From NCBI GenBank assembly GCA_001800315.1, contig MGVE01000006.1, positions 124,001 through 188,000 on the forward strand: a stretch of 64,000 nt of DNA, written 5' to 3'. The DNA comes from Elusimicrobia bacterium RIFOXYA2_FULL_47_53. Lineage in GTDB: Bacteria > Elusimicrobiota > Endomicrobiia > Endomicrobiales > XYA2-FULL-47-53. The position numbers and the translations under genes are program-made. Positions 1-64,000 of the stretch are shown here, piece after piece. The first letter of the stretch is position 1, and the number at the start of each line of letters is the position of its first letter. The notes under the pieces are model-generated. The model searched no databases, had not been told where the DNA came from, and saw only the letters and a program-made list of their open reading frames with translations.

Positions 1-3000
1 CGCCGGGCCCTGGTCCTGCGAGGTGCCCGATATCGTGGGCAGTGACTGGTAGTAGACGCTGTTCTGCGGAAGAGTAACCGCTACCTGCGCCGGCAGAAGG
101 TCAATGGTAATATTTACGCCGGCGTTTCCTTCGCCCGCGCCCTCATACTGGGAAACATTGACTACTTTATCTTTGGAACGCGATTTAATCAGGTACTGTT
201 CGCCGTTCTGCCAGGCGTCGGTGGAAATATCAATTTTCCAGTTCGGCGCTATCCCGTCGGGATAAACCGCGGAATTCCATCTGAGCGCCGTATCGGTCTC
301 CCAGGTTTTTGTTCCCTCTTTCCAGTAATCGGAATAAGAAACGCGGTATATGGAAACCTCCACGCTTTCCATGCCCGCGCCCGCGGCGCCGTTGTAGTCG
401 TAAGCCGTGCCGGAAATGACGGGAATATTTTTATATATTTCACCCTCGTCGGGGTAGGACAATACCGAAGCGGGTTCCGTTGAATCATTTTTGAAAGATA
501 CCGTGGCGCTCGCGCTGCCGGTGTTGCCGGCCGCGTCTATGGCGCGCGCCTTAACCGAATAAGAATGGGCGTCGTCCCAGGAAACCGCTCCGGAATTATA
601 GGACCAGTTGCCCGCGACAACACCCGTGGAGAACCAAAGCTCGCTGGCGCTGTAAACCCAGCCGGAGCCGTTAAAATATGTCGTTCCTCTGGTAAGGTCC
701 CTCAGCGAGATCTCGGCCGTCGTAACCGCGCTGTGGGTATCGGAAGCCGTACCGGTTATCATGGCAAGATTCTTATAGGCCTTGCCGGTAAGCGGATAAT
801 TTACCGTCGCGTCGGGATTCTGCCGGTCAAACTTGAAGTAGCGGATTATCGCCGGGTTCTCGGTTTTATCGGCATTGTCGGTTGCCCACGATTCAACTTT
901 ATAGGTGCGCCCGGTGGTCCACGCGCTGTGGCTTACAAATTCGCTGTGTGTGTAGGACCACTCGGTAGTGCCCGTAGCGAGCACACCGTTGGCGGGATAG
1001 CTGTAAGAACTCCAGTATTGGGAATAACCGCCGCCTCCGGTCCAGTAATAGGTATCGCCGGTCAGAAGATAACTTATCTTTATTCTCTCTTCCTTAACAT
1101 CCGAATAGAAACCGCCGGGAAGCGCCGTGGCGTCAACGCTGGTACCGGTAATTGTTGCAAGGGAATTATAAGTGGGCGTTCCTGCCGCCGGGATAACCAG
1201 GGCGCTTTGCGGAGCCTCATCGTCAAAGACGAAGGTATTGGAATTGACATTCACGCTGTAAGTATTTGTAATATTTCCGGCGATATCCTCGCCTTTGGCA
1301 TAGACTATGTATTTTCTACCGCTTGTATATGTCACCGCCTCGGTCACTTTCCAGGTTTCCGTTCCGGTTACGGCCCTCCAGTTTTCGCCGCTGACAAATC
1401 CGCCGCCGTTCCAGCTGTCGCCGCTGGGAAGTTCCTTGATTATTACATTTATGCCGGGGTCCTTTACACCGCTTAAATCGTCGGTTGAGGTACCGGTTAT
1501 GGTAGCCAGTGACGAATAGGCTCCGTTATGCGTCGGCGCGACTATATAAACCGTGGGCGCGGCCGTATCAATTGAAATAGTTATCCATGGTTTCGCGGGC
1601 CCGTCCTCGGTATTGTTGGCAAAGTCGCGGGCGCGCGAACGGAAACTGTAGGTCTTGCCGCTGGTCCAGTTGGGCACTGAAACATAATTCCATGATGTAT
1701 TTGAAGCGGCAAGGCTGTTTGTGACAACCCAGGTGGAGGGCGCGGCCTGCCAGCCGGAGCCGTTCCAGTAACCGAAGGTGGCGTTATAGATCTGCAGCTC
1801 GGTCTCTTTTACTCCCGAAGAAGTCACGGAGTCGTCCTGGGCCGTTCCTGAAATTGTGGGAAGAGTAATGTAGAACAGCCCGTCCTGAGGCGTTGTGATT
1901 CCCGAAGCAGGCGGCAGGTTGTCAACGCTGAAATTTCTCGTTGAGGCCGGCGCTTCGTAATTAGCCGACGGGTACGAAACATTATCGTAAGCAACCGTCT
2001 TTAAGCGGTAGGTTCTTCCGGATAAATATGAGTTGGACGATATGCCGTTGTAATACCAGTATTTTGTCTGGCCGACGGTATTATATATGGTAGCGGTATA
2101 TGTATAGGTAACCTCCGCGCCCGCGGCCCACGAGGAGCCTGCCTGGCTCCACCAGGTGTCTTCTGCGCCGGCGTTAACCGGGTCAAGCGGGACATTGTCA
2201 AGGCGGATGGAAAGCTCAACCCTCTGTATTCCGGCCGCGGCGTCGTAAGCGGTTCCGGAAATTGTTTCAAGAGGGTTTGTGGTTGAATAACCCGTGCCTT
2301 CAACAGGGATATCCACCAGCGAAGAAGGCGCTGTATCGTCATAAGTAAATGTCACGGAAGAAAGCACCGCCTGGAAATTATTTAACGCGTCGTAAGCGCG
2401 CACCAGGACATTGTAGGTTCTGCCGCTGGTCCAGGTCGGTATGGTAAAGTTGGCGGGGTTTCCGGTCAGAAACTGCCAGTTAGAAACCGTGTTGCCGGTG
2501 ACTGTTTTTGACGACCAGTGCACATTTGAAGACCAGGAGGATCCGGTCCAGGTATAACTGTTTGAAAAGTCCACCACCTTTATCTCAACTTTTGAGAGGC
2601 CGGCGTTATAAAGACCTGCGGCCTGGACGGGATAATCCTGAGCGGTTCCGGTTAAAACAGTAAGCTGTGAATATTTTCCGCCTTCCACAGGACTCGCGAT
2701 CCTTGTGCCGGGCGCGGAAGAATCAAATACGAAATAACGCTCATAGGGAGTGCTCTCGGTATTTCCCGGGGAGGGAAGGGCGCTGTCTTTGGCTATGGAA
2801 TGAACCCGGTATTTATTGCCTTCCGACCACTGGACGCCCGATACATCGTAGTCCCAGGAAGTGGTGTTGTTTGCCGTAAGATAAATTGTAGTCCCTGAAT
2901 CCAGCGTGTCCCAGGAGTCGTCGGCTTTTAAGAACCGGTTGCCCTTAATATCAAATACCGTCAGCTGAACCGCGCCTACTCCGCTGTAAAGCGGCTTGGC

Positions 3001-6000
3001 TCCGGCAGGGTCTGCCGCCGTGCCTGTTATGGAAGTAAGCGCCGTATACTGGCCCGCCGAAGGAAGCCCTATGAATGAATCCGGCTCCGTTGAGTCATAA
3101 ATAAATGTTGAGCCGTGCAGCTGGAACTGTTCCTGATTAAAGGCGTTGTCCCTGGAGCGCGCGGTAATATAATAGGAGGCGCCGCTTTCAAGATTTGTGC
3201 CCGTAAGGCCCGCGTATGACCAGGTTATGGGTTCGGGCGTCAGTGAGCCGCCGTATGTAAACGACTGCGGCGTAGGCTGGTTAAAAGAGGCGCCGCCCCA
3301 CCAGGGAGACCCGTCCTGATCGGAGTTGTCGCGGATGGCGACCTGTACCTGGCCTAAAGCCGAACCGCCGTAACCGTCGCCGGCGACTACAGCGGGAACA
3401 TCATTTGCGGTACCGGTAATATTTGAAAGGCTTCTGATATATGTAGCGTTGGCGGGATCGTTTACATAAGATATAGGATCTTCGGAATCATACCTGAATG
3501 TCGCCGAGGCGTAGTTGGCGCTGTAAGTCAGCGCGCTGTCGCGCGAGCGCGACTCTATAATATATTTGTTGCCGCTGGACCAGGTGAAGGTCTGCACCCA
3601 CACGGCCCAGTCGCCGGAATCATTTTTGGGCGGGAACCAGGCGGTTTCTTTCTCGGTCTCGTTTATTCCGAAAGCGCCGAGGCTGTTATCCCAATACTGG
3701 GTCAGCGTGTAGTTTTTAATTCTTATTAACACATTGCTTATGGTCCCGAGGCCGTTGGCGTCGTCGGCGGTTCCCGAAATTGTGGGCAGGGATTTGTAGC
3801 TGCTGAGCGTCGGTTCGGTGATGCCCACGAGAGGAGCGTCGGTATCATAGATAAATGTCTGCTCCACAACGCTCATGGTTGAAAGGTTAAGGCTTCTGTC
3901 TACGACACGCGCCTTTACCTTATATTTCTGGTTGTTGGCCCAGGTCGGAGTGGAAGCGTCGGGTATGTTCCAGGCCACGGGGCCGTTTACACCCGCGAGG
4001 TCTCCGGAAACATCAAACCAGGCGAGGTCGGGGTCGTTAATATCAAAATTAAATGTTGAAGGGTTCCACCAGTTGCCGTTTAAGTCCGGATCATACTGAA
4101 TAGCAACATCAACGCGCTTTAATCCCGAGCGGGCCGTTGCCACGCTGCCCTGAGGGTCCGAGACGCTTCCCGAGACGGTCGGCAGGCTGGAATAGAAGGA
4201 AACTCCCGGTTTCTGCAGAGTCATAAGAGGCAGATTTGAATCATAAGTAAAGCTTGCCGTCGTCCAGTTCGCGAGATTGCCGGCCAGGTCGGTGGCTCTG
4301 GCATACACGCTGTATACATAGCCGTCCTGCCACGCCGGGCTTGAATAGGACCAGCTGGCTCCGCCCGAGACGGCGTTCCAGGAAGAACGGTTTATCCAGG
4401 AAGAAATATTGTCCCAGTAGTAATTGTCGCCGCTTCTCTTTATCGCGGCCTGAACGAAGCTTATGCCGAAAGCGTCGCTGGAGGTTCCGTTTATAGAGTC
4501 AAGGGTGTTCTGCGGGCCGTAGTAACCGCCGTTTGCCGGCACGGTAACAGTTGTATTGGGAGGAGTCGTATCAATAATGAATGTGACCGTTGAAAGAGCC
4601 GTATCGTAATTCTGGGCATTGTCATAGGCTCTTCCGACCAGCTGATAAGTCGTGCCCGAGACAAGGCCCGAGAGGCCCGTGTAGGTCCAGCTTGTCTGAT
4701 AGAGATTAACATTTGATGCTGTCCAGTCCGTTACAAGCGACCATGAACCGTTCCAGGAACTTAACTTAACCGAGAAGCTGTTTGCGCCCGAAAGAGAAGC
4801 GTTTACGCTGCCGCTTATGGTCGGTATTGAGCTGAACCTCTGAGCTTCGGCGGGATAGGTTATCGCGCTTAAGGGAGGCGTGGTGTCATATATTATGGTG
4901 TATTTAAGAGTCGTTGAAGATTCCGTGTTTGTAATATCATCCTTCGCCCACGAGTAAATTCTGTATTCTTTGTCGCTCAGCCAGCCACTTATGTTGTATC
5001 TCCACGGAGAGAAATCCAGTTCTTCCGCGACCGCGTCAAGCTCGGTCTCGGAGCCCCAGCTGCCGCCCGTCCAATAGGTCCCGTCAGTCTGATTTTTGAT
5101 GACGAGTTTTACGGCGTCGGTATTTGTTGAGGAATCAATGCCGATGCTGTACGGCGTGGCCGCGCCGGTGGGTTTGTCCACAACGGTACCCGAGATCATA
5201 GTCAGAGATTTCTGGTAAAGCGATGTCGGATAAGTCACGGCGCTTTCGGGAGCGGCCGAATCAAAGGTGAAAGAAACCGAGGATTGTCCGAAGGTAAATG
5301 AATCCTGGGTGTTGCCGGCCAGGTCGCGCGAACGCGAAGTCAGCACATATTTCTTGCCGCTGTCAAAAGTGACATTGGGCGTGTAGGACCATGAAGAGGC
5401 ATATAAGAAGAAGTTGGAAGCCAGGTTAACCGACGATATCCAGACCTCGGCGCCCCAGCCTCCGCCCGTCTGGGCGTAAGAACCGTCAACAAGGTTCTGG
5501 ATTTTTATCTCGGCCTGGTTCTGCTGGCCGGGAGCTTTATCGCCGTAGAGGCCGGAGATCGCCGGAAGAGTTTTATAGCCGGCGTTATTTACGGGGTATA
5601 AAACCGTTGAAGTGGGTTTTGTTACATCATAGACAAAAACCACGGGAGTGATATTTTCTGTCTGCGTGTTAAGAGCGCCGTCTTTGGCCCTGGCGCGCAG
5701 CTCGTAGCGGTAATCCGTCTGAAGCACGACATCGGTGGTGTACCACACGCTCCAGCCGCCGGAAGTCAAAGCGTCAAACCAGGCGGGGCCGCTCGCGGTT
5801 GAGAATGTTGAAGCCGAGAGGTTGTACCACATTCCCGTGTCGTACTCTTTTACGGCTATCTCCACCTTAGAGAGAAGCCCGGCGTCGTAGGCGGTTCCGG
5901 ATAAAGTAGCTAAAGTTTTATGGTGGCTGTTTGAAACAGGCAGCGTCACCTGAGCCGTCGGCGACGAGATATCAAACCTGAATTGAACGCCTGTCTTGTC

Positions 6001-9000
6001 GTCTTCAATGTTGCCGGCCGTGTCGTAGGCTTTCATATAGGCGACATACTGATAACCGTCCTGAATATAATCTATCGGCGCCGTCCAGGACCAGCTGTTG
6101 CCCGAATTGCCGGTATAATCGTAATAATAATTTGCCGTGGCGCTGAATGAATCCACATTGTTCCAGTATTTTCCGCTCACGACTTCCTGCAGGGCGAAAC
6201 GGACATTAGCTACACCCGAGAGAGAATCCGCCGCGGTTCCCGAAAGTGTTACCAGGGTTCCCCTGTTATAATAAGCGTTCAGAGAGGGAACGGCTATGGT
6301 GGTCGTCGGCTTATCGCTGTCATAAATAAAGGTTCTCGCGCCCGCCCAGGTTGAAGTCGTGCCGGGCACATCCCAGGCGCGCATGTAAACCCTGTAAGTC
6401 GTGCCGTGTACCGGCGAGAAACTGGAACCCGGCACATAGGTTGAAACGGGGGCGGTATAGCGGCACGGTATCGGCGTTGAGGGATTAACCGTCTGCCAGG
6501 CGCCCGCTCCGTCGCCGTTGGTGTCTTCCCACCAGGCATTGTCGCTCGCGCGCTGAATGGCGGTTTCAACGGTGTCAACCGGCGAGGTCGCGTCGGTGAC
6601 ATTTCCTGATATCGTCGGTATTGACTTGTAATAGTTTGTTCCCGCGGCCGGCCGTGTTATGGTTACAACGGGCGCGGTATTGTCAAAGGTGAATGTGGCC
6701 CCGCGCACATCGTACCACGATTCCGTGTTGGCCGGGCTTGAATCGTCCTGGGCGCGCGTTGAAACATAATACGAAGTGCCCGAAGTCAGGTTGCCGTCTC
6801 CGATAACGCCGTAAGTCCATATCCCGAGAGAAGGTATGACTTCGGTGTAACCCACCGGCGGAGCGGGGTAAACCGCGGTAAAGGCGGTGCTGGCCTCGTC
6901 CCACCAGTAGCCGTCGGAGAGGCGCTTTATGGCGACGCGCACGGTCGGCACGGTGCCGACATAATGCCCGCCTGAAAGCGGCGTGTCCTGGGCGGTTCCC
7001 GAAATACCGGAAGCTATGGTCCTCGCGGTTGAATTGTTGGCGGGATAGCTTACGCCCGACTGAGGGAAATCTTTGTCGTAAGTAAAGGACAGCGTATCGT
7101 AGCTGACCGAATAGTTGTTGAGGTTATCCTTTGCCTTGACTTCCACAAGATATTGTTCGTCGGTTAAGAATGTAAAGGTGGCGTACCATACGGAGAAGGA
7201 GGGCGCGACCGTTGTCTGAAGCACAAACCAGGCGGTCTCCTTGTTGGTTTCGGTAATGCTGAAGTTGGTAATAAGGTATCCGGCATCGTCCCAGTATTTG
7301 CCCAGGCGCACATTTTTCACCCTGTAATAAGCTTTATTGATTGTGCCCGGGTCATAGGCGGTTCCTGAAATCGTGGCAAGAGCGGAAAACCTCGGCGTCG
7401 CGGGATCTGAAGGGCTTGAATCATAAGGCTCTCTTATGGAAATAACCGGGCCGGCTTTATCGCCTATGCACTTTATCTCGGTATAGGGATTCTGCGAATT
7501 TGCCGCTCGGTCAACCGCGGTGCTCCTTATATAATAGGTGTCGCCGTCGGTTAATGAAGGAGAGGTGTTAAGAGTCCAGGTTGAAATTCCCACTTCAGCC
7601 GACATAGACACTGAAAGATAGTTTGCCGCCGTAGCGGTCCAGGAAGAAGCGGTCCAGTAATTGCTGTCGGAAGCCCTGATAACGGAAACTCTCACCCTGT
7701 CCATACCGGCGACATTTTCACTGGCGGTACCGGTAATCTGGGAAAGAGATGAAATGAAGGTCGCGCTGGAAGGATAAGTTGTAAGCGAAGAGGGCGCCGT
7801 CATATCCCAGGTGAGCGTCCTGGTGGAATAAGCTGCCTCATAGTTGCCGGCGTTATCTCTGGAGCGCGGGATTATCTCGTATACTCCGTCGGGCGGATTG
7901 TTGTATGTCTGGAAGACTCCAAGGCCGACCGGATCGGCCTGCCAGATCTCGGTGGTTGAGGAATAAATGGTGCTGTACCATTTATGAGTATCGTCGTTCC
8001 AGACTCCTCCGCCCGTGTAGAACTTGCCGGTTGACTGGCTTCTAAGCGCGATATTTACTCCGTCATTAATGGCTGTAACGGTTGAGACGCCGCTGGCCCA
8101 GGTTTTAGCCGTAAGGTCGTCTGCGGTTCCCTGAATAATGGAAAGAGTATTTTTCGGCCCCGAGAAAGCGTCAGCCAGCGACACGGGAGGCTCGTTATCG
8201 TATATAAATGTAAGTCCCGCGCCCGGCGTTTCCTGATTGGTGGCCTTGTCTATGGCGAGGGTTTTAACGGTATATTTGTATCCGGATTCCCAGTTGACGC
8301 CGGTATAGCTCCAGGTGCCGGGATAAACGGCAAAATAAGTGGTGAATTTAGCGTCAAGAGAAGAGGAGACCCACTGATCGGTAATAGACCAGGTCCCGCC
8401 GTCCCAGTAGCGCGAGGGCGCGGCATCCTCGTTTTTGATCCACATCTGTATCTCGCTGTGCTGGCCCGGCGCCGTGTCGGTAGCGGTACCCGAAACAACC
8501 GGAAGAGACCTGTGAAGGGCAGCGCTGGGAAGCGCGAGAGAGCTTGAGGGGGCAGTGCGGTCAATGACGATTGTTTTTTCGCCCGAGGTATAAACATTGC
8601 CTCCCGTTATGGATTCATCCGTCGCCCTCACCTTAATATAATGTGTTATCTCGTCTTTCCAGCATTCAGTGGAAACGCTGACGACATAGGCCCAGGGCTC
8701 GTTGCTTGAATTGAAGTTGCCGTCGTTGGCCGTTGCCGTGCTCCAGGTAAGCCCTGTCTGCCAGCCGTAGCCGTTGTAATAGTAATTCGTAGGGTTAATG
8801 AACTTTCTGATCTGCACTTCTACTTTGTCCACGACGCCGGGAGAAGTATCTGTGGCGGTTCCCGCTATTGAGACTACTGTTTTATTGTGCGAGGCCTCTG
8901 CCGGAGCCGATATGCCGGCCGCCGGGTTGGTTCTGTCAACATAGAAATATATGTCCTCTATCTCGCTCTCAAAACCGGCCGGGCCGTAGCCCTTTGTCTG

Positions 9001-12000
9001 TATGAGGTACTGTCCGCCGTCAACCCAGGCATCCGAAGATATGTCAATAGACCAGGTCCCGGGGTTTCCCTCAACGAGCGCCGCGGTATTCCAGTAAGAG
9101 CCGCCCCAGGTTTTAGTGGATTCGTTCCAATAAGTCCCGTAAGCGGGGCCCGAGCTGACTCTGACGGTGACGCCGCCCTGGGCGATCTTCGTGTACTGGT
9201 CGGCAGTGCCCTGGACAGTCATGGCGGTAAGAGCCATGTAATAGGCGTTATAGGACGGAAAGGTTACCCATGAATGGGGCAGAGGCGCGGCGTAATTAAA
9301 TGTAACGGTGGTCGCCGCCAGCTCGTAGTTGTTGGCCTTGTCCTGAGCTATGGCCCATACCTTGTACTGATAGCCCGGGCTTTCTTTGGCGTCCCAGGCT
9401 ACAGCGGCCGTATCATAATTCCAGGTTCCGGCGCTGTAGGAGGCATCAAGCCAGGTCGGTGTCGCCGACCAGCCGCCGCTTGTCCAATATTTAAGCGCGG
9501 CTGAAGGCGCGCCCGAGTCCGAGCAGTAGAGCATTATCTTTACATTTTTTATCTCTCCCGGCGAATCGGAAGCCGTGCCGGTTATAAGCGGCAGGCTGTC
9601 ATAAGTTCCCGCGGCCGCCGGCAGAGTCACCGCTGAATCGGGAGGAGTCGTATCGCAGACAAAAGTTGCCGTAGCCCAGCCTGTCTCGTAATTGGAGGCC
9701 CTGTCCAGGCCCTTGGAAATGACCCAGTAGGTCGTGGTGTCATCCCACATGGACGGATTTGAGTTGTACCTCCAATCCACCGACGAAACGAAAGTGGCGT
9801 AAACGGCCGCGCTGGAGAAAATGGGGTTTGAAGACGACGACCACGACGGAGAGGCCCAGCCGCCCCACCACATATTGTCGCTGGTTCTCTTTACGCCGAC
9901 TTCCACCTGAGCGATCATGCTCGCGTAGGTATTCTGGTCGGCCGCGGTGCCTGAAATTGTCGTTATGGCTCCCGCGTAGGCCGAACCCGCTATGGGCGGG
10001 AAAGAAACCCCTGATGTCGGCAGAGTGGTATCATAGGTCACCGTTGTGGTAGTAAAGGCCAGTTCGCTGTTTGTGGCCGCGTCAAAGGCCATGGTGTTAA
10101 AGTAGTATTTATGATTGTCTTCCCAGAGTATCTCCGGGTTTGCCGTCGTCCAGACCCAGTCCGGCACAGAAAGAGAGGTCTTTGGAAGCCAAATGGCGCT
10201 GCCCCAGCCCGGTTCCTGCCAGTACTGTCCGTCGTCTCTTCTTACCCTTATTTTTATGTCGGTGACGCCGGACCCGGCATTTACATCGGTGGTTGTTCCC
10301 GTGGTTGTCGCGACCTGAGAGTTTATGGCCCTGCCGTCGTAGAAAGTGGAAATATACGAAACGGGCCTCTCGCTGTCAAACATGAACGATACATCGGGGC
10401 TGACATTATTTTCAATATCAGCTGCCGAAGGGGACTTGTAGTTGCCCGCATTGTCGCCGACCCTTATCCAGGCCTTGTGCCAGCGCGAATTGTTGGTGGT
10501 GGCGTAGTCAACCGAGGTTGTATAAGACCATGAGTCCTGGTACACAGAGACATCCGTCCACGGCGGCCAGCGGGTCAGGCCCTCAAGTTCCGTCTGAGTT
10601 TTCCACGAAAGCGTCGGCTCGTCCCAGTATACTTTTCCTCCGAAATCGCCCTTAATGACTATCTGCATGTAGGCTTTGCCGGACACGGTTTCGCTGAAAC
10701 TGCCGCGGATATTGGCTATGGCGTTATATTTATTGTTGTTGCCGGGGAAGCTGACCGTGTAGGTGGGCGTCGTCCTGTCAATGGTAAAGCCCACGCTTGA
10801 AGCCGTCACCTGCCAGTTGCCGGTATAAGTTCCGTCGTCTGATTTCAGAGCGCGGTCTTTGGATTTCACCTCCACTCTGTAGGACACGCCCTCGGACCAG
10901 GTGACATTTGACGCGTTCCAGTTAAACGGAACCGACAGGCCCGAAGGAGAAACGATCGCGTAAGTGGATTTTTCCACTCCGCTCCAGCCCACGCCCTCTT
11001 CCCAGTACTCGGGCCCGGTGGGATTTATGATCCATACTCTTACGGTATCAACCTTTGAAGAGTTAGCCCCCGCCTCTATCGCGGTGCCTGTTATCTGCGA
11101 AATGTTCTGATAATAATTCCCGCTCGCGGGCCCGGGAGATTTAAATTGCGCCGTCGGGGTTGTGGTATCAAAATAGACCACTCCTGATGTAAGGCTCGTG
11201 TTGTTATCCGGAGCGTCGTACGCTTTCGCGTAAACATAATACCTGTTATTGTCTTTTAGCTTCGCGCCAAAACCCGTGAAGGTCCAGTCGGGCAGCGAGA
11301 GGGCCGCGGTCGTATAGATTACTCCGGCGGAATCAAACTCGCCGCTTGAAGGATCCCAGTACCTCAAGGTATCAATGTTATAAACCGCCACCGTAACCGA
11401 AGAAATTGAAGCCGAAATATCGTCGGAAGCGGTTCCTGAAATCGTCAGCAGGGTATTCCAGTAGGAATTGTCGGTTGAGGGCTGGGCCATCGCGAGGTTC
11501 GGGCCCTGTTCGTCAACCGTAAAGGTGACCGATGAGACCGCGACCTGGGTTGAGCCGGCCCAGTCGTACGCCTTTGATTCAACGGCATACTGCTCGCCGC
11601 TTACCCATGTTATACCGGCAGTCCCCGTGGACCAGTTTATCGTTCCGTAATCGGTTCCGCTTGTTTTGTTGGCGGCCCTGAAACTTCTTAAAATATCCCA
11701 TGAGGAACCGTTAAAGTGGCGAATCTCCACTTCAACTTTTTTCGCTCCCGAGAGATCCGCGTTGGCGGTTCCGGAAAGAGTCGTGAGAACGGCCGGGCGG
11801 TAATAATTGCCGGTTTTGGGATAGGAGATCTGTGAAACCGGAGGTGTGGTGTCAATAACCACCCCGACATAGCTTGAACCGGCCGCGGCCGGGAAGCTTC
11901 CCGGATTGGCAGGCGAGGCGTTGTCGCTGGCCTTTATTTTTATCACATAGGCGCGGTCAGATACAAGTTTATTGACCGGCATATTATAGTACCAGCCGGG

Positions 12001-15000
12001 ATTTGTATAAACCGTAGGAGTAAAGACCTTGGATGGGTCGTTCTGGAACCAGGCGGAGGAGCCGTCCCAGTACATGGTGTTGCCGCCGTCAAGATAGGAA
12101 AGCTGTATGTCAATGTTTCCGAGCGCGGTATTCGCCGGAGAGTCAGTAACCTGGCCCGATATCTGCCAGTTGGCTCCCGTAGGAAATATTTTGGCTCCTT
12201 CCGAGGGGCTGGTTATGGAAGTCTCTGGCGGCAGATTGTCCCACTTGAAATTAAACGAGGATTCCGTAACCGTAAATATCTGCTGAGTGTTGCCGGCCGT
12301 AAGAGCGCTGTCCTTGGCGCGGGACAGAACGGTGTACTGGTCGCCATGGGTCCATTGAGCCGCCGAGGGCAGGTTCGTAAAAGTCCATGAGGAGGCCGTT
12401 ACATTGGGCACCGCCACAGCCGCTGTCGCCCAAACAACCGTTCCGGTCCAGGAGTTTGATATCGGGTTCCAGTAAGCGCCGTTCCAGAAAATCTGGAGCT
12501 CCACTTTGTCAAGCTTGCCGGCGGTTCCGCCCGCGCCGGCAGGGTCTGAGGCCGTGCCGGTAATATTTGAAAGCGTTGAATATATGGAATCGTTTGATAT
12601 TGTGGCGACCTGGGCCGTCGGAGTGGAAACATCAAACAGAAAATCGTTTTTGTTGACATTGTCGGTAAATGAGCCCTGGGTATTGCCGGCCTTGTCGGTG
12701 ACCTTTGACCAGACGCGGTAGTTCTTTCCGTCGTCCCATATCGCCGAACTTATTGTTATCTTCCAGTTGCCGCCGGTTATCGTTGATGTATTGAAATTTA
12801 CCTCGGCCGGCACCGCCGCGCCGGGAACCCAGCCTGACTGCACTATATCCCAGTAATAATTATCGGCAAGCCGGTGAATGGATACTTTTGCTTCGTTTAC
12901 CACGCCATTTGAGTTAAGATCGGCGGCCGTGCCGGTTATCGTAGTCAGCCACCTGAAGCTCGGGTTGTTGGCTCTGGGCTCCACGATAAGGGTTTCCGGA
13001 AGCGTGGTATCGTAAAGCCATTTGTTTTCGGTGGGGCTGGCTTCGTAGCCGGCTCCGCCGTAACCTCTTGAAGTTATGGAGAAGGAAGTGTTGTTTAAAT
13101 CAAACTGGCCCGCCCAGTTAGCCGATACATCGTAAGACCAGCTGCCCGCGCCGAGGCTGGCCGAAAGATATACCGGGCTTCCTCCGCCCGGCGTTGAGAA
13201 CGAAGAACCGTACCAGTTGTAGCCGTCGGAAAGCCTGCGTATCGCGACTTCCGAGGAAATCGTGTAGGCGTTGGCCGTGCCGTTAAACTGTTTTGTGGCC
13301 CAGTAAGCGGCGTTGGTGTGTTTAATAGGATCTTCAAAAGAAGGTTTGGTGATAGTTGTGGCCGGGGGCGGCACGGCATACTGGAAATCAACGCCGTCGG
13401 TCGTAAGGTCGGGCACGCTTGTCTGGTTGCCAGCCGCGTCCGCGGCATATACTACGATATCAAAACATTTCAGATTGCCGCCGGCGGCCCATATTTCGTT
13501 GCATTTACCTGCCTGGTCCGAATTATCAAAGTACCAGGTACTTCCGGCGAGAATTGTGATTGAAGAAACCGGTATCCAGAATGAGCCTTCCCCGACCGGC
13601 CTCCAGGCTTTTGTCACGGCATCGTAGGTATGCGTTACGACAAGCTCTCCGCCGCCCGCGACCTTGCTGTCGGTTACTCCCCTTAACTGGAGGTAAATAT
13701 TGCCGATCTGCCCGGGATAAGCGTCGGAACAGGTTCCTGATATTGTTGGAAGATTGGAAAAAGACGGGCTGGGCGGATCGCCGGCGTTCTCCGTGGGCAG
13801 GTTAATTGAAACGGCCGGGGCATCAAAATCAGCCTTTACATTCGTCGCGGTGTCATAAACCACCTGCCAGTTGCCCGCTTTGTCACGCGCTTTGAGGTTT
13901 ACCTCATAAGTATGCCCGCTCTGCCAGGGCGTATCGTTTAATATCCACCAGGTTCCGTTAGCGCTTAAACTGCTGACATCATTCCACGCGGCTTCGGCTG
14001 TTGTCGTAACCCAGTTGGGGCTTACATAATAGGAGGTGGAATAGGCAAGGTCTTTTATCCTGACCTTTACATAGGAGACGCTGCTTATTTTTCCGGGCGA
14101 GGCGTCAAAGGCCGTTCCCTGCACCTTGCCGGCCTGCGAGATATATCCGCCGTTTACCGGATAGGTCATGCTTGAGTTGGGCACCGAGGTATCGTAAACA
14201 AAAGACGCCGAGGTCAGTATGAGTTCGTAGTTGGCGGCTCTGTCAACCGCTCTTGAGATGACGGTATATGAAGAGTTTACTGTCCAGAAAGCCGGCCCGG
14301 GCGCGTTAGCGGTCCAACCCTCGGGAGACGGGCTGTTGTCAAAGGTGCCGTCATTGGCCGAGGCGACAAACCAAGCCTCGTTAGTCTGCCAGCCGCCGCC
14401 AGACCAGTAGGAGGTCGTGGCATCCGAATTAAAACGAATTAATTTCAGCTCCACGCCGTTGCCGAGTTTTAGTTTTCCGTTGGGCGTGTCATCGGAAGCG
14501 GTTCCGAGAATATTTGAGAAGACCGCGGTAACATGGGTATCGTCCGCGGGAGTTGAGATAAGCGAGTCTGGGAATTCCGGCGAAGGCCCCTGCCAGGTAT
14601 CGCAGGTAAATTCGTGGGTGCTCAGCACGACCTGCGTGTTGGAGGCTTTGTCCCAGGCCTTGCTTATTACGCGGTATTTTGCTCCTGCCGACCAGGTTGG
14701 TATGGTATCGCTTCCCGCCGGATAGGTCCACACACCGCTTGACGAACCTACAAAATTTGATGTGCGCCAGTAGGCTGAATCACTGTACTGGTCGCCCGGA
14801 TCCCAGCCTATACCGGTGCCTCCGTTCCAGGTCTTTGAGTTCGTTACATCATATATATACACCTTTATGTAATCAATTTTCTGGTTGTCGGAAGTCGTGC
14901 CGGAAATAGTTGAAAGGGCTTTTTTATAGTCCTCCGAACCCTGAAGGGCAATATTTGTTGTTATGGACTCTGGTTTTTCCGTATCATAAACTAAGGAAAC

Positions 15001-18000
15001 CTGCGGGCCGCCCTGCCAGGTTCCGCCGCCGCCTTCAAGGTTTCCTGCCGGGGGAGGGTTACTGCCGGGGGAGGCGTAATCCCTGGCGCGCGTCCTGAAA
15101 ATGAAGGTTCCGCCGCCGGACCAGTTGCCCTGGCCTGTATCAAAATCAATCCCGGAAAGATTAAAGTACCATTCCGGGGAAGACCAGGTGCTGTTGTTCC
15201 AGACAGGAGCCGCCGGGCTTAAAGTCCAGGCCGAGCCCGCGGCGTCCCAATACCAGTTGGTGCCCTGCTTGTTGATATAAACCTGGACCGCGGCGATATC
15301 ACCGGGCGCTAAATCCGTGGCCGTGCCGCTTATCTGGGTAAGCGACGCGTAAAATTCGCCAGCGGCGGCGCCGTTTACTGAAGAAATAGTTGAGGTCGGC
15401 CACGATACATCATAATAAAAAGTTTTATCCTGGGTTCCGGGCGCCTCAAGGTTATTGACATTGTCTTTCCCCCTTGCGGTCAGGTAATAAAGCGTATTCT
15501 CGGCCCAGGCAAGAGATGAGGGTTTTACATACTCAAACTCAACGCTTCCTCCGGAACCTATTATCGTGCATGGGTTCCAGGTGGAAACATTCATCTGCCA
15601 GACGCCTTGCCACTGGTTATAATAGTACCAGTCGGAACCTGACTGGTATTTTATCTCCAGCTCTACCGCGCTCAGGCTTGACGCCGCGTCAACCGCGGTG
15701 CCGGTGATAGTCGGCAGGGAATTGCAGTAGGTCTGATTTGGAAATGTAACCGCGGCGTTCGGAGGAGTCAAGTCCACTCTGAATGTGTTTGAGGAAAGGC
15801 CGTCGGTAAAATCCGTCTGGTAACTGCCGGCGTAATCCTTTGCTCTTATCGCCATTATTATGGTATCGCCGTCTTCTCCGGCGCCGAAGGTAGGGGCGTT
15901 TTCCACAGTCCAAGAACTGGACCACAGACTGGCATTGGGCCATTCAACAGAATCGCCGTCTCCCACGAACCAGCCGGTACCGTCCCAGTATTTATTATCG
16001 GTCTTGTCAAAAAGCCTGTACTCTATTAAAGACACTCCGGAATGCTCATCGTAATAGCCGCCAAAACCGCCCAAAGACGAACCAACGCGCCCGTTGCTGC
16101 CCGAGGAACCGGTCGGATTGGTAATAGTAGCGGTCGGCACGACTATATCCCAGTAAAAAGTTACACCCACCAAAAGCGTTTCTCTGTTGGCCGAAGGAGC
16201 TGCTTTATCGGTCATCCTTGCCGTTACGGTAAACGATGATCCGCTGACCGCGCCCCATATTGCGCCAAGGCCGGTTTTGTTCCAGGTGGTATTGTCGGCG
16301 TTTACAGGTACGGGATCGGCAGTAGGCCAGGAGGGCTCGGTTGGCTGCCAGCCGGAACCGTTAAAGTATATATCCGCGCCAAGCGCCGGGTTAAGTCTTG
16401 TAACCAAATAGTCAATATAATCTATCTGCCCCCTGTCCGAGCCTAAGTTGTCGTTTGCTGTTCCTGATATGGTAGCCAGAGAGTTATACCACAATCTTCC
16501 CTGGGGATCCTTGCGGGTACTGTCGGCCGGATTTGGCAGTGTGACCCGCGACGCCATATCGGCGCTTGAGTTGTCATAAATATAACTCAGCGATGTCTGC
16601 GGCTGAAAATTCTCGGCCATATCCCTGGCTTTAAAATATATCGTGTACTGCGTGTCGTGTTCCCAGTTGGCAAAGGAATAGTACCAGTTAACGGTTTCGT
16701 CCGCGACGGAAGAGGCGATAGGAGTTGAAAACCAGACTATCGTTGTTGAATTGTAATTTGAACCGTCCCAATATTTTCCAGCCTGAATATTCCTGATAGC
16801 AATTGAACCGCCCGACAAGTAATATGTATCCCTGGCCGTGCCCTGTATCTGGGTTAAGCTTGATCTCCACGCCCCGGACGCAGGCAGAGTTATAGCTGCC
16901 GTAGGAGCCGTCTGGTCTATTGTAAGATAGAAAGATCTGTCGTTTGTGGTTGAGCCGGTTCCGCCGGCTGACCAGTTTGTTTCCACAAAAGGATTTGATC
17001 CAGCGGAAGTATTTTCGGAAAGGTTGGAACTGCCTCCGAAATTCGCGTTATAATCGTAGTTAGTCAGATTTGAATATACGGATGACCAGTTGTAAGACCC
17101 TCCGTTGCTGGTAAAGGGGTGCTCAAGGTAGAGGCGGTATTTGGTTCCGGCATTCAAAAGCATCGCAGGAAATGACACCGTTTTCCAGACAAGAGCAGTA
17201 TCTAACCCTCCGGCATTTACAAAAGTTCCGCTTGACAACAGCGCCTGCCCGGCGCCTCCCGGGTCTTTGACAATTACATACATCAAACTACCATTAGGAA
17301 TTGTGGCCGAGGTGTTCACCCTCGCAGAGATAGCAGTAACATACATGTCTTTGTCAGGAGTAAAGGTCTGGCCCAGCCGCACGGTGCTGGCAAAGGCCTG
17401 ATTCTGAAAGTGCGTGTAGGCCTGGCCGTGAGTGCCGCCCAGGCTGTCAACGATTACGAAAGGCGGCGCGATGTTATTTACGGCCGCCCAGTTATCGCCG
17501 CCGTCAGTGGTTATTAAGGCATCCAAAGCCGAATCGCTCACGCATGTGCTGCCGCCTGAAACCGACCAGTACCTGTTGTTGGCGTCCCACGGAGAAGGGC
17601 CGCCGAAGGAATACTCCGTTCCGGAAACTACGCCTCCCAGAGGAGTGGTAAAAAGAATACTGTAAGACTGACCGGCGCTAAGGCTTGCGGTTCCTGAACT
17701 CATTGAAATACTGATCCAGGTGCCGTCAGTTATATTATCCGAAAAATTTCCGTATGCCAGGGTATCCGTCTGGCCCAGCGAACCATCCGTAAACGCGGTA
17801 AATGCCGGGGTAAGTCCTCCTCCGGTTATGTAAACCCGGAAATTTGATACCGCTGAGCTTTCCTCGTCCGCCACATAAAGCTTGACGGTTGAAATGGTCA
17901 TATCTCTGGGAGCCGTAAACCTGAACCCAACGAAATCCCTTTGGGACGAAACAACTCCGCGGCTGGCGGCGCCGAAGAAATTCTGGCCGGTGGTGTCTGC

Positions 18001-18189
18001 CGCGCTGGCTGTAAAATATAGTTTAAGGCCGTAGTCGGAATCGGCGGCGTACAACACGCGCGAGGAGGCATAAAATGATATGCCAAAAATAATCAGTGAC
18101 AGCGATACCCTGAAGACCGCTTTAAAACCGGCGGTATTTAGGTTCGTTGCGCGATTCCACCATGATTTTAACCAACTTGTAGGTTTCAT
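1..18189 (-). CDS. Giant secreted Ig-like repeat protein (C-terminus beyond window)
   Basis: One frame stays open from an ATG at 18189 to the left edge, over 6063 codons, with no stop codon. An in-frame TGA lies at 18202-18204, so the start is fixed within five codons (a TTG at 18201 is the only alternative); no good ribosome binding site is visible. Residues 1-50 form a long signal peptide (charged head, hydrophobic SLSLIIFGISFYASS, then VLYAAD). About 370 residues of beta-rich sequence follow, including a stretch LGQTFTPDKDMYVTAISARV that looks like a jelly-roll domain. The rest is about 46 modules averaging 374 bases (about 125 residues). Each carries a TISGTA/TITGTA strand, a Y-W-x-G-x-x-W stretch, a W-x-x-G-x-x-Y-x-V-x-x-R-A-x-D core and an F-x-Y-D hinge before a Pro. 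This matches bacterial Ig-like surface modules; adhesion or envelope coating is inferred. It lies 79 bases after the HEAT gene, probably in one operon. No anchor or enzyme domain is visible in the part present. Confidence 0.9.
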   Translation of the reverse strand, partial: MKPTSWLKSWWNRATNLNTAGFKAVFRVSLSLIIFGISFYASSRVLYAADSDYGLKLYFTASAADTTGQNFFGAASRGVVSSQRDFVGFRFTAPRDMTISTVKLYVADEESSAVSNFRVYITGGGLTPAFTAFTDGSLGQTDTLAYGNFSDNITDGTWISISMSSGTASLSAGQSYSILFTTPLGGVVSGTEYSFGGPSPWDANNRYWSVSGGSTCVSDSALDALITTDGGDNWAAVNNIAPPFVIVDSLGGTHGQAYTHFQNQAFASTVRLGQTFTPDKDMYVTAISARVNTSATIPNGSLMYVIVKDPGGAGQALLSSGTFVNAGGLDTALVWKTVSFPAMLLNAGTKYRLYLEHPFTSNGGSYNWSSVYSNLTNYDYNANFGGSSNLSENTSAGSNPFVETNWSAGGTGSTTNDRSFYLTIDQTAPTAAITLPASGAWRSSLTQIQGTARDTYYLSGGSIAIRNIQAGKYWDGSNYNSTTIVWFSTPIASSVADETVNWYYSFANWEHDTQYTIYFKARDMAENFQPQTSLSYIYDNSSADMASRVTLPNPADSTRKDPQGRLWYNSLATISGTANDNLGSDRGQIDYIDYLVTRLNPALGADIYFNGSGWQPTEPSWPTADPVPVNADNTTWNKTGLGAIWGAVSGSSFTVTARMTDKAAPSANRETLLVGVTFYWDIVVPTATITNPTGSSGSNGRVGSSLGGFGGYYDEHSGVSLIEYRLFDKTDNKYWDGTGWFVGDGDSVEWPNASLWSSSWTVENAPTFGAGEDGDTIIMAIRAKDYAGSYQTDFTDGLSSNTFRVDLTPPNAAVTFPNQTYCNSLPTITGTAVDAASSLSAVELEIKYQSGSDWYYYNQWQGVWQMNVSTWNPCTIIGSGGSVEFEYVKPSSLAWAENTLYYLTARGKDNVNNLEAPGTQDKTFYYDVSWPTSTISSVNGAAAGEFYASLTQISGTATDLAPGDIAAVQVYINKQGTNWYWDAAGSAWTLSPAAPVWNNSTWSSPEWYFNLSGIDFDTGQGNWSGGGTFIFRTRARDYASPGSNPPPAGNLEGGGGTWQGGPQVSLVYDTEKPESITTNIALQGSEDYKKALSTISGTTSDNQKIDYIKVYIYDVTNSKTWNGGTGIGWDPGDQYSDSAYWRTSNFVGSSSGVWTYPAGSDTIPTWSAGAKYRVISKAWDKASNTQVVLSTHEFTCDTWQGPSPEFPDSLISTPADDTHVTAVFSNILGTASDDTPNGKLKLGNGVELKLIRFNSDATTSYWSGGGWQTNEAWFVASANDGTFDNSPSPEGWTANAPGPAFWTVNSSYTVISRAVDRAANYELILTSASFVYDTSVPNSSMTYPVNGGYISQAGKVQGTAFDASPGKISSVSYVKVRIKDLAYSTSYYVSPNWVTTTAEAAWNDVSSLSANGTWWILNDTPWQSGHTYEVNLKARDKAGNWQVVYDTATNVKADFDAPAVSINLPTENAGDPPSPSFSNLPTISGTCSDAYPGQIGNIYLQLRGVTDSKVAGGGELVVTHTYDAVTKAWRPVGEGSFWIPVSSITILAGSTWYFDNSDQAGKCNEIWAAGGNLKCFDIVVYAADAAGNQTSVPDLTTDGVDFQYAVPPPATTITKPSFEDPIKHTNAAYWATKQFNGTANAYTISSEVAIRRLSDGYNWYGSSFSTPGGGSPVYLSASLGAGSWSYDVSANWAGQFDLNNTSFSITSRGYGGAGYEASPTENKWLYDTTLPETLIVEPRANNPSFRWLTTITGTAADLNSNGVVNEAKVSIHRLADNYYWDIVQSGWVPGAAVPAEVNFNTSTITGGNWKITISSAIWDDGKNYRVWSKVTDKAGNTQGSFTDNVNKNDFLFDVSTPTAQVATISNDSIYSTLSNITGTASDPAGAGGTAGKLDKVELQIFWNGAYWNPISNSWTGTVVWATAAVAVPNVTASSWTFTNLPSAAQWTHGDQYTVLSRAKDSALTAGNTQQIFTVTESSFNFKWDNLPPETSITSPSEGAKIFPTGANWQISGQVTDSPANTALGNIDIQLSYLDGGNTMYWDGSSAWFQNDPSKVFTPTVYTNPGWYYNMPVNKLVSDRAYVIKIKASDNASPANPGSFPAAAGSSYVGVVIDTTPPVSQISYPKTGNYYRPAVLTTLSGTANADLSGAKKVEVEIRHFNGSSWDILRSFRAANKTSGTDYGTINWSTGTAGITWVSGEQYAVESKAYDWAGSTQVAVSSVTFTVDEQGPNLAMAQPSTDNSYWNTLLTISGTASDDISASISSVTVAVYNIDTLRYWDPSSGEFDSAGVIYTTAALSLPDWTFTGFGAKLKDNNRYYVYAKAYDAPDNNTSLTSGVVYFDTTTPTAQFKSPGPASGNYYQNISQITGTAIEAGANSSKVDTVRVWIINPTGPEYWEEGVGWSGVEKSTYAIVSPSGLSVPFNWNASNVTWSEGVSYRVEVKSKDRALKSDDGTYTGNWQVTASSVGFTIDRTTPTYTVSFPGNNNKYNAIANIRGSFSETVSGKAYMQIVIKGDFGGKVYWDEPTLSWKTQTELEGLTRWPPWTDVSVYQDSWSYTTSVDYATTNNSRWHKAWIRVGDNAGNYKSPSAADIENNVSPDVSFMFDSERPVSYISTFYDGRAINSQVATTTGTTTDVNAGSGVTDIKIRVRRDDGQYWQEPGWGSAIWLPKTSLSVPDWVWTTANPEILWEDNHKYYFNTMAFDAATNSELAFTTTTVTYDTTLPTSGVSFPPIAGSAYAGAITTISGTAADQNTYASMIAQVEVGVKRTSDNMWWGGWASPSWSSSSNPIFSSAAVYATFVSSVDWRYNSNPSMWDDTTTYWVISKGLDRASNYETGWATATFVCDTTPPDSAVTLPAAAGTYDSLPLITGTASDSPGEIKNVKIMLYCSDSGAPSAALKYWTSGGWSATPTWLDASYSAGTWNYDTAAVAWDAKESPGYQYKVWAIAQDKANNYELAATTVTFNYAAPLPHSWVTFPSYNAYYMALTAMTVQGTADQYTKIAQGGVTVRVSSGPAYGTYWNESTKTWGGSYWNTAALVEGNPGTWSIDISSDAWVDGGQYLIQTKGYGPAGFESEIEDIYFYVDRTNPAAGISAPAEASHNKTVVSIAGTATDTSPGVVDKVEVQIRKFINPTNYYYNGYGWQTGLTWSTATANDGNFNSSNEPWAYVVSVSTECWKDEITHYIKVRATDESITGGNVYTSGEKTIVIDRTAPSSSLALPSAALHRSLPVVSGTATDTAPGQHSEIQMWIKNEDAAPSRYWDGGTWSITDQWVSSSLDAKFTTYFAVYPGTWSYTGVNWESGYKYTVKTLAIDKATNQETPGAGLTFIYDNEPPVSLADAFSGPKNTLSIIQGTADDLTAKTWASGVSTVTAINDGVNIALRSQSTGKFYTGGGVWNDDTHKWYSTIYSSTTEIWQADPVGLGVFQTYNNPPDGVYEIIPRSRDNAGNYEAAYSTRTLTWDMTAPSSLTTYPSSATFISSLSQITGTASENVAGMDRVRVSVIRASDSNYWTASSWTATAANYLSVSMSAEVGISTWTLNTSPSLTDGDTYYIRSTAVDRAANSQNPYTEIKCIGDKAGPVISIREPYDSSPSDPATPRFSALATISGTAYDPGTINKAYYRVKNVRLGKYWDDAGYLITNFSITETNKETAWFVLQTTVAPSFSVWYATFTFLTDEQYLVEVKAKDNLNNYSVSYDTLSFTYDKDFPQSGVSYPANNSTARTIASGISGTAQDTPLSGGHYVGTVPTVRVAIKRLSDGYWWDEASTAFTAVYPAPPVGYTEVIPSLGIWTYGVIGDGNLTSGTSYYVSTRAQDDSSPANTESWYDVRGATFTFDNTAPVVTITRPAAGTNYYKSIPTISGNVTDATSPVDTVETAIQRASDNAWWEDTNGDGAGAWQTVNPSTPIPCRYTAPVSTYVPGSSFSPVHGTTYRVYMRAWDVPGTTSTWAGARTFIYDSDKPTTTIAVPSLNAYYNRGTLVTLSGTAADSLSGVANVRFALQEVVSGKYWNNVDSFSATANYYYDYTGNSGNSWSWTAPIDYIQDGYQYVAYMKAYDTAGNIEDDKTGVQFRFDISSPTAQVTLPVSNSHHKTLATLSGTAYDAGLLSKVEIAVKEYDTGMWYNLSASTFSTASGPAWFDALTSGGWSVWYTTDVVLQTDYRYELRARAKDGALNTQTENITPVVFVYDVTKPTSTVLYPVNNAGYKTLPAISGLYGDKAPGQQNQAEIKIQNLVDGSYAQTGGGWGAEVWISSVNLASNFFLYASSWSYTPNVTFDSGKKYVLTSRSRDLAGNTQDSFTFGQSSVSFTFDSAAPESAVTYPTSLYQKSLTMISGTVVDKPTGAATPYSIGIDSSTNTDAVKLVIKNQTDGTYWTGGSWGSETELDAVAEELDFSPWRYNISGWLSDKEYRIYSWAKDDITNTESSTTLKYTIIYDTTPPLSAITYPAEAQRFSSIPTISGSVNASLSGANSFSVKLSSWNGSWSLVTDWTASNVNLYQTSWTYTGLSGLVSGTTYQLVGRAYDNAQNYDTALSTVTFIIDTTPPNTTVTVPANGGYYGPQNTLDSINGTSSDAFGISFVQAAIKRSGDNYYWDNISSWINRSSWNAVSGGASWSYSSPAWQDGYVYSVYARATDLAGNLANWTTASFTYDSNLPLMTLQKPGVSFYSSLPTVSGSVSDPQGSVATARSGLKRVDVAIQYDPDLNGNWWNPSTFNFDINDPDLAWFDVSGDLAGVNGPVAWNIPDASTPTWANNQKYKVKARVVDRSLNLSTMSVVEQTFIYDTDAPLVGITEPTLSSYKSLPTISGTADDANGLGTISNVLIRIKNYTLTQYWDNSLGAFGINETEKETAWFPPKNDSGDWAVWVQTFTWSSGNKYIIESRSRDSALTYSANYASATFRYDSEDPISYVNDPANATYIRSLSNITGTANDVPAVVAGDGYGGSALGQVQVAIRDNSDQDGSPWWGGASFNQPTPQSFTYGGSLTPEPITWSYAGLTGTNLESGASYYITARSRDNAFNQEQFQLHGSTFIYDSTEPDSFIGLPSAGQYTALTSITGTAADPAGAKPLYSGVGAVQLTVFDIKGNRFLKADDSWDTLDSGTTIYLTANNTTSWDYDVSGVQWSEGNKYRVHSIAKDSALPSPGNTESTPYERYFVFDSSAPGTRIASPVEGGKYSQLTVLTGTAQDYPVQAAGLYNAGLSKVEIKVVDFSNSYTWTGSSWSSNVHWSSKTVTGNTVSNWQFLTGNPANFTIPTWTSGRTYNVLVRAYDALNNFQAVLSSVTFTYDDTAPSSLVDIPVEGTGYSTTNPLETISGTAYDAAAGIQRVELSIRLDNVPLDPVNAGAEDTWWSQAGSSWAAGAEVTYTYTATIYNTVGQTKYWYYNGISSNSYLSGRTYRLKTVAYDNVSYPSANYEAPASTRNFSVDNLPPASGITTPQDGLFYITLPTISGTAQDDSVTSSGVKETELQIYNATFGYWNGSGWQAAPSTWVVTNSLAASNTSWNYVSVPNWTSGKTYSFRSRARDFANNTEDGPAKPWITISIDTAAPTVYIVAPTHNGAYSSLATITGTSTDDLSGVKDPGINVIIKELPSGDSWNGGGFVSGENWRAVTGTETWKVTEAVTYTSGRKYIVYAKGEDIAGNITNTYSVNVNSNTFVFDDEAPQSALVIPAAGTPTYNSLATITGTSVDATALPGGFYSDVKEERIKISYLLTGDTYYWTGGGGYSQYWSSYSYPANGVLATGTTEWSYTHSEFVSHSAWTTGRTYKVESWATDNADKTENPAIIRYFKFDRQNPDATVNYPLTGKAYKNLAMITGTASDTHSAVTTAEISLRDLTRGTTYFNGSGWVYSASELWFSTGVVAGNWSYNSGAVSWDDAHSYSVKARAIDAAGNTGSASATVSFKNDSTEPASVLSYPDEGEIYKNIPVISGTAYDYNGAAGAGMESVEVSIYRVSYSDYWKEGTKTWETDTALRWNSAVYPDGIAPNWKIDISTDAWQNGEQYLIKSRSKDKVVNVSQYEGAGEGNAGVNITIDLLPAQVAVTLPQNSVYYQSLPTISGTSQDQGPA

Positions 18190-18268
18190 TTTATTTTTCA
18201 ATCAATTCTTTAAATCACACTAATCCCTGGGCCGCCGAATTCCGTAATCACCTTATTAAGCAGGGATA

Positions 18269-18919
18269 TCATTTCTTCTTTTTATTTAAAATGTCCCTGA
18301 CGGCCTTTCCCATCAAAGCGTCTTTCTCGTATTTCTTTAGCTCCGCCTTTGCCTCTTCCGTACCCATGCCGCCCAGGGCATTTACCGCCGCTTCCTGAAT
18401 GTTCCTCTTATTTCCCTTCCCAATTTGTTTGCCCAAAGCATTAACTGCTGTCTTATTCTTTTGGTTTTTCAGCGTATTTATAGCGCTCAATTTGACGCTC
18501 TCGTCAGCCTCATTCTCCAGAACCTTGCCGATGGCCGGGGAAACGCTTTCATCGTAACCAAAATATCCGAGTTCCACAATGGCTGACTGCCTTACATACG
18601 GACTTGGATCGTTTAGCATTGAAGTTATGGCCTGAACCGCCGTACTTGAACCATAAACAGAGAGCGCCTCAATGTATTTGATTTTTATGCGATTTTCCTT
18701 TTCGCTTTTTAACTTATTTATCAATGCGTTTAAAGCATCGTTTTCCTTTGAAACCGCAAGCTTGCCAATGGCGGTAATTTTAACATCTTTATTTGTATTA
18801 TCAAGGTCTTTTATGTTTTTTGCAGTTTCCGGGCTGGCCGCATGCAATACAACATCAAAACATATTGCAATTGCAATTATAAATACAAACAATAATGCTA
18901 TCCCGACCGGCCTTTTCAT
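18269..18919 (-). CDS. Secreted HEAT-repeat protein
   Basis: 216 residues. A signal peptide (MKRPVGIALLFVFIIAIAIC then FDVVLHAA) is followed by helical HEAT/PBS-lyase-type repeats of about 31 residues, for example DPSPYVRQSAIVELGYFG and DESVKLSAINTLKNQ, and a lysine-rich tail. Such repeats are binding scaffolds; no catalytic motif is visible. The ATG overlaps the stop of the upstream small gene (ATGA, 18916-18919), so the two are translationally coupled, and the giant Ig-like gene follows 79 bases downstream. The export signal suggests it works in the periplasm or at the surface together with that giant protein (inference). The gene is visibly richer in A and T than its neighbours, which may indicate a separate origin. 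Confidence 0.85.
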   Translation of the reverse strand: MKRPVGIALLFVFIIAIAICFDVVLHAASPETAKNIKDLDNTNKDVKITAIGKLAVSKENDALNALINKLKSEKENRIKIKYIEALSVYGSSTAVQAITSMLNDPSPYVRQSAIVELGYFGYDESVSPAIGKVLENEADESVKLSAINTLKNQKNKTAVNALGKQIGKGNKRNIQEAAVNALGGMGTEEAKAELKKYEKDALMGKAVRDILNKKKK

Positions 18920-19149
18920 TTGAGTGTCTCCGAAGCCTTAAATTTAGAGCTGCCAGGAAAATCGCCATAAGGTTTTGTAGCTACTATCTCAAGCTCTGCC
19001 GAAGGATCATGCAAATGGCACATAAGCTTGACCTGAAGATCTTCTAAAGCCAAGTGAAAACTGTCGCCTGTTCCCGAGAGGCTTTCTATGCCCGCGCAGG
19101 AAGCGAAATATTTATTTTTCTTTTTTTCCACCTGAATACGGTATTTCAT
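18916..19149 (-). CDS. Small HicB-like protein
   Basis: 77 residues from the ATG at 19149, which has GGGG nine bases upstream; a TTG two codons earlier is possible. The sequence MKYRIQVEKKKNKYFASC, followed by a G-D-S-F-x-x-A-L-E-D-L-Q stretch, matches the beta-strand, variable loop and helix layout of HicB-type antitoxin partial RNase-H folds (YxVxIExxxxGYxAxCPxLPGCxxxGDTxEEAL). No HicA toxin gene and no DNA-binding tail are seen, so an orphan HicB-fold protein is the safest reading. It overlaps the HEAT gene by four bases and is the first gene of a three-gene set ending in the giant Ig-like gene. Confidence 0.55.
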   Translation of the reverse strand: MKYRIQVEKKKNKYFASCAGIESLSGTGDSFHLALEDLQVKLMCHLHDPSAELEIVATKPYGDFPGSSKFKASETLK

Positions 19150-19173
19150 ACGCAATCCCCAGTAAAACCGTAC

Positions 19174-19198
19174 TTTTGCCGATTATATTCCGGCAAAA
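19174..19198 (-). promoter_or_regulatory. Inverted repeat spanning a -10 box (possible operator)
   Basis: TTTTGCCG (19174-19181) and CGGCAAAA (19191-19198) form a perfect 8-base inverted repeat with a 9-base spacer. On the minus strand the spacer holds TATAAT (19182-19187), about 33 bases before the HicB-like start. There is no convincing -35 box. A repressor site laid over a promoter would fit, and HicB-type proteins often regulate themselves, but this is inference. Confidence 0.4.
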
Positions 19199-19259
19199 CT
19201 GATTGTTTTTTGAATTTGACTCAAGTTAGTATTTTTGTCTTCGTTCGCTATTTGAACCT

Positions 19260-19336
19260 CCCAAATGCCAAGGAGTATCCCGGCGCCTTGTCGTCGGGAT
19301 CATTCTTGGCACCATTTAAGGTGCCCGGCATTTGGG
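19260..19336. repeat. Palindromic intergenic element
   Basis: The outer arms CCCAAATGCC (19260-19269) and GGCATTTGGG (19327-19336) are perfect complements. Inside are two smaller hairpins: TCCCGGCG/CGTCGGGA around 19278-19299 and GGCACC/GGTGCC at 19308-19325. The 77-base unit fills most of the gap between the HicB-like gene and the preceding minus-strand gene, and could act as a terminator or be a REP-like repeat. Confidence 0.5.
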
Positions 19337-19337
19337 C

Positions 19338-19844
19338 TTAACAGCGAAGAACTTGGAGAGAAGCGGATACTGTGGTAAGTGATAAGCGGTAAGTGGTAAG
19401 CGACAGCAGGGCAGCAGCAAGAACAAAGGCCATGAATCCGGCCATAGGCAGAATGTTTTTCTCCAACTGCCTGACCAAAGAAATTATGGCGCTGAACGAT
19501 TCTGATATTTTTCCGGCCGCTCCCGCGACAAGTGCGAGCGCCCCGGGATTTAACTTTTTTTGCAGCGCGCTCAAAGCCGCCGCAAAGGTATGGATATCGG
19601 ACTCCACCAGAAGCGTGTAGAGGCCGCTTGAAAATAAATTTATTAAATTTTCTTTTGCACGGCGGTCCTGAACGGTTTGATTATTTGAGTCTCTGAGGTC
19701 TAAATCATGGAAGGAAACGGCTGCCTGCGGAAGATATTTGCTAAGAGAAAAAGCACCCGGCTCTGAGGCCCGCAAACAGGCCGCGCCCAAAGCCATAATG
19801 CTCGTGACACAAAAGACGAAAATAAAAGACTTTGTTTTTCTCAT
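19338..19844 (-). CDS. Small membrane protein under riboswitch control
   Basis: 168 residues from the ATG at 19844. A longer frame starting at 19874 would read through the riboswitch, so the start MRKTKSFIFVF is preferred; GAAGG lies 8 bases before it. The first 27 residues are a signal peptide or membrane anchor, a helical soluble middle follows, and ILPMAGFMAFVLAAALLSL near the C-terminus is a clear membrane helix. The family is not recognised. The last codons are read from a CTTA-type dispersed repeat (19370-19415), so the C-terminal tail may have been replaced by repeat invasion. The strong promoter and cyclic di-GMP-I aptamer upstream are the best evidence that the gene is real and second-messenger controlled. 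Confidence 0.65.
   Translation of the reverse strand: MRKTKSFIFVFCVTSIMALGAACLRASEPGAFSLSKYLPQAAVSFHDLDLRDSNNQTVQDRRAKENLINLFSSGLYTLLVESDIHTFAAALSALQKKLNPGALALVAGAAGKISESFSAIISLVRQLEKNILPMAGFMAFVLAAALLSLTTYRLSLTTVSASLQVLRC
19370..19415. repeat. CTTA-type short-period degenerate repeat
   Basis: On the minus strand the sequence reads as back-to-back units CTTACCACTTACCGCTTATC, with a period near 7 to 10 bases. The same repeat type occurs near 24040, 47582-47620, 47695-47720 and 50685-50722. Here it forms the 3' end of a coding frame. Confidence 0.5.
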
Positions 19845-19856
19845 CTTAGGTACCTT

Positions 19857-19985
19857 CGGTAACCCGGCCGCCATGGCACAAGATTGAACGATCCTTGCGC
19901 TTTAGGCCCGTACCCGCCCTTTTGGCGAGCCCTCTTCTGCGAGGGGCTTTGCGTCCCCGGGTTTGCCCGGGTTTGCCGTTTTTCG
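19857..19985 (-). promoter_or_regulatory. Cyclic di-GMP-I (GEMM-I) riboswitch, copy 1
   Basis: Read on the minus strand, the RNA carries the hallmarks of the GEMM-I aptamer in order: GGCAAACC, a GC-rich P1b hairpin with a CAAA-type loop, GACGCAAAGCC, GGGCCTAAAG, a variable stem, and GGCCGGGTTACCG. These match the Vc2-type consensus. A promoter lies about 20 bases before it. The 3' end of the aptamer (GGTTACCGAAGG) contains the likely ribosome binding site GAAGG of the small membrane gene starting at 19844, and no U-tract terminator lies between, so control of translation initiation is the most likely mode (inference). Confidence 0.9.
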
Positions 19986-20005
19986 GGTATTATTTCTCCA
20001 ATAGA

Positions 20006-20034
20006 ACTATAGCAGAGGGGCCTGCTTATGTCAA
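20006..20034 (-). promoter_or_regulatory. Sigma-70-type promoter for riboswitch 1
   Basis: On the minus strand, TTGACA (20029-20034), a 17-base spacer and TATAGT (20006-20011). Transcription would begin near 19999, just ahead of the cyclic di-GMP aptamer. Confidence 0.75.
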
Positions 20035-20144
20035 GGCCTAATTACCCAATTTCAAGTTACAATAAAAAAATATTTTTGTCAAGCTTTCCATCGCAAAATA
20101 AAACGATTGAAATTTCATGGAGAATTCATACCCGAACCAGCCGC

Positions 20145-20162
20145 CGTTTCGGGCCCGAAACG
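20145..20162. repeat. 18-base perfect palindrome after the Nudix gene
   Basis: CGTTTCGGGCCCGAAACG is fully self-complementary and begins three bases past the Nudix stop codon. No T-run follows on either strand, so it is not a standard intrinsic terminator. It may stabilise the 3' end or bind a dimeric protein. Confidence 0.5.
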
Positions 20163-20165
20163 CGC

Positions 20166-20699
20166 TCAGGCCGCGTTCCCCGCGCGGTATAAAAGAGCTA
20201 TTATTGTTTTAGAGTCCTTTATCTTTCCCGAAACAACAAGAGACATCGCCTCTTTTAAACTGACGATTTTGGAATCAATAAATTCATCTTCATCCGGATT
20301 TTTCCTTGTTTTTACGAGCCCGTCGGCCTCGTAAATATGCAGCAGCTCGTTTGAAAACGCCGGGGTCGGCCAGTAAGAAATCAGTTTTTTTATCCTGCCG
20401 GCCCTGTAACCGGTTTCTTCCTCCAGCTCTCTTTTCACGCAGTCAACAAAGCTTTCACCCGGCGAAAGTTTTCCAGCGGGTATCTCGTAAGTGATTTTTC
20501 CGACGGGATAACGGTACTGCCTGACAAGAATGATGTTTTTTTTGTCCACAAACGGCAGGACAGCTACCGCCCCGGGATGCTCAAGGTATTCTCTTTTCGC
20601 GATATTTCCGTCGGGCAAAACGATATGGTCGGCGGAAAACCCGACGGCGCGGCCGGAATATATCCTGACTCTTTTATGCAGTTTCTCTTTGAGTTTCAT
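20166..20699 (-). CDS. Nudix hydrolase, ADP-ribose pyrophosphatase type
   Basis: 177 residues. The Nudix box is complete at about residues 76-98: G-x5-E-x7-R-E-L-x-E-E-x-G-Y, seen as GKLSPGESF, then DCVKRELEEETGY. Members cleave nucleoside diphosphates linked to another moiety using Mg2+ bound by the box glutamates. The N-terminal VRIYSGRAVGFSADHIVLPDG and the VRQYRYPVGKITYEIPAGKL segment are typical of the ADP-ribose pyrophosphatase (NudF-like) group, so ADP-ribose is the likely substrate. The gene stands alone on the minus strand, back to back with the NDK gene. Its ATG lies only six bases after a TATAAT box and has no ribosome binding site, suggesting a leaderless transcript. Confidence 0.92.
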   Translation of the reverse strand: MKLKEKLHKRVRIYSGRAVGFSADHIVLPDGNIAKREYLEHPGAVAVLPFVDKKNIILVRQYRYPVGKITYEIPAGKLSPGESFVDCVKRELEEETGYRAGRIKKLISYWPTPAFSNELLHIYEADGLVKTRKNPDEDEFIDSKIVSLKEAMSLVVSGKIKDSKTIIALLYRAGNAA

Positions 20700-20705
20700 G
20701 GTTAG

Positions 20706-20734
20706 ATTATAATTTTATATTTCGCAAAATGCAA
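20706..20734 (-). promoter_or_regulatory. Promoter of the Nudix gene (leaderless)
   Basis: TTGCAT (20729-20734), a 17-base spacer and a perfect TATAAT (20706-20711) on the minus strand. Only CTAACC separates the -10 box from the ATG, placing the expected transcription start at or next to the start codon. Confidence 0.65.
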
Positions 20735-20789
20735 ATTTAACGCCAGCCGGGCGCCTTGCCCCGCGGAGAATTTTCCCGAGTAAAATTCC

Positions 20790-20818
20790 TTGACAAAACA
20801 GGCTCCGTTTAATATAAT
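20790..20818 (+). promoter_or_regulatory. Consensus sigma-70 promoter for ndk
   Basis: TTGACA (20790-20795), exactly 17 bases, then TATAAT (20813-20818): a perfect consensus match. It lies 48 bases before the NDK start and probably also serves the PEP carboxykinase gene. Confidence 0.9.
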
Positions 20819-20866
20819 GACGAACCAAGAAAAACCGTTAAACTGATTCCGCGAAGAGGAAATAAA

Positions 20867-21391
20867 ATGACTGACAAAAATGTTCAGCAGGCGCTGGTCC
20901 TTATTAAACCCGACGGGCTTAAAAAATCACTCACCGGAAACATTCTTACAAAATTATCTGAAGCCAAACTCTGCATTGTCGGCGCGAGAGTGCTTCATGT
21001 TTCCGAAGAGCTTGCCAAAGAACACTACAAGCAGCTTTCCGACAAACCTTTTTTCGGAGAGCTCGTAAAGTATATACGCGGCGGAATACACGGCGAACCC
21101 TACGACAGAGTAATGGCCCTTGTCTATCAGGGCGAAAACGCCATTGACAAACTCCGCAAAATAGCCGGCTCCACCAACCCCGAAGAGGCGGATCCGGTTT
21201 CCATAAGGGGCGCCTACGGAAGGATCACCACGAAAGGCGTTTACGAGAATGTCGTGCACTGCTCGTCTGACCCCGCGGAAGCCGAACGCGAAATCAAGCT
21301 CTGGTTTACGCCCGACGAGATAGCCGCCGATATTTACCCTACCAAGAAAATTGTTCTTGACAAAGTGGAACAAACCGTCTGGGAAAAATAA
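20867..21391 (+). CDS. ndk: Nucleoside diphosphate kinase
   Basis: 174 residues with the NDK fold markers: ALVLIKPDGLKK at the start, HYKQLSDKPFF, GENAIDKLRKIAGSTNPEEA, SIRGAYG and the active-site histidine in ENVVHCSSDPAEAEREI. The enzyme moves the gamma-phosphate between nucleoside triphosphates and diphosphates through a phosphohistidine. It is longer than the usual 140 residues: there is an insertion around residues 70-77 (GGIHGEPYDR), extra residues between the RG motif and the active-site histidine, and a C-terminal extension of about 25 residues. The usual VHGSDS is VHCSSDP here. The start has AGAGG nine bases upstream and a consensus promoter. pckG follows after 103 bases. Confidence 0.93.
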   Translation: MTDKNVQQALVLIKPDGLKKSLTGNILTKLSEAKLCIVGARVLHVSEELAKEHYKQLSDKPFFGELVKYIRGGIHGEPYDRVMALVYQGENAIDKLRKIAGSTNPEEADPVSIRGAYGRITTKGVYENVVHCSSDPAEAEREIKLWFTPDEIAADIYPTKKIVLDKVEQTVWEK

Positions 21392-21494
21392 TCTAAAAAT
21401 TATGGCTGATATAAAAATATCACGGGGAAGGCTACACCCTAAAAAAGGCAAAATCCGCATTTAAATCTGGCATAGCGGTGAAAGGAGAGAAAAA

Positions 21495-23264
21495 ATGGCA
21501 ACGCATCTGGAGCAATGGGTACAAAAACAGGCCGAGCTTACAAAACCGGACAAGATTTACTGGATGGACGGCTCCGAGGCCGAGGCGAAGAAACTCGTGA
21601 AGATCGGCCTTGAAGAGGAAAAAATCAACGGCAACAACATTTTTAAGGAACTCAACCAGAAAGAATATCCTAACGCCTTTTTTCACCGCTCTCACCCGAC
21701 GGATGTTTCCCGGACCGAACACCTTACTTTCGTCTGCGTTCCAAACAAAGAAGACGCCGGCCCCAACAACAACTGGATGGAACCCTCTGAAGGCAAAGCT
21801 AAAATGCTCGGGCTTTTTGACGGCTGCATGAAAGGCAGAACCATGTATGTTATACCCTACACCATGGGCAACCCCGAGTCGCCGTATTCAAAAGCCTGCG
21901 TCCAGCTTTCCGATTCCGCCTATGTAGCGGTCAGCATGAGAATAATGACCAGGGTCGGCAGACAGGCGACAGACAAGATCGGCAACAGCGAAAATTTCGC
22001 CAAGAGCCTGCACTCCATCGGCGACCTGAACCCCGAGAGAAGATTTATAATGCACTTCCCTGAAGAAAACCTTATAATGAGTTTCGGTTCCGGTTACGGC
22101 GGAAACGCCCTGCTCGGAAAAAAATGCTTCTCGTTAAGGATTGCTTCGGCTCTGGGCAAAAAGGAAGGCTGGCTCGCGGAGCACATGATAATCATCGGCG
22201 TGGAGTCTCCCGACGGCAAAGTGACATATTTCCTCGGAGCTTTCCCGTCGGCCTGCGGTAAGACAAACCTCGCCCTGCTTGACCCTGTGCTTAAGGGCTA
22301 CAAGGTGCGCACACTCGGCGACGATATAGCATGGATAAATGTCGGCAAAGACGGCAGGCTCTATGCTATCAATCCGGAGATGGGCTTTTTCGGGGTCGCG
22401 CCAGGCACCGGCGACAAGACAAACCCGATAATGATAAAAACTCTTAAGAACAACAAATATTTTCCGACACTTTTTACCAATACCGCCATAGACAACGACA
22501 CCAATACCCCCTGGTGGGAAGGCCTAAGCGATAAAACTCCGGAAAACCTGACGGACTGGCAGGGAAACAAATACGACGCCTCGTCGGGTAAACCTGCGGC
22601 TCACCCGAACTCAAGGTTTACCGTTTCGGCGTTAAACTGCCCCTCAATGGCGGAAGAATTTAACTCTCCGCAGGGCGTTCCCATTTCCGGGATTATATTC
22701 GGCGGAAGAAGAAAAACAACCATTCCTCTTGTATACGAAACGAAGAGCTGGGATGAAGGAGTTTTCGCGGCTTCCATAATGGGCTCTGAAACGACCGCGG
22801 CCGCGGCCCATCAGTCCGGCGTAGTCAGGCGCGACCCGATGGCGATGCTTCCTTTCTGCGGATATAATATGGGCGACTATTTCAAGCACTGGCTTGGCTT
22901 CGGCAAAAAAGTGAAACACCTGCCGAAAGTATTTATGGTCAACTGGTTTAGAAAAGGCGAAGACGGCTCGTTCCTCTGGCCGGGATTCAGGGAAAATTCC
23001 AGAATATTAAAGTGGATGATAGACAGGATAGAAGGGAAAGCCGGCGCCAAGGATACCCCGATCGGCCTCATGCCAAAAGACGGGGAACTGGACCTCTCCG
23101 GGCTGGATATTCCAAAAGCCAGTATGGATAAACTGCTTGAGGTCAATAAAACCGAGTGGGCTGCCGAGATACCGGACATTGAAAAGTTTTATTCGCAGTT
23201 CGGAGACAGGGTTCCCGCGGAGCTCAAGAAACAGCTTGAAGAGTTAAAAAAGAAATTCGCGTAG
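21495..23264 (+). CDS. pckG: Phosphoenolpyruvate carboxykinase (GTP)
   Basis: 589 residues, the usual size of the GTP-dependent family. It interconverts oxaloacetate and GTP with PEP, CO2 and GDP, a gluconeogenic or anaplerotic step in the cytosol. Visible signatures are the P-loop FPSACGKTNLALL at about residues 250-262, the metal-binding LGDDIAW, NPEMGFFGVAPGT, the substrate-binding GSGYGGNALLGKKC near residue 198, and FGGRRKTTIPLVYE. The N-terminal YWMDGSEAE and RSHPTDVSRTE segments also match. AAAGGAGAG precedes the ATG. A strong intrinsic terminator lies just downstream, so ndk-pckG is probably one short transcript. Confidence 0.97.
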   Translation: MATHLEQWVQKQAELTKPDKIYWMDGSEAEAKKLVKIGLEEEKINGNNIFKELNQKEYPNAFFHRSHPTDVSRTEHLTFVCVPNKEDAGPNNNWMEPSEGKAKMLGLFDGCMKGRTMYVIPYTMGNPESPYSKACVQLSDSAYVAVSMRIMTRVGRQATDKIGNSENFAKSLHSIGDLNPERRFIMHFPEENLIMSFGSGYGGNALLGKKCFSLRIASALGKKEGWLAEHMIIIGVESPDGKVTYFLGAFPSACGKTNLALLDPVLKGYKVRTLGDDIAWINVGKDGRLYAINPEMGFFGVAPGTGDKTNPIMIKTLKNNKYFPTLFTNTAIDNDTNTPWWEGLSDKTPENLTDWQGNKYDASSGKPAAHPNSRFTVSALNCPSMAEEFNSPQGVPISGIIFGGRRKTTIPLVYETKSWDEGVFAASIMGSETTAAAAHQSGVVRRDPMAMLPFCGYNMGDYFKHWLGFGKKVKHLPKVFMVNWFRKGEDGSFLWPGFRENSRILKWMIDRIEGKAGAKDTPIGLMPKDGELDLSGLDIPKASMDKLLEVNKTEWAAEIPDIEKFYSQFGDRVPAELKKQLEELKKKFA

Positions 23265-23286
23265 CGGTACTCAGCGCATATAAATA

Positions 23287-23316
23287 AAAAAGAGCCTGTA
23301 TTATGGGCTCTTTTTT
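23287..23316 (+). terminator. Intrinsic terminator after pckG
   Basis: AAAAAGAGCC (23287-23296) pairs perfectly with GGCTCTTTTT (23306-23315) across a 9-base loop, and the T-run continues. It begins 22 bases after the pckG stop. Confidence 0.92.
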
Positions 23317-23335
23317 ATTTTGTGATTACGGCATT

Positions 23336-24080
23336 TAAAGTCAATTGAAAAACCCCTTTCGTGTTGTCATCTATAGAAAAGTGAGATTGCTTCTCTCCCT
23401 TCGGGAGATCGCAATGACAACCTTTTCTGGATTCCGGACTGAACGGTTCCGGAATGACGGCAACAGCGAGATCCTGTTACGGCTGACTCAGGATGACGAC
23501 ACAAACACAACACCAGCCGAGCCAGCTCGGCGACTACAAGAGCGACGGGAAATTATATTTGTTGATTTTTGTGTTTCATTGCGAGGGGCGAAGCGCTTTT
23601 CACCCCCTTTCGGACTGTTTATGCGCCGATTATTTTTTGGGAATTAAGCGAGGACTGTTTGACAGGGCGCTCACATCTCGCGCCCGTTGCCAACCCTGCG
23701 CAACTTAATCGTTGCGCGGCAACTACAGATTCCAAAAAATATGAGGCAAATAGTCCGCGGGGCGAATGTCCGCACGAATAAGTGCGGACTGCCCATGAGG
23801 ACGCCGAGATGGAGAGGCGTCGTGTTTCTTTCTAACTTTCTTTGCACATCCAAAGAAAGTTAAGACGGGGTGCTGGGGCAAAAGCCCCGCGAGAAACGCC
23901 GTCCGGCAGGAAAACAGATTCCGAGCGTTAACGACAATGGACGACAACGCAAGGTCAACATCAGCCGAGCAAGCTCGGCAACTACAAAAAAAAGGATGAC
24001 GGCTACAAAAAAGAAAGGAATATCGGTTCTTGCGGATTTTCACTTACAGCTTAACGCTTATCCCCTGCCACTGAACATAA
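23336..24080. repeat. Repeat-filled intergenic region
   Basis: About 740 bases with no credible gene. Contents in order: a TCAATTGAAAAA element end (23336-23352); a GTCAT/ATGAC hairpin with AGATTGC arms (23363-23420); a TGGATTCCGGA/TCCGGAATGACG hairpin (23428-23460); a CAGCCGAGCCAGCTCGGCGA unit (23515-23534) repeated as CAGCCGAGCAAGCTCGGCAA near 23958; a hairpin GTCCGCAC/GTGCGGAC (23768-23790); and a CTTA-type repeat (24040-24062). The short frames here read through these repeats in every phase and look spurious. It lies between two convergent transcription units. Confidence 0.65.
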
Positions 24081-24087
24081 AACGGCA

Positions 24088-27000
24088 TTATCCCGCGGTA
24101 AGCATGGATTTGAAGTACTCGGCGGATATTTTCGTTCCATCCTCAACCATGTCCCTGAACTCCTGCTTCTTCATTCCCGGCAGGTCTTGCCCGAGCACGG
24201 TGACGGCATCCGCGATTTCTCCGGCTGTAAAATCCTTTTCTGAAGGCGCTACCAGCACAAAGGGTTTCATTCCGTTTACCACTATTTCGTTTATTACTTC
24301 CGCGGCTGACCGCAACCTGTTTCCTGCGACTGTCAGATACAGTTCGGAATCGGTTGCCCTCGGAAGGCTATTTGCTATCTCAGCCGGCGCCCCGCCGGCT
24401 TTGGCGGCGGCTGCAGCAAAGTTCTTCAACATTTCGGCGCTGCCTCCGGTTTTTACTTCCTCGTATACGGCGGTTACCTCGCGCTCGCGGTCCGCAACGC
24501 TTAAAAGACGCGCCACGACGGGCAGAAGTTTAATTTTATCTTCAACCGGCAGGTTTTTGTCAAGCGAAAGCCGCGCGCCCTCGTAAACAAGATTCCTTGA
24601 AAGTTCCACAAGGTAATTTTCCAGCGCGGCGCGCTCATCCTGAGCGATCCCTCTTATGCCATTTTCGTCCTCAATTCTTGCCAGGAGCCCGGATGAAACC
24701 ATTCCGTGCAGTATGCCGGCTATGCGGGCGAGATGAAGTTTTTCGTCCGCTGAATTATCGCTTAAGGCCAGTGCCACGAACTCGTCGTCTATTGTCCCCG
24801 CGACGGATTTTTCTAAATGCATGCTGTTAATAAGATCAATCAGTATTTTATTCCTGGTTCTGATATCCGCGCCGCCCAGCGCGTCTCTTATGACATCAAG
24901 GGCGACGATAACAGCAGGACCCTCATATTTTTTGTCGCTAAACAGCTTTGAAGCACGGTAGAAAAGCGCGTCAAAGTTTTTCACGACCGCGGCTTTGCCG
25001 GCGGCGAACCTGCGGCCTTCATCAAACATTCCCTCTACGGTGCTGACACGGCTCATAGGAGTATAATCCCTGATTATTTCAAAAATTGCCGCGAGGTCAA
25101 AACCGCCCTCCGGGTCGGTGTAACGGGCCAGCTCCACATCTCCCGAGCTTAAGGTTCCGCCGGCTTCAAATACCGCGGACTCAACCCCGCTTTTAAGCAT
25201 CGCCTTCATCGCCAGAGCGGCGTGCCTGCCGGCGCGGCCCGTGTTAATATAGGGGGAGGCTCCCGCGGTTTTTATCGCCGTTAACTTTGAAGCTATCAAC
25301 GCGCCGGCTTCTTTCTCGGCCATGCCATTGATGCCGTCTTCGGTCAGGTCCAGCGCGGCAAACGCTTCCAGTTCATTGTATTTTGCGGCCTCGCCCGCCA
25401 GCTCGGTCCGGCAGTTGATCATAATTTTTCTGTCAAAGGGAACTTTTTCGCTTAAAAATGCGCTGTGAAGGTCGGACAGGAAAGAAGCGCCTGACGCGAA
25501 ATCCATGCCCGAGATATCTATCCTCACGCAGGGAACGGTTTTGAGCCAGAATAAAACCGTATCTATGGCGCGCGCCGCCTCCAGGCCCTCCCGCGGCCTC
25601 CCCAGGTCAAGAATAAAAGTCGCGCCGAGTTTATCCATTTCTTCAACAAGCGAAACCAGCTGCCAGAGCGCCAGGTTCTCAAGCAGTTCAGCCTTTCTGT
25701 CCGATATGCTGAAATGAGAGGATCCGTTTTCACTTAACCGCGCTATAATCTTTCTGTTCAACCCGACGGATAAGGCTATGTCGGCGAAATCCGAGACTAT
25801 TTTTTCAATTGACCGCAAAGTATCGCTTTCCACGACAGCGCCGTTATTTTTTTCAAGGCCCCGATATTGGGACCTCAGAGACTCAAGCGCAGCCCTCTGC
25901 GCCGGAGAAAACCTTAACGCCAGCCCTTTCTCGCGGAACAGAATATCTATTTCGCGTGCGATATCAATATTCTTAGGGTCAATAGAGGGGGCTCCGAAGC
26001 TTCTTTCCCCCTCCGGCGAACCTGCATAGGCGCCAAACCTCGAGACAAGGCTTTGGGAAGATTTTTTTACCCTCTCAAGTACGCCCGAGAATCCGCCCGC
26101 CGAGAGAGCCGAGTCAAACATCACTATCGGTTCGGTCATCCACGGCTGGCGACCGTTTCTCTCATCGCTTTTTCTGAGGCCTTCGGCCGGTGTTGCGTTT
26201 ATTGCCGCGAGCTCCCGGGCCATTGATTCAAAATATTCCGTTTCCCGAGTTAGCGCGCCCCTGAAATCCCTGATCACTATCTTTCTTTCTTTTTGGCCGG
26301 CGGCAAAAAATATCGGTTTAATAACTGATATAACGGGATGCGCCGTTTCAACCGACCAGACATCGCCTCCGAGCCCCCTGGCAGCAAACCAATCCTCCAG
26401 CGGTCCCCGCCTGTTTTTCTGTTCAACAATCGCGGCGATGGCGGCCGCCATATATTCCGCGGCAAGAGCGCCGTCATCAGACGATTCGGAGGAATGCCCG
26501 CGCGACACAGAATCTATCGCTTTTCTGATTTCGTCCGCCTTTTCAAGCGACAGGGAGGGCTGGTATATCTCTTCAATATCCGCTGGCGCGACAAAAAGCG
26601 CAATGCCGTTGCCGATCTTTCTGTATCTTATTTCCGAGAGAATTTTTATCCGGCCGCCGGGCGCTGACGGCTCAGGCATGCCCACTTCAATAAGCCTGGG
26701 AGCCCGCGGATCGTCTGAGATATCGCGGACGCCGGCTATGTTTCTGCCTAAACCCGGGCTGACCGCTATGGCGCCGGACCCGAAAACGCTTCGCCGCTGA
26801 ATGTCCTGCTGTATTTTGTTTATATCACCGGCCTGTCCTGGCAAATATCCTAAAATTGATGTCTTGCCGGCGGCCGAACGCGTCTCGGAGATATTTTGAA
26901 TTACCACTGCCGTGGCCGCCTCTGCCGCCGCGGAAAGGCCGGTCTTTTTCATCGTCACGCTGTCAGCTGCGGCCTTCACGGCGTCAAAAGCTCCGGCAAG

Positions 27001-30000
27001 CTTTGTGCCCGATTCTTCAGGAGCATACATCCAGAACCTGCCGCGGTCGGCTGACACCGCCGACATCGGGAGTAACACCACGCCGAGGTAATGATATATG
27101 TAAGGGTGATGGCTCCTTGTCTGGGCTTTGATTTCAAACTGGTCGGCCGAAGTATCAAGAATATACTCATTGCCGGATATGTTGACGATAGTGTAATGGT
27201 GGTCGTAAAGATTTCTGCCTTTAGGAGACACTATATTTCTGCTGACTCCTTTTCTGTAGCCAAGGCTATGCTTTTCAAGAATGCCCTGGACTCGCTCGGC
27301 GAAAAGACTGCATTCAAAACCCTCCCAAATTCCCTTCCAGTTCTTGATATATTCCAGCTTATCATTTTCCATTTCGGAAAGAACCTTTATCCAATTGGCA
27401 AGCTCTCCCTGATTCCGGCCGCTCAAACCGCTCCTGACCTGTTCCCGGGCTATGCGCGCGAACTCGTCCGGCGCCGAATCAGTGTACTTTTTGTATTCAC
27501 CGGTAAAAACTTCCATGGGTATTTCGGAATCCCCGGGGAAAAGCCTGTAGGGAGCCAGAGTATCGGCGCTCACATTAACCGGCCGGATGGCCTCGCCCGC
27601 CGCAACATTTTCCGTAGCTTGAGCGGGAGCCCGGCCCTGAGTTTTCTGTTTTACCCAGAGCTCAACATACCAGCCGTACTTCTGGTCCAGCGAGTCTTTG
27701 TACTCCGAGTACTTGTCGTTTATGTCCCTGTTTGCCTGCTCCATGCGGTAACCGCGTCCGCCCTCTGACCAGCGGCGGGTAATATTTGACCAGTAGGAGT
27801 AAGTCAGGTTTGAGTAAGTTACGGGGCTGACTAAAATGAATTTTTCTATTTTGTCGGAAATCACTTCAATAAACTGATCCAGCGAATCGGCTGCCTGACG
27901 GCCCTTCAGGGTTAACGCGGATTTCTGATAATAGAAATCCGGCCGGCTGTTTAGAAACTCCGATAGCTCCGCGTTATACTCCCCGGGATAAGTGATATCG
28001 CTTTTCACGAATGTTATTTTTCTCTCTCTGGCCTTTTCACCCGGGTAAGCCCATGGGAATGTAAGCTCCACATTGCCGTAACTGTTCCGGCTGAAATTAA
28101 TGTCTTTTGCGTCAACTCCAAGCATCTTTAAATCAAGGACGACCAGTGACGGGAAATCCTTTTCAATGTGATGCCGGTTCCACAGGTTGTTCAAAAACCG
28201 GCTGAGCAGTTCCTTAAAATATTTTGATTCAATTTCGCCATATTTCCCGGATTTTATCCTGTTCAGGTTATCGGCATTAAAACTCTCCGGATCTATGGCA
28301 AGGTCAACGAACATCATTTCCGAGGCGTCGGTTGATAACAGCGCGGTTGTCATGTCGGGACCGGAGGCGCCGTAAATGCCTCTTAGCGGAAGCCCCTGCG
28401 GGTTAATCTTATTTCTGTTGGCTACGCAGTAGGCCGCCTGAGCCGGAGAAATTATGCCTCTTTTTATAGCTGTGATATGTTCAATATCAACCCCATCGGC
28501 CATAGGCCATTTTTCCGCCGGGACGCTGTTTTCACGGGGCGAAATACTTTCCTTTTCGCCTTTCGCAGCATCATTGCCAGAGGCTGCTCCGGAAGCGGCG
28601 CCGCCTTCAATATATTTCTTTACATCGCCGACTATTTCCTCAAGCCTCGCGCGCATAATTTCTACTTCCCGAGGATGCTGTTCGCGCCACTCAATAACTT
28701 CTTCCTTGAATGTTTTTCGCATCAGCAGGTCGTTATGTATCGTAAAATATTTTGTAATACTTTCAGCGCCCCACTCCCCTAAAAGCGGCGCCAGTCTTTC
28801 CAGGTAAACACTATTAAGATATTCATCATCACCGAGATAATGGTTTGATATTACCGCGTGAATAAGCTGAACCGCGGGCAGTATTCTGTCTGCATTTTCA
28901 ATGTCTCCGTAACCGTATTCAACGCGGTAGTAGTCTTGTTTATTCCCGGTTTTTGAGTCATCCGAAGCGGTGAACCGGCTGAGCCTCTCATTGGTAAGTA
29001 TATTGGCAACCTTTGAGGTTTTCTTGTTTCTGATCCTTTCGTCGCTGACATAGGACATGACAATGCCGTACATCAGGAGGCGGGCATCCGATTCAAACGG
29101 TTCCTTTATGACACTCCTGTAACGCCGGTAAGGAATGCCCATATTTACCTGAACAGAAACTATATCCCTGATTTTCTTATTTTTGTTCAGCTCATTGAGC
29201 GCGAGTTCCTGGACCCGGTAACTGCTTGAGGGCTTAAACGGATATTCATAGAACATCTTTTCTTGGTCCATGTCATCTGGAGCTATGCCGACAAAACTCC
29301 CGGGATGCTCGTTATTTTCCGTCTTAAACTCAACTTCCAGGCCTATCGGGTCAACAAATTTATACTGCTGTTCGGAATTTATTATTTCTTCTTTCAAATT
29401 GCCTGGCAATCCGGATGACAGCAAAGCGTCGGCCATGGGAGAAACGGTTTTAGTCCTGATTTCGTCAATACTGAAGCCAAAGGAAGGTTTGAGAGCGGTT
29501 AAACCGAGATTTTTCCATATGCTCTGAAGTGCGGGCGTTGAAAGACTGTACATCATATCGTGGGTTGTTACGGCAACCGCGAGGAGGGATTTTAGAACCA
29601 GGCGCGGGAGCGCCGCCCAGAGCGTGGATTTGTTCTCCAGGGTTTCTATAAGTTTTTCAATGGGATCTTTTGCGTCATAAACGGCCCACAGGAAGAGAGC
29701 CGCAAAACCGATATGCGTCAGCAAAGCCATGCCGCCCGCCGAGGCAAAGGCAAGGCCGGCAAAACTAACTGACTTTGCAATTCTTGACGATTTATTGTTG
29801 GACTCTATTTTTTCACGGACTAACTCAAGTTTTCTTTTTAGCTCCCATTGCCTTGCCTCGTTTAGCTCGCCGGCTTCCAGAGCCTCCACATCTTCCATCA
29901 TGGTTTCGTAATCATAACCCAGTTCGTCAATCGCTGTTCTCACCGCATCGTACTGCTCTATCATATCGGCCTGATCAGCCGGGTCCGGCATTTTTTCATC

Positions 30001-33000
30001 TCTTGTCAGGTTTATTTTCGCAGTTGTGCCGTCTCCGTATTTCACTTGTTCAAATAATGATATCAGGAGGGGCGTTCTGTACCATTTCAATTGCGTTCTT
30101 ATTTCCGGGTTAACGCAGATTAAGTAGTCCAAAACTTCCTTATTGGCCCCAATGATTTTCTTTTCCGCTCTCAGCCTTATTAACAGCCTTTCCAAGCCTT
30201 CAAATCCGCTGTAAAATTTGGCGTTATATTCACCGCCGTCTATAAAGAGCTTGTTGTTCTGCGCGGACAACCCAATCTCCACCAAGACTTTAGCTTCTTT
30301 ATAATTCAGCTGCATCCGGCTCCAGCTAAGATACTGCCTGCTGTCTTTAACCCATTTAGGCATAACCGAAAGGATGCCCGACAAAGTCTTTTCTTTGGCG
30401 CTTTCACCCAGTATTTCATCGCATAATTTGATAAATCCTCTGTTGGAGCTGTAATTGTCAACCAAATCCTTGAGAGATTTGCCTTTGAACCATTCTCTGG
30501 CAGAGATAGCCTGGCCGTAGTTTAAGCTCATCATGCTCCAGCCAAGTTTTTTAACCGCGTCTTTCGGCAAAACCGTGTACAGATTATTGAGATTCTTGCT
30601 TTCAGCGCTATCGCCAAAGAATTCTTTATAAAACCTGAGCTGGCCTTCGTCGCCCCAGTACTGCACGGCCGATAATTTTCTGGCCGCGTTCCTGATTTCT
30701 TTTACATAGTTGTAGTTCGCGTTTATGGTGGTCCAGCCAAGCCTTGAAACAACATCCTTTGGCATGGCGCTGTATGGGCTTCCAAGGTATTTTCCAATAA
30801 CGGAGCTGCCGAGAACTTTTTCGTAAAACCTTATCTGGCCGTCATTGCCCTGATACTCGCTCATATCCTCCTTACCCGCGGCTTCCCTGAGTTTCTCGGC
30901 TTCGCCGTAGTTTAGGTTAATCAGGCTCCAGCCGAGTTTTCTTATTATCTCTTCCGGCACGGCGGTGTAGAGGCTCCAGAGATTTTTTGAATATACGCTT
31001 TCCCCAAAAACCTTTTTATAGAACCTCAGCTGGTTTGCATCTCCGGAATACTCGCCGGCGTATAACTTTCCCGCGGCCTCCCTGAGTTTTACGGCCTCGC
31101 CGTAGTTTAAATTAATCACGCTCCAGCCGAGTTTCGCAATCACCTCTTTCGGCACTGAAGCGTAGAGAGCGCCGAGGTTTTTGTCTTCAACGCTGTCTCC
31201 GAATACTTCCCTGTAAAATCTTAACTGATTCTCGTCGCCCTTGTAATCGGCCGGGTCTATGCCGCGGGCCCTATACTCAAGCGTCAGAGCCTCGGCCGCC
31301 GGGATATAGGCCTTTCTCACGCCCTTCATTTCAAACTTTTTAACTATTCCTTCAAAATTATTGCGCGGAGAAATAACGCGTCCTATCCGCCTGCGGAATT
31401 TTATTTTACCCATCGCGCCGAGCAGCATCAGATCGCGCGCCAGCTCTACCAGGCCGGCTTCCGTATCATAATTCCTAATGTCTTTTAACCTGTTTAATTC
31501 TATGGTTCCCGAGGTTTCGGTATTTACCGATCCTAAATCAGCGCCGCTCTTTACTCCGCCGTCCGTTATAATTCTCTCAGCCAAATCTTTAAGAGAAGCG
31601 TACTCTACGGCCCCCTTGTCCGGCGGAGCCACATTTAACAGCTGGATATAGCCTTCAAAGAGTTCCGTAAGTCCGTTTTCCTTGACAGCCCTGTCATATT
31701 CGGCGGCTATTCCTTTTGCCGTTTTAGCTTTCGCAGGCATCGGCCTCGCTTTTATGCGTTTTTTCAATTTTTTGCTTACATCTTCTATTCTTAAACCTAA
31801 GGAAAATTCAGGAAGGCTGAAGGTGTTAAAACCGAGGTTTTTCGCGACACTAAGAATGGCATCGTGGGCCGCTACGGCAGCCGCGAGGAAGGATTTTAGA
31901 ACCAAGCGCGGGAGCACCGCCCAAAGCGTGGATTTGTTCTCAAGGGTTTCTATAAGTTTCTGTATAGGGTCTTTAGCGTCATACACGGCCCAGAGCAGGA
32001 GTCCGAAAAATGCGATATGGGCCGCCAAAGTCCACGATCCCGCGCCGGCAAAAGCCAGGGGAACAAAGGCGTTTAAAATTCCCGGGGTGGTTGAAAGTAT
32101 GGTTTTCTTCTCCGAAGCGATTGTTCTTGAGCTCATCAGCCTGAACGCGCCCGGCGCGTCTATGCTGTTATATTTATCTGATTTAAAGAGCTCGGTAAAT
32201 TTATCCCAGCTGGCCTTATGATACGGCAGCAGTTCAACCACAGCGGCGTTTCTGTACGATTTCATGCCCCTGATGGTATCTTTATTGCCGAAATTAAACG
32301 GCCCCTTTAGATCATTGGGGAGCGCTATGCCGACACAGCCGAGTTTTTTGGCCAGTTTATCCAGTTCGCTGAAAAGATTTATTAAAAGCGGCTCTCCGTC
32401 TATTGACGGGGACTGTATCGTATCTACCAGGAGTATCTTTCTTTGGCTCGCCGAGCCGTCTTTTTCAAGTTTCATGCCGGTCTCATTTGTTATCATTAGG
32501 CCGACATACCCTTTCAGCTCTTTGCCCTTATATATGTGGTAATAAATTGTATCTTCGTGCATGGCCCTGGTAAACGGAACTCCTTTATCCATATCAAAAC
32601 TACAGTCAATTATTCCGGCCTTGCCGCGGAAAACACTTAAGAAACCCTCCGGCTCAAGACGGTAGCTTTCTCGGCCCAGCCCCCTGACAATCCTTGTCTT
32701 GGCAATCTCGCCAAAGACTTCGGACGAAAGTTCGTCAAGCAAAGCCTGCAGTCCTTTTAGATTGTCCATGGTCAGTCCGACCGACAACGGCAGATGCGTT
32801 TTATAGTCTTCGTAAAAAATCTTGAAAGCGTTGATGCGTGTTTCAATATTATCGGAATACAGGTCGCCGGCAAGGCCCTGGTCAAGCAAAATATCGCTTA
32901 TAACAAGATCTCTCATCAATGCGAGGCATTTTGCCTGTGATTCTCTATCGCCCATTCTTCTGTACGCCAGCCGGAACAGCTCCCTGTAATATAGTTTGGG

Positions 33001-36000
33001 GTTTTTCCACAACTCATCCTGCATGCCCTCAACGCTCGGGAATTCCACGCTGAACCTGTCGCCTTCCATTACCAGTCCGGATTCTACGGCTTCCTGCCTT
33101 TTAACTTGATAAAATACATTTCTAATATTGAAAGTTCTGTCTTCAATTCCGTCTTTCTTAAACCATTCAACCCAGGAAAAATTGTCCACCTCTATGTTAA
33201 ATTTTTCAAGCCTTTCAATATTTTTTTCGAGCACGAATACATTTACATCTGAAATATCCAGCTCCCTTGTGCCGTTAACGCTTAATTCTATGGGTTTTAA
33301 ACCCATGGCGCCGACTTTAGAGAACATTGACTTGAAATAGCCGGGATTCTTCCTGTCAAACTCGGCAAGTTCAAGGAGCCTGCCTTCGTATTCCTGGAAA
33401 GTCAGGCCTCTGACTCCGGCTGTTTGAACTCCGATGAAACCCATCAGCCTGCCCGCGTTGGCGAGGTAGTCAAACCCATTCTGCACGGCTTCTTCGGCCC
33501 GGCGCTTGAGTTCATTCATATATTTTTTGCCGTCATCGCTTGTGAAGTATTCCTCAAACAGTTTTTGTTCGTAAGACAACCCAGCTGCCTCCCACGGCTC
33601 TGCCTTAAGAATATCCCGAGCGGTCAGATAACCCTGATTTATTCTATCCTTTATTATTTCACCTAGCGCGACGACACCGGCCGAACGGTGTTCCCAGCTC
33701 ATGATTTTGAGCTTTTTTAATATCCCCGCAACCGACATCTGGCTCTTTTTATTTCTTTCGCGATAAACCAGCCCCAGCGCGGCAGCTCCCGCCTTGCGAG
33801 CCTCCCAGTCGGTCTCCTCAAACATAGCGACTAACTTGCCCAAAGCCATATTACCCGAGACAACATTCAGGGCCAGCAGCCTGACGCGGCCGTCTTTTGC
33901 CGCGTACCACTCCGGCCAGTTGCCGCCCTGGAAAACAGCCCTTAAAGGATTCAAATCCACATACAGCCCCTTTTGAATATTTTCTATGTATATTTCGAGC
34001 AGAGGCTCTATCGCGGCAATATGGTTCCAGTCGTTTTCCTTTTTTTCTTCTAAAATCTTTTCCAGTTCCTTCTGAGTAATCAGGCCCCTGCCATACATCG
34101 CCAGATAAACATCTCCCAGCGCCCTGGCCGCCGCGCCCCGCTCAGACACATATTTGCCTGTCAGCATTTCTTCAAGGTCTGAAAAATCCGCGGACTCGCC
34201 AAGCCTGATCTTTTCCGCGTAGGCTTTACCGAGCGCGCGAGCGGCGGCCCCGCGCGTTTCCCAGTCATGAGCCTTAAGTTTGGATTTTAATTCTTCAATT
34301 CCGGTTTTACCGTGTATTTCCTCAAGCGCCTTTAGTTCTATCACGAGCGCCGATACCAACCTGCGGACATCGCTGTCTTGGTCGTTTTTCATTTTCATTA
34401 AATCGCCTGTTAATGGCTTCTCGCCGCGCTCTATCTGGGCCGAGTAAACGGCAAACAGCGCCTCCGCAAGAGCGGCCCTGATATTCCAGTTCATGTCATT
34501 GGAAAACTTTCTTAAAAAACTCAAGTCAACATTTTCGCCGCGCCTTATCATAGCCGCGGAAATATTGCCGAACTCCTTTATGGTAAAAGCAACCACATCA
34601 TCGTCAGCGTCTTTAAGCATGGCCTTAAGTTCCATGAAGGCGCCGACGGACTCGGCTGTTTTTTTGACATCTTTTTTGGAGAGTTTACTCACATTTTCAA
34701 CTGAAAGGCCGGCTGAAATTTTAGGAAGAGCCGTTGAAGCTAGGGCAAGCCTGTTTCCAACACTTTGGATGACATCGTGGGCTGTCAGGGCAACCGCGAG
34801 AAGGGATTTTAGAACCAAAAGCGGGAGCGCCGCCCAGAGCGTGGATTTGTTTTCCAGAGTTTCTATAAGTTTCTGTATAGGGTCTTTCGCGTCATACACG
34901 GCCCAGAGCAGGAGAGCCGCAAAACCTAAGTGCGAAATAAGCGCCATATCTCCCGAAGCGGCCAGCAGGGGCAACCCAAAAGCCGGGGATTTGAACAATG
35001 AATTCTTGAGAGCGTAGCCGGCAGCTTTTACCGGCTCATTTCTGTCGTAATCGCCCACGCGGTAAGTGTCCAGATGCAAAGCGCTGTTGTCGTTGATAAT
35101 GCCAAATGGGATACCGAATACGGTTACCTTTTGGCCCGAAGCTAAGGCCGTTTCTATAATGCCGGCATTTTGCAGCAGGGTATTCCTTATTTCTGAAATG
35201 CTGACTCCGCTTAAAATCTCATTGATCCGCGCCGAAGCGCTGTTATAGGAATTTACAGTAAATCTTATATCCGCGCCGCTCAGGTTTATTATAAGCGCTT
35301 TCAGGTAGTGCCATTTTATGAAGTTAGCGTAATCAAGCCCCCTGTCAATATTTATCTCGCTTCTGAAATGAACGCGCCTCAGGTAATCATCAAAAAATTC
35401 TTTTTTATCCTCGGGTGATATTTCGTTTAACGATGCTTCTACCTCGGAGGGAATGCCATCGGTCAGCAATAGTTTCGGTATCCTTGCGCGGCCCCAGTCC
35501 GCGCTTTCGTGGCCGCGGCCGTCAATAATGTCAAGGTATTCGGAAAGCTGGGCCGAGCCAAGTTTACCCTCTCCTAAACCGGCGGCATCCGCAACATTAA
35601 TCAACAGGTTCATTTTCATGAACTTGTTAATGTCAAATCCCGACTCTTTTAAGGAAGCATTCATCGCGTCGGGGGAATTCTCGCCGAGATACATATCACC
35701 GAAATCCGTATGTCTGCCTATCAGCTCCGCGATAAGCCTTGCCTGGCTGCTATCCACGCCAAGCGCGGAAAGAAGTTCCGGGACTATCTCCGCGCCGTCG
35801 GCATGATGGTTGCCGAGCATAAGTTTGCCGTAATCATGCAGTACCGCGAACAGCCAGAGCGTCAGCAGATCCTGCGGTTCAGAAACTATTTCGCCGTATA
35901 TTTTGCGCACCCCTTCAAAATCCCCGCGCCTCATCTCCTCCGGGCCCCTGCGCCTATTATTGAAATGGTCGTAATCTCCGCGCGCTATGCGGTTCAGAGA

Positions 36001-39000
36001 ATAAATTACCTCCCTGTTATGCGACCCCGAATCCATATATGTTCCGTCGCGCATCAGCCAGGACTCGCCCCTCCCGGGGACAAAATTCAGGTTACCCAGC
36101 ATGCTGTTTTTTTCAAAAAACGCGAAGAGCTCAAAAATGTCCCTGGTGCCGTCTTTTACTCCGGCGGCAAGCTGTCTGAAGGCGACTTTCTGGCCCGGAG
36201 TAATTGAGGCATGCGCGCGGCTGAGCATCTCTTTAATTCTGGCGCGCAGGGCTTCAATATTGGCGCTCTTTGGGGCGTTTAACGACCTCCTGATAAACAT
36301 TTGAATCATCGCCGCGATTCTATTCTGTTCTTTTGAGCGCCCGCTTTCTTCGGCGTAAGCCACAACCGGAGCTCCGTCGCCGATGCCGTAACGCGCGCTG
36401 TTGAAATTGCCTCTTATGGTTTCATTATATATTCTTTCGTATTCGTCCACGCGGCCGCTTTCCACCCAGTCTGGGTTAAATTTTCTCAATTTTTCAAGCG
36501 CGGCGCGGTAGGCGGCTTTGTCGGCGTAAGTTTTTAAATAGCCGGTGGCAATATCGTAAATCGCCTTTGCCGACGCGACCCTCCCGGGTTCGTCTAATTC
36601 GTCGGTATCCTCAAAACCCGGAACCGGTTTAAACGGCGTGCCGCCGTCTAAATAAAAATCCTTCAGGCCGCCGCGGTCCGTAACAATCACCAGAGCGAGC
36701 TTGAGCGCCATCTCAATGTTAGCGATACCACCCGGCTCGTCAATAGAAGGCATAAGGAACTGGTTTGACCCGGCGCCAAAACGCTGAAAAAGCTCGTAGT
36801 CCGATTCGTTGACTACAACCAGCTGGCCCTTGTACTTAGGGTTGCCGGCTATTCTGAAAAGTTCCTCCTGAATCTCGCGCCCTCTTTCGTCGCCGGTTTT
36901 ACCCATAATCGGAACCTGGATTTTTGCTCCGGACTCCGGATCGCGGTAATCAAGAAGCTCTTCAAGAAGCGTTTTTCCGCTTTCAAGACGGGTAATGAGA
37001 ACGGAAAGCCCTTTTTGTTTTACCACCCTTCCCGCAAGGCCGAGAACCATGGCTGACGGATCTTCGTCAAGCCCGAGCAGTTTTTGGAGAGCGGCCTTAT
37101 TTTTTTCTTTCCAGGCAAGAGGGTCGGAGCCCACTTCCGAGACGAAACCGTCTTTTTTGAGCCCGGCCGAATTCTCCGGCAGATAGTTCCTGGCCATAAC
37201 GCCGTTGTGAACGGCCGCGAGCTTATTCCTGTTGCTGAGAAGAATTTCGTTCATCCCGTATCCGCGCTCGGGGGTCAGGCATTCAAGCAGATGTCCCCTG
37301 CTCACAAAAGAGATTCTGTCGGAATAGGTTATCGCTCCTTTCATCAGATTCTGCTTTTCCCAGTATTCAATATTTTTTTCTTTTCTGAGGTCCATGGCGC
37401 TGTATCCGAGCCCGGTCAGTTTAAACATTTCAATTACCAGGCCGCCGGTCTCTTTGCTGCGGTAGGCGTTCATTTCCCTGTCGTCATACCCCCTGTGCTC
37501 TCCGAGGACGCCGCGGGAGAACAGGTATCCCAGCAGTCCGCCGCGGCTGTCGGCCCTGTGCGGGATATCCATTGTTCTTGGGAATATGCCCTGGTGCTCA
37601 AGATTATGCACGGTAAATACCGAGGCAGGCCTGCGCCCGAGCTGCCAGTTGCTGTTTTTGTACTCCTCTTCAAGATAAACCGGGCCGAGCGCAGTCTGCC
37701 AGTCGTTGAAGTGCATGGCGTCAAATTCAATGCCGAGATTTTGCTGAATCATCAGGGAAGCGCGGGGAAGCGCTATGGCCTCAATAAAACCTCCGAGCGA
37801 ATTTGGGGGAGGCGTTTTATAGAGCTCGTTGAAAAACTCCCCGTCTTTGTTGAAAAGGAAGAGCACGGGAACCCCCGTATTTTCCTGCTCCGAATAAATT
37901 ACCTCAAAAAGAATTGAGCCGCGCCCGACGGGCACATAAAGTTCGCTTAACACTACCGAGCCGGTCTTACGCATAAACTCTTCCACCGAGCCGTAAGCGT
38001 CGGCGACCGATTTGGAAAAAAGCGGCGTGAAAACGAACGAACCTATCCCTTTGACGCCCTGCGCCGCCGGCGTGTCCTTCATGTAGATACCCTGGCCGCC
38101 GCCCTGCTCGCCTTTGAGGCCAAGTATCGGCATTTCCATGGCCACAAAACACACGACGGGTTTTCCCAGGGCGCGAGCCAGTGATATTCTTCTGTTTATT
38201 TTTTCAAGGGCCGCCGCGCGGGTGAGAGGTTTTTTTCCGGAAAGCTGCAATGCCGCCGCGGCAAGCAGGCTTGGCGCGAGCAGCGCGTTTTGCGCGAAAT
38301 CAACGAACTCCGGCTGAAGCGGCTCTTGGATTTCGGATAAGCCGAAATAGGAGGCTATGCCTCCGGCAACCAGAAAAAACGCCTTAAGAACCGGGCCTTT
38401 TGCTATTTTCCCGCGCGCGGGAATTTTGGCGCGGAGCGGATTTTCGGCGTCCGGCAGTATTTCCACGCCGCTTATTTCGCCCCGACGGGTCTTTAACTGC
38501 CAGCGGCCGTTGTCAATCGCTATTATAAAGTCTATGCCTTTCGGCTCAATGGCTACCGAAACCCCGTGTTTCCCGGCGCTGTTTTCGGCCTGGTTTTTTA
38601 TGCGGGAGAGCGCGTCGCTTAAGCTGAGCCGCCCGGCCTGCGCCTCGTGCAAAACCGCGCCGACAAACATCTCCATCTGTTTGCGCGGCTCAAGCTGTCC
38701 GAAATTTTCCGGTGAGAATGCCGCCGAAGCGATCTCGGCAAGCCCTATCCGTTGCGACATAAGGCTCTCGTACACGCTTTCGTCGTGGTTCTGAGTCGCG
38801 TTTGGAGTTATGGAAATATATGATGAGTTATCAATGCCGTTTGTTATGCCGGAGTGGAATCCGCCGGTCAGAACAACCTCTACATCCCTGAAACCCGAAA
38901 TATTTGACAGAACGGACTTATAACCCGCAGCCGCGGAACGGCCTGTTTCCCGGCCGCGCTCCCGCGGCGGTAAACCGCAGATCGCCGATGTGAAAATGTC

Positions 39001-40299
39001 ATTTCTCGCGATATTGGTTTCATAGTATTCGCGCAGATCGCCGTCACTAAGAAGGCCGAAGGCCCGAGCCAGCTCGTCTGCGCTGAAATATTTCCGCAAA
39101 GAGAACAGAAAATCTTCCCGGTTGGCCTTGAAATATTCCAGCTCGCGTGCCGTGACCTTAAGGCCCGCCATGTTTTCAAGAATTTCGGCCATTTTTGAAA
39201 GGAAGACGGTCTCTTTGTCTGACAGCGTTGAAGCGCTTCTTTCCTCAATTCTTTCCCTGAAGATCTTTTCCTCGCGCACCAGGTCTACCGGGTTTATGGT
39301 GTAGTTCAGCCGCACATATTCAAGGAACCCGGAGGCATTAGGATACCTGCTCTCTATGCCGGGAAGATAGATTCTTGAAAGCTCCCAGATGCCGTAATAA
39401 TATTCTTCCTGCGAACCCTCCTGAAGTTTCTGGGCCAAAATGTTGTAGACATTGAACGGAACGGTTTTCTTAAGCTCATTTATGTAATCGGCCAGCTCTC
39501 CGGCAAGCCGCTTGAATTTTATTTCTTTATTGAGTTTTACTATCCTCCGGTATTTCTCAAACTCCGGATAGTCGTTTAGCGCCTCTCCGGCTTTTCTGCC
39601 CATTTCCTCAAGTTCGCGGTATTTTTTTTCAGGCGCCGTGCCTTCCGCAAAGGCCAAGGCTAACCGTTTTTCAATTTTCTTGAGTTTCCCGCTTTGGTAT
39701 CTCGCCGACAGGCCGGAGACTCTGCGCCTCAGCGCCCGGGCAGTTTCTTCATTATCGGCCTTGCGTTCTATAAGCCTTTGTATCCTTTCGCGGTTTTGGC
39801 TGTAAACGGCCCAGTTTTCAAGCCCAAAGAGGATATTTTTGTTTTCAAGCGCAGAATAATATTCCGCCCCGCTAATCAGCCCTTTTTCAAGGAGCGCGTT
39901 TAAAACTGTTTTTCTGAAACTTTCGTCGGAAATTTCGCCCAGAAGTCCCGTTCCGGCCTCGCCGGCCGGCGCGCCTTCCACAAGGATTTTATCAACTCCG
40001 AGCTTCTTATCAAGAAGGCTGATTATTTCGTAAATATTGCGCTGGACCTCGGGGTTGCAGTGCAGGTCCTGAATATACACCACAAGCTTTTCCGGATTGG
40101 AATAACGGCCCGACACTATCCTCCCGTACCTGTAGGGAAGGAGAAGCCCGTCTATTTTTCCCCTTATCTCCTCGGCGGATCTGCGCTCCCCGGCCACGGC
40201 AAGCGCCGCCGAGACGGGTTCCTGAAGCACGAAGGAATATATGAATACCGATAATATTATCCGGGCCGTCAGGGCGACGGCTCTTCTGTTACCAAACAT
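24088..40299 (-). CDS. Giant multidomain membrane protein with GT5, HD, HEAT and papain-like domains
   Basis: About 5403 residues. The ATG at 40299 has CGGAG five bases upstream; an ATG at 40320 sits directly behind a hairpin and lacks a binding site. Parts, by rough residue: 1-33 signal peptide; 40-600 a domain with IQDLHCNPEVQRNI, ILVEGA and VLTGGFHSGI, reminiscent of TraB/ChaN-like hydrolases; 700-1300 a GT5 glycogen-synthase-like GT-B domain (HFNDWQTAL, TVHNLEHQGIF, R-x4-K in GRVVKQKG, E-x7-E in DEPGGIANIE); 1400-1620 an HD domain (VLHDYGK, later NHH and GRHTDF); 1886-2233 HEAT repeats; 2560-2713 a GNAT-like region; 3015-3335 five tandem repeats; about 3630-3880 an amidoligase-like start (IGLEVEFKTE); 4333-4385 a papain-like Cys-His-Asp set (ECSLFAERV, DHHYTIV, ILDTSADQF). 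The remaining C-terminal 1000 residues are not recognised. Two-helix membrane segments recur three times. It overlaps the upstream gene by 11 bases. No overall function can be assigned. Confidence 0.9.
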   Translation of the reverse strand: MFGNRRAVALTARIILSVFIYSFVLQEPVSAALAVAGERRSAEEIRGKIDGLLLPYRYGRIVSGRYSNPEKLVVYIQDLHCNPEVQRNIYEIISLLDKKLGVDKILVEGAPAGEAGTGLLGEISDESFRKTVLNALLEKGLISGAEYYSALENKNILFGLENWAVYSQNRERIQRLIERKADNEETARALRRRVSGLSARYQSGKLKKIEKRLALAFAEGTAPEKKYRELEEMGRKAGEALNDYPEFEKYRRIVKLNKEIKFKRLAGELADYINELKKTVPFNVYNILAQKLQEGSQEEYYYGIWELSRIYLPGIESRYPNASGFLEYVRLNYTINPVDLVREEKIFRERIEERSASTLSDKETVFLSKMAEILENMAGLKVTARELEYFKANREDFLFSLRKYFSADELARAFGLLSDGDLREYYETNIARNDIFTSAICGLPPRERGRETGRSAAAGYKSVLSNISGFRDVEVVLTGGFHSGITNGIDNSSYISITPNATQNHDESVYESLMSQRIGLAEIASAAFSPENFGQLEPRKQMEMFVGAVLHEAQAGRLSLSDALSRIKNQAENSAGKHGVSVAIEPKGIDFIIAIDNGRWQLKTRRGEISGVEILPDAENPLRAKIPARGKIAKGPVLKAFFLVAGGIASYFGLSEIQEPLQPEFVDFAQNALLAPSLLAAAALQLSGKKPLTRAAALEKINRRISLARALGKPVVCFVAMEMPILGLKGEQGGGQGIYMKDTPAAQGVKGIGSFVFTPLFSKSVADAYGSVEEFMRKTGSVVLSELYVPVGRGSILFEVIYSEQENTGVPVLFLFNKDGEFFNELYKTPPPNSLGGFIEAIALPRASLMIQQNLGIEFDAMHFNDWQTALGPVYLEEEYKNSNWQLGRRPASVFTVHNLEHQGIFPRTMDIPHRADSRGGLLGYLFSRGVLGEHRGYDDREMNAYRSKETGGLVIEMFKLTGLGYSAMDLRKEKNIEYWEKQNLMKGAITYSDRISFVSRGHLLECLTPERGYGMNEILLSNRNKLAAVHNGVMARNYLPENSAGLKKDGFVSEVGSDPLAWKEKNKAALQKLLGLDEDPSAMVLGLAGRVVKQKGLSVLITRLESGKTLLEELLDYRDPESGAKIQVPIMGKTGDERGREIQEELFRIAGNPKYKGQLVVVNESDYELFQRFGAGSNQFLMPSIDEPGGIANIEMALKLALVIVTDRGGLKDFYLDGGTPFKPVPGFEDTDELDEPGRVASAKAIYDIATGYLKTYADKAAYRAALEKLRKFNPDWVESGRVDEYERIYNETIRGNFNSARYGIGDGAPVVAYAEESGRSKEQNRIAAMIQMFIRRSLNAPKSANIEALRARIKEMLSRAHASITPGQKVAFRQLAAGVKDGTRDIFELFAFFEKNSMLGNLNFVPGRGESWLMRDGTYMDSGSHNREVIYSLNRIARGDYDHFNNRRRGPEEMRRGDFEGVRKIYGEIVSEPQDLLTLWLFAVLHDYGKLMLGNHHADGAEIVPELLSALGVDSSQARLIAELIGRHTDFGDMYLGENSPDAMNASLKESGFDINKFMKMNLLINVADAAGLGEGKLGSAQLSEYLDIIDGRGHESADWGRARIPKLLLTDGIPSEVEASLNEISPEDKKEFFDDYLRRVHFRSEINIDRGLDYANFIKWHYLKALIINLSGADIRFTVNSYNSASARINEILSGVSISEIRNTLLQNAGIIETALASGQKVTVFGIPFGIINDNSALHLDTYRVGDYDRNEPVKAAGYALKNSLFKSPAFGLPLLAASGDMALISHLGFAALLLWAVYDAKDPIQKLIETLENKSTLWAALPLLVLKSLLAVALTAHDVIQSVGNRLALASTALPKISAGLSVENVSKLSKKDVKKTAESVGAFMELKAMLKDADDDVVAFTIKEFGNISAAMIRRGENVDLSFLRKFSNDMNWNIRAALAEALFAVYSAQIERGEKPLTGDLMKMKNDQDSDVRRLVSALVIELKALEEIHGKTGIEELKSKLKAHDWETRGAAARALGKAYAEKIRLGESADFSDLEEMLTGKYVSERGAAARALGDVYLAMYGRGLITQKELEKILEEKKENDWNHIAAIEPLLEIYIENIQKGLYVDLNPLRAVFQGGNWPEWYAAKDGRVRLLALNVVSGNMALGKLVAMFEETDWEARKAGAAALGLVYRERNKKSQMSVAGILKKLKIMSWEHRSAGVVALGEIIKDRINQGYLTARDILKAEPWEAAGLSYEQKLFEEYFTSDDGKKYMNELKRRAEEAVQNGFDYLANAGRLMGFIGVQTAGVRGLTFQEYEGRLLELAEFDRKNPGYFKSMFSKVGAMGLKPIELSVNGTRELDISDVNVFVLEKNIERLEKFNIEVDNFSWVEWFKKDGIEDRTFNIRNVFYQVKRQEAVESGLVMEGDRFSVEFPSVEGMQDELWKNPKLYYRELFRLAYRRMGDRESQAKCLALMRDLVISDILLDQGLAGDLYSDNIETRINAFKIFYEDYKTHLPLSVGLTMDNLKGLQALLDELSSEVFGEIAKTRIVRGLGRESYRLEPEGFLSVFRGKAGIIDCSFDMDKGVPFTRAMHEDTIYYHIYKGKELKGYVGLMITNETGMKLEKDGSASQRKILLVDTIQSPSIDGEPLLINLFSELDKLAKKLGCVGIALPNDLKGPFNFGNKDTIRGMKSYRNAAVVELLPYHKASWDKFTELFKSDKYNSIDAPGAFRLMSSRTIASEKKTILSTTPGILNAFVPLAFAGAGSWTLAAHIAFFGLLLWAVYDAKDPIQKLIETLENKSTLWAVLPRLVLKSFLAAAVAAHDAILSVAKNLGFNTFSLPEFSLGLRIEDVSKKLKKRIKARPMPAKAKTAKGIAAEYDRAVKENGLTELFEGYIQLLNVAPPDKGAVEYASLKDLAERIITDGGVKSGADLGSVNTETSGTIELNRLKDIRNYDTEAGLVELARDLMLLGAMGKIKFRRRIGRVISPRNNFEGIVKKFEMKGVRKAYIPAAEALTLEYRARGIDPADYKGDENQLRFYREVFGDSVEDKNLGALYASVPKEVIAKLGWSVINLNYGEAVKLREAAGKLYAGEYSGDANQLRFYKKVFGESVYSKNLWSLYTAVPEEIIRKLGWSLINLNYGEAEKLREAAGKEDMSEYQGNDGQIRFYEKVLGSSVIGKYLGSPYSAMPKDVVSRLGWTTINANYNYVKEIRNAARKLSAVQYWGDEGQLRFYKEFFGDSAESKNLNNLYTVLPKDAVKKLGWSMMSLNYGQAISAREWFKGKSLKDLVDNYSSNRGFIKLCDEILGESAKEKTLSGILSVMPKWVKDSRQYLSWSRMQLNYKEAKVLVEIGLSAQNNKLFIDGGEYNAKFYSGFEGLERLLIRLRAEKKIIGANKEVLDYLICVNPEIRTQLKWYRTPLLISLFEQVKYGDGTTAKINLTRDEKMPDPADQADMIEQYDAVRTAIDELGYDYETMMEDVEALEAGELNEARQWELKRKLELVREKIESNNKSSRIAKSVSFAGLAFASAGGMALLTHIGFAALFLWAVYDAKDPIEKLIETLENKSTLWAALPRLVLKSLLAVAVTTHDMMYSLSTPALQSIWKNLGLTALKPSFGFSIDEIRTKTVSPMADALLSSGLPGNLKEEIINSEQQYKFVDPIGLEVEFKTENNEHPGSFVGIAPDDMDQEKMFYEYPFKPSSSYRVQELALNELNKNKKIRDIVSVQVNMGIPYRRYRSVIKEPFESDARLLMYGIVMSYVSDERIRNKKTSKVANILTNERLSRFTASDDSKTGNKQDYYRVEYGYGDIENADRILPAVQLIHAVISNHYLGDDEYLNSVYLERLAPLLGEWGAESITKYFTIHNDLLMRKTFKEEVIEWREQHPREVEIMRARLEEIVGDVKKYIEGGAASGAASGNDAAKGEKESISPRENSVPAEKWPMADGVDIEHITAIKRGIISPAQAAYCVANRNKINPQGLPLRGIYGASGPDMTTALLSTDASEMMFVDLAIDPESFNADNLNRIKSGKYGEIESKYFKELLSRFLNNLWNRHHIEKDFPSLVVLDLKMLGVDAKDINFSRNSYGNVELTFPWAYPGEKARERKITFVKSDITYPGEYNAELSEFLNSRPDFYYQKSALTLKGRQAADSLDQFIEVISDKIEKFILVSPVTYSNLTYSYWSNITRRWSEGGRGYRMEQANRDINDKYSEYKDSLDQKYGWYVELWVKQKTQGRAPAQATENVAAGEAIRPVNVSADTLAPYRLFPGDSEIPMEVFTGEYKKYTDSAPDEFARIAREQVRSGLSGRNQGELANWIKVLSEMENDKLEYIKNWKGIWEGFECSLFAERVQGILEKHSLGYRKGVSRNIVSPKGRNLYDHHYTIVNISGNEYILDTSADQFEIKAQTRSHHPYIYHYLGVVLLPMSAVSADRGRFWMYAPEESGTKLAGAFDAVKAAADSVTMKKTGLSAAAEAATAVVIQNISETRSAAGKTSILGYLPGQAGDINKIQQDIQRRSVFGSGAIAVSPGLGRNIAGVRDISDDPRAPRLIEVGMPEPSAPGGRIKILSEIRYRKIGNGIALFVAPADIEEIYQPSLSLEKADEIRKAIDSVSRGHSSESSDDGALAAEYMAAAIAAIVEQKNRRGPLEDWFAARGLGGDVWSVETAHPVISVIKPIFFAAGQKERKIVIRDFRGALTRETEYFESMARELAAINATPAEGLRKSDERNGRQPWMTEPIVMFDSALSAGGFSGVLERVKKSSQSLVSRFGAYAGSPEGERSFGAPSIDPKNIDIAREIDILFREKGLALRFSPAQRAALESLRSQYRGLEKNNGAVVESDTLRSIEKIVSDFADIALSVGLNRKIIARLSENGSSHFSISDRKAELLENLALWQLVSLVEEMDKLGATFILDLGRPREGLEAARAIDTVLFWLKTVPCVRIDISGMDFASGASFLSDLHSAFLSEKVPFDRKIMINCRTELAGEAAKYNELEAFAALDLTEDGINGMAEKEAGALIASKLTAIKTAGASPYINTGRAGRHAALAMKAMLKSGVESAVFEAGGTLSSGDVELARYTDPEGGFDLAAIFEIIRDYTPMSRVSTVEGMFDEGRRFAAGKAAVVKNFDALFYRASKLFSDKKYEGPAVIVALDVIRDALGGADIRTRNKILIDLINSMHLEKSVAGTIDDEFVALALSDNSADEKLHLARIAGILHGMVSSGLLARIEDENGIRGIAQDERAALENYLVELSRNLVYEGARLSLDKNLPVEDKIKLLPVVARLLSVADREREVTAVYEEVKTGGSAEMLKNFAAAAAKAGGAPAEIANSLPRATDSELYLTVAGNRLRSAAEVINEIVVNGMKPFVLVAPSEKDFTAGEIADAVTVLGQDLPGMKKQEFRDMVEDGTKISAEYFKSMLTAG
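29555..29735 (-). repeat. Transmembrane linker cassette, copy 3
   Basis: Encodes two hydrophobic segments around a soluble loop: HIGFAALFLWAVYDAKDPI, then EKLIETLENKSTLWA and LPRLVLKSLLAVAV. It is nearly identical to the copies at 31858-32040 and 34775-34955 in protein and largely in DNA. Here it separates the tandem-repeat region from the amidoligase-like and papain-like part. Confidence 0.8.
30300..31260 (-). repeat. About 66-residue tandem repeats inside the giant gene
   Basis: Five head-to-tail units of about 197 bases. Pattern: Y-x-G-D-E-x-Q-L-R-F-Y-x-x-V-F-G-x-S, then K-N-L-x-x-L-Y, P-K-E-V-I-x-K-L-G-W-S, and N-L-N-Y-G-E-A-x-K-L-R-E-A-A. The first four are close copies and the fifth is diverged. 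Predicted to be helical; the family is not recognised. Confidence 0.8.
31858..32040 (-). repeat. Transmembrane linker cassette, copy 2
   Basis: Reads HIAFFGLLLWAVYDAKDPI, then QKLIETLENKSTLWA and LPRLVLKSFLAAAVAAHD. It lies between the GNAT-like region and the tandem-repeat region of the giant protein. Confidence 0.8.
34775..34955 (-). repeat. Transmembrane linker cassette, copy 1
   Basis: Reads HLGFAALLLWAVYDAKDPI, then QKLIETLENKSTLWA and LPLLVLKSLLAVALTAHD. It separates the HD-domain section from the HEAT section of the giant protein. Confidence 0.8.
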
Positions 40300-40891
40300 G
40301 GCCGCGCTCCGTTTTGACATTGTTTGCCCGGGACAGCGGGCAAGAGAAAACCCCCGTTGCCTTACAGCAATGGGGGTTAAATGGAAATATGGCGATTAAA
40401 CCGCTGATGTAGTCGTCAATACTGCCTCTGGGCAACAGGAAAAAAAAGCCGTGCAGTTTTAGCCTTCGCGCCTTAAGAAAGATCAGCGCTAAAATACCCG
40501 CGAGTATCAGCCCGGGCCGCGCCTGAGCCGAAGCTTCAATGGGCGAGTTGATAAATGGCCCGGCCAGAAATACATTTTTTAAATCCCCGTTGTATGACGG
40601 GGCGGGAGAATAGATTTTGCATTGCTGCGGGGCCTGCTCCTCTTTCCGCGGCTTTGGCATTGTCTTTTTGCCGGCGTCGGCGGCGAAATCAATAAGCGCT
40701 GAAACAAATTTAAGTTGTCCGCTGAAATTGGCGTTTACCACGGCCAGTACCGGCGATAAACTGCTTTTCATGGCCGCGGGCGCCAAGTCTTGGCGCGCGG
40801 AAAAATCCATTCCTTTCAGATAACCGATATCCGAAACAAGAATGGCAGTAACCTGAATAAGCGCAAGAAAAACAAATACCGCCCTTTTCAT
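40289..40891 (-). CDS. Small membrane protein upstream of the giant chimeric gene
   Basis: 200 residues, family not recognised. The N-terminus MKRAVFVFLALIQVTAILVS is a signal peptide or membrane anchor. A Lys/Glu-rich hydrophilic middle with NSPIEASAQARPG precedes a membrane helix PGLILAGILALIFLKARR at about residues 126-143. The last 35 residues are read through a strong hairpin (40349-40378), so the true functional tail is uncertain. The frame ends 11 bases inside the giant gene's preferred start at 40299, suggesting translational coupling. Upstream, the gene is divergent from mnmG across a 181-base gap. Confidence 0.6.
   Translation of the reverse strand: MKRAVFVFLALIQVTAILVSDIGYLKGMDFSARQDLAPAAMKSSLSPVLAVVNANFSGQLKFVSALIDFAADAGKKTMPKPRKEEQAPQQCKIYSPAPSYNGDLKNVFLAGPFINSPIEASAQARPGLILAGILALIFLKARRLKLHGFFFLLPRGSIDDYISGLIAIFPFNPHCCKATGVFSCPLSRANNVKTERGHVW
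40324..40378 (-). terminator. Tandem hairpins before the giant chimeric gene (attenuator-like)
   Basis: On the minus strand, a 12-bp stem (arms 40367-40378 and 40349-40360, with one G-U pair) is followed by TTTTCTCTT, as in an intrinsic terminator. A second hairpin, TTGCCCG/CGGGCAA (40337-40343 and 40324-40330), then ends three bases before the ATG at 40320. Both lie inside the 3' end of the preceding coding frame, so translation of that frame would melt them. Confidence 0.6.
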
Positions 40892-40995
40892 GTAAAAGCC
40901 CGTGTTTTATTGAGGTTTGTTGCCCTATAATTATTCATGATAATCAAGAAATTTTCAATGGTTTTGGTAAAGATATTCCGGCCCTGTTTTTTGGC

Positions 40996-41024
40996 TTGCC
41001 ATTGAGAGTAAAAACCGCTATAAT
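40996..41024 (+). promoter_or_regulatory. Promoter of the mnmG operon
   Basis: TTGCCA (40996-41001), 17 bases, TATAAT (41019-41024). Transcription would start near 41031, giving a leader of about 42 bases. Confidence 0.75.
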
Positions 41025-41072
41025 CTGCCAAAAGACAGGAATAAAAAAAATTCTCAAACGCGGTCAGGTTAA

Positions 41073-42827
41073 ATGAATTCAAACCAGTATGATATTATAG
41101 TTATCGGAGCCGGCCACGCGGGATGCGAGGCGGCCCTTGCTTCAAGCAGAATGGGGCTTAGCACTCTGCTTGTGACAATGAAGCTTGACTCCGTCGCGAA
41201 AATGTCCTGCAACCCGGCCATAGGCGGCCTCGCCAAGGGCCAGATAGTGCGTGAGCTTGACGCGCTCGGCGGAGAAATGGCAAAAATAACCGACCGCGCC
41301 GGCCTTCAGTTCAGAATGCTCAACCTTTCCCGCGGCCCGGCAGTCTGGTCCCCCCGGGCACAATGCGACAAGCAGCTCTATTCAAATTACATGAGAAAAA
41401 CGCTTGAGGCGCAGGAGAACCTTGAACTGCGCGAAGGCGAGGCCGTGGCTCTGCTGTCGTCCGGAGGCAAAGTGGCGGGCATTGAGCTTAAAACGGGCGA
41501 AAAAATATCCGCGCAAACAGTAGTCATCACAACCGGCACTTTTTTAAGAGGACTTATCCACCTGGGCCTGACTAATTTCCCCGGCGGGCGTTTTGATGAA
41601 CCTGCCGCGGAAGGCCTTTCGGCTTCATTAATTAGTCATGGCCTTGAAGTTAAACGGCTTAAGACCGGCACTCCTCCCAGAATTGACGGAAACACCATAG
41701 ATTTTTCCAAAATGGCCGTTCAGCCCGGCGATGAGCCGCCCATGCCTTTCTCTCATTTCACCGACATAAAAAAATGGCGCCTGGAAAAAAAACAGCTGCC
41801 CTGCTGGCTGACTTACACCAATACCCGCACCCATGAAGCGATACGAAAGAATATGGACCGCTCTCCGCTCTATTCCGGGGTAATAAAAAGCGTGGGGCCC
41901 AGGTACTGCCCTTCAATTGAGGACAAGGTTGTGCGTTTTGCCCAGCGCGACAGGCACCAGGTCTTCCTTGAACCGGAAGGCTACGATACCGTTGAGTTTT
42001 ACGCCAACGGAATTTCCACCAGCCTGCCGGAAGATGTGCAGGAAGAAATCGTTCACTCCATTGAGGGGCTTGAAAACGCCCGGATACTTAAATACGGCTA
42101 CGCCATTGAGTACGATTACTGCCCGCCCGTACAGCTTAAACCCTCTCTTGAAACAAAGCCTCTTGAAAATCTTTTTTTAGCGGGCCAGATAAACGGCACT
42201 ACCGGCTACGAGGAAGCGGCGGCCCAGGGCTTCATGGCCGGAGTGAACGCTTGCCTGAAAATCAAAGCGCGCGAAGCCTTTGTTTTGGACAGGAGCCAGG
42301 CATATATAGGGGTTTTAATAGACGATCTGGTTACAAAAGGCGTTGACGAACCCTACAGGATGTTCACCTCGCGCTCCGAGTACAGGCTGATACTGCGCAA
42401 TGACAACGCCGACCTTCGCCTGATGGACCTGGGGCGCGGACTCGGACTGATTTCCGACAGCCACCATGAAAGCTTTAACCTCTACCGTCAAACCGTAAAT
42501 TCAATCTATGAGGGAAAAGCCGGGGCCTGCGACGAAGAAAAACTTAAACCCTGGACCTGGGAGCAGGCGGAGCTTGAGGCGCAGATTGAAAAAAAATATT
42601 CCGGCTACATAAACCGCCAGAAAGCACAGGTTGAAAAAGCAAAAAAAATGTCCGAAAAGAGAATACCCGAAACTTTTGACTATAATAAAATACCGAGTTT
42701 ACTGACGGAAACCCGCCAGAAGCTCAATAAGGTGCGGCCGGCCACGCTGGGACAGGCCTCAAGGGTTTCAGGCGTCACTCCGGCAGATATGGCTATAATT
42801 TTGATATACTTACAAAAAGGAAAATAA
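41073..42827 (+). CDS. mnmG: tRNA uridine-5-carboxymethylaminomethyl modification enzyme MnmG (GidA)
   Basis: 584 residues. With MnmE it installs the carboxymethylaminomethyl group on U34 of certain tRNAs. Signatures: the FAD-binding Rossmann start DIIVIGAGHAGCEAALASSR; MSCNPAIGGLAKG; RAQCDKQLYSNYM; LKTGTPPRID; GPRYCPSIEDKVVRF; FLEPEG; GQINGTTGYEEAAAQG; and MFTSRSEYRLILR. It is about 40 residues shorter than E. coli MnmG, mostly in the C-terminal helical part. The binding site is weak (CAGG). It heads a plus-strand operon that ends in rsmG, the classic gidA-gidB pairing but with two genes inserted. Confidence 0.97.
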   Translation: MNSNQYDIIVIGAGHAGCEAALASSRMGLSTLLVTMKLDSVAKMSCNPAIGGLAKGQIVRELDALGGEMAKITDRAGLQFRMLNLSRGPAVWSPRAQCDKQLYSNYMRKTLEAQENLELREGEAVALLSSGGKVAGIELKTGEKISAQTVVITTGTFLRGLIHLGLTNFPGGRFDEPAAEGLSASLISHGLEVKRLKTGTPPRIDGNTIDFSKMAVQPGDEPPMPFSHFTDIKKWRLEKKQLPCWLTYTNTRTHEAIRKNMDRSPLYSGVIKSVGPRYCPSIEDKVVRFAQRDRHQVFLEPEGYDTVEFYANGISTSLPEDVQEEIVHSIEGLENARILKYGYAIEYDYCPPVQLKPSLETKPLENLFLAGQINGTTGYEEAAAQGFMAGVNACLKIKAREAFVLDRSQAYIGVLIDDLVTKGVDEPYRMFTSRSEYRLILRNDNADLRLMDLGRGLGLISDSHHESFNLYRQTVNSIYEGKAGACDEEKLKPWTWEQAELEAQIEKKYSGYINRQKAQVEKAKKMSEKRIPETFDYNKIPSLLTETRQKLNKVRPATLGQASRVSGVTPADMAIILIYLQKGK

Positions 42828-42828
42828 A

Positions 42829-43083
42829 ATGAACGGTCTTGATCTGCTGGGTTTTGCGGCCGGCCTTGTGTGTACTCTGTCTTTTGTTCCTCAGGCGTGG
42901 CGGATATTTAAATTAAAGTCCGCCAAAGATATATCTCTTGTTACTTTTATCTTTTTCTGCCTCGGTGTCGCGCTCTGGGCCGTATACGGCATTTTCATCG
43001 GCAGTCTGCCGATAATTATCGCCAATACAGCCACGCTGGCTCTGGGCCTGGCGATACTTACGATGAAAATACAGTATAAATAG
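42829..43083 (+). CDS. SemiSWEET-type sugar transporter
   Basis: 84 residues with three membrane helices, matching the bacterial SemiSWEET half-transporter (MtN3/PQ-loop family), which works as a dimer to move sugars across the inner membrane. The key motif SFVPQ is at residues 18-22 and KSAKDISLVTF follows, as in characterised members. The start is one base after the mnmG stop, with AAGGA inside the end of mnmG, so it is translationally coupled. The sugar cannot be told from sequence. Confidence 0.9.
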   Translation: MNGLDLLGFAAGLVCTLSFVPQAWRIFKLKSAKDISLVTFIFFCLGVALWAVYGIFIGSLPIIIANTATLALGLAILTMKIQYK

Positions 43084-43098
43084 AGCGAAAGGAATACA

Positions 43099-43773
43099 AT
43101 GACGGAAAAAAAAGAAAACTTTGACAAACTTTCGTCCCTGGCCCTTAACGAAGGAATGGCGGTCTTTGGCGCCGCCGATGTAACTTCGGCAAGAAACGGA
43201 TTTCTGATTCCAAACGGCGCCGCCGACAGCCTTGACTACGGAATTTCTATCGGCTACCGCCTTTCCAAATCTCTCCTGTCGTCAATAACTGACGGCCCGA
43301 ACCAGCTTTATTATTTTCATTACCAGAGGGCGAATATTCTATTAGACCAGACGGCTTTAAAATTAACCGCCTTTATTCAGCGCTGCGGCTTCAACGCCCT
43401 GCCGGTTCCGGCTTCTCAGGTCGTGGACTGGGAGAAACAGCTCGGCAGCGTAAACCACCGCCAGATAGCCAGGCTCGCCGGCCACGGCTGGATAGGAAAA
43501 AACAACCTGCTTGTGAACCCCAGCTTCGGCAGCTCGCTCCGCTTCGCGACCATATTAACCGATATGCCTCTGGTTACGGCCGTTCCCTCGGATGAAATTT
43601 GCGGGGAATGCGACCTTTGCGCGCGGGCCTGCCCGGCAAACGCAATAACTGACACTGAATATAAACTGAGCGCCTGCAGTGATAAGCTCAAAGAGTTTAT
43701 CAAGACCCGGAGGATCGGACAAATGATTTGCGGCGTCTGCGTGAATGTCTGCCCGGGAAAGGGCGGAAAATGA
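43099..43773 (+). CDS. QueG-like iron-sulfur protein (short form)
   Basis: 224 residues. The middle (ASQVVDWEKQLGSVNHRQIA, then RLAGHGWIGKNNLLVNPSFG) and the C-terminal double 4Fe-4S site (CGECDLCARACPANAI and CGVCVNVCP, with a Cys between) match the epoxyqueuosine reductase family. It lacks the C-terminal HEAT-like tRNA-binding domain and is much shorter than QueG, which is usually over 300 residues. A general family name is therefore safer than a tRNA-modification role. AAAGGA precedes the ATG. Its stop overlaps the rsmG start (ATGA), placing it firmly in the mnmG-rsmG operon. Confidence 0.8.
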   Translation: MTEKKENFDKLSSLALNEGMAVFGAADVTSARNGFLIPNGAADSLDYGISIGYRLSKSLLSSITDGPNQLYYFHYQRANILLDQTALKLTAFIQRCGFNALPVPASQVVDWEKQLGSVNHRQIARLAGHGWIGKNNLLVNPSFGSSLRFATILTDMPLVTAVPSDEICGECDLCARACPANAITDTEYKLSACSDKLKEFIKTRRIGQMICGVCVNVCPGKGGK

Positions 43774-44522
43774 CCGGCCTTGACAACTCCGCCTGGGAGA
43801 GCTGGGCGGCATTTATTAAATCTGAGTTCGGCCTTACTGTCGGAGAAACAGCGCTCGGACAGTTTAAGGCGTTGTTTGCAGAACTGACCGAGTGGAACCA
43901 GAAACTTAACCTGATTTCTTTTAAGAGCGGCGAAGAACTGCTTTACAGGCATTTCGCGGACTCTCTCTCCTGCCTGAAACTGCTGAACAATCTGGGAGCC
44001 AGCGCCGAAAATTTGAATGTCATTGATATAGGGACAGGCGCCGGCTTTCCGGGCCTGCCGTGCAAAATAATGATGCCCGGCTGGAAAATGACTTTTGTTG
44101 AGTCAATAACCAAAAAATGCGATTTTATATCTCAGGCCGCGCGGAAGCTCTCGCTTGATAACGCCTTTGTGGTGAATAAAAGGGCCGAGGAGCTGGCCCA
44201 GTTAAAAGAATATCGGGCCGTCTTTGATTTATTGCTGTCCCGGGCCGTTACAAAACTCCAGCCCAATATTGAAATTTCCATCCCCTTTATTAAAACCGGT
44301 TCTTTGGCGGTAATATATAAAACCGAAAAAACCGCTACGCCCGGCGAACTGGCTTTGGCAGGCAACGCCCTCAGCGAGCTTAAGGCCCGCCTGAGAGAGG
44401 GTTTCACTTATTCAATACCGGGACAGGAGAATAAATACACGGTTCTGGCTTTTGAGAAGTTTGCCGAAACGCCGCTGAAATACCCGAGAAAAACCGGGGT
44501 TCCGGAAAAAAAACCGCTTTGA
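43770..44522 (+). CDS. rsmG: 16S rRNA (guanine-527-N7) methyltransferase RsmG (GidB)
   Basis: 250 residues from the ATG at 43770, which overlaps the preceding stop; a longer in-frame start at 43728 would run far into that gene. Signatures: the LTEWNQKLNLIS region, RHFADSL, the SAM-binding NVIDIGTGAGFPGLPCKIM, FVES, LLSRAV, and the C-terminal YPRKTGVPEKKPL, typical of RsmG. It methylates N7 of G527 in 16S rRNA, using S-adenosylmethionine. Confidence 0.95.
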   Translation: MTGLDNSAWESWAAFIKSEFGLTVGETALGQFKALFAELTEWNQKLNLISFKSGEELLYRHFADSLSCLKLLNNLGASAENLNVIDIGTGAGFPGLPCKIMMPGWKMTFVESITKKCDFISQAARKLSLDNAFVVNKRAEELAQLKEYRAVFDLLLSRAVTKLQPNIEISIPFIKTGSLAVIYKTEKTATPGELALAGNALSELKARLREGFTYSIPGQENKYTVLAFEKFAETPLKYPRKTGVPEKKPL

Positions 44523-44531
44523 CCCGGGCAC

Positions 44532-44698
44532 TTTAACCCGAAATTTGCATTAGGCGCGAGAACCGAGGCGAGCAAGGCGGAGGCTTTTTTGACTAAAAAA
44601 GAGAAAGCGTAGTGGTGACTACGGTTGAGCTTTTTTAGGATAAAAAAGTCCCGCAGGGTTTGACGAATTCCGTGTCCTAATGCAAAATTTGGGTTAAA
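44532..44698. repeat. 167-bp inverted-repeat element
   Basis: The ends 44532-44554 and 44676-44698 are inverted copies matching at 21 of 23 positions (outer bases TTTAACCC/GGGTTAAA). The interior has CCGAGGCGAGCAAGGCGGAGG, a central GTAGTGGTGACTAC palindrome and a T-rich stretch. It fills the gap between rsmG and the HEAT gene. The interior resembles that of the element at 46928-47096. No open frame is inside. Confidence 0.75.
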
Positions 44699-44726
44699 CC
44701 CGTAAACTGTTAACAGGAGAGGCTCT

Positions 44727-46931
44727 ATGATTGACCAGGAAATGCTGAATCATCTTGTCAAAACCTTTCATTTGTCCCTGACATACCTTCGCATATATCC
44801 GCCTACAAGCCAATTGGTGTCCACGACAATAGATTCCTTTTCAAAAACCGCCATTGAGCTCGCGGATAAAAGCGGGACTCTTACATTCAGCGAGCTTTCC
44901 GGGCGCCTGCTTGTGGACGGAATTGAACCCAGCACAAAAGAGGTGCAGCAGATAGCTTCCATAGTGCTTAAGCTTTTTTCCCAGAAGAAAATCCAGAGCG
45001 TCACTTTCCGCAGCGGAATTTCAAAAGAGGAAATTTTGGATTTTTTGACAAATATAATAAGGAAGAAAAGAGAGGAACTGCCGAATTTCCCGCATATAGC
45101 GCTGGACCAGACTGTCTATGTCGCCATGGTCAAAGGCGAGGACGCCGTGGTAAAAATCACTGAACTGGTGAGAAATTCGGGCGGCGAGATGTCTGGGCTG
45201 ATTACCTCCTTAAGGGAATCTTTTGATTTGATAGAACAGCTGCCTGACGCAAATTCCAAAGTCATGGCGCAGGACCATCTGGCCCAGGAAATGGCAAAGC
45301 AGGATCCGCAGGCGCTTCGGGAAATTTTTGACCGGGAGCTGCCGCCGAAAATAGAACAGTCCGGGATTAAAAGAAAGCTTCTGGGCATTCTTTCCCAGGA
45401 CAAGGTGCAGGAAATTTTCGGAGAGATATCCGGATGGTATGACGCGATAAGGAAAAAGGAGTCCTCGGATTTCGCAGCCGTTGAACAACTGGAAAAACTA
45501 AAGTATTTTATTCAGGCTATTCTGCAGGCCCCGGCCGCCAAAGAAGTCCCCCGCCAGTTTTTTGAAGACCTCCTGCAGAAGGGCCTGCTAAGCCAGCTGC
45601 CGGAGTGGTTTTCGGCGGCTCCCTCAAAACCGACAAGCGTCTTTGAAGTTGAACGGATCATAGAAAAACCCGCGGCCGATCTCGTCTCCCAGGATGTAGT
45701 TGACAGCCTCCCCCAGCTTGTGGAAAAACTCTGCATAATAGAATACGATGAGCTTCTGGGCAAGCTGATTGAGAAAATTCTTGAAAATTTTTCCAACTCC
45801 GCTTCAAAGATAAGGCTTCCGGCCATACAGGCTATAGTAAAGATTTACGATATTCTTCAGGCTCACGGCAAGGAAGCGCTAATGAAATACATAGAGCTTC
45901 CGGTTCTTGAATCGGCAAAAAAAGAAACCTCTCCCGACGCGCATTTTCTGCTTATGGAACTCCTGCGCCTTAGGGCCAGGCAGAATATTCTGCTGGGAGA
46001 TTACGAGCTCGGCGTAAGAATTATTGAGCTTCTCCGCCAGCATACAAGCGCCGAGGTTATTTCCGATTCAAAGATCCGCGCCAACGCCGACAAGTCTCTC
46101 GCGCTGTTAATACCGAATATAATGCCGGTATTAATTTCGGATCTCAAATCTGACAACGAGAGAAAACGCGCTGGGAGCCTGCAGATACTGGCGAAGATGG
46201 GCTCAAAGGCGGTTGAACCGCTAATTCAGGTTATTAAGGAATCAGACGATATAAGAAGCCGGAAACTTGCCGCTTTGGCTTTAAAAAGTTTGGGAGAGCA
46301 GGCGAAAAAGCGTTTTCTGGATGAATTGAACCTGGGGCTCACCGGGCCTGAAATCACAAGAGTGGTGGAAGCCCTGGGGGATTTGGGAAACAATGATACC
46401 ATTGAGCAGCTTAACAGCCTGATCCGCTACCCCGACGCGGGCGTCAAGAAAGAAATAATGCATTTTCTTTCAAAGCTCAATTCAAGCCAGTCTAAGATTC
46501 TTCTCATTGAACAGCTCAAGGATACCGATTACGCCGTTGTCAGCGAGGCGGTAAGGCTCATAGGTGAGACAAAGTGCAGGGAAGCCGTACCGGCTCTGAT
46601 AAAACTGCTCGCGTCATCGGCGCCGGCGGCTATTGAAGAGGAAGTCTGCGTAGTACTCGGCAACCTTGGCGACCCAAACGCCGTCACGGCTCTGGCCGGC
46701 AAGCTCAGGAAAAAGAATTCCTGGTTCGCAAAAAAAACTTCGGCTGAGTCAGAAAGGGTCAGGATGCGCGCCGCCTGGGCGCTGAGAAAGTTTTCGGGCG
46801 TTGAGGTGGAGCAGGTTTTGGAAAAAGCCGTTCACGATAAGGTCATGCCGGTAGCGCTGACGGCCAAAGAATCTCTTGCAGTCATCAGGCAGGCCGCGGC
46901 CGCGAAACAAGCGCAAAAGCAGGGAAATTGA
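44727..46931 (+). CDS. Large cytoplasmic HEAT-repeat protein
   Basis: 734 residues with no signal peptide or membrane helix. The N-terminal 130 residues (LSLTYLRIYPPTSQLV, then LTFSELSGRLLVDGIEP) match the opening domain seen in many bacterial HEAT and HD-GYP regulatory proteins. Residues 150-330 are helical. Residues 450-720 contain at least six HEAT/PBS-lyase repeats, for example GSLQILAKMGSKAVEPLIQV and SEAVRLIGETKCREAVPALI. Probably a scaffold for protein contacts; no catalytic motif was seen. AGGAGAGG gives a strong ribosome binding site. The stop codon TGA lies inside the terminal repeat of the element that begins at 46928. Confidence 0.88.
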   Translation: MIDQEMLNHLVKTFHLSLTYLRIYPPTSQLVSTTIDSFSKTAIELADKSGTLTFSELSGRLLVDGIEPSTKEVQQIASIVLKLFSQKKIQSVTFRSGISKEEILDFLTNIIRKKREELPNFPHIALDQTVYVAMVKGEDAVVKITELVRNSGGEMSGLITSLRESFDLIEQLPDANSKVMAQDHLAQEMAKQDPQALREIFDRELPPKIEQSGIKRKLLGILSQDKVQEIFGEISGWYDAIRKKESSDFAAVEQLEKLKYFIQAILQAPAAKEVPRQFFEDLLQKGLLSQLPEWFSAAPSKPTSVFEVERIIEKPAADLVSQDVVDSLPQLVEKLCIIEYDELLGKLIEKILENFSNSASKIRLPAIQAIVKIYDILQAHGKEALMKYIELPVLESAKKETSPDAHFLLMELLRLRARQNILLGDYELGVRIIELLRQHTSAEVISDSKIRANADKSLALLIPNIMPVLISDLKSDNERKRAGSLQILAKMGSKAVEPLIQVIKESDDIRSRKLAALALKSLGEQAKKRFLDELNLGLTGPEITRVVEALGDLGNNDTIEQLNSLIRYPDAGVKKEIMHFLSKLNSSQSKILLIEQLKDTDYAVVSEAVRLIGETKCREAVPALIKLLASSAPAAIEEEVCVVLGNLGDPNAVTALAGKLRKKNSWFAKKTSAESERVRMRAAWALRKFSGVEVEQVLEKAVHDKVMPVALTAKESLAVIRQAAAAKQAQKQGN

Positions 46932-47096
46932 GTCAATTGAAAAAGCCTGTTTCAGAAGCGAAATTTTGGGCTTTGTGCCGAGGCAAGGCGGCCGAAGCGC
47001 GCATATGCTCCACGGAGTATCTGTAAGCTGAGGCCAACGAAGCCGCAGGCCAAAGGCCGAAATTACAGCACGAAAGAGGTTTTTCAACTGACTCAA
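46928..47096. repeat. 169-bp inverted-repeat element with TTGAGTCAATTGAAAAA ends
   Basis: The left end TTGAGTCAATTGAAAAA (46928-46944) matches the right end TTTTTCAACTGACTCAA (47080-47096) with one mismatch. The interior has GCCGAGGCAAGGCGGCCGAA, a central ATGCTCC/GGAGTAT palindrome and GAAGCCGCAGGCC. It exactly fills the space between the HEAT gene (whose stop it overlaps) and the YjbQ gene, which starts four bases later. Confidence 0.8.
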
Positions 47097-47099
47097 ATT

Positions 47100-47495
47100 A
47101 TGCTTATGGAATTTTCAATCAAAACAAAATCGCGGACGGATTTTATTGATATAACCGGCGCTGTAAGCGAGCTGTTAAAAGATGAGAGGGTTAAAGACGG
47201 CCTTTGCCATATTTTTGTGCCGCACACCACAGCCGGAATTACCATAAATGAAAATGCCGATCCCGATGTAATGGCTGACATTACGGCGTATCTTGATACG
47301 GCTGTGCCGTGGAAAAACAACTACGGGCATTCGGAGGGAAACTCCGCGGCACACATTAAAGCTTCTCTGTTGGGGTCTTCTGTCAGCGTGCCTGTGTCAA
47401 ACGGAAGCCTTGTTTTGGGAACCTGGCAGGGCATATATTTTTCCGAGTTTGACGGCCCGAGAACAAGAAAGGTAATTGTTACTGTTATAACTTAA
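47100..47495 (+). CDS. YjbQ/UPF0047 family protein
   Basis: 131 residues covering the whole family: EFSIKTKSRTDFIDIT, CHIFVPHTTAGITINENADP with the conserved histidine and Asp, and WKNNYGHSEGNSAAHIKASL, SNGSLVLGTWQGIYFSEFDG. Members form a small beta-rich fold and some have secondary thiamine-phosphate synthase activity; the natural role is unsettled. No ribosome binding site is visible, because the start codon directly follows the inverted-repeat element. A second ATG two codons later (47106) is equally possible. Confidence 0.9.
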   Translation: MLMEFSIKTKSRTDFIDITGAVSELLKDERVKDGLCHIFVPHTTAGITINENADPDVMADITAYLDTAVPWKNNYGHSEGNSAAHIKASLLGSSVSVPVSNGSLVLGTWQGIYFSEFDGPRTRKVIVTVIT

Positions 47496-47524
47496 AATGG
47501 TTTGTCTGGAATAGCAATTCAGAA

Positions 47525-47718
47525 GTAAGACTAAAGGCTGGATCCCGGACTACTGCCTCCGGGATGACAACGCGAAGAAGTCCGTTGTTCACTTACAACT
47601 TAATACTTACAACTTAAAATGTTCAGTCTGGGATCCAGTAAAACCTCTGGATACCAGCTTCCGCTGGTATGACGACACGAAGAAGCCCGCCGTTCACTTA
47701 AAGCTTACAACTTAAAAC
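47525..47718. repeat. Two direct copies of a hairpin-plus-CTTA unit
   Basis: Each unit has a GGATCCCGG- or GGATACCAG-type hairpin, then ATGACRACRCGAAGAAG, then GTTCACTTA and a CTTACAACTTAAAA tail. The copies lie at about 47529-47622 and 47628-47720. The region from the YjbQ stop to 47944 has no gene. Confidence 0.6.
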
Positions 47719-47866
47719 TTGAGTCAATTGAAAAACCCCTAATAAGACCCTGTCATTGCGAACCCGCAGGGTGAAGCAATCTCGCTTTTCCGTCGGGAAC
47801 GACGAGATTGCCGCGTCGTTGCACTCCTCGCAAAGACGGACTGAAACACTTTTTCAATTGACTCAA
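47719..47866. repeat. 148-bp element with perfect 17-bp terminal inverted repeats
   Basis: TTGAGTCAATTGAAAAA (47719-47735) and its exact complement (47850-47866) flank a GTCATTGCGA-type core with two arms carrying GCAATCTCG and CGAGATTGC. The ends are the same as in the element at 46928-47096, but the core differs. Confidence 0.8.
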
Positions 47867-47944
47867 CTTAGGATATAACGAGGGCTTCGCTTCGTTCAGG
47901 GTGACTTTACCTGTCCGTTGAAATCTTCACCGTCAGGCCTTGGA

Positions 47945-49186
47945 TTACCTCTGGACTACTTTTAACCCTTTTATACTTTCCCTGAAAAGCTTCTGAACCC
48001 CGTCCGCGCAGGCCCAGATATTCTTTCCGTCAAACGCTATCCCTGAAATCGCAAGGCCGTCGGCCTCAAACTGCGGAATTATGTAAATGCCGGCAACAGC
48101 GAAATTTTCGGCCGTCACTTTATAAATCCTGTTTGTTTTCGCATCCGCGATAAAGAAATATTCTCCGTGCTTGAATATGCCTTTGGGATTTTCCGCCGGG
48201 CTGTCAAAGGTTTGTTCAACGCTTAGAGCGCCGTCATCTTTGTGCTTGTAAACCCTGGCAAGCTGAAAATCAAGAGACCACAGGTTCGCGCCGTCATGAT
48301 AAAGGCCGGAGGGGCTCGCCCCGGGGCTTTTATATTCGGCCGAAACAGAGAGCTCGGCGTCCGGATTGAGCCTGTAAATTTTGCCCTCAAAAGGGCTGGC
48401 CGCCCAGATATAATTATTCCCGCAGGCTATCCCGGAGGGAGCTTTGTCTGTTATCTTATAAAGGTTCTCAACTGACAGCTTGGAATCGTTTTTGTGTTTG
48501 TATACTGTTTCCGCCATCCAGTCGCAGGCCCAAAGACTTTTGCCGTCCCAGCTAAGGCCGGAAGGATTAGAATACGGCACCTGAAAGGACGCCCCCGGCA
48601 CCGGCTTATTTAAATATAGATAAACCCCAAAACCAATAAGAGCGGCGGCAACCGCGACAACGGCAACTTTTATTAAAGACAGCTTACCCGAAACCGGCTC
48701 TTCGTCGGCAGGAAGTTCCTGCTCCCGCGCGGCCGTTGAAGGCTGGGCGGGCGGTTTATCCTGTTTAACCGGCAGAGGAGGCGGGGCCGGAGAGCGCGCG
48801 GGAGGAACTGGGGACGGCGTTTTTAAGTCCCTGTTGAGAACTTTCTTTGCCATTCTGAGGAACTCTTCTATCTTAAACGGTTTGGATATATACTCCACCG
48901 CGCCGAGTTTTACAAGTTCTAAGGCGACATCAATTTCCCCGAACCCGGACAATATGACCACCGGCAGCTGCGGTTTGATTTTTTTAAGGCCGGCAAGTAT
49001 TTCCGAGCTGTCCATATCCGGAAGGCTGATGTCAAGGAATACTATATCGGGCATCTCAAGCTTGCACAGCTCCAGCGATTGAGCGCCGTCTTCCGCGCCG
49101 AAAACAATATGCCCGTCGGGTTGCAGGATTTTTGTGATTACCTGCCGCATCCCGGGTTCGTCGTCTATAACCAGTACTTTTGACAT
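47945..49186 (-). CDS. Response regulator fused through a membrane helix to an extracytoplasmic beta-propeller (copy 2)
   Basis: 413 residues from the ATG at 49186 (GGAG eight bases upstream). Residues 1-120 are a complete receiver domain: acidic pair in VIDDEP, phosphoacceptor Asp52 in FLDISLPD, VVILSGFGE, and Lys in YISKPFK. A Pro-rich linker (about 122-165) leads to one membrane helix, VAVVAVAAALIGFGVYLYL (about 174-192). The rest has five repeats of 40-45 residues with the pattern N-P-S-G-L-x-x-D-G-x-x-L-W-x-x-D, then V-Y-K-H-K-x-D, a beta-propeller of the NHL/SGL kind, predicted to lie outside the inner membrane. The histidine kinase gene is 45 bases upstream, the likely partner. A paralogue lies at 58323-59513. 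Confidence 0.88.
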   Translation of the reverse strand: MSKVLVIDDEPGMRQVITKILQPDGHIVFGAEDGAQSLELCKLEMPDIVFLDISLPDMDSSEILAGLKKIKPQLPVVILSGFGEIDVALELVKLGAVEYISKPFKIEEFLRMAKKVLNRDLKTPSPVPPARSPAPPPLPVKQDKPPAQPSTAAREQELPADEEPVSGKLSLIKVAVVAVAAALIGFGVYLYLNKPVPGASFQVPYSNPSGLSWDGKSLWACDWMAETVYKHKNDSKLSVENLYKITDKAPSGIACGNNYIWAASPFEGKIYRLNPDAELSVSAEYKSPGASPSGLYHDGANLWSLDFQLARVYKHKDDGALSVEQTFDSPAENPKGIFKHGEYFFIADAKTNRIYKVTAENFAVAGIYIIPQFEADGLAISGIAFDGKNIWACADGVQKLFRESIKGLKVVQR

Positions 49187-49231
49187 CAATTTTTCTCCGC
49201 TGCGTTTGTGTTTTACTCTTTAGCGGCCGTT

Positions 49232-50614
49232 TTACGCTGACGGCGGCTCAAGCAGAAGGTTGACGGCGACCGTCGTGCCTTTCCCTTTTACGCTTTCAAG
49301 ATGAATTGTTCCCCTGTGCAGGTCTATCACCCGCTGAGCTATAGTAAGGCCGAGCCCCTTGCGCCCCTTTTTGGATGAAAAGTAGGGCTGAAACACTTTT
49401 TTTATGTGCGCCTCGGAAATGCCTGAGCCCGTGTCGGTCATTTTTACGCTCAGCCGGCGGCTGGCCTCATCGTACGCGGTGGCAAGCGTAAGCCCTCCGC
49501 CCTGCGGCATGGACTCAAGCGCGTTCTGCAAAAGCTTGACGAAAGCGTCAAGCATGAGCTTTTTGTCGGCCTTCACCGCGGGAAGATTTGAGCCGAAATT
49601 CCTGCTGACGGCGATATTCTGGCCCTTAAACTGCGCCTCAAGCGGGGAAAACGCGCCCTCAAGCAGTTCGTTCATGTTATGCGCTTCCAGGCTCATTTCC
49701 GGTATCCTGGCCAGCGCGAGAAATTCCTCAATTGATTTTAACATTTCCTGAGCGTTCTGATCAACAATATTGAGCTGTTCCTTAAGTTCATTATCCATCG
49801 GGAAATTCGCGGTGCACAGCTGAATGGTTCCCGACATAATTCCCAGATAGTTGCGCACCTTGTGGGCAAAGCCCCTGGCCAGGTCCTCTAAAATTGTAAA
49901 ATGCTCTTTTTCCCTGTCCTTAAGATTGGTGAGCTGCTGCGACATCTGGCCGCTGATACCGCCGACTTCTTTCTCAAGCTTTTCCCACTTTGTTTTCTCC
50001 TGGTTAAAAATACTCTCTTTCTCGGCCAGCGCCCGGGCCACCTCTTTCTTTTCTTCTTCAAGTTTCTCAAGCCTTTTTCTTGACTCTTCTTCCTTCGCCT
50101 TAAGATTCTCTTCAAGCTCCTTGAGCTGCTTTTCCATCATCGCGCGGCCCGCGAAGAACTCCTGCGGCGCGTAGGCGCCGGCTCCGGGCGTTATGGCCAC
50201 GCCTTCGGAAACGCCGAGCTTGCTCTTTAAATCCTTGTTCTCGCTTTCAAGAACGGAGAGCCTTGATTCCCACTGCGATTTTGTTTTTTCTAAAATTGCC
50301 TCGGTTTCCTTCGCTTTTACCCTGTCTTCCAGAAGCATTTTCTCCTGCTCCCACCTTCTTTCCAGCTCCTTTAGCTTTATGTCAAGCTCTTTTATGGCGA
50401 ACTCGTGGGTTTGAGCCTGAGACTGCATATTCTTTTTTTCTTCCTCTTTTACCTCAAGCTTTCTTTCCCAGAGCATGAGCTCTTCGTCGTAGCGCCTTTT
50501 CCAGAAATCAGCCACGGAAATGGCGTCAACTACCTGCATCATCTCGGAATCAACAGGCATATCCGTTTGAATTTTTTTAAGTTCTTCTTCAACCCAGTCC
50601 CACGAATCTTGCAT
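49232..50614 (-). CDS. Soluble coiled-coil histidine kinase
   Basis: 460 residues, no membrane helix. Residues 45-235 are a long Glu/Lys-rich coiled coil, which replaces a sensor domain. The dimerisation/phosphoacceptor box reads GFAHKVRNYLGIMSGTIQL; the His is the expected phosphorylation site. The ATPase domain has the N box (LLQNALESM), G1 (DTGSGI), F box (FQPYFSSK) and G2 (GLGLTIAQRV). This is the NtrB-like HisKA/HATPase layout. AGAGGC precedes the ATG. It is followed by the receiver-TM-propeller gene and preceded by the outer-membrane/LysM gene. The signal it senses cannot be read; the coiled coil may dock to another protein. Confidence 0.92.
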   Translation of the reverse strand: MQDSWDWVEEELKKIQTDMPVDSEMMQVVDAISVADFWKRRYDEELMLWERKLEVKEEEKKNMQSQAQTHEFAIKELDIKLKELERRWEQEKMLLEDRVKAKETEAILEKTKSQWESRLSVLESENKDLKSKLGVSEGVAITPGAGAYAPQEFFAGRAMMEKQLKELEENLKAKEEESRKRLEKLEEEKKEVARALAEKESIFNQEKTKWEKLEKEVGGISGQMSQQLTNLKDREKEHFTILEDLARGFAHKVRNYLGIMSGTIQLCTANFPMDNELKEQLNIVDQNAQEMLKSIEEFLALARIPEMSLEAHNMNELLEGAFSPLEAQFKGQNIAVSRNFGSNLPAVKADKKLMLDAFVKLLQNALESMPQGGGLTLATAYDEASRRLSVKMTDTGSGISEAHIKKVFQPYFSSKKGRKGLGLTIAQRVIDLHRGTIHLESVKGKGTTVAVNLLLEPPSA

Positions 50615-50684
50615 GTTAGCCTCTCTTGCAGCGGTAAGGGGTATGGGGTAAGCGGTAAGTTAAACCCGTGTTTGCCTTGTATTT

Positions 50685-50722
50685 GTTCGCGCTTACCTCT
50701 TATCACTTACAACTTACCACTG
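50685..50722. repeat. CTTA-type degenerate repeat
   Basis: CGCTTACCTCTTATCACTTA followed by CAACTTACCACTG: the same repeat type as at 19370, 24040 and 47582. It lies between the outer-membrane/LysM gene and the kinase gene. Confidence 0.5.
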
Positions 50723-50724
50723 TT

Positions 50725-52638
50725 CTATGGTATCTTTATTTCCTGGCCGGGCTTCACCTGCCCGCCCACAAACTTTCCTTTATTGGCATTATATATTTCT
50801 TTCCATCTGCCGGCGTCATTGTAATACTTTTTCGCGATTCCCTGAAGATTTTCTCCCGGACGGACTATGTGTTTTCTCGGCCCGGATTTTTTCGGCTCTT
50901 CCTTTTTGGGCTCCGTTTTCTCCTGAGGCAGAACCTCGGCTTTTGGCGCTTCTTTTTTGTCCTCCGGCCCGGCCGTCTTGGGCTGTTCTGCCGCGGGCCC
51001 GCCCATCTGAATGACTTTTATCTGCATGGGAGCCGCCGCCGGCGCCGCTCCCGGCTGGCCCATGCCGGGCAATGCTGTTTTTACCGGAGTGATCTCCTGG
51101 GTTTGAACCGCAGCCGGTGAAACAGGCTGAACTCTCGGAGCGGTTGATTCCTGCGAGAACGGCGTCTCGCCGCGGGTTATGGGAGGAATAATAAGCACCT
51201 GATTGGCCTTTAAAACCCCGCCTCTGCCGATGCTGTCCCTGTTCGCCTGGTATATCTCGTTCCAGTATTTGGATTCGTTATAGTATTTTTCAGCGATAGA
51301 CTGAAGCGTTTCACCCTTTCTGACAACATGCCTTGTTTCCCTGCGTTCCCTGGTTTCAGCGGCCGCGGGAACGGCGGCGTCACCCTTGTCTTCCTTGTAG
51401 GCCTTTTCGGTTTTCGCGGCTTTAATTCTTTCCTTTATGCGCAGGGTGGCCTCATCTATCAAAACCTCTTCAAGCCTTTTTCTCTCGGATTCGGTTTCCG
51501 AAAGGGTGGCCTTAAGCCCCTCAACCTCGTCTTTGAGGTCGGCGTAATACATCTCAAGGCTGCCGGGCTCCAGCTCGGCTTTAACGATTCTGCCGAATTT
51601 GTAAACAAAACTCATTCTGTGCGATCCGCTCGTATCTTTAATTCCGCTAAACGGCAGCTGAAAAACATAATCTATCTGTACCGGCCTTAGGTCAAAGGAA
51701 AAACCCAGGCTGCCCATGGCGTAGTTCCTTCCGCCCATGCTGACTCCGGCTCTTATGGCAAAAAGTTTCTTAAACCATTTTTCAAACCCGGTGGCGCCGT
51801 ACCAGTTATTGGCCCTGTAGATGCAATCGGCGTCCCATCTGATATCCCTCTGTTTCCAGGCTATGCCGGCCCTGTAGGTTGAGTTGAGCCTGTCAACCGA
51901 GCTCAGGCCCAGGTCCGGCTGATTGATATCTGAGGCGGAAATTCCCGCGAAAAGCCTCGGCATAATATTGTATACGACTCCCGCGTCAACGCTGAAGGCG
52001 TTTACCGATGATTTTTTGCCATAGTCAAAGACCGGGCTCAGCTCAAGGTATTTGTCTATCACATATTTTTCCGTGAGAGCTTTTAAGTTTATTCCGTACG
52101 CCCACTTGTTGTTTACTGACTTGCTCAAACCAAGATAATAGGATGATTCCTGGTAATGGTCCATCAAATCAAACTGTCTCCAGCCGACCGAAAGCGTAAA
52201 GAGGTGAACGGTGGAAATTCTGTACTCAACCGCGGCCGCGGTTGACACCTGCACCGCGGCGGCCGAGGAAGTGGAAACGCTGTCGCGGCTGCCGGCCACG
52301 GCTTCGGACTTAATTTTCATGAACGGCAGAGTAAGTCCCACGAATGAATTTGATATATCGGATTTGTCTGTCAGCCCCAGCCACAACTTGCCGTAGTCGG
52401 CTCCGAGCTGGCTCTGGCGCACAAGGCCGGGGCCTGCCGGATTGTAGTAAAAACCGAAAGGATCGTCGGCAATGGCGCAGTACGCACCGCCAAGGCCTAT
52501 GGCTCTCGCCCCGGCTCCCAAATCGTCAAAATCAGCGCTTGATTGCTGGGCAAGGGAAAAAACAACGGCAAGCACACTGATAAATATCAGAATGTCGTTT
52601 TTTACCGTCAATAGTGTTTTTGCCGCTTTTTGATTCAT
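50725..52638 (-). CDS. PorV/PorQ-type outer-membrane protein with two LysM domains
   Basis: 637 residues from the ATG at 52638, which has AGGAAAAAT before it and opens a signal peptide (ILIFISVLAVVFSLAQQSSA). A frame starting at 52791 would overlap the upstream gene and bury this signal. Residues 35-330 match the PorV/PorQ (UPF0164) barrel: GAGARAIGLGGAYCAIADDP, FYYNPAGPG and repeated amphipathic strands. A coiled coil (about 345-390) is followed by a LysM domain (VVRKGETLQSIAEKYYNESK), a Pro/Ala/Glu-rich linker, and a second LysM (IVRPGENLQGIAKKYYNDAG) at the C-terminus. The LysM domains would bind peptidoglycan, so the protein could link the outer membrane to the cell wall (inference). It lies 59 bases after the fibronectin-rich gene. 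Confidence 0.88.
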   Translation of the reverse strand: MNQKAAKTLLTVKNDILIFISVLAVVFSLAQQSSADFDDLGAGARAIGLGGAYCAIADDPFGFYYNPAGPGLVRQSQLGADYGKLWLGLTDKSDISNSFVGLTLPFMKIKSEAVAGSRDSVSTSSAAAVQVSTAAAVEYRISTVHLFTLSVGWRQFDLMDHYQESSYYLGLSKSVNNKWAYGINLKALTEKYVIDKYLELSPVFDYGKKSSVNAFSVDAGVVYNIMPRLFAGISASDINQPDLGLSSVDRLNSTYRAGIAWKQRDIRWDADCIYRANNWYGATGFEKWFKKLFAIRAGVSMGGRNYAMGSLGFSFDLRPVQIDYVFQLPFSGIKDTSGSHRMSFVYKFGRIVKAELEPGSLEMYYADLKDEVEGLKATLSETESERKRLEEVLIDEATLRIKERIKAAKTEKAYKEDKGDAAVPAAAETRERRETRHVVRKGETLQSIAEKYYNESKYWNEIYQANRDSIGRGGVLKANQVLIIPPITRGETPFSQESTAPRVQPVSPAAVQTQEITPVKTALPGMGQPGAAPAAAPMQIKVIQMGGPAAEQPKTAGPEDKKEAPKAEVLPQEKTEPKKEEPKKSGPRKHIVRPGENLQGIAKKYYNDAGRWKEIYNANKGKFVGGQVKPGQEIKIP

Positions 52639-52697
52639 ATTTTTCCTGTGGCCGACCGCCCCGGCATACACTGCGCTTAACTTATCGTTTATGACGC

Positions 52698-55600
52698 TCA
52701 CCTTGCCAGAATTATCGTTCCGTTCACAACTTTTTTCTGAGACTCTATCTGATAAATATATACACCCTTTGAGGCTCCGGCGCCGTCCCATTCCAGTATT
52801 ACGGTTGTCGCGGTGGCGTCTCCGACGGGGGCGATATCCGCGATGTATTCGCCGCGCATATCAAATATTTTTCCGGAAATTTTGTCTCCGTCCGGGTTGT
52901 CCGTAAAAAACATTATTTTTTCGTAGGGAGCGACTCCGGGAGTAAAAGTTTTGGAAGGGTATATGCTGGCCAAACCGAAGGCCGTGGCGCGGCTGACCTG
53001 CCTTAACTGGTACTCGCCCGGCCGCTTTACCCTTATAACCACTTTTTTCTTTAACTCGTCCATATATCCGCCGACCCTGATGTATTCCACTCCGTTGAAC
53101 CAGTAAACCGCGAGCTCTCCGGAAACAAAAGAAGACGGAGCGGCAAACGGCGTTCCCATGGAAGGAGCGGGGAAGAGGTTGCCATAAGAAAACTGAAGAG
53201 TGACAGGCACGCTGAACTCATAGTTTGAAATATTTTCAAGCGCCGCGTCCTGAACCTTAAGATCGTACACCCTGAAGGTTTTGCCGACCTCAAGATCGGT
53301 CTTCCTTACGAAATCCACAGTAATATCTTTCTGCCATTTGTTGTTTTCCGCGAGCAGCTCGCTGGATGTTTCCGCCGGAAGCTCGGCGACCGCTTCCTGG
53401 TCCTGCGAAACCAGCGTCAGCCTTTCCGGATTTGAGGTGTCCAGAATAAGCGAATTCGCGCTTTCGGTCCCGGATTCGTCTATCGCCCGCACGAAGAAGA
53501 AATATTTACCGGCGAGAATAGTGGGATCCGTGTATTCCAGAACCGCCTTGTCTACAAATGAAATTTTTACCGCGGCGCTAAGCCCCGCGACGGAGACGGC
53601 CCTGTAAATATTGTAGCCCGAGAGGTCGTCGGCCGCTGTCCCGTCCGTATTTGTTATTACCGGCGACCATTTAACGGTAAAACAGCATTCATCGGACGAT
53701 ATCGCTCCCCTCAAACCCGCCGGAGGAACCGGCTTGTTGATAACCGGAATAGCAAACGAGAATATTCCCGCGCAGTCCCTTTCAAGGCCTTTTAAATCCT
53801 TGGCGACAACCCTCCAGTAGTAAGTCCTGTTTTCAAGCAGGGCCTCGGGAACCGAGTAATTGTTTGTTTTTATGGATTTTTTGTTCAGCGTCAGTACTGA
53901 GAAATCTGAAACCGTTGAAATAAACAGCTCGTATTCCACGCTGTCGTTTAAATCGCCGTCTACCGCGGCATTCCAGGAAAGAGCCGGAGTTTTCGTGTCC
54001 ACGGCCGAACCGTTGGCGGGAGCGAGCAGCGCGAAACTATGCGGCGGATTATTAGTCATGGATATTACAAACGACCAGGTCGGGCTGAAAACAAAATCCG
54101 GATCAACATTTGAAGGCGGATTGCCCTGATAACCGCTCGCGCGGACCCGCCAGTAATAAGTTGACTGGTCTAAAAGGCCTGTCAGCGGCTGATAGAATGT
54201 ATCGGCGCCGGTCGGTATGGGCTGGCTGCCGGTAAAGGATGGGTCCTGGGAAATTTCTATGTAGTAGCGAACTATATCGGCTGGATCCGGATCCTCAGCG
54301 GCTTGCCATATGAACCACGGGGTCAGAGTTGTTGAAATCAGAACCCCGTAGGCCGGCTCAGACAGGCTGAAACTGCCCGGAGTTTGTTTTACAATGTCGG
54401 TATAGAATTTTCTCACGGCTGACTGCTGGCTTTTTCCGTTGTTCTGGCTTACGGCGTCCACCTTCCAGAAGTAATCGCGGTTGTCTCCCCAGAACATGTA
54501 CTGGGCAGTCGTGGTCTGCGTCAGCCCGGTTATCGTGGTGCTGAAAGCCACATTAAAGTCCGAGTCAAGAGAATAAGTCAGGTTATAATACACCGAGTCC
54601 CGCGGATCCGGCGCTGTCGCGGAATTCCATGAGAAGCTGACATCAAGAGATGTCTGTCTTTCGTCATTAGCCGGGGTCAACAGGGCAAAACTGTTCGGGG
54701 CTTCCGAGGTTCCGTTCACCGCGAACGAGTTGGTGGTGGCGCTCATGGTATAAAGCAGGCCGTCGGTAGACCAGACCCTCCACCAGTAAGTGGAGTTTTC
54801 CACAAGCGCCGGAGTTGTAAATGCCGTTGAAACTAAACCGGCCGATGAAGCGTACGAGGTGAACTCGGGGGTCTGCGAATAATCCACTTTATAGGTCCAG
54901 CTGTCTCCGGGGTCATTGTCCACCGAAACGGTCCAGGAAAGCTCCGGAGCCTGCGTATAAACTATAGACGAGTCCTGCGGCCCGGTTAGAGAGAATGCCG
55001 TGGGAGCCGTGTTAATTACATTGATTCTTACTTTATAGTATGGCGGCGAACACAAAGCCGCCGTCCCGTCGGCGTCAACAGCCCTCGCCTCCCAGTAAAT
55101 TGTTTTGTCCTCCCAGAGCTGGAAGCCCGGAGTATAAGTAGGAGTGCTGAGTCCGGCAACCACGGTCGTTATGGAAACATTAAACGAGCTCTCGGTTGAA
55201 AATGAAATAGTGTAGCTAAGTGTGTCTCCGAGCGCCGAATCCTGATCGCTGGAAGCCTGCCAGGTGAAAACCGGCGTCGCGGTCGGAGAAACACTGTTGT
55301 CGGCAGGAAGGTTTAATGAGAAAACCGCGGGGCCGCGGTTGACCGGAGCGGCGGCGGGCGAGGTTGAAGAAACCGCGGACCAGTTGCCTCTCTCGTCTGA
55401 AGTTTTAACGGCGAAATAGTAGGTGGTTCCGTTGCTTAATCCGGTTACCGCGCAGGACTGCAGGCTCCCGGGAGTTGTGGAGGTTGCCCAGGAAATTCTA
55501 TAAGGGTATCCCGCTGAAACCTGATCCCAGTTGGCGCCGGTTATTTCAGCGTAACTGGAAATTCTTAAGTCATAGGAACCGCTCAAGGCGTTGCTTGTGC

Positions 55601-57962
55601 CGTCGTCGCCGGGCGCGGCCCATGAAAGGCTTATCTGTCTCCAGGAGGGAGAAATCGCTATGGAGGTCACGGTCGCGGGGGCGGTTATATCCACCTGAGC
55701 CCAGGCGGTAGCTCCGTCTGAAACCGCCGACCAGTTGCCGGCTTCATCAGCGGACCAGACGCGCGCGTAATATGTCACTCCGCCGGTAAGCCCCTCTATC
55801 TCGCGGGCCTGAGGTTCGTACGGCTGAACCGTTGTGGTAATCTGTATTTGATAAGAAGACAGCTGGAAATTGTATTGCGGATCGCTTGAGTAGTCAATGC
55901 GGTATTTGCCGTCCGTTATCTGGCCTGACGGTCCGTTATCGCCGGGCGCTTCCCAGCTCAGGTTTATCTTTCCCTCGCTTGAGCCCTGCGAAGCCGAGAT
56001 TGTTGTAATAGCCATGGGCGCCACGGTGTCCAGGGTTCTTGTGGATACGAAGGAAGAGAAAGGCGATTCCATCTCAAGGCTGAAATATCCGTTGCCGAGG
56101 TTTCCTTTGTCTATGCAGGTTATGCCGTAAAAATATGTGGTTTCCGAGAGAAGCCCGGTATCAATATAGTAGGTAGTCGGATGCGCCACCGCGAAAGTGC
56201 TTATGTTTACGGCCGCGGCTGAGAAAGAGAATGTCGCTCTGTAAACTTTATAAATATTCCTGTCGTCGTAGCCGCTTACGGAGGGCAGGCCCCATGAAAC
56301 CGCGACTGAATTAGACCCGAGCGCGACGGCGTAGGGATTAGCCGGAGCCTGCGGCGGCCTGTCCAGCGCCGATACCGCCTTAGTGGCGGCGATGAGAGAA
56401 TAATTGTTTACCTTGTCTCTGGCCCTAAGCGAGAACCAGTAGGTTGTGCCGGGATAAAGGCCGGTTAAAACCCTCGGTGGTTCGGTGCTGGGAAAGGTTA
56501 CGGTCGCCGCCACATTTGACGAAACTCCTATGGCGTCAAATATGTCCTCCGTAATGTCCGAGGTGCTCCATTTCACCACATAAGAGCTGCTCTGGCCTGT
56601 TGTGCCGTCGTCTCCCGAGGCAACCCAGGTGAGGCGCACCTCTCCGTCATTTGTCCATGTTTCGGCGCTGGTCAGAAGCGGCGCGGCCGGCGCTATTCTC
56701 GGCAGGGTGGTTGAAACCTGAATATAATCGGGTATAACAGGAAGCTCGTCGTTATTTGTCGCCCAGATTCTGTATTGGTAAGTCGTTCCCTCCAGCAAAC
56801 CGAGATCCTGGTGGGTCGTTGAGGCGGCAAGAGTCATGGCATTGACAAGATTCGCGATGAAACCGTCGGTGGAGCGCTTAACGGTATATCTTGTGTAGGA
56901 GGGATTGGAATTGTTCTGCCAGGTAAGTTCGGCCTTGGCGGTTGTCAGCACAGAGGTCACGGTTCCCGGCTGGTTGCAGAATGTAAATAATATTTTCGCG
57001 TTTGAATTTATCGCCTGTAAATCGTTGAAAGCCTCAACTACAACGGCTCCCGAAGCGTTGGGTGTAAGCCCGCTCATTACCCAGTATGTTACGGAGGCGG
57101 CAAGGTCCCCCGACATGTTTTCGCCGGTAGTGGAATTGATAACCCGAAACCCGTCGGAGTTTGAAACCAGGTTCCAGGCCCACTGAATATCGGACGACGA
57201 AATAGCGGCCGCGTCAGCCGAGAAGGCCGGCTGCGCCATGGCTACCCACGGCGCCGTTGAACCAACCGAGCTGTATTCGCCTGTATTATTTGTGTTGTCT
57301 TTAGCCCTCACCCTATAATAATAGGTATTGCCGTTTAAAAGAGCCGTGTCCTGGTGGGTCGTTCCGGGTGAAAGTATAGCCACCAGTTCGCTAAAACCGG
57401 AAAGCGCCGAGTAGCTTGAGCTTTCCACGATATATTCCTTTATATCATTTTCAGGGTTTGCGCTCCAGGAAATGTCAACGAAGGCATTGTTCGCCGCGAG
57501 AGTCAGACCCGAAACCTTTGAGGGCGATGAATCAAAGATTACGCAGAAATTGGCCGTATTCCAGGCGCCCAGCGTATCCACCGAGGACTGCCAGACGCCG
57601 TAATTAGACAATGAATCAATGGCCGCGGCCGCGAAATAAAGAGTCGCGCCCGGAGCAAGATTTGACAGCAGCCTGGATTCAGCGGTGCCGCTTGAAGCAA
57701 GCGAACTCCAGCTCTGCGTATAAGTGCTCGTCCAGGAGCTGAAAAAATCGGCCGAATTTATCTCGGCGGTCGCGTATTTAACCAGATATCCCTGGGGAGC
57801 GCTGAATCCGTCGGAAGGATCCGGAGCAGTCCATTCAAGCGTCATGGTTCCTTCTGCTGACCCGGCAAGGGCCGTCAGGTCGCAGACGGCTGCAGGAACG
57901 GCAAAAACGGGGGCAAACAGCCCCGTCAGAGCTACCAATGATAATAAGACGCGTTTTATCAT
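52698..57962 (-). CDS. Fibronectin-rich secreted surface protein with FlgD-like C-terminus
   Basis: 1754 residues from the ATG at 57962. An upstream ATG at 57989 lies in the terminator T-run, so it is rejected. The signal peptide is MIKRVLLSLVALTGLFAPVF. Eight or so fibronectin type III modules follow (each with patterns like LxWxAPGDDG and GTTYYFAVKTSDERGNWSAVS), then five related modules with the pattern P-x-F-x-W and T-Y-W-W-R-V, and one more fibronectin module near residue 1430. After a linker, the last 90 residues are a FlgD/T9SS-like Ig fold: KIFDMRGEYIADI, LEWDGAGASKGVYIYQIES and a GTIILAR end. Such C-terminal domains serve in secretion or surface anchoring. A cyclic di-GMP-I riboswitch and a terminator lie in its leader. 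The outer-membrane/LysM gene follows at once, so both are probably controlled together. Confidence 0.9.
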   Translation of the reverse strand: MIKRVLLSLVALTGLFAPVFAVPAAVCDLTALAGSAEGTMTLEWTAPDPSDGFSAPQGYLVKYATAEINSADFFSSWTSTYTQSWSSLASSGTAESRLLSNLAPGATLYFAAAAIDSLSNYGVWQSSVDTLGAWNTANFCVIFDSSPSKVSGLTLAANNAFVDISWSANPENDIKEYIVESSSYSALSGFSELVAILSPGTTHQDTALLNGNTYYYRVRAKDNTNNTGEYSSVGSTAPWVAMAQPAFSADAAAISSSDIQWAWNLVSNSDGFRVINSTTGENMSGDLAASVTYWVMSGLTPNASGAVVVEAFNDLQAINSNAKILFTFCNQPGTVTSVLTTAKAELTWQNNSNPSYTRYTVKRSTDGFIANLVNAMTLAASTTHQDLGLLEGTTYQYRIWATNNDELPVIPDYIQVSTTLPRIAPAAPLLTSAETWTNDGEVRLTWVASGDDGTTGQSSSYVVKWSTSDITEDIFDAIGVSSNVAATVTFPSTEPPRVLTGLYPGTTYWFSLRARDKVNNYSLIAATKAVSALDRPPQAPANPYAVALGSNSVAVSWGLPSVSGYDDRNIYKVYRATFSFSAAAVNISTFAVAHPTTYYIDTGLLSETTYFYGITCIDKGNLGNGYFSLEMESPFSSFVSTRTLDTVAPMAITTISASQGSSEGKINLSWEAPGDNGPSGQITDGKYRIDYSSDPQYNFQLSSYQIQITTTVQPYEPQAREIEGLTGGVTYYARVWSADEAGNWSAVSDGATAWAQVDITAPATVTSIAISPSWRQISLSWAAPGDDGTSNALSGSYDLRISSYAEITGANWDQVSAGYPYRISWATSTTPGSLQSCAVTGLSNGTTYYFAVKTSDERGNWSAVSSTSPAAAPVNRGPAVFSLNLPADNSVSPTATPVFTWQASSDQDSALGDTLSYTISFSTESSFNVSITTVVAGLSTPTYTPGFQLWEDKTIYWEARAVDADGTAALCSPPYYKVRINVINTAPTAFSLTGPQDSSIVYTQAPELSWTVSVDNDPGDSWTYKVDYSQTPEFTSYASSAGLVSTAFTTPALVENSTYWWRVWSTDGLLYTMSATTNSFAVNGTSEAPNSFALLTPANDERQTSLDVSFSWNSATAPDPRDSVYYNLTYSLDSDFNVAFSTTITGLTQTTTAQYMFWGDNRDYFWKVDAVSQNNGKSQQSAVRKFYTDIVKQTPGSFSLSEPAYGVLISTTLTPWFIWQAAEDPDPADIVRYYIEISQDPSFTGSQPIPTGADTFYQPLTGLLDQSTYYWRVRASGYQGNPPSNVDPDFVFSPTWSFVISMTNNPPHSFALLAPANGSAVDTKTPALSWNAAVDGDLNDSVEYELFISTVSDFSVLTLNKKSIKTNNYSVPEALLENRTYYWRVVAKDLKGLERDCAGIFSFAIPVINKPVPPAGLRGAISSDECCFTVKWSPVITNTDGTAADDLSGYNIYRAVSVAGLSAAVKISFVDKAVLEYTDPTILAGKYFFFVRAIDESGTESANSLILDTSNPERLTLVSQDQEAVAELPAETSSELLAENNKWQKDITVDFVRKTDLEVGKTFRVYDLKVQDAALENISNYEFSVPVTLQFSYGNLFPAPSMGTPFAAPSSFVSGELAVYWFNGVEYIRVGGYMDELKKKVVIRVKRPGEYQLRQVSRATAFGLASIYPSKTFTPGVAPYEKIMFFTDNPDGDKISGKIFDMRGEYIADIAPVGDATATTVILEWDGAGASKGVYIYQIESQKKVVNGTIILAR

Positions 57963-57980
57963 AATGTTTTCGCCATTTTG

Positions 57981-58023
57981 AAAAAACAAAAACTACCGTT
58001 CGGCCCGTCACTGGCCCGGTAGC
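57981..58023 (-). terminator. Intrinsic terminator in the riboswitch leader
   Basis: On the minus strand, CTACCG and CGGTAG close a hairpin with an inner GGCC-type stem, followed by TTTTTGTTTTTTC. It lies between the cyclic di-GMP aptamer and the start of the fibronectin-rich gene, so read-through decides expression. Confidence 0.85.
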
Positions 58024-58145
58024 TAAAGATAGGGGGTCTTTTTAATGCGCGCTACCCGCAAAACGAAAATTCCCGTTTTCGCGGTCGGCCTCAGCTGTTC
58101 TTTTTCGGTAACCCGGCTGGCGTGGATAGGCCCCCTATCTTTAGC
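58022..58145 (-). promoter_or_regulatory. Long-range 15-base complement linking aptamer and terminator
   Basis: GCTAAAGATAGGGGG (58022-58036, plus strand) is the exact complement of 58131-58145. On the RNA, the aptamer segment GCUAAAGAUAGGGGG could pair with the stretch just before the terminator hairpin. That pairing would break the aptamer's GAUAGG/CCUAUC stem, so the two folds are mutually exclusive. Confidence 0.75.
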
Positions 58146-58190
58146 CCCGTGGCTTTGCGTCCCCGAGTTTCCTCAGGTTTGCCATGCTTT
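58104..58190 (-). promoter_or_regulatory. Cyclic di-GMP-I (GEMM-I) riboswitch, copy 2
   Basis: Read on the minus strand: GGCAAACC, a P1b hairpin CCTGAG-GAAA-CTCGGG with the expected GNRA tetraloop, GACGCAAAGCC, GGGGCTAAAG, a GATAGG-GGG-CCTATC stem, and CAGCCGGGTTACCG. Every conserved block of the GEMM-I consensus is present in order. It sits about 50 bases after a promoter and about 80 bases before a terminator, so it most likely controls transcription elongation into the fibronectin-rich gene. The direction (on or off) cannot be settled by eye. Confidence 0.93.
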
Positions 58191-58254
58191 AAAAGCAATC
58201 CGCTTTAAAGCGGTTTTTATCGTAAGAACATAACAGCTTTTTGGCCGCACTCAT

Positions 58255-58283
58255 TAAATAACAGAGTTCGCTATATTTGTCAA
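58255..58283 (-). promoter_or_regulatory. Promoter for riboswitch 2
   Basis: On the minus strand, TTGACA (58278-58283), 17 bases, TATTTA (58255-58260). The -35 box is perfect and the -10 box weak. Transcription would start near 58248, ahead of the aptamer. It begins about 40 bases after the stop of the neighbouring receiver-propeller gene. Confidence 0.6.
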
Positions 58284-58322
58284 GGTTTTTTTAAAAAATA
58301 GTCCGGCCGCGTTTTCCGGGCC

Positions 58323-59513
58323 TTAATATTTAACTTCTTTCATGGAATTGAATGAAAAGTTGAATATTTTACCTATTCCGTCCGCGCTGGCCCATAGAGT
58401 TTTGCCGTCGGAAGTAATGCCTGCCAGCTTATAATTATTCTTTACAAAATACGGTATTTCATAAACATCGCTGACAGAGAAATCCTTAACCGAAACTTTA
58501 TATATCCTTCCGGTCTTGTAGTCGCCTATGAAAAAATTCTCTCCGCTTTTAAACATGCCGCAGGGGTTAATGGCCGGGCTGTCAAAAGTGCCTATCATTG
58601 AAATTGTTTCGTCCATTTTGTGCTTGTAGATTTTGGCGGCCTCTGAATCCAGCACCCAGAGGTTAGCGCCGTCAAAATAAAGGCCGGAGGGATTGCCCCC
58701 GGAGGTGGCGAAAATGGCTTCTACCGTGAGCGAGGCGTCCATATTATGCCTGTAAATCCTTTTTTCTATGGAACTGCAGGTCCAGAGTTTCTCTCCGTCA
58801 TAAGTCAAACCCGTGGGCTGGCTGTTCGCGCTTTTGTAAACCGAAGCTATGGAAAGCTTCGCGTCCTTGTTATGCTGATAGATATTGCCCATCACCCAGT
58901 CGGTGACCCAGAGATTCTGTCCAATGGAACTAATACCCGTCGGATTGGCATAGGGTATAGCGAATTCCTGCACCGCGCCGGAACTAAACAATCCCCTGCC
59001 GAATATTACGGCAAGCGCGATAAGAAGAGCTGCGCCGGCTCCTATCAGTATTCCCTTCGGAAGAGGTTTTTTAGCCGCCGCGGGAGCTGAAACCGCCGCC
59101 TGAGGCTTTGAAGCAGGAGCCGCCGCCGCCGCGGCCGCCTGGCCCTGGGCCGGCACGGCGCCCAGCGCTTTATTGACGACTTTAAGCACTTCGTCAATTT
59201 TAAATGGTTTGGATATATAATCAAAAGCTCCCTGCTTTATTGAAGAGACCGCTGTCTCTACATCGCCGAAGCCGGAGAGCATTATACATTTAATGTTGGG
59301 GTTTATTTTCTTGAGCTCCGCCAGGACCTCAAGGCCGTCCATGTCCGGAACTCTCATATCAAGAAGAGCGAGATCGGGAACTTCCCTGGCTCCGATTTCA
59401 ATAGCCTGTTTTCCGTCCTCCGCCGTAAAAAGAGGATGCCCCAGCGGCTTCACCATGTTGTAAACCACATTTCTCAAAGCCGGTTCATCGTCCATAATCA
59501 GAATCTTTGCCAT
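58323..59513 (-). CDS. Response regulator fused through a membrane helix to an extracytoplasmic beta-propeller (copy 1)
   Basis: 396 residues from the ATG at 59513, with GGAGG nine bases upstream. The receiver domain (residues 1-118) has MDDEP, phosphoacceptor Asp in LLDMRVPDMDG, IMLSGFGD and YISKPFK. An Ala/Pro-rich linker (about 122-150) precedes one membrane helix, ILIGAGAALLIALAVIFG. The outer part has about five repeats of the NPTGI / LWVTDWVMGNIYQHNKDAKL type. It is a full-length paralogue of 47945-49186, with the same domain order and propeller but a different linker. It is the last gene of the FtsA-CheC-CheD-CheY operon, 22 bases after CheY. Its kinase is not in the operon. Confidence 0.9.
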   Translation of the reverse strand: MAKILIMDDEPALRNVVYNMVKPLGHPLFTAEDGKQAIEIGAREVPDLALLDMRVPDMDGLEVLAELKKINPNIKCIMLSGFGDVETAVSSIKQGAFDYISKPFKIDEVLKVVNKALGAVPAQGQAAAAAAAPASKPQAAVSAPAAAKKPLPKGILIGAGAALLIALAVIFGRGLFSSGAVQEFAIPYANPTGISSIGQNLWVTDWVMGNIYQHNKDAKLSIASVYKSANSQPTGLTYDGEKLWTCSSIEKRIYRHNMDASLTVEAIFATSGGNPSGLYFDGANLWVLDSEAAKIYKHKMDETISMIGTFDSPAINPCGMFKSGENFFIGDYKTGRIYKVSVKDFSVSDVYEIPYFVKNNYKLAGITSDGKTLWASADGIGKIFNFSFNSMKEVKY

Positions 59514-59535
59514 TGTTTCCTCCAATTCAGTATTC

Positions 59536-59904
59536 TTATTTTCCTTCAAGGGCGGCTTTAATCTTTTCAAGCATCTGGGCCGGATTATAGGGTTTTGAAA
59601 TATATCCGCTTGCCCCGGCTTCCGTGAGCGTTTCCGGCTCCCCGGAGAGGTCGTGGCCGGTGCACATTAACACGGGTATTTTTGCCGTCAGAGGATCGGC
59701 CTTGATCATTTTGCAGGCCTCCCAGCCGTCCACTTCGGGCATTTCGGCGTCAAGCAAAACTATATCGGGCATTTCTGATTTTGTTTTTTCAAAAGCCTCG
59801 CTTCCGTCGGCAGCCTCAACCACGGTATGGCCGCCCTTCTCCAGGGACATTTTTGCGATTTTTCTCATCATGTCCGAATCGTCAGCGATAAGTATCTTTG
59901 CCAT
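59536..59904 (-). CDS. CheY-like single-domain response regulator
   Basis: 122 residues, a lone receiver: ADDSDMMRKIA, phosphoacceptor Asp in VLLDAEMPEVDGWE, VLMCTGHD, and YISKPYNPAQM. There is no output domain, as in CheY, though the Thr/Ser switch site and flanks look like generic single-domain receivers. GGAGG stands 6 bases from the ATG. Its neighbours CheC and CheD suggest it is the phospho-CheY-type protein on which CheC acts. Confidence 0.92.
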   Translation of the reverse strand: MAKILIADDSDMMRKIAKMSLEKGGHTVVEAADGSEAFEKTKSEMPDIVLLDAEMPEVDGWEACKMIKADPLTAKIPVLMCTGHDLSGEPETLTEAGASGYISKPYNPAQMLEKIKAALEGK

Positions 59905-59924
59905 TACAACCTCCGCAAGAAGTA

Positions 59925-60410
59925 TTATATCTCTTTTGTTCCTATTTTGGCGGACTTTATCGTAAGTTTCCCGCTTGTCGTGTCAAATACTATGGTCCTG
60001 CCGTAATTCTTGCCGGTGTCCTCCGCGACAAGAAAAATTTTCGCGTTTTCCAGAAGCTTCTTCACGGCCTCAATGTTTCTGTCTCCGATATTCATTGAGG
60101 GGTCCGGAACCGCGCTCTGGAACATACAGGCGCCTCCGGCGATCTTGGCCGTTATTTTTGCCCTGACCGCGCCCAGGCGGGTCATCTCCTCAAGCATCTT
60201 TGCCACGGCGACATCGGCGAATTTCGGGCTGGGCGCCTGGGAGCTTCTTGACAGAGCGCTGTCCGGAAGCATGATATGGGCAAGCCCGGAAACTTTAGTA
60301 ACCGGATCGTGCAAAGCGATGCCGACGCAGGAACCGAGGCTTATGGATTCCAGCAGGCAGGCGTTTTTCGCGACTATATATTCGCCTATTCCTACGCTTA
60401 TCACATCCAT
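59925..60410 (-). CDS. cheD: Chemoreceptor glutamine deamidase CheD
   Basis: 161 residues. CheD deamidates receptor glutamines and, bound to CheC, raises its phosphatase activity. The catalytic Cys lies in SLGSCVGIALHDP and the His in GLAHIMLPDS. KIAGGACMF, IGDRNIEAV and GRTIVFDTTSGKL complete the family pattern. The ATG shares one base with the preceding CheC-type stop (TGATG), so the two are translationally coupled. No chemoreceptor, CheA or CheW is present in the window. Confidence 0.95.
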   Translation of the reverse strand: MDVISVGIGEYIVAKNACLLESISLGSCVGIALHDPVTKVSGLAHIMLPDSALSRSSQAPSPKFADVAVAKMLEEMTRLGAVRAKITAKIAGGACMFQSAVPDPSMNIGDRNIEAVKKLLENAKIFLVAEDTGKNYGRTIVFDTTSGKLTIKSAKIGTKEI

Positions 60411-61018
60411 CAGGCAATACCCACTTTTTTAAATATCCTCTCCAGCGACGGCGTATCTGGGAAAATAATAAAGTTTCCCTCCAGCTTGGCGTCAGGGGAC
60501 TTTATCTCGGTTTCCATAAGAAGCGCGTAGTCAACTTCCTGCGCTATTTCTATCAGCAGATAGTCCACTACGGCGCCGAGCGCGTCTGAAGAATAAAACG
60601 GAACCGAAATAAAAATTTGAGCGTCTATCATGTCTGCCAGCGCGTTAATGTAAGAATTAGTAAGGATATTTCCGAGCTCCATCATCGCCGATCTTTCTAT
60701 TTCTTCAAATTCAACATGGTTTTCCGGCTTTATGCCGGCCATCAGCAGCGCCGTTAAAGAACTCGCGGTATCGGCCGGAAAAAACAGCAGGACGCTTCCC
60801 GTGATGTCTCCCAATATTTTGAAATACAGGCCGACTATGGGTATTTCCGCCCCGCCCAGTTTTTCCGGGACCTTTGTCACGGGCACCAGGGCCAGGTCGG
60901 GTATGTCCACCGTGACTGTTTTGTCAATAAGTTTTGACAGCGCGGTCGCGGCATGCGCGGTGCCGACATTAACAAATTCTTTAAGGGCGTCTATCTCCAT
61001 TTCGGTGTATTCTTTCAT
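60410..61018 (-). CDS. CheC-type phosphatase (both active sites intact)
   Basis: 202 residues. CheC-family enzymes remove phosphate from CheY-P. Both copies of the signature D/S-x3-E-x2-N-x22-P are complete: DALKEFVN...P near residue 9 and SAMMELGN...P near residue 110, each with exactly 22 residues before the Pro. The order CheC, CheC, CheD, CheY matches a CheC/CheD/CheY control loop. It overlaps the gene before it by four bases (ATGA). Confidence 0.92.
   Translation of the reverse strand: MKEYTEMEIDALKEFVNVGTAHAATALSKLIDKTVTVDIPDLALVPVTKVPEKLGGAEIPIVGLYFKILGDITGSVLLFFPADTASSLTALLMAGIKPENHVEFEEIERSAMMELGNILTNSYINALADMIDAQIFISVPFYSSDALGAVVDYLLIEIAQEVDYALLMETEIKSPDAKLEGNFIIFPDTPSLERIFKKVGIA

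Positions 61019-64000: not shown

Follow-up and report, generated by a model that had tools for sequence, protein, structure and literature searches.

Two paralogous proteins encoded in a 64,000-nucleotide stretch of the genome of Elusimicrobia bacterium RIFOXYA2_FULL_47_53 (the window; its source is the home genome) were confirmed to share one layout: an intact receiver, then a disordered linker, a single membrane helix, and a propeller of five blades. Most likely, the propeller connects a phosphorelay in the cytoplasm, across the periplasm, with a surface-protein complex anchored to the wall. We propose that these proteins, RR1 and RR2, work as response regulators that cross the membrane and so link cytoplasm to periplasm within a trans-envelope complex, and we give this scheme as a whole a probability of about 0.4. 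They belong to a large and apparently undescribed family of receiver/head-TM-propeller proteins that is spread through the Elusimicrobiota.

Pfam Response_reg matched RR1 and RR2 with 91 and 94 bits (cut-off 30), the two proteins were 42% identical over their full length, and each had one hydrophobic helix (KD 2.4 to 2.5). In the AlphaFold model of RR2 (pLDDT 89.7), the receiver scored about 97, residues 120 to 155 formed a low-confidence linker, and a helix at residues 157 to 176 was followed by a propeller of five four-stranded blades (residues 182 to 394, closing strand 182 to 185). Pfam, hydrophobicity, and AlphaFold therefore agreed on the domain order that a sequence-only reading of the window had proposed; its claims of paralogy and of a single membrane helix also held, and the structure prediction that it had recommended was in keeping with its five repeats. 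The RR1 start is most likely the ATG at 49186, which has GGAG upstream and lies one codon past a TTG at 49189, and the RR2 start at 59513 is preceded by GGAGG. Neither protein is predicted to have a cytoplasmic output domain, since the sole other domain lies beyond the TM helix.

Table 1. Features of the RR1 and RR2 regions, in window positions
Feature	Position	Strand	Remarks
RR1, receiver-linker-TM-propeller protein, 413 aa	47945..49186	minus	from ATG at 49186 (most likely start)
RR1 receiver domain, DDDSK intact	48833..49186	minus	acidic pair, phospho-Asp, Ser, Lys
RR1 single transmembrane helix	48611..48667	minus	KD 2.38
RR1 propeller domain, predicted periplasmic	47948..48589	minus	
Soluble coiled-coil histidine kinase (HK), HisKA + HATPase_c, no TM, 460 aa	49232..50614	minus	
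PorV/FadL-like 14-strand outer-membrane barrel, long periplasmic helix, two LysM	50725..52638	minus	probable start near 52638; ORF opens 52791
fn3-repeat surface protein, signal peptide, T9SS-like C-terminal domain (CTD)	52698..57962	minus	ORF opens 57989
RR2, receiver-linker-TM-propeller protein, 396 aa	58323..59513	minus	
RR2 receiver domain, DDDSK intact	59160..59513	minus	
RR2 transmembrane helix	58986..59045	minus	AlphaFold helix 157-176 + hydrophobicity
RR2 five-bladed propeller, residues 182-394	58332..58970	minus	
CheY-like single receiver, directly upstream of RR2	59536..59904	minus	
CheD	59925..60410	minus	PF03975, 115.6 bits
Two tandem CheC-like genes	60410..61629	minus	60410-61018 matches CheC; 61015-61629 paralogue by sequence
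RR-PAS protein + FtsA/PilM-like ATPase	61630..64000	minus	

The co-occurrence check across Elusimicrobiota that the earlier reading had suggested found the TM-propeller module in 145 of 341 genomes. The module has a fixed length from the start of the TM helix to the C terminus (median, 245 aa; 5 to 95%, 237 to 255 aa). Because 96 of 109 family proteins have exactly one segment with KD ≥1.6, at a near-constant distance from the C terminus, the single hydrophobic segment is far beyond chance. A positive-inside bias of 67:20 over the family predicts an N-in/C-out topology and, together with the envelope-protein neighbors, upholds the earlier placement of the propeller outside the cytoplasm. This predicted topology is well supported, as is the phylum-wide family. 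The cytoplasmic heads are interchanged among intact receivers, degenerate receivers, TPR domains, and coiled coils, with at least 11 head changes on the family tree; receiver chemistry was complete in 36 of 95 family rows and degenerate in 28. The TM helix and propeller are the constant part of these proteins, and the receiver is one among several exchangeable heads, a feature that the sequence-only reading had missed. A search of relatives' genomes inside the order showed the module to be absent from family f3, and a plasmid search with the whole protein gave, among the matches listed, alignments to the receiver only and no record covering 80% of the query. Pfam and the literature yielded no named family with this layout, and literature searches on membrane-bound response regulators bearing propellers turned up no relevant work.

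RR1 is the last gene of an operon that recurs in many families in the order fn3 protein, PorV-LysM barrel, soluble HK, and head-TM-propeller protein, and its HK lies directly upstream, as the sequence-only reading had it. None of about 44 upstream HKs had a TM segment, gene gaps were short or overlapping in most cases, and several of the kinases were merely about 217 to 231 aa long (bare DHp+CA). Textbook two-component systems have an outward-facing kinase and a regulator that works within the cell. Since the kinases here are soluble, it is the regulator of the pair that crosses the membrane, which turns the usual arrangement around. An HK was immediately upstream of 29 of 36 members with an intact receiver versus 4 of 26 with a degenerate one (Fisher p 4e-7, a value that ignores relatedness); after correction for phylogeny, only four independent tree pairs were available, which went in the same direction or were tied and were not significant. 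LysM was present at the end of 50 of 57 barrel-cluster members; of the PorV-family frames in the home genome, it was the two adjoining propeller genes that held LysM as well. The barrel model was 14-stranded, with chain F of 6h3i, a type 9 translocon structure, as its best PDB match.

As judged from these sequences, the RR1 operon holds a T9SS-like cargo/barrel pair, which the earlier reading had also overlooked. The SprA-like protein of the home genome scored 166 bits, below the cut-off of 200, and SprA matches occurred in 288 of 341 genomes, with 0 above the curated cut-off. Sorting-domain matches were weak and below their cut-offs (Por_Secre_tail, E 0.0017; Bac_Flav_CTERM, E 3e-5 in L007; CHU_C, E 0.0013), and the GldL/PorL motor subunit had no match at E ≤0.1 in the home genome, where a divergent motor is possible. 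With SprA and the CTD under their cut-offs and no GldL match, we rejected the filing of the RR1 system as a member of the T9SS. The system also suggests that, outside the Bacteroidota, PorV/SprA-like surface display is linked to two-component signaling.

The nearest analogues of the RR1/RR2 system are PorE-PorP-type B cargo and PorX. PorE, which carries a five-bladed propeller, binds PorP, which in turn binds type B cargo (PMC9143113, PMC5053529). As predicted here, PorE (PG1058) and PorP of the Bacteroidota T9SS place a five-bladed periplasmic propeller next to a 14-strand barrel of FadL type to which a large surface protein is anchored (CTD cargo there, a protein with a T9SS-like CTD here), the complex includes peptidoglycan binding, and TPR occurs in PorE as in some of our heads. 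However, PorE is an outer-membrane lipoprotein with OmpA_C and no cytoplasmic part, whereas the propeller here is predicted to be anchored in the inner membrane and joined to a receiver, with wall binding (LysM) on the barrel; neither OmpA_C nor outer-membrane lipoprotein character was found in RR1 or RR2. A gene position beside a PorP/PorV-like barrel is true of RR1 and many relatives but not of RR2. In PorX, a CheY domain that can be phosphorylated binds GldL on its cytoplasmic side (PMC10951265). PorX/PorY share with our proposal a receiver whose direct target is an envelope machine (PorL/GldL) and not gene expression alone; they differ in that PorX is a soluble protein with a PglZ domain, sensing falls to PorY, and the genes are unlinked. 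LapD likewise relays a cytoplasmic state to a periplasmic effector domain, but through c-di-GMP and HAMP and GGDEF-EAL domains without phosphotransfer. PknD of Mycobacterium tuberculosis has the same order of cytoplasmic signaling domain, linker, one TM helix, and external NHL-type propeller, but it has six blades instead of five, no outer-membrane barrel partner, and a Ser/Thr kinase in place of the receiver, a head that Pfam did not find in RR1 or RR2. FecR-type regulators share with RR1 the N-in orientation, single TM helix, periplasmic C-terminal part, and genetic pairing with an outer-membrane barrel, but they carry an anti-sigma head and a FecR domain, with no receiver or propeller; Pfam FecR had no match in RR1 or RR2. 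Bacteroides hybrid two-component systems also combine external propellers with two-component chemistry, but there the propeller is N-terminal, in one chain with kinase, receiver, and HTH, and the output is DNA binding.

RR2 is the last gene of a che operon, after CheC-CheC-CheD-CheY, as had been read from the sequence. The operon continues past the window with RR-PAS, CheA, and CheB, and it adjoins the home genome's only four MCPs, the sole MCP cluster found. RR2 and several other members have no barrel in the same operon. The home genome had no flagellin match and had four PilT genes. Given these neighbors, a membrane-spanning che output would fit a surface or pilus machine.

In the scheme that we propose, a soluble kinase would phosphorylate the cytoplasmic receiver, the adjacent coiled-coil HK serving RR1 and CheA serving RR2. 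A change in the oligomeric state or conformation of the receiver would be relayed by the flexible linker and the one helix to the propeller, which we infer docks on the periplasmic side of the wall-anchored PorV/PorP-like barrel-LysM protein. That protein would display the large fn3 surface protein, and the docked propeller would alter its display, secretion, or mechanical state, with a possible role in adhesion or surface motility. The scheme draws on features that are computationally well supported, namely the architecture, the receiver residues, the conserved operon, the soluble kinases, and the barrel with LysM. The many members with degenerate receivers or coiled coils speak against it, as do the TPR-headed members that keep the HK, the four independent tree pairs behind the HK/receiver association, the partial link to the T9SS, and the operons of RR2 and several others that hold no barrel. 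Tentatively, and at somewhat less than even odds, these proteins represent a class of transmembrane regulator in which receiver phosphorylation becomes a periplasmic conformational signal without transcription and controls a wall-anchored surface complex, a reversed two-component topology that would include a membrane-spanning chemosensory output in a bacterium without a flagellin match. Much of the phylum carries such a membrane-crossing regulator, encoded in a conserved operon together with a surface protein, a soluble kinase, and a barrel anchored to the wall. Should the mechanism prove right, it would link phosphorelay and cell surface directly, and it would be a candidate explanation of how chemotaxis genes are put to use in Elusimicrobiota that lack flagella.

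The sequence-only reading had allowed for signals in either direction; we favor inside-out signaling. The opposite direction, somewhat doubtful yet a serious contender, would make the propeller a PknD- or FecR-like receptor for some state of the periplasm (barrel occupancy, wall fragments, or a cup ligand), with the helix acting on a head that regulates a docked soluble kinase and the receiver serving as a kinase-binding or phosphate-sink domain. Kinases that lack TM segments and are sometimes bare DHp+CA leave the propeller as the pair's sole candidate sensor. TPR-headed members kept the HK in 10 of 10 cases despite having no receiver, so the conserved partner of the HK may be the TM-propeller protein itself and not the phosphorylated receiver. 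Blade-1 D205-W206 was 97 to 98% conserved over 106 propellers irrespective of head, and a propeller profile weakly matched PknD (1rwi, E 0.0019), whose six-bladed propeller has been termed a sensor domain (PMC3601408), as well as Vgb lyase. However, RR2 occupies the output position of a che operon, with four MCP sensors already upstream, intact receivers keep all of the phosphotransfer residues, which would be superfluous in a mere docking site, and no conventional output regulator was conserved beside the HK/propeller pair in the family neighborhoods.

The frequent exchange of heads and the degenerate receivers are also what would be expected if the TM-propeller were a static, PorE-like bridge from the inner membrane to the barrel that the heads merely position (at a pole or on the cytoskeleton) with little signaling, and the propeller, LysM, and barrel do resemble PorE-PorP. 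We consider this improbable because the members with complete receiver chemistry lie mostly beside an HK.

The best fold matches of the RR2 propeller were the five-bladed glutaminyl cyclases 2iwa and 3nok (TM-score by target 0.72 to 0.77), then Vgb lyase, which could point to a periplasmic enzyme, cyclase- or lyase-like, controlled from inside. Such an enzyme is very unlikely: identity to these matches was just 12 to 18%, no glutaminyl-cyclase Pfam family matched RR1 or RR2 at E ≤0.5, and the conserved positions were mostly repeat-structural W/D/G/P/Y. Pfam matches of the propeller were sub-threshold (SGL, 19 of 26.3 bits; Vgb_lyase, 28.6 of 50 bits), and we rejected both enzyme assignments, as the likeness is one of fold alone with no family match. 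The topology is a prediction, but that the hydrophobic segment is an artefact and the propeller cytoplasmic is scarcely credible, given a strongly hydrophobic helix whose position is constant in nearly all members, which come from many families, the positive-inside bias, and the envelope-protein neighbors.

The two propeller proteins of the window, RR1 and RR2, were described in a sequence-only reading as paralogues with the order receiver, disordered linker, one membrane helix, and five-repeat propeller, and both descriptions held. The proteins are 42% identical in an alignment that spans their full length. Each opens directly with a Pfam receiver domain at the very N terminus (91 bits for RR1 and 94 bits for RR2) and therefore has no signal peptide, and hydropathy analysis found a single helix in each (score, 2.4 to 2.5). 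The acidic pair, the phospho-Asp, the Ser, and the Lys are all kept in both receivers. An AlphaFold model of RR2 built from 49 family sequences (mean pLDDT, 89.7; receiver, ∼97) showed disorder at residues 120 to 155, a helix at residues 157 to 176, and a propeller of five four-stranded blades at residues 182 to 394, with the last blade closed by the strand after the transmembrane (TM) helix. The topology of RR1 and RR2, with the N terminus in and the propeller out, is predicted, as are their docking and signal direction.

The sequence-only reading could name no family with this layout. Neither Pfam nor NCBIfam offers a model spanning the architecture, and we found no description of a receiver-TM-propeller layout in the openly licensed literature. 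The nearest solved relatives of the propeller were designed Pizza6 propellers and virginiamycin B lyase by profile, with PknD matching more weakly, and five-bladed glutaminyl cyclases by fold. PknD has the nearest published architecture (kinase, TM, and propeller), and among proteins that have an outer-membrane partner FecR comes closest in topology; both lack a receiver.

A check of co-occurrence across Elusimicrobiota bore the family out, with propeller profile matches (E ≤ 1e-8) in 145 of 341 genomes and 65 of 100 genera; no member was found in the family (f3) that makes up most of the home order. The sole hint of restriction to Elusimicrobiota comes from scanning short peptides against 84,980 species genomes, an approach that reaches no further than close relatives. 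Among 109 distinct ORFs, 96 had exactly one segment with a hydropathy score of ≥1.6, and the stretch between TM start and C terminus was nearly constant in length (median, 245 residues; 5 to 95% range, 237 to 255). Basic residues were more numerous before the helix than after it in 67 proteins, with the reverse in 20 and ties in 20, in agreement with a cytoplasmic N terminus. The cytoplasmic heads of the 95 members with gene context (mechanical gene calls) comprised 36 intact receivers, 28 degenerate receivers, 10 TPR heads, and 21 coiled coils or others, classes set by profile and motif in which borderline cases are possibly misfiled. Heads clustered on the propeller tree, yet at least 11 head changes were required. 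Therefore, TM plus propeller is the constant unit, and the receiver is one among several inputs or partners. The home genome itself encodes four such proteins: RR1, RR2, a 694-amino-acid (aa) coiled-coil protein, and a 371-aa degenerate-receiver protein. D205-W206 in blade 1, nearly invariant (97 to 98% conserved) among 106 propellers, is the best candidate for a putative shared binding site. Short genes, putatively labeled PilZ-like from their sequence, repeatedly lie 3′ of degenerate-receiver members (loci L004, L042, L050, L093, L099, L107, L112, L120, and others), hinting at a possible c-di-GMP link.

Coordinates of features in the window and the home genome
Feature	Location	Strand	Remarks
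Single ORF	24088-40320	minus	5410 aa
RR1	47945-49186	minus	Intact ORF, ribosome-binding site
LysM barrel	50725-52638 (probable start near 52638)	minus	
fn3 surface protein	52698-57962	minus	
Inverted repeat	58200-58213		Terminator-like, between RR2 and fn3 operon
RR2	58323-59513	minus	Intact ORF, ribosome-binding site
SprA/Sov-like ORF	L143:2173-7479	minus	1768 aa, home genome
MCP cluster	L142 and G000:C6:194263-208460		Four MCPs, home genome

The gene order fn3 protein, PorV-like barrel, histidine kinase, and head-TM-propeller protein recurred in many families, and a third home paralogue likewise follows an fn3 and a PorV-LysM gene. The model of the window barrel protein comprises a signal helix, 14 strands, one long helix, and a pair of LysM domains; among solved structures, it matched 6h3i chain F, from the type 9 translocon, best and FadL next. 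LysM occurs in 50 of the 57 members of the cluster to which this barrel belongs. Judged by coordinates, the only places in the home genome where one of the 35 PorV-family matches lies in the same reading frame as one of the 11 LysM matches are the two barrels next to propeller genes. The window fn3 protein has a weak C-terminal match to a type IX secretion (T9SS) sorting domain (Por_Secre_tail; E = 0.0017), and its counterpart at L007 matches a type B domain (E = 3e-5). In L039 and L051, a ComEA-like protein with a C-terminal LysM replaces the barrel upstream of a coiled-coil member. The home genome contains roughly 30 PorV-family frames and some 20 CHU_C-like C-terminal domains; several of these are neighbors, which suggests many cargo/barrel pairs.

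In Porphyromonas gingivalis, the periplasmic five-bladed propeller protein PorE binds peptidoglycan and the PorP barrel, which anchors type B cargo (PMC9143113, PMC5053529), and in Flavobacterium johnsoniae PorX contacts the motor protein GldL through its phosphorylatable CheY domain (PMC10951265). By analogy, the TM-propeller family looks like both ideas combined in one chain. The separate parts would line up without a break from surface protein through outer-membrane barrel, LysM on the wall, periplasmic propeller, and one helix to receiver and soluble kinase. Papers describe T9SS as confined to Bacteroidota. An SprA/Sov-like protein of about 1,800 aa has matches in 288 of the 341 Elusimicrobiota genomes, all below the curated cutoff (166 bits versus 200 for the home ORF), and a search for GldL found none in the home genome; we therefore call the surroundings T9SS-like and not T9SS proper.

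We favor inside-out signaling on three grounds: the receivers retain complete phosphotransfer chemistry, RR2 occupies the output position in a che operon that has MCPs of its own, and the genes conserved beside the kinase/regulator pair include no conventional output regulator. Outside-in signaling is a serious rival. The kinases encoded immediately 5′ of family members, about 44 in number, all look soluble, and some are bare DHp-plus-CA cores of 217 to 231 aa with no input domain of their own, as outside-in signaling would have it; others are coiled coils of up to 1,800 aa. A kinase adjoins 29 of 36 intact-receiver members versus 4 of 26 degenerate-receiver members, a strong contrast, although one drawn from few independent lineages (not significant over 4 tree pairs). 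It also adjoins all 10 TPR-headed members, so a kinase can be retained without a receiver, a second point for the rival. Mostly coiled-coil soluble kinases of about 1,600 to 1,820 aa precede receiver-TM-propeller genes at L064, L067, L072, L076, and L084.

The che operon reads CheB, CheA, RR-PAS, FtsA/PilM-like, RR-PAS, CheC, CheC, CheD, CheY, and RR2, the last gene, in accord with the sequence-only placement of the second protein at the end of a CheC/CheD/CheY operon. The terminator-like repeat would make RR2 and the fn3 operon two transcription units. The only four MCPs found in the home genome cluster just upstream of the che operon, flagellin had no match in that genome, and PilT is present four times; together, these points make a pilus- or surface-based chemosensory output probable. 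An operon tail of a CheY-like receiver followed by a receiver-TM-propeller gene also occurs at L043 and L048, two loci that belong to other families within the home order.

Follow-up and report, generated by a model that had tools for sequence, protein, structure and literature searches.

The leader of a gene for a large fibronectin-rich (fn3) protein in Elusimicrobia bacterium RIFOXYA2_FULL_47_53 (genome G000) raises the question of whether cyclic di-GMP (c-di-GMP) controls a surface-protein operon at the level of transcription and, if so, in which direction. We analyzed the 64,000-nt stretch of DNA that carries this leader (the window) together with related loci of the phylum. An earlier note, based on the sequence of the window, had singled out a segment that runs exactly from the -35 box through the end of the U-tract. 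We find that this segment is probably a c-di-GMP class I riboswitch acting as a kinetic transcriptional OFF switch.

Organization of the leader

A search with RF01051, which the earlier note had named as the check on its claim of a complete GEMM-I aptamer, aligned the entire model (positions 1-87) with a score of 81.5 bits, relative to a gathering score of 35 (Table 1). The aptamer presents a GAAA tetraloop on P2 and a receptor-like CUAA in P3, and these columns are invariant among the related loci described below. The second messenger itself is probably in use in this genome (2.41 Mb, estimated 100% complete, with five c-di-GMP-I aptamers), because we detected 9 GGDEF, 9 HD_5 (HD-GYP type) and 8 PilZ domain matches there. 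The whole-genome domain search of G000 returned no EAL domain, and the HD_5 proteins represent the candidate phosphodiesterases. Across our sample of the phylum, a c-di-GMP-I aptamer was found in 139 of the 340 genomes.

Table 1. Features of the riboswitch leader and its downstream genes (window coordinates).
Feature	Positions	Strand	Basis
Sigma-70-like promoter: -35 TTGACA (58283-58278), 17-nt spacer, extended -10 TGT-TATTTA (58263-58255)	58255-58283	-	Read from sequence
c-di-GMP-I (GEMM-I) aptamer, complete	58104-58193	-	RF01051, 81.5 bits, E 1.7e-14
P3 5' strand and GGGGG loop (CGGGGCUAAAGAUAGGGGG), aptamer side of the predicted antiterminator	58131-58149	-	Fold and comparison
Predicted antiterminator strand CCCCCUAUCUUUAGCU-A-CCG, including the 5' strand of the terminator stem	58017-58036	-	Complement, 8-locus comparison, fold
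Intrinsic terminator CUACCG (58022-58017)...CGGUAG (57998-57993)-UUUUUGUUUUUU (57992-57981)	57981-58022	-	Sequence, fold
1754-aa fn3-repeat protein, first gene under the switch; signal-peptide-like N-terminus, weak T9SS-like C-terminal domain	52698-57962	-	ORF, domains, full-length orthologs
PorP/SprF-PorV-like outer-membrane protein carrying LysM; probable start close to 52644	50725-52791	-	Domains, conserved order
Histidine kinase, likely of the same operon; 60-61% identity to the G003 and G007 copies	49232-50614	-	Gene order
Response regulator with a fused propeller-like region; less certain member of the operon	47945-49189	-	Opposite strand in G003

The other elements that had been claimed are present as well. 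The promoter is legible ahead of the aptamer, and its TTGACA/CTGYTA layout recurs upstream of related aptamers; it is absent from the output of the automatic promoter scan because its -10 element is weak. The aptamer segment GCUAAAGAUAGGGGG (58145-58131, in P3) is a perfect 15-nt complement of CCCCCUAUCUUUAGC (58036-58022), and a 67-nt linker separates the aptamer from CCCCCUAUCUUUAGC. None of 3000 dinucleotide shuffles reached a complement of 15 nt (the maximum was 13, seen once). An intrinsic terminator lies between the aptamer and the start codon at ATG 57962, as in terminator-type riboswitches: the sequence CUACCGGGCCAGUGACGGGCCGAACGGUAG-UUUUUGUUUUUU (58022-57981) is fused directly onto CCCCCUAUCUUUAGC, and it was missed by the automatic terminator scan because of its long loop. 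A five-codon frame (AUG-GCG-AAA-ACA-UUA-UGA, 57976-57959 on the minus strand) directly follows the U-tract, and its stop codon overlaps the fn3 start codon.

The extent of the pairing, in contrast, had been under-read. Beyond the 15 bp, the predicted helix gains one G-U pair and then, past a bulged A, three G-C pairs that reach into the terminator stem, which yields 16 bp, a bulged A and 3 bp in all. We had also considered that the complement and the terminator share a single base, in which case the two structures would be compatible and there would be no switch; this idea was rejected based on the predicted fold, in which the helix runs through the bulged A into CCG.

Conservation of the platform

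We identified the same fusion of complement and terminator at eight loci of six Endomicrobiia genomes (two each in G000 and G005, one each in G003, G007, G328 and G329). The P3 strand of these loci reads CGG(A/G)GCUAA(A/G)G(A/G)UAGGGG and the terminator reads CUACCG...GGUAG, with the stem and the U-tract kept in 8/8 loci. The strands of the terminator stem are invariant in A1 with the exception of one position in G005s. The linkers cannot be aligned and span 23-100 nt before the complement (scripted count). When the 19 antiterminator pairs were evaluated across the eight loci, 98.7% of the cells were found paired, relative to 37-61% when the partner strand was slid by 1-3 columns. Thirteen of the 19 pairs are invariant and a single compensatory change was observed; covariation did not exceed shuffling (66/500), because the antiterminator strands hardly vary. 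The case for the putative antiterminator is therefore carried by conservation, not by covariation.

Neither the complement-terminator pattern nor the exact 19-nt string was found in viral contigs, and in the genome contig collection the pattern was found with an aptamer in one Endomicrobiales record only (relative G005). Matches to the pattern with two mismatches in other genomes of the phylum fall outside riboswitches and look like chance, and these were discarded. The GGGUAGC of the window linker was likewise rejected as a separate antiterminator, as no such sequence is common to the linkers of the relatives.

Predicted folding and direction of control

In the ligand-free minimum-energy fold, CGGGGCUAAAGAUAGGGGG pairs with CCCCCUAUCUUUAGCU-A-CCG and the resulting helix occupies the entire 5' strand of the terminator stem. 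The folding with and without the aptamer fixed, which the earlier note had called for, separates the two predicted states. The basal terminator pairs of the window present probabilities of 0.00-0.08 when free and of 0.71-1.00 when the aptamer is forced (three parameter sets at two temperatures). In one fold analysis, forcing the aptamer gave the terminator stem a probability of 0.87-0.99; unforced, the basal pair reached 0.003, or 0.13 with the U-tract. Together with the comparison of loci, these values (0.71-1.00 versus 0.00-0.13) back the terminator switch that had been claimed: the aptamer and the terminator are predicted to coexist, and an alternative fold is predicted to exclude both. Shuffling the 12-nt complement restored the terminator (median 0.98), whereas shuffling the linker did not (0.04); these controls were apparently computed with the Langdon parameters, as the wild-type values match that set.

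A scan of the modelled transcript over increasing lengths predicts that P3 persists up to about nt 176 and that the antiterminator dominates at 180-184. At equilibrium, the antiterminator of the window is favored over the aptamer by about 13 kcal/mol and, therefore, the predicted switch could only work kinetically. The ligand would then have to act in the interval of transcription set by this length scan, as described for Cd1 (PMC9262584).

These predictions suggest the following mechanism. The aptamer would be transcribed first and, judging from the folding, would remain stably folded until the antiterminator strand emerges. If c-di-GMP is absent, CCCCCUAUCUUUAGCU(A)CCG, which emerges 67-86 nt behind the aptamer, would invade P3 from the GGGGG loop, with CCCCCUAUCUUU as the antiterminator segment opposite GCUAAAGAUAGGGGG in the proposed read-through pairing. 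This invasion would build a 19-bp helix with the 5' strand of P3 and deprive the terminator stem of its own 5' strand, such that RNA polymerase would continue through to the fn3/PorP-LysM/kinase genes. Once c-di-GMP is bound, P3 would be docked to the tetraloop of P2 and resist the invasion, the terminator would form and transcription would stop ahead of the start codon. Comparison with the relatives suggests this direction, on which the earlier note took no position: the signal would shut off the operon, and likewise a matching motor-like operon, by the early end of transcription. A second platform, found in the downstream aptamers of tandem switches, also predicts OFF: there, GGUAACC pairs with the 3' end of the aptamer and shares AACC with the terminator. 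The predictions are not uniform: at L056, which belongs to the eight loci, the terminator is predicted whether or not the aptamer is forced, the outcome for L050 changes from one parameter set to another, and the two states scarcely differ at L059 and L055_1536.

The proposed OFF switch resembles Cd1 of Clostridioides difficile, a transcriptional OFF c-di-GMP-I riboswitch in which the aptamer and the terminator form together, in competition with an antiterminator (PMC9262584). Both combine a class I aptamer with an intrinsic terminator that can coexist with it, and in both the antiterminator wins at equilibrium in longer transcripts. However, the antiterminator of Cd1 takes the 3' strand of the aptamer, including the ligand-binding C (PMC9262584), whereas that of the window would take the 5' strand and loop of P3 and leave the binding C outside the helix. 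This pairing therefore points to a Cd1-like logic but not to the same platform. The pilM riboswitch of Geobacter metallireducens presents a closely related aptamer fold and is also controlled by a terminator, but it is a transcriptional ON switch for cGAMP whose terminator uses an aptamer strand and is mutually exclusive with the aptamer (PMC9262584), in contrast to the coexistence predicted in the window. The aptamer class, the terminator control and the OFF logic are all known, and it is the invaded aptamer strand that differs from Cd1.

Alternatively, the same aptamer and terminator could form an ON switch, in which the helix between the unliganded aptamer and its complement would stack on the terminator and promote it, and the ligand would let transcription continue. 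Adhesin expression is commonly raised by c-di-GMP, which would fit this direction, as would the coexistence of helix and terminator in L056 and the inner terminator pairs that survive in L078 and L079. Both directions are also known for c-di-GMP-I aptamers (PMC9262584). However, the window and most relatives lose their basal terminator pairs when ligand-free and regain them when the aptamer is forced, and the linkers present no conserved sequence that, with ligand bound, could sequester the terminator. In addition, none of the mapped loci predicts ON; aptamers were mapped by regex at about half of the loci of the phylum, and this survey speaks mainly for Endomicrobiia. We consider an ON switch unlikely.

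It is also conceivable that the hairpin is minor for transcription, with the complement merely resetting the aptamer and control exerted mainly on translation or RNA stability. The Bacillus switch Bc1, of the same class, controls both transcription and translation (PMC11218506), and in the window the start codon closely follows the U-tract with no clear Shine-Dalgarno sequence. Against this, the conserved stem and U-tract of all eight loci, and a complement fused to that stem rather than to a ribosome-binding site, make such a mode quite improbable. As for the ligand, close relatives of this aptamer class sense 3',3'-cGAMP (PMC9262584, PMC9481103). The selectivity position, however, is a G (GGCAAA) in the window and in the seven other platform loci, instead of the A found in c-AMP-GMP types such as the cGAMP-selective GEMM-Ib. 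This G is the type expected for c-di-GMP rather than c-AMP-GMP, and 3',3'-cGAMP appears to be a very improbable ligand. The OFF switch responding to c-di-GMP remains our preferred reading.

Target operon and related switches in Endomicrobiia

The protein behind the terminator presents the start codon and the 1754 residues that had been claimed. In G001, G003, G005 and G007, its orthologs (42-53% identity) follow a c-di-GMP-I aptamer, such that the riboswitch precedes orthologous fn3 operons in five genera. The order of the fn3, PorP/PorV-LysM and kinase genes is kept in G001, G003 and G007, which agrees with the operon proposed earlier for these three genes. The receiver-propeller gene, also included in that proposal, follows in the window and in G007, but its membership is less certain since G003 encodes it on the opposite strand. 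The riboswitch, FliG_C and a full-length fn3 ortholog occur in the same 5 of the 59 genomes sampled for the order (in G005, a contig end truncates the fn3 copy). The count is not one of independent cases, because these five genomes are relatives of each other and a single family supplies most of the rest. G328 carries a full-length fn3 ortholog, but no riboswitch scores above threshold ahead of it.

Chemotaxis-adaptation genes adjoin the surface-protein operon: the upstream neighbours (58323-63942, minus strand) encode a receiver-propeller protein, a receiver, CheD, two CheC-like proteins, a receiver-PAS protein and a weak MreB-like match. Elsewhere in the window, a 5410-aa open reading frame spans 24088-40320 (minus strand). 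A second c-di-GMP-I aptamer (19855-19987, minus strand; 41.5 bits) has a long P3 insert and lies 10 nt before a 168-aa ORF (19338-19844). A Shine-Dalgarno-like AAGG stretch directly adjoins the 3' end of this aptamer, with flanking UACC/GGUA; control there may thus be translational. Likely orthologs with equally close spacing were found at L057 and L062.

A tandem c-di-GMP-I switch was observed at L050 (G000:C6:78000-90000) and at its orthologs L052, L055, L060, L078 and L079. These are tandem doublets of the kind reported for this class (347 cases; PMC9481103), whereas the switch of the window has one aptamer. Within each of these sister doublets, the first and the second aptamer differ in their type of platform. 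The genes behind them encode an FlgD_ig-like protein, a PorV-family/TPR protein, a FliF_C-FliG_M-FliG_C-TPR protein and a protein of 1600-1950 aa. G000 contains four FliG_C matches, and neither FlhA nor FliM/FliN domains were found in its genome domain search. This domain content raises the question of a FliG-based apparatus without a flagellum. We propose, tentatively, that a conserved RNA regulon of Endomicrobiia might use c-di-GMP and OFF riboswitches to shut down a flagellum-less surface machine of FliF/FliG-like, PorV-family and fn3/FlgD-like proteins. Another conserved riboswitch target (L051, L058, L061) is a secreted protein of about 500-880 aa with an EPDPEP-like N-terminus, whose L051 copy presents a T9SS-like C-terminal domain. 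In G003, a group I intron (RF00028, 74.6 bits; L053, 533-765), apparently in a tRNA gene, lies about 250 nt before tandem c-di-GMP-I aptamers.

Searches of an open-access literature collection returned no description of c-di-GMP riboswitches from Elusimicrobiota, in agreement with the earlier impression that the arrangement is undescribed in this lineage. Bc2 of Bacillus thuringiensis is reported to be a c-di-GMP riboswitch before a collagen adhesion gene (PMC4933901); it shares with the window a surface-protein gene behind the switch and differs in the phylum and in the type of surface protein. The leader described here offers, for Elusimicrobiota, a definite point of c-di-GMP control that can be tested. 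Its platform, with the predicted invasion of a P3 strand fused to a terminator, is compact, and its sequence is kept across families while the linker drifts. Switches of this kind stand before fn3 operons and also before an operon that contains FliG, in a genome that lacks the flagellar export gate, and this points to a whole regulon. Such a regulon would allow predicting when these uncultured cells build their surface apparatus.
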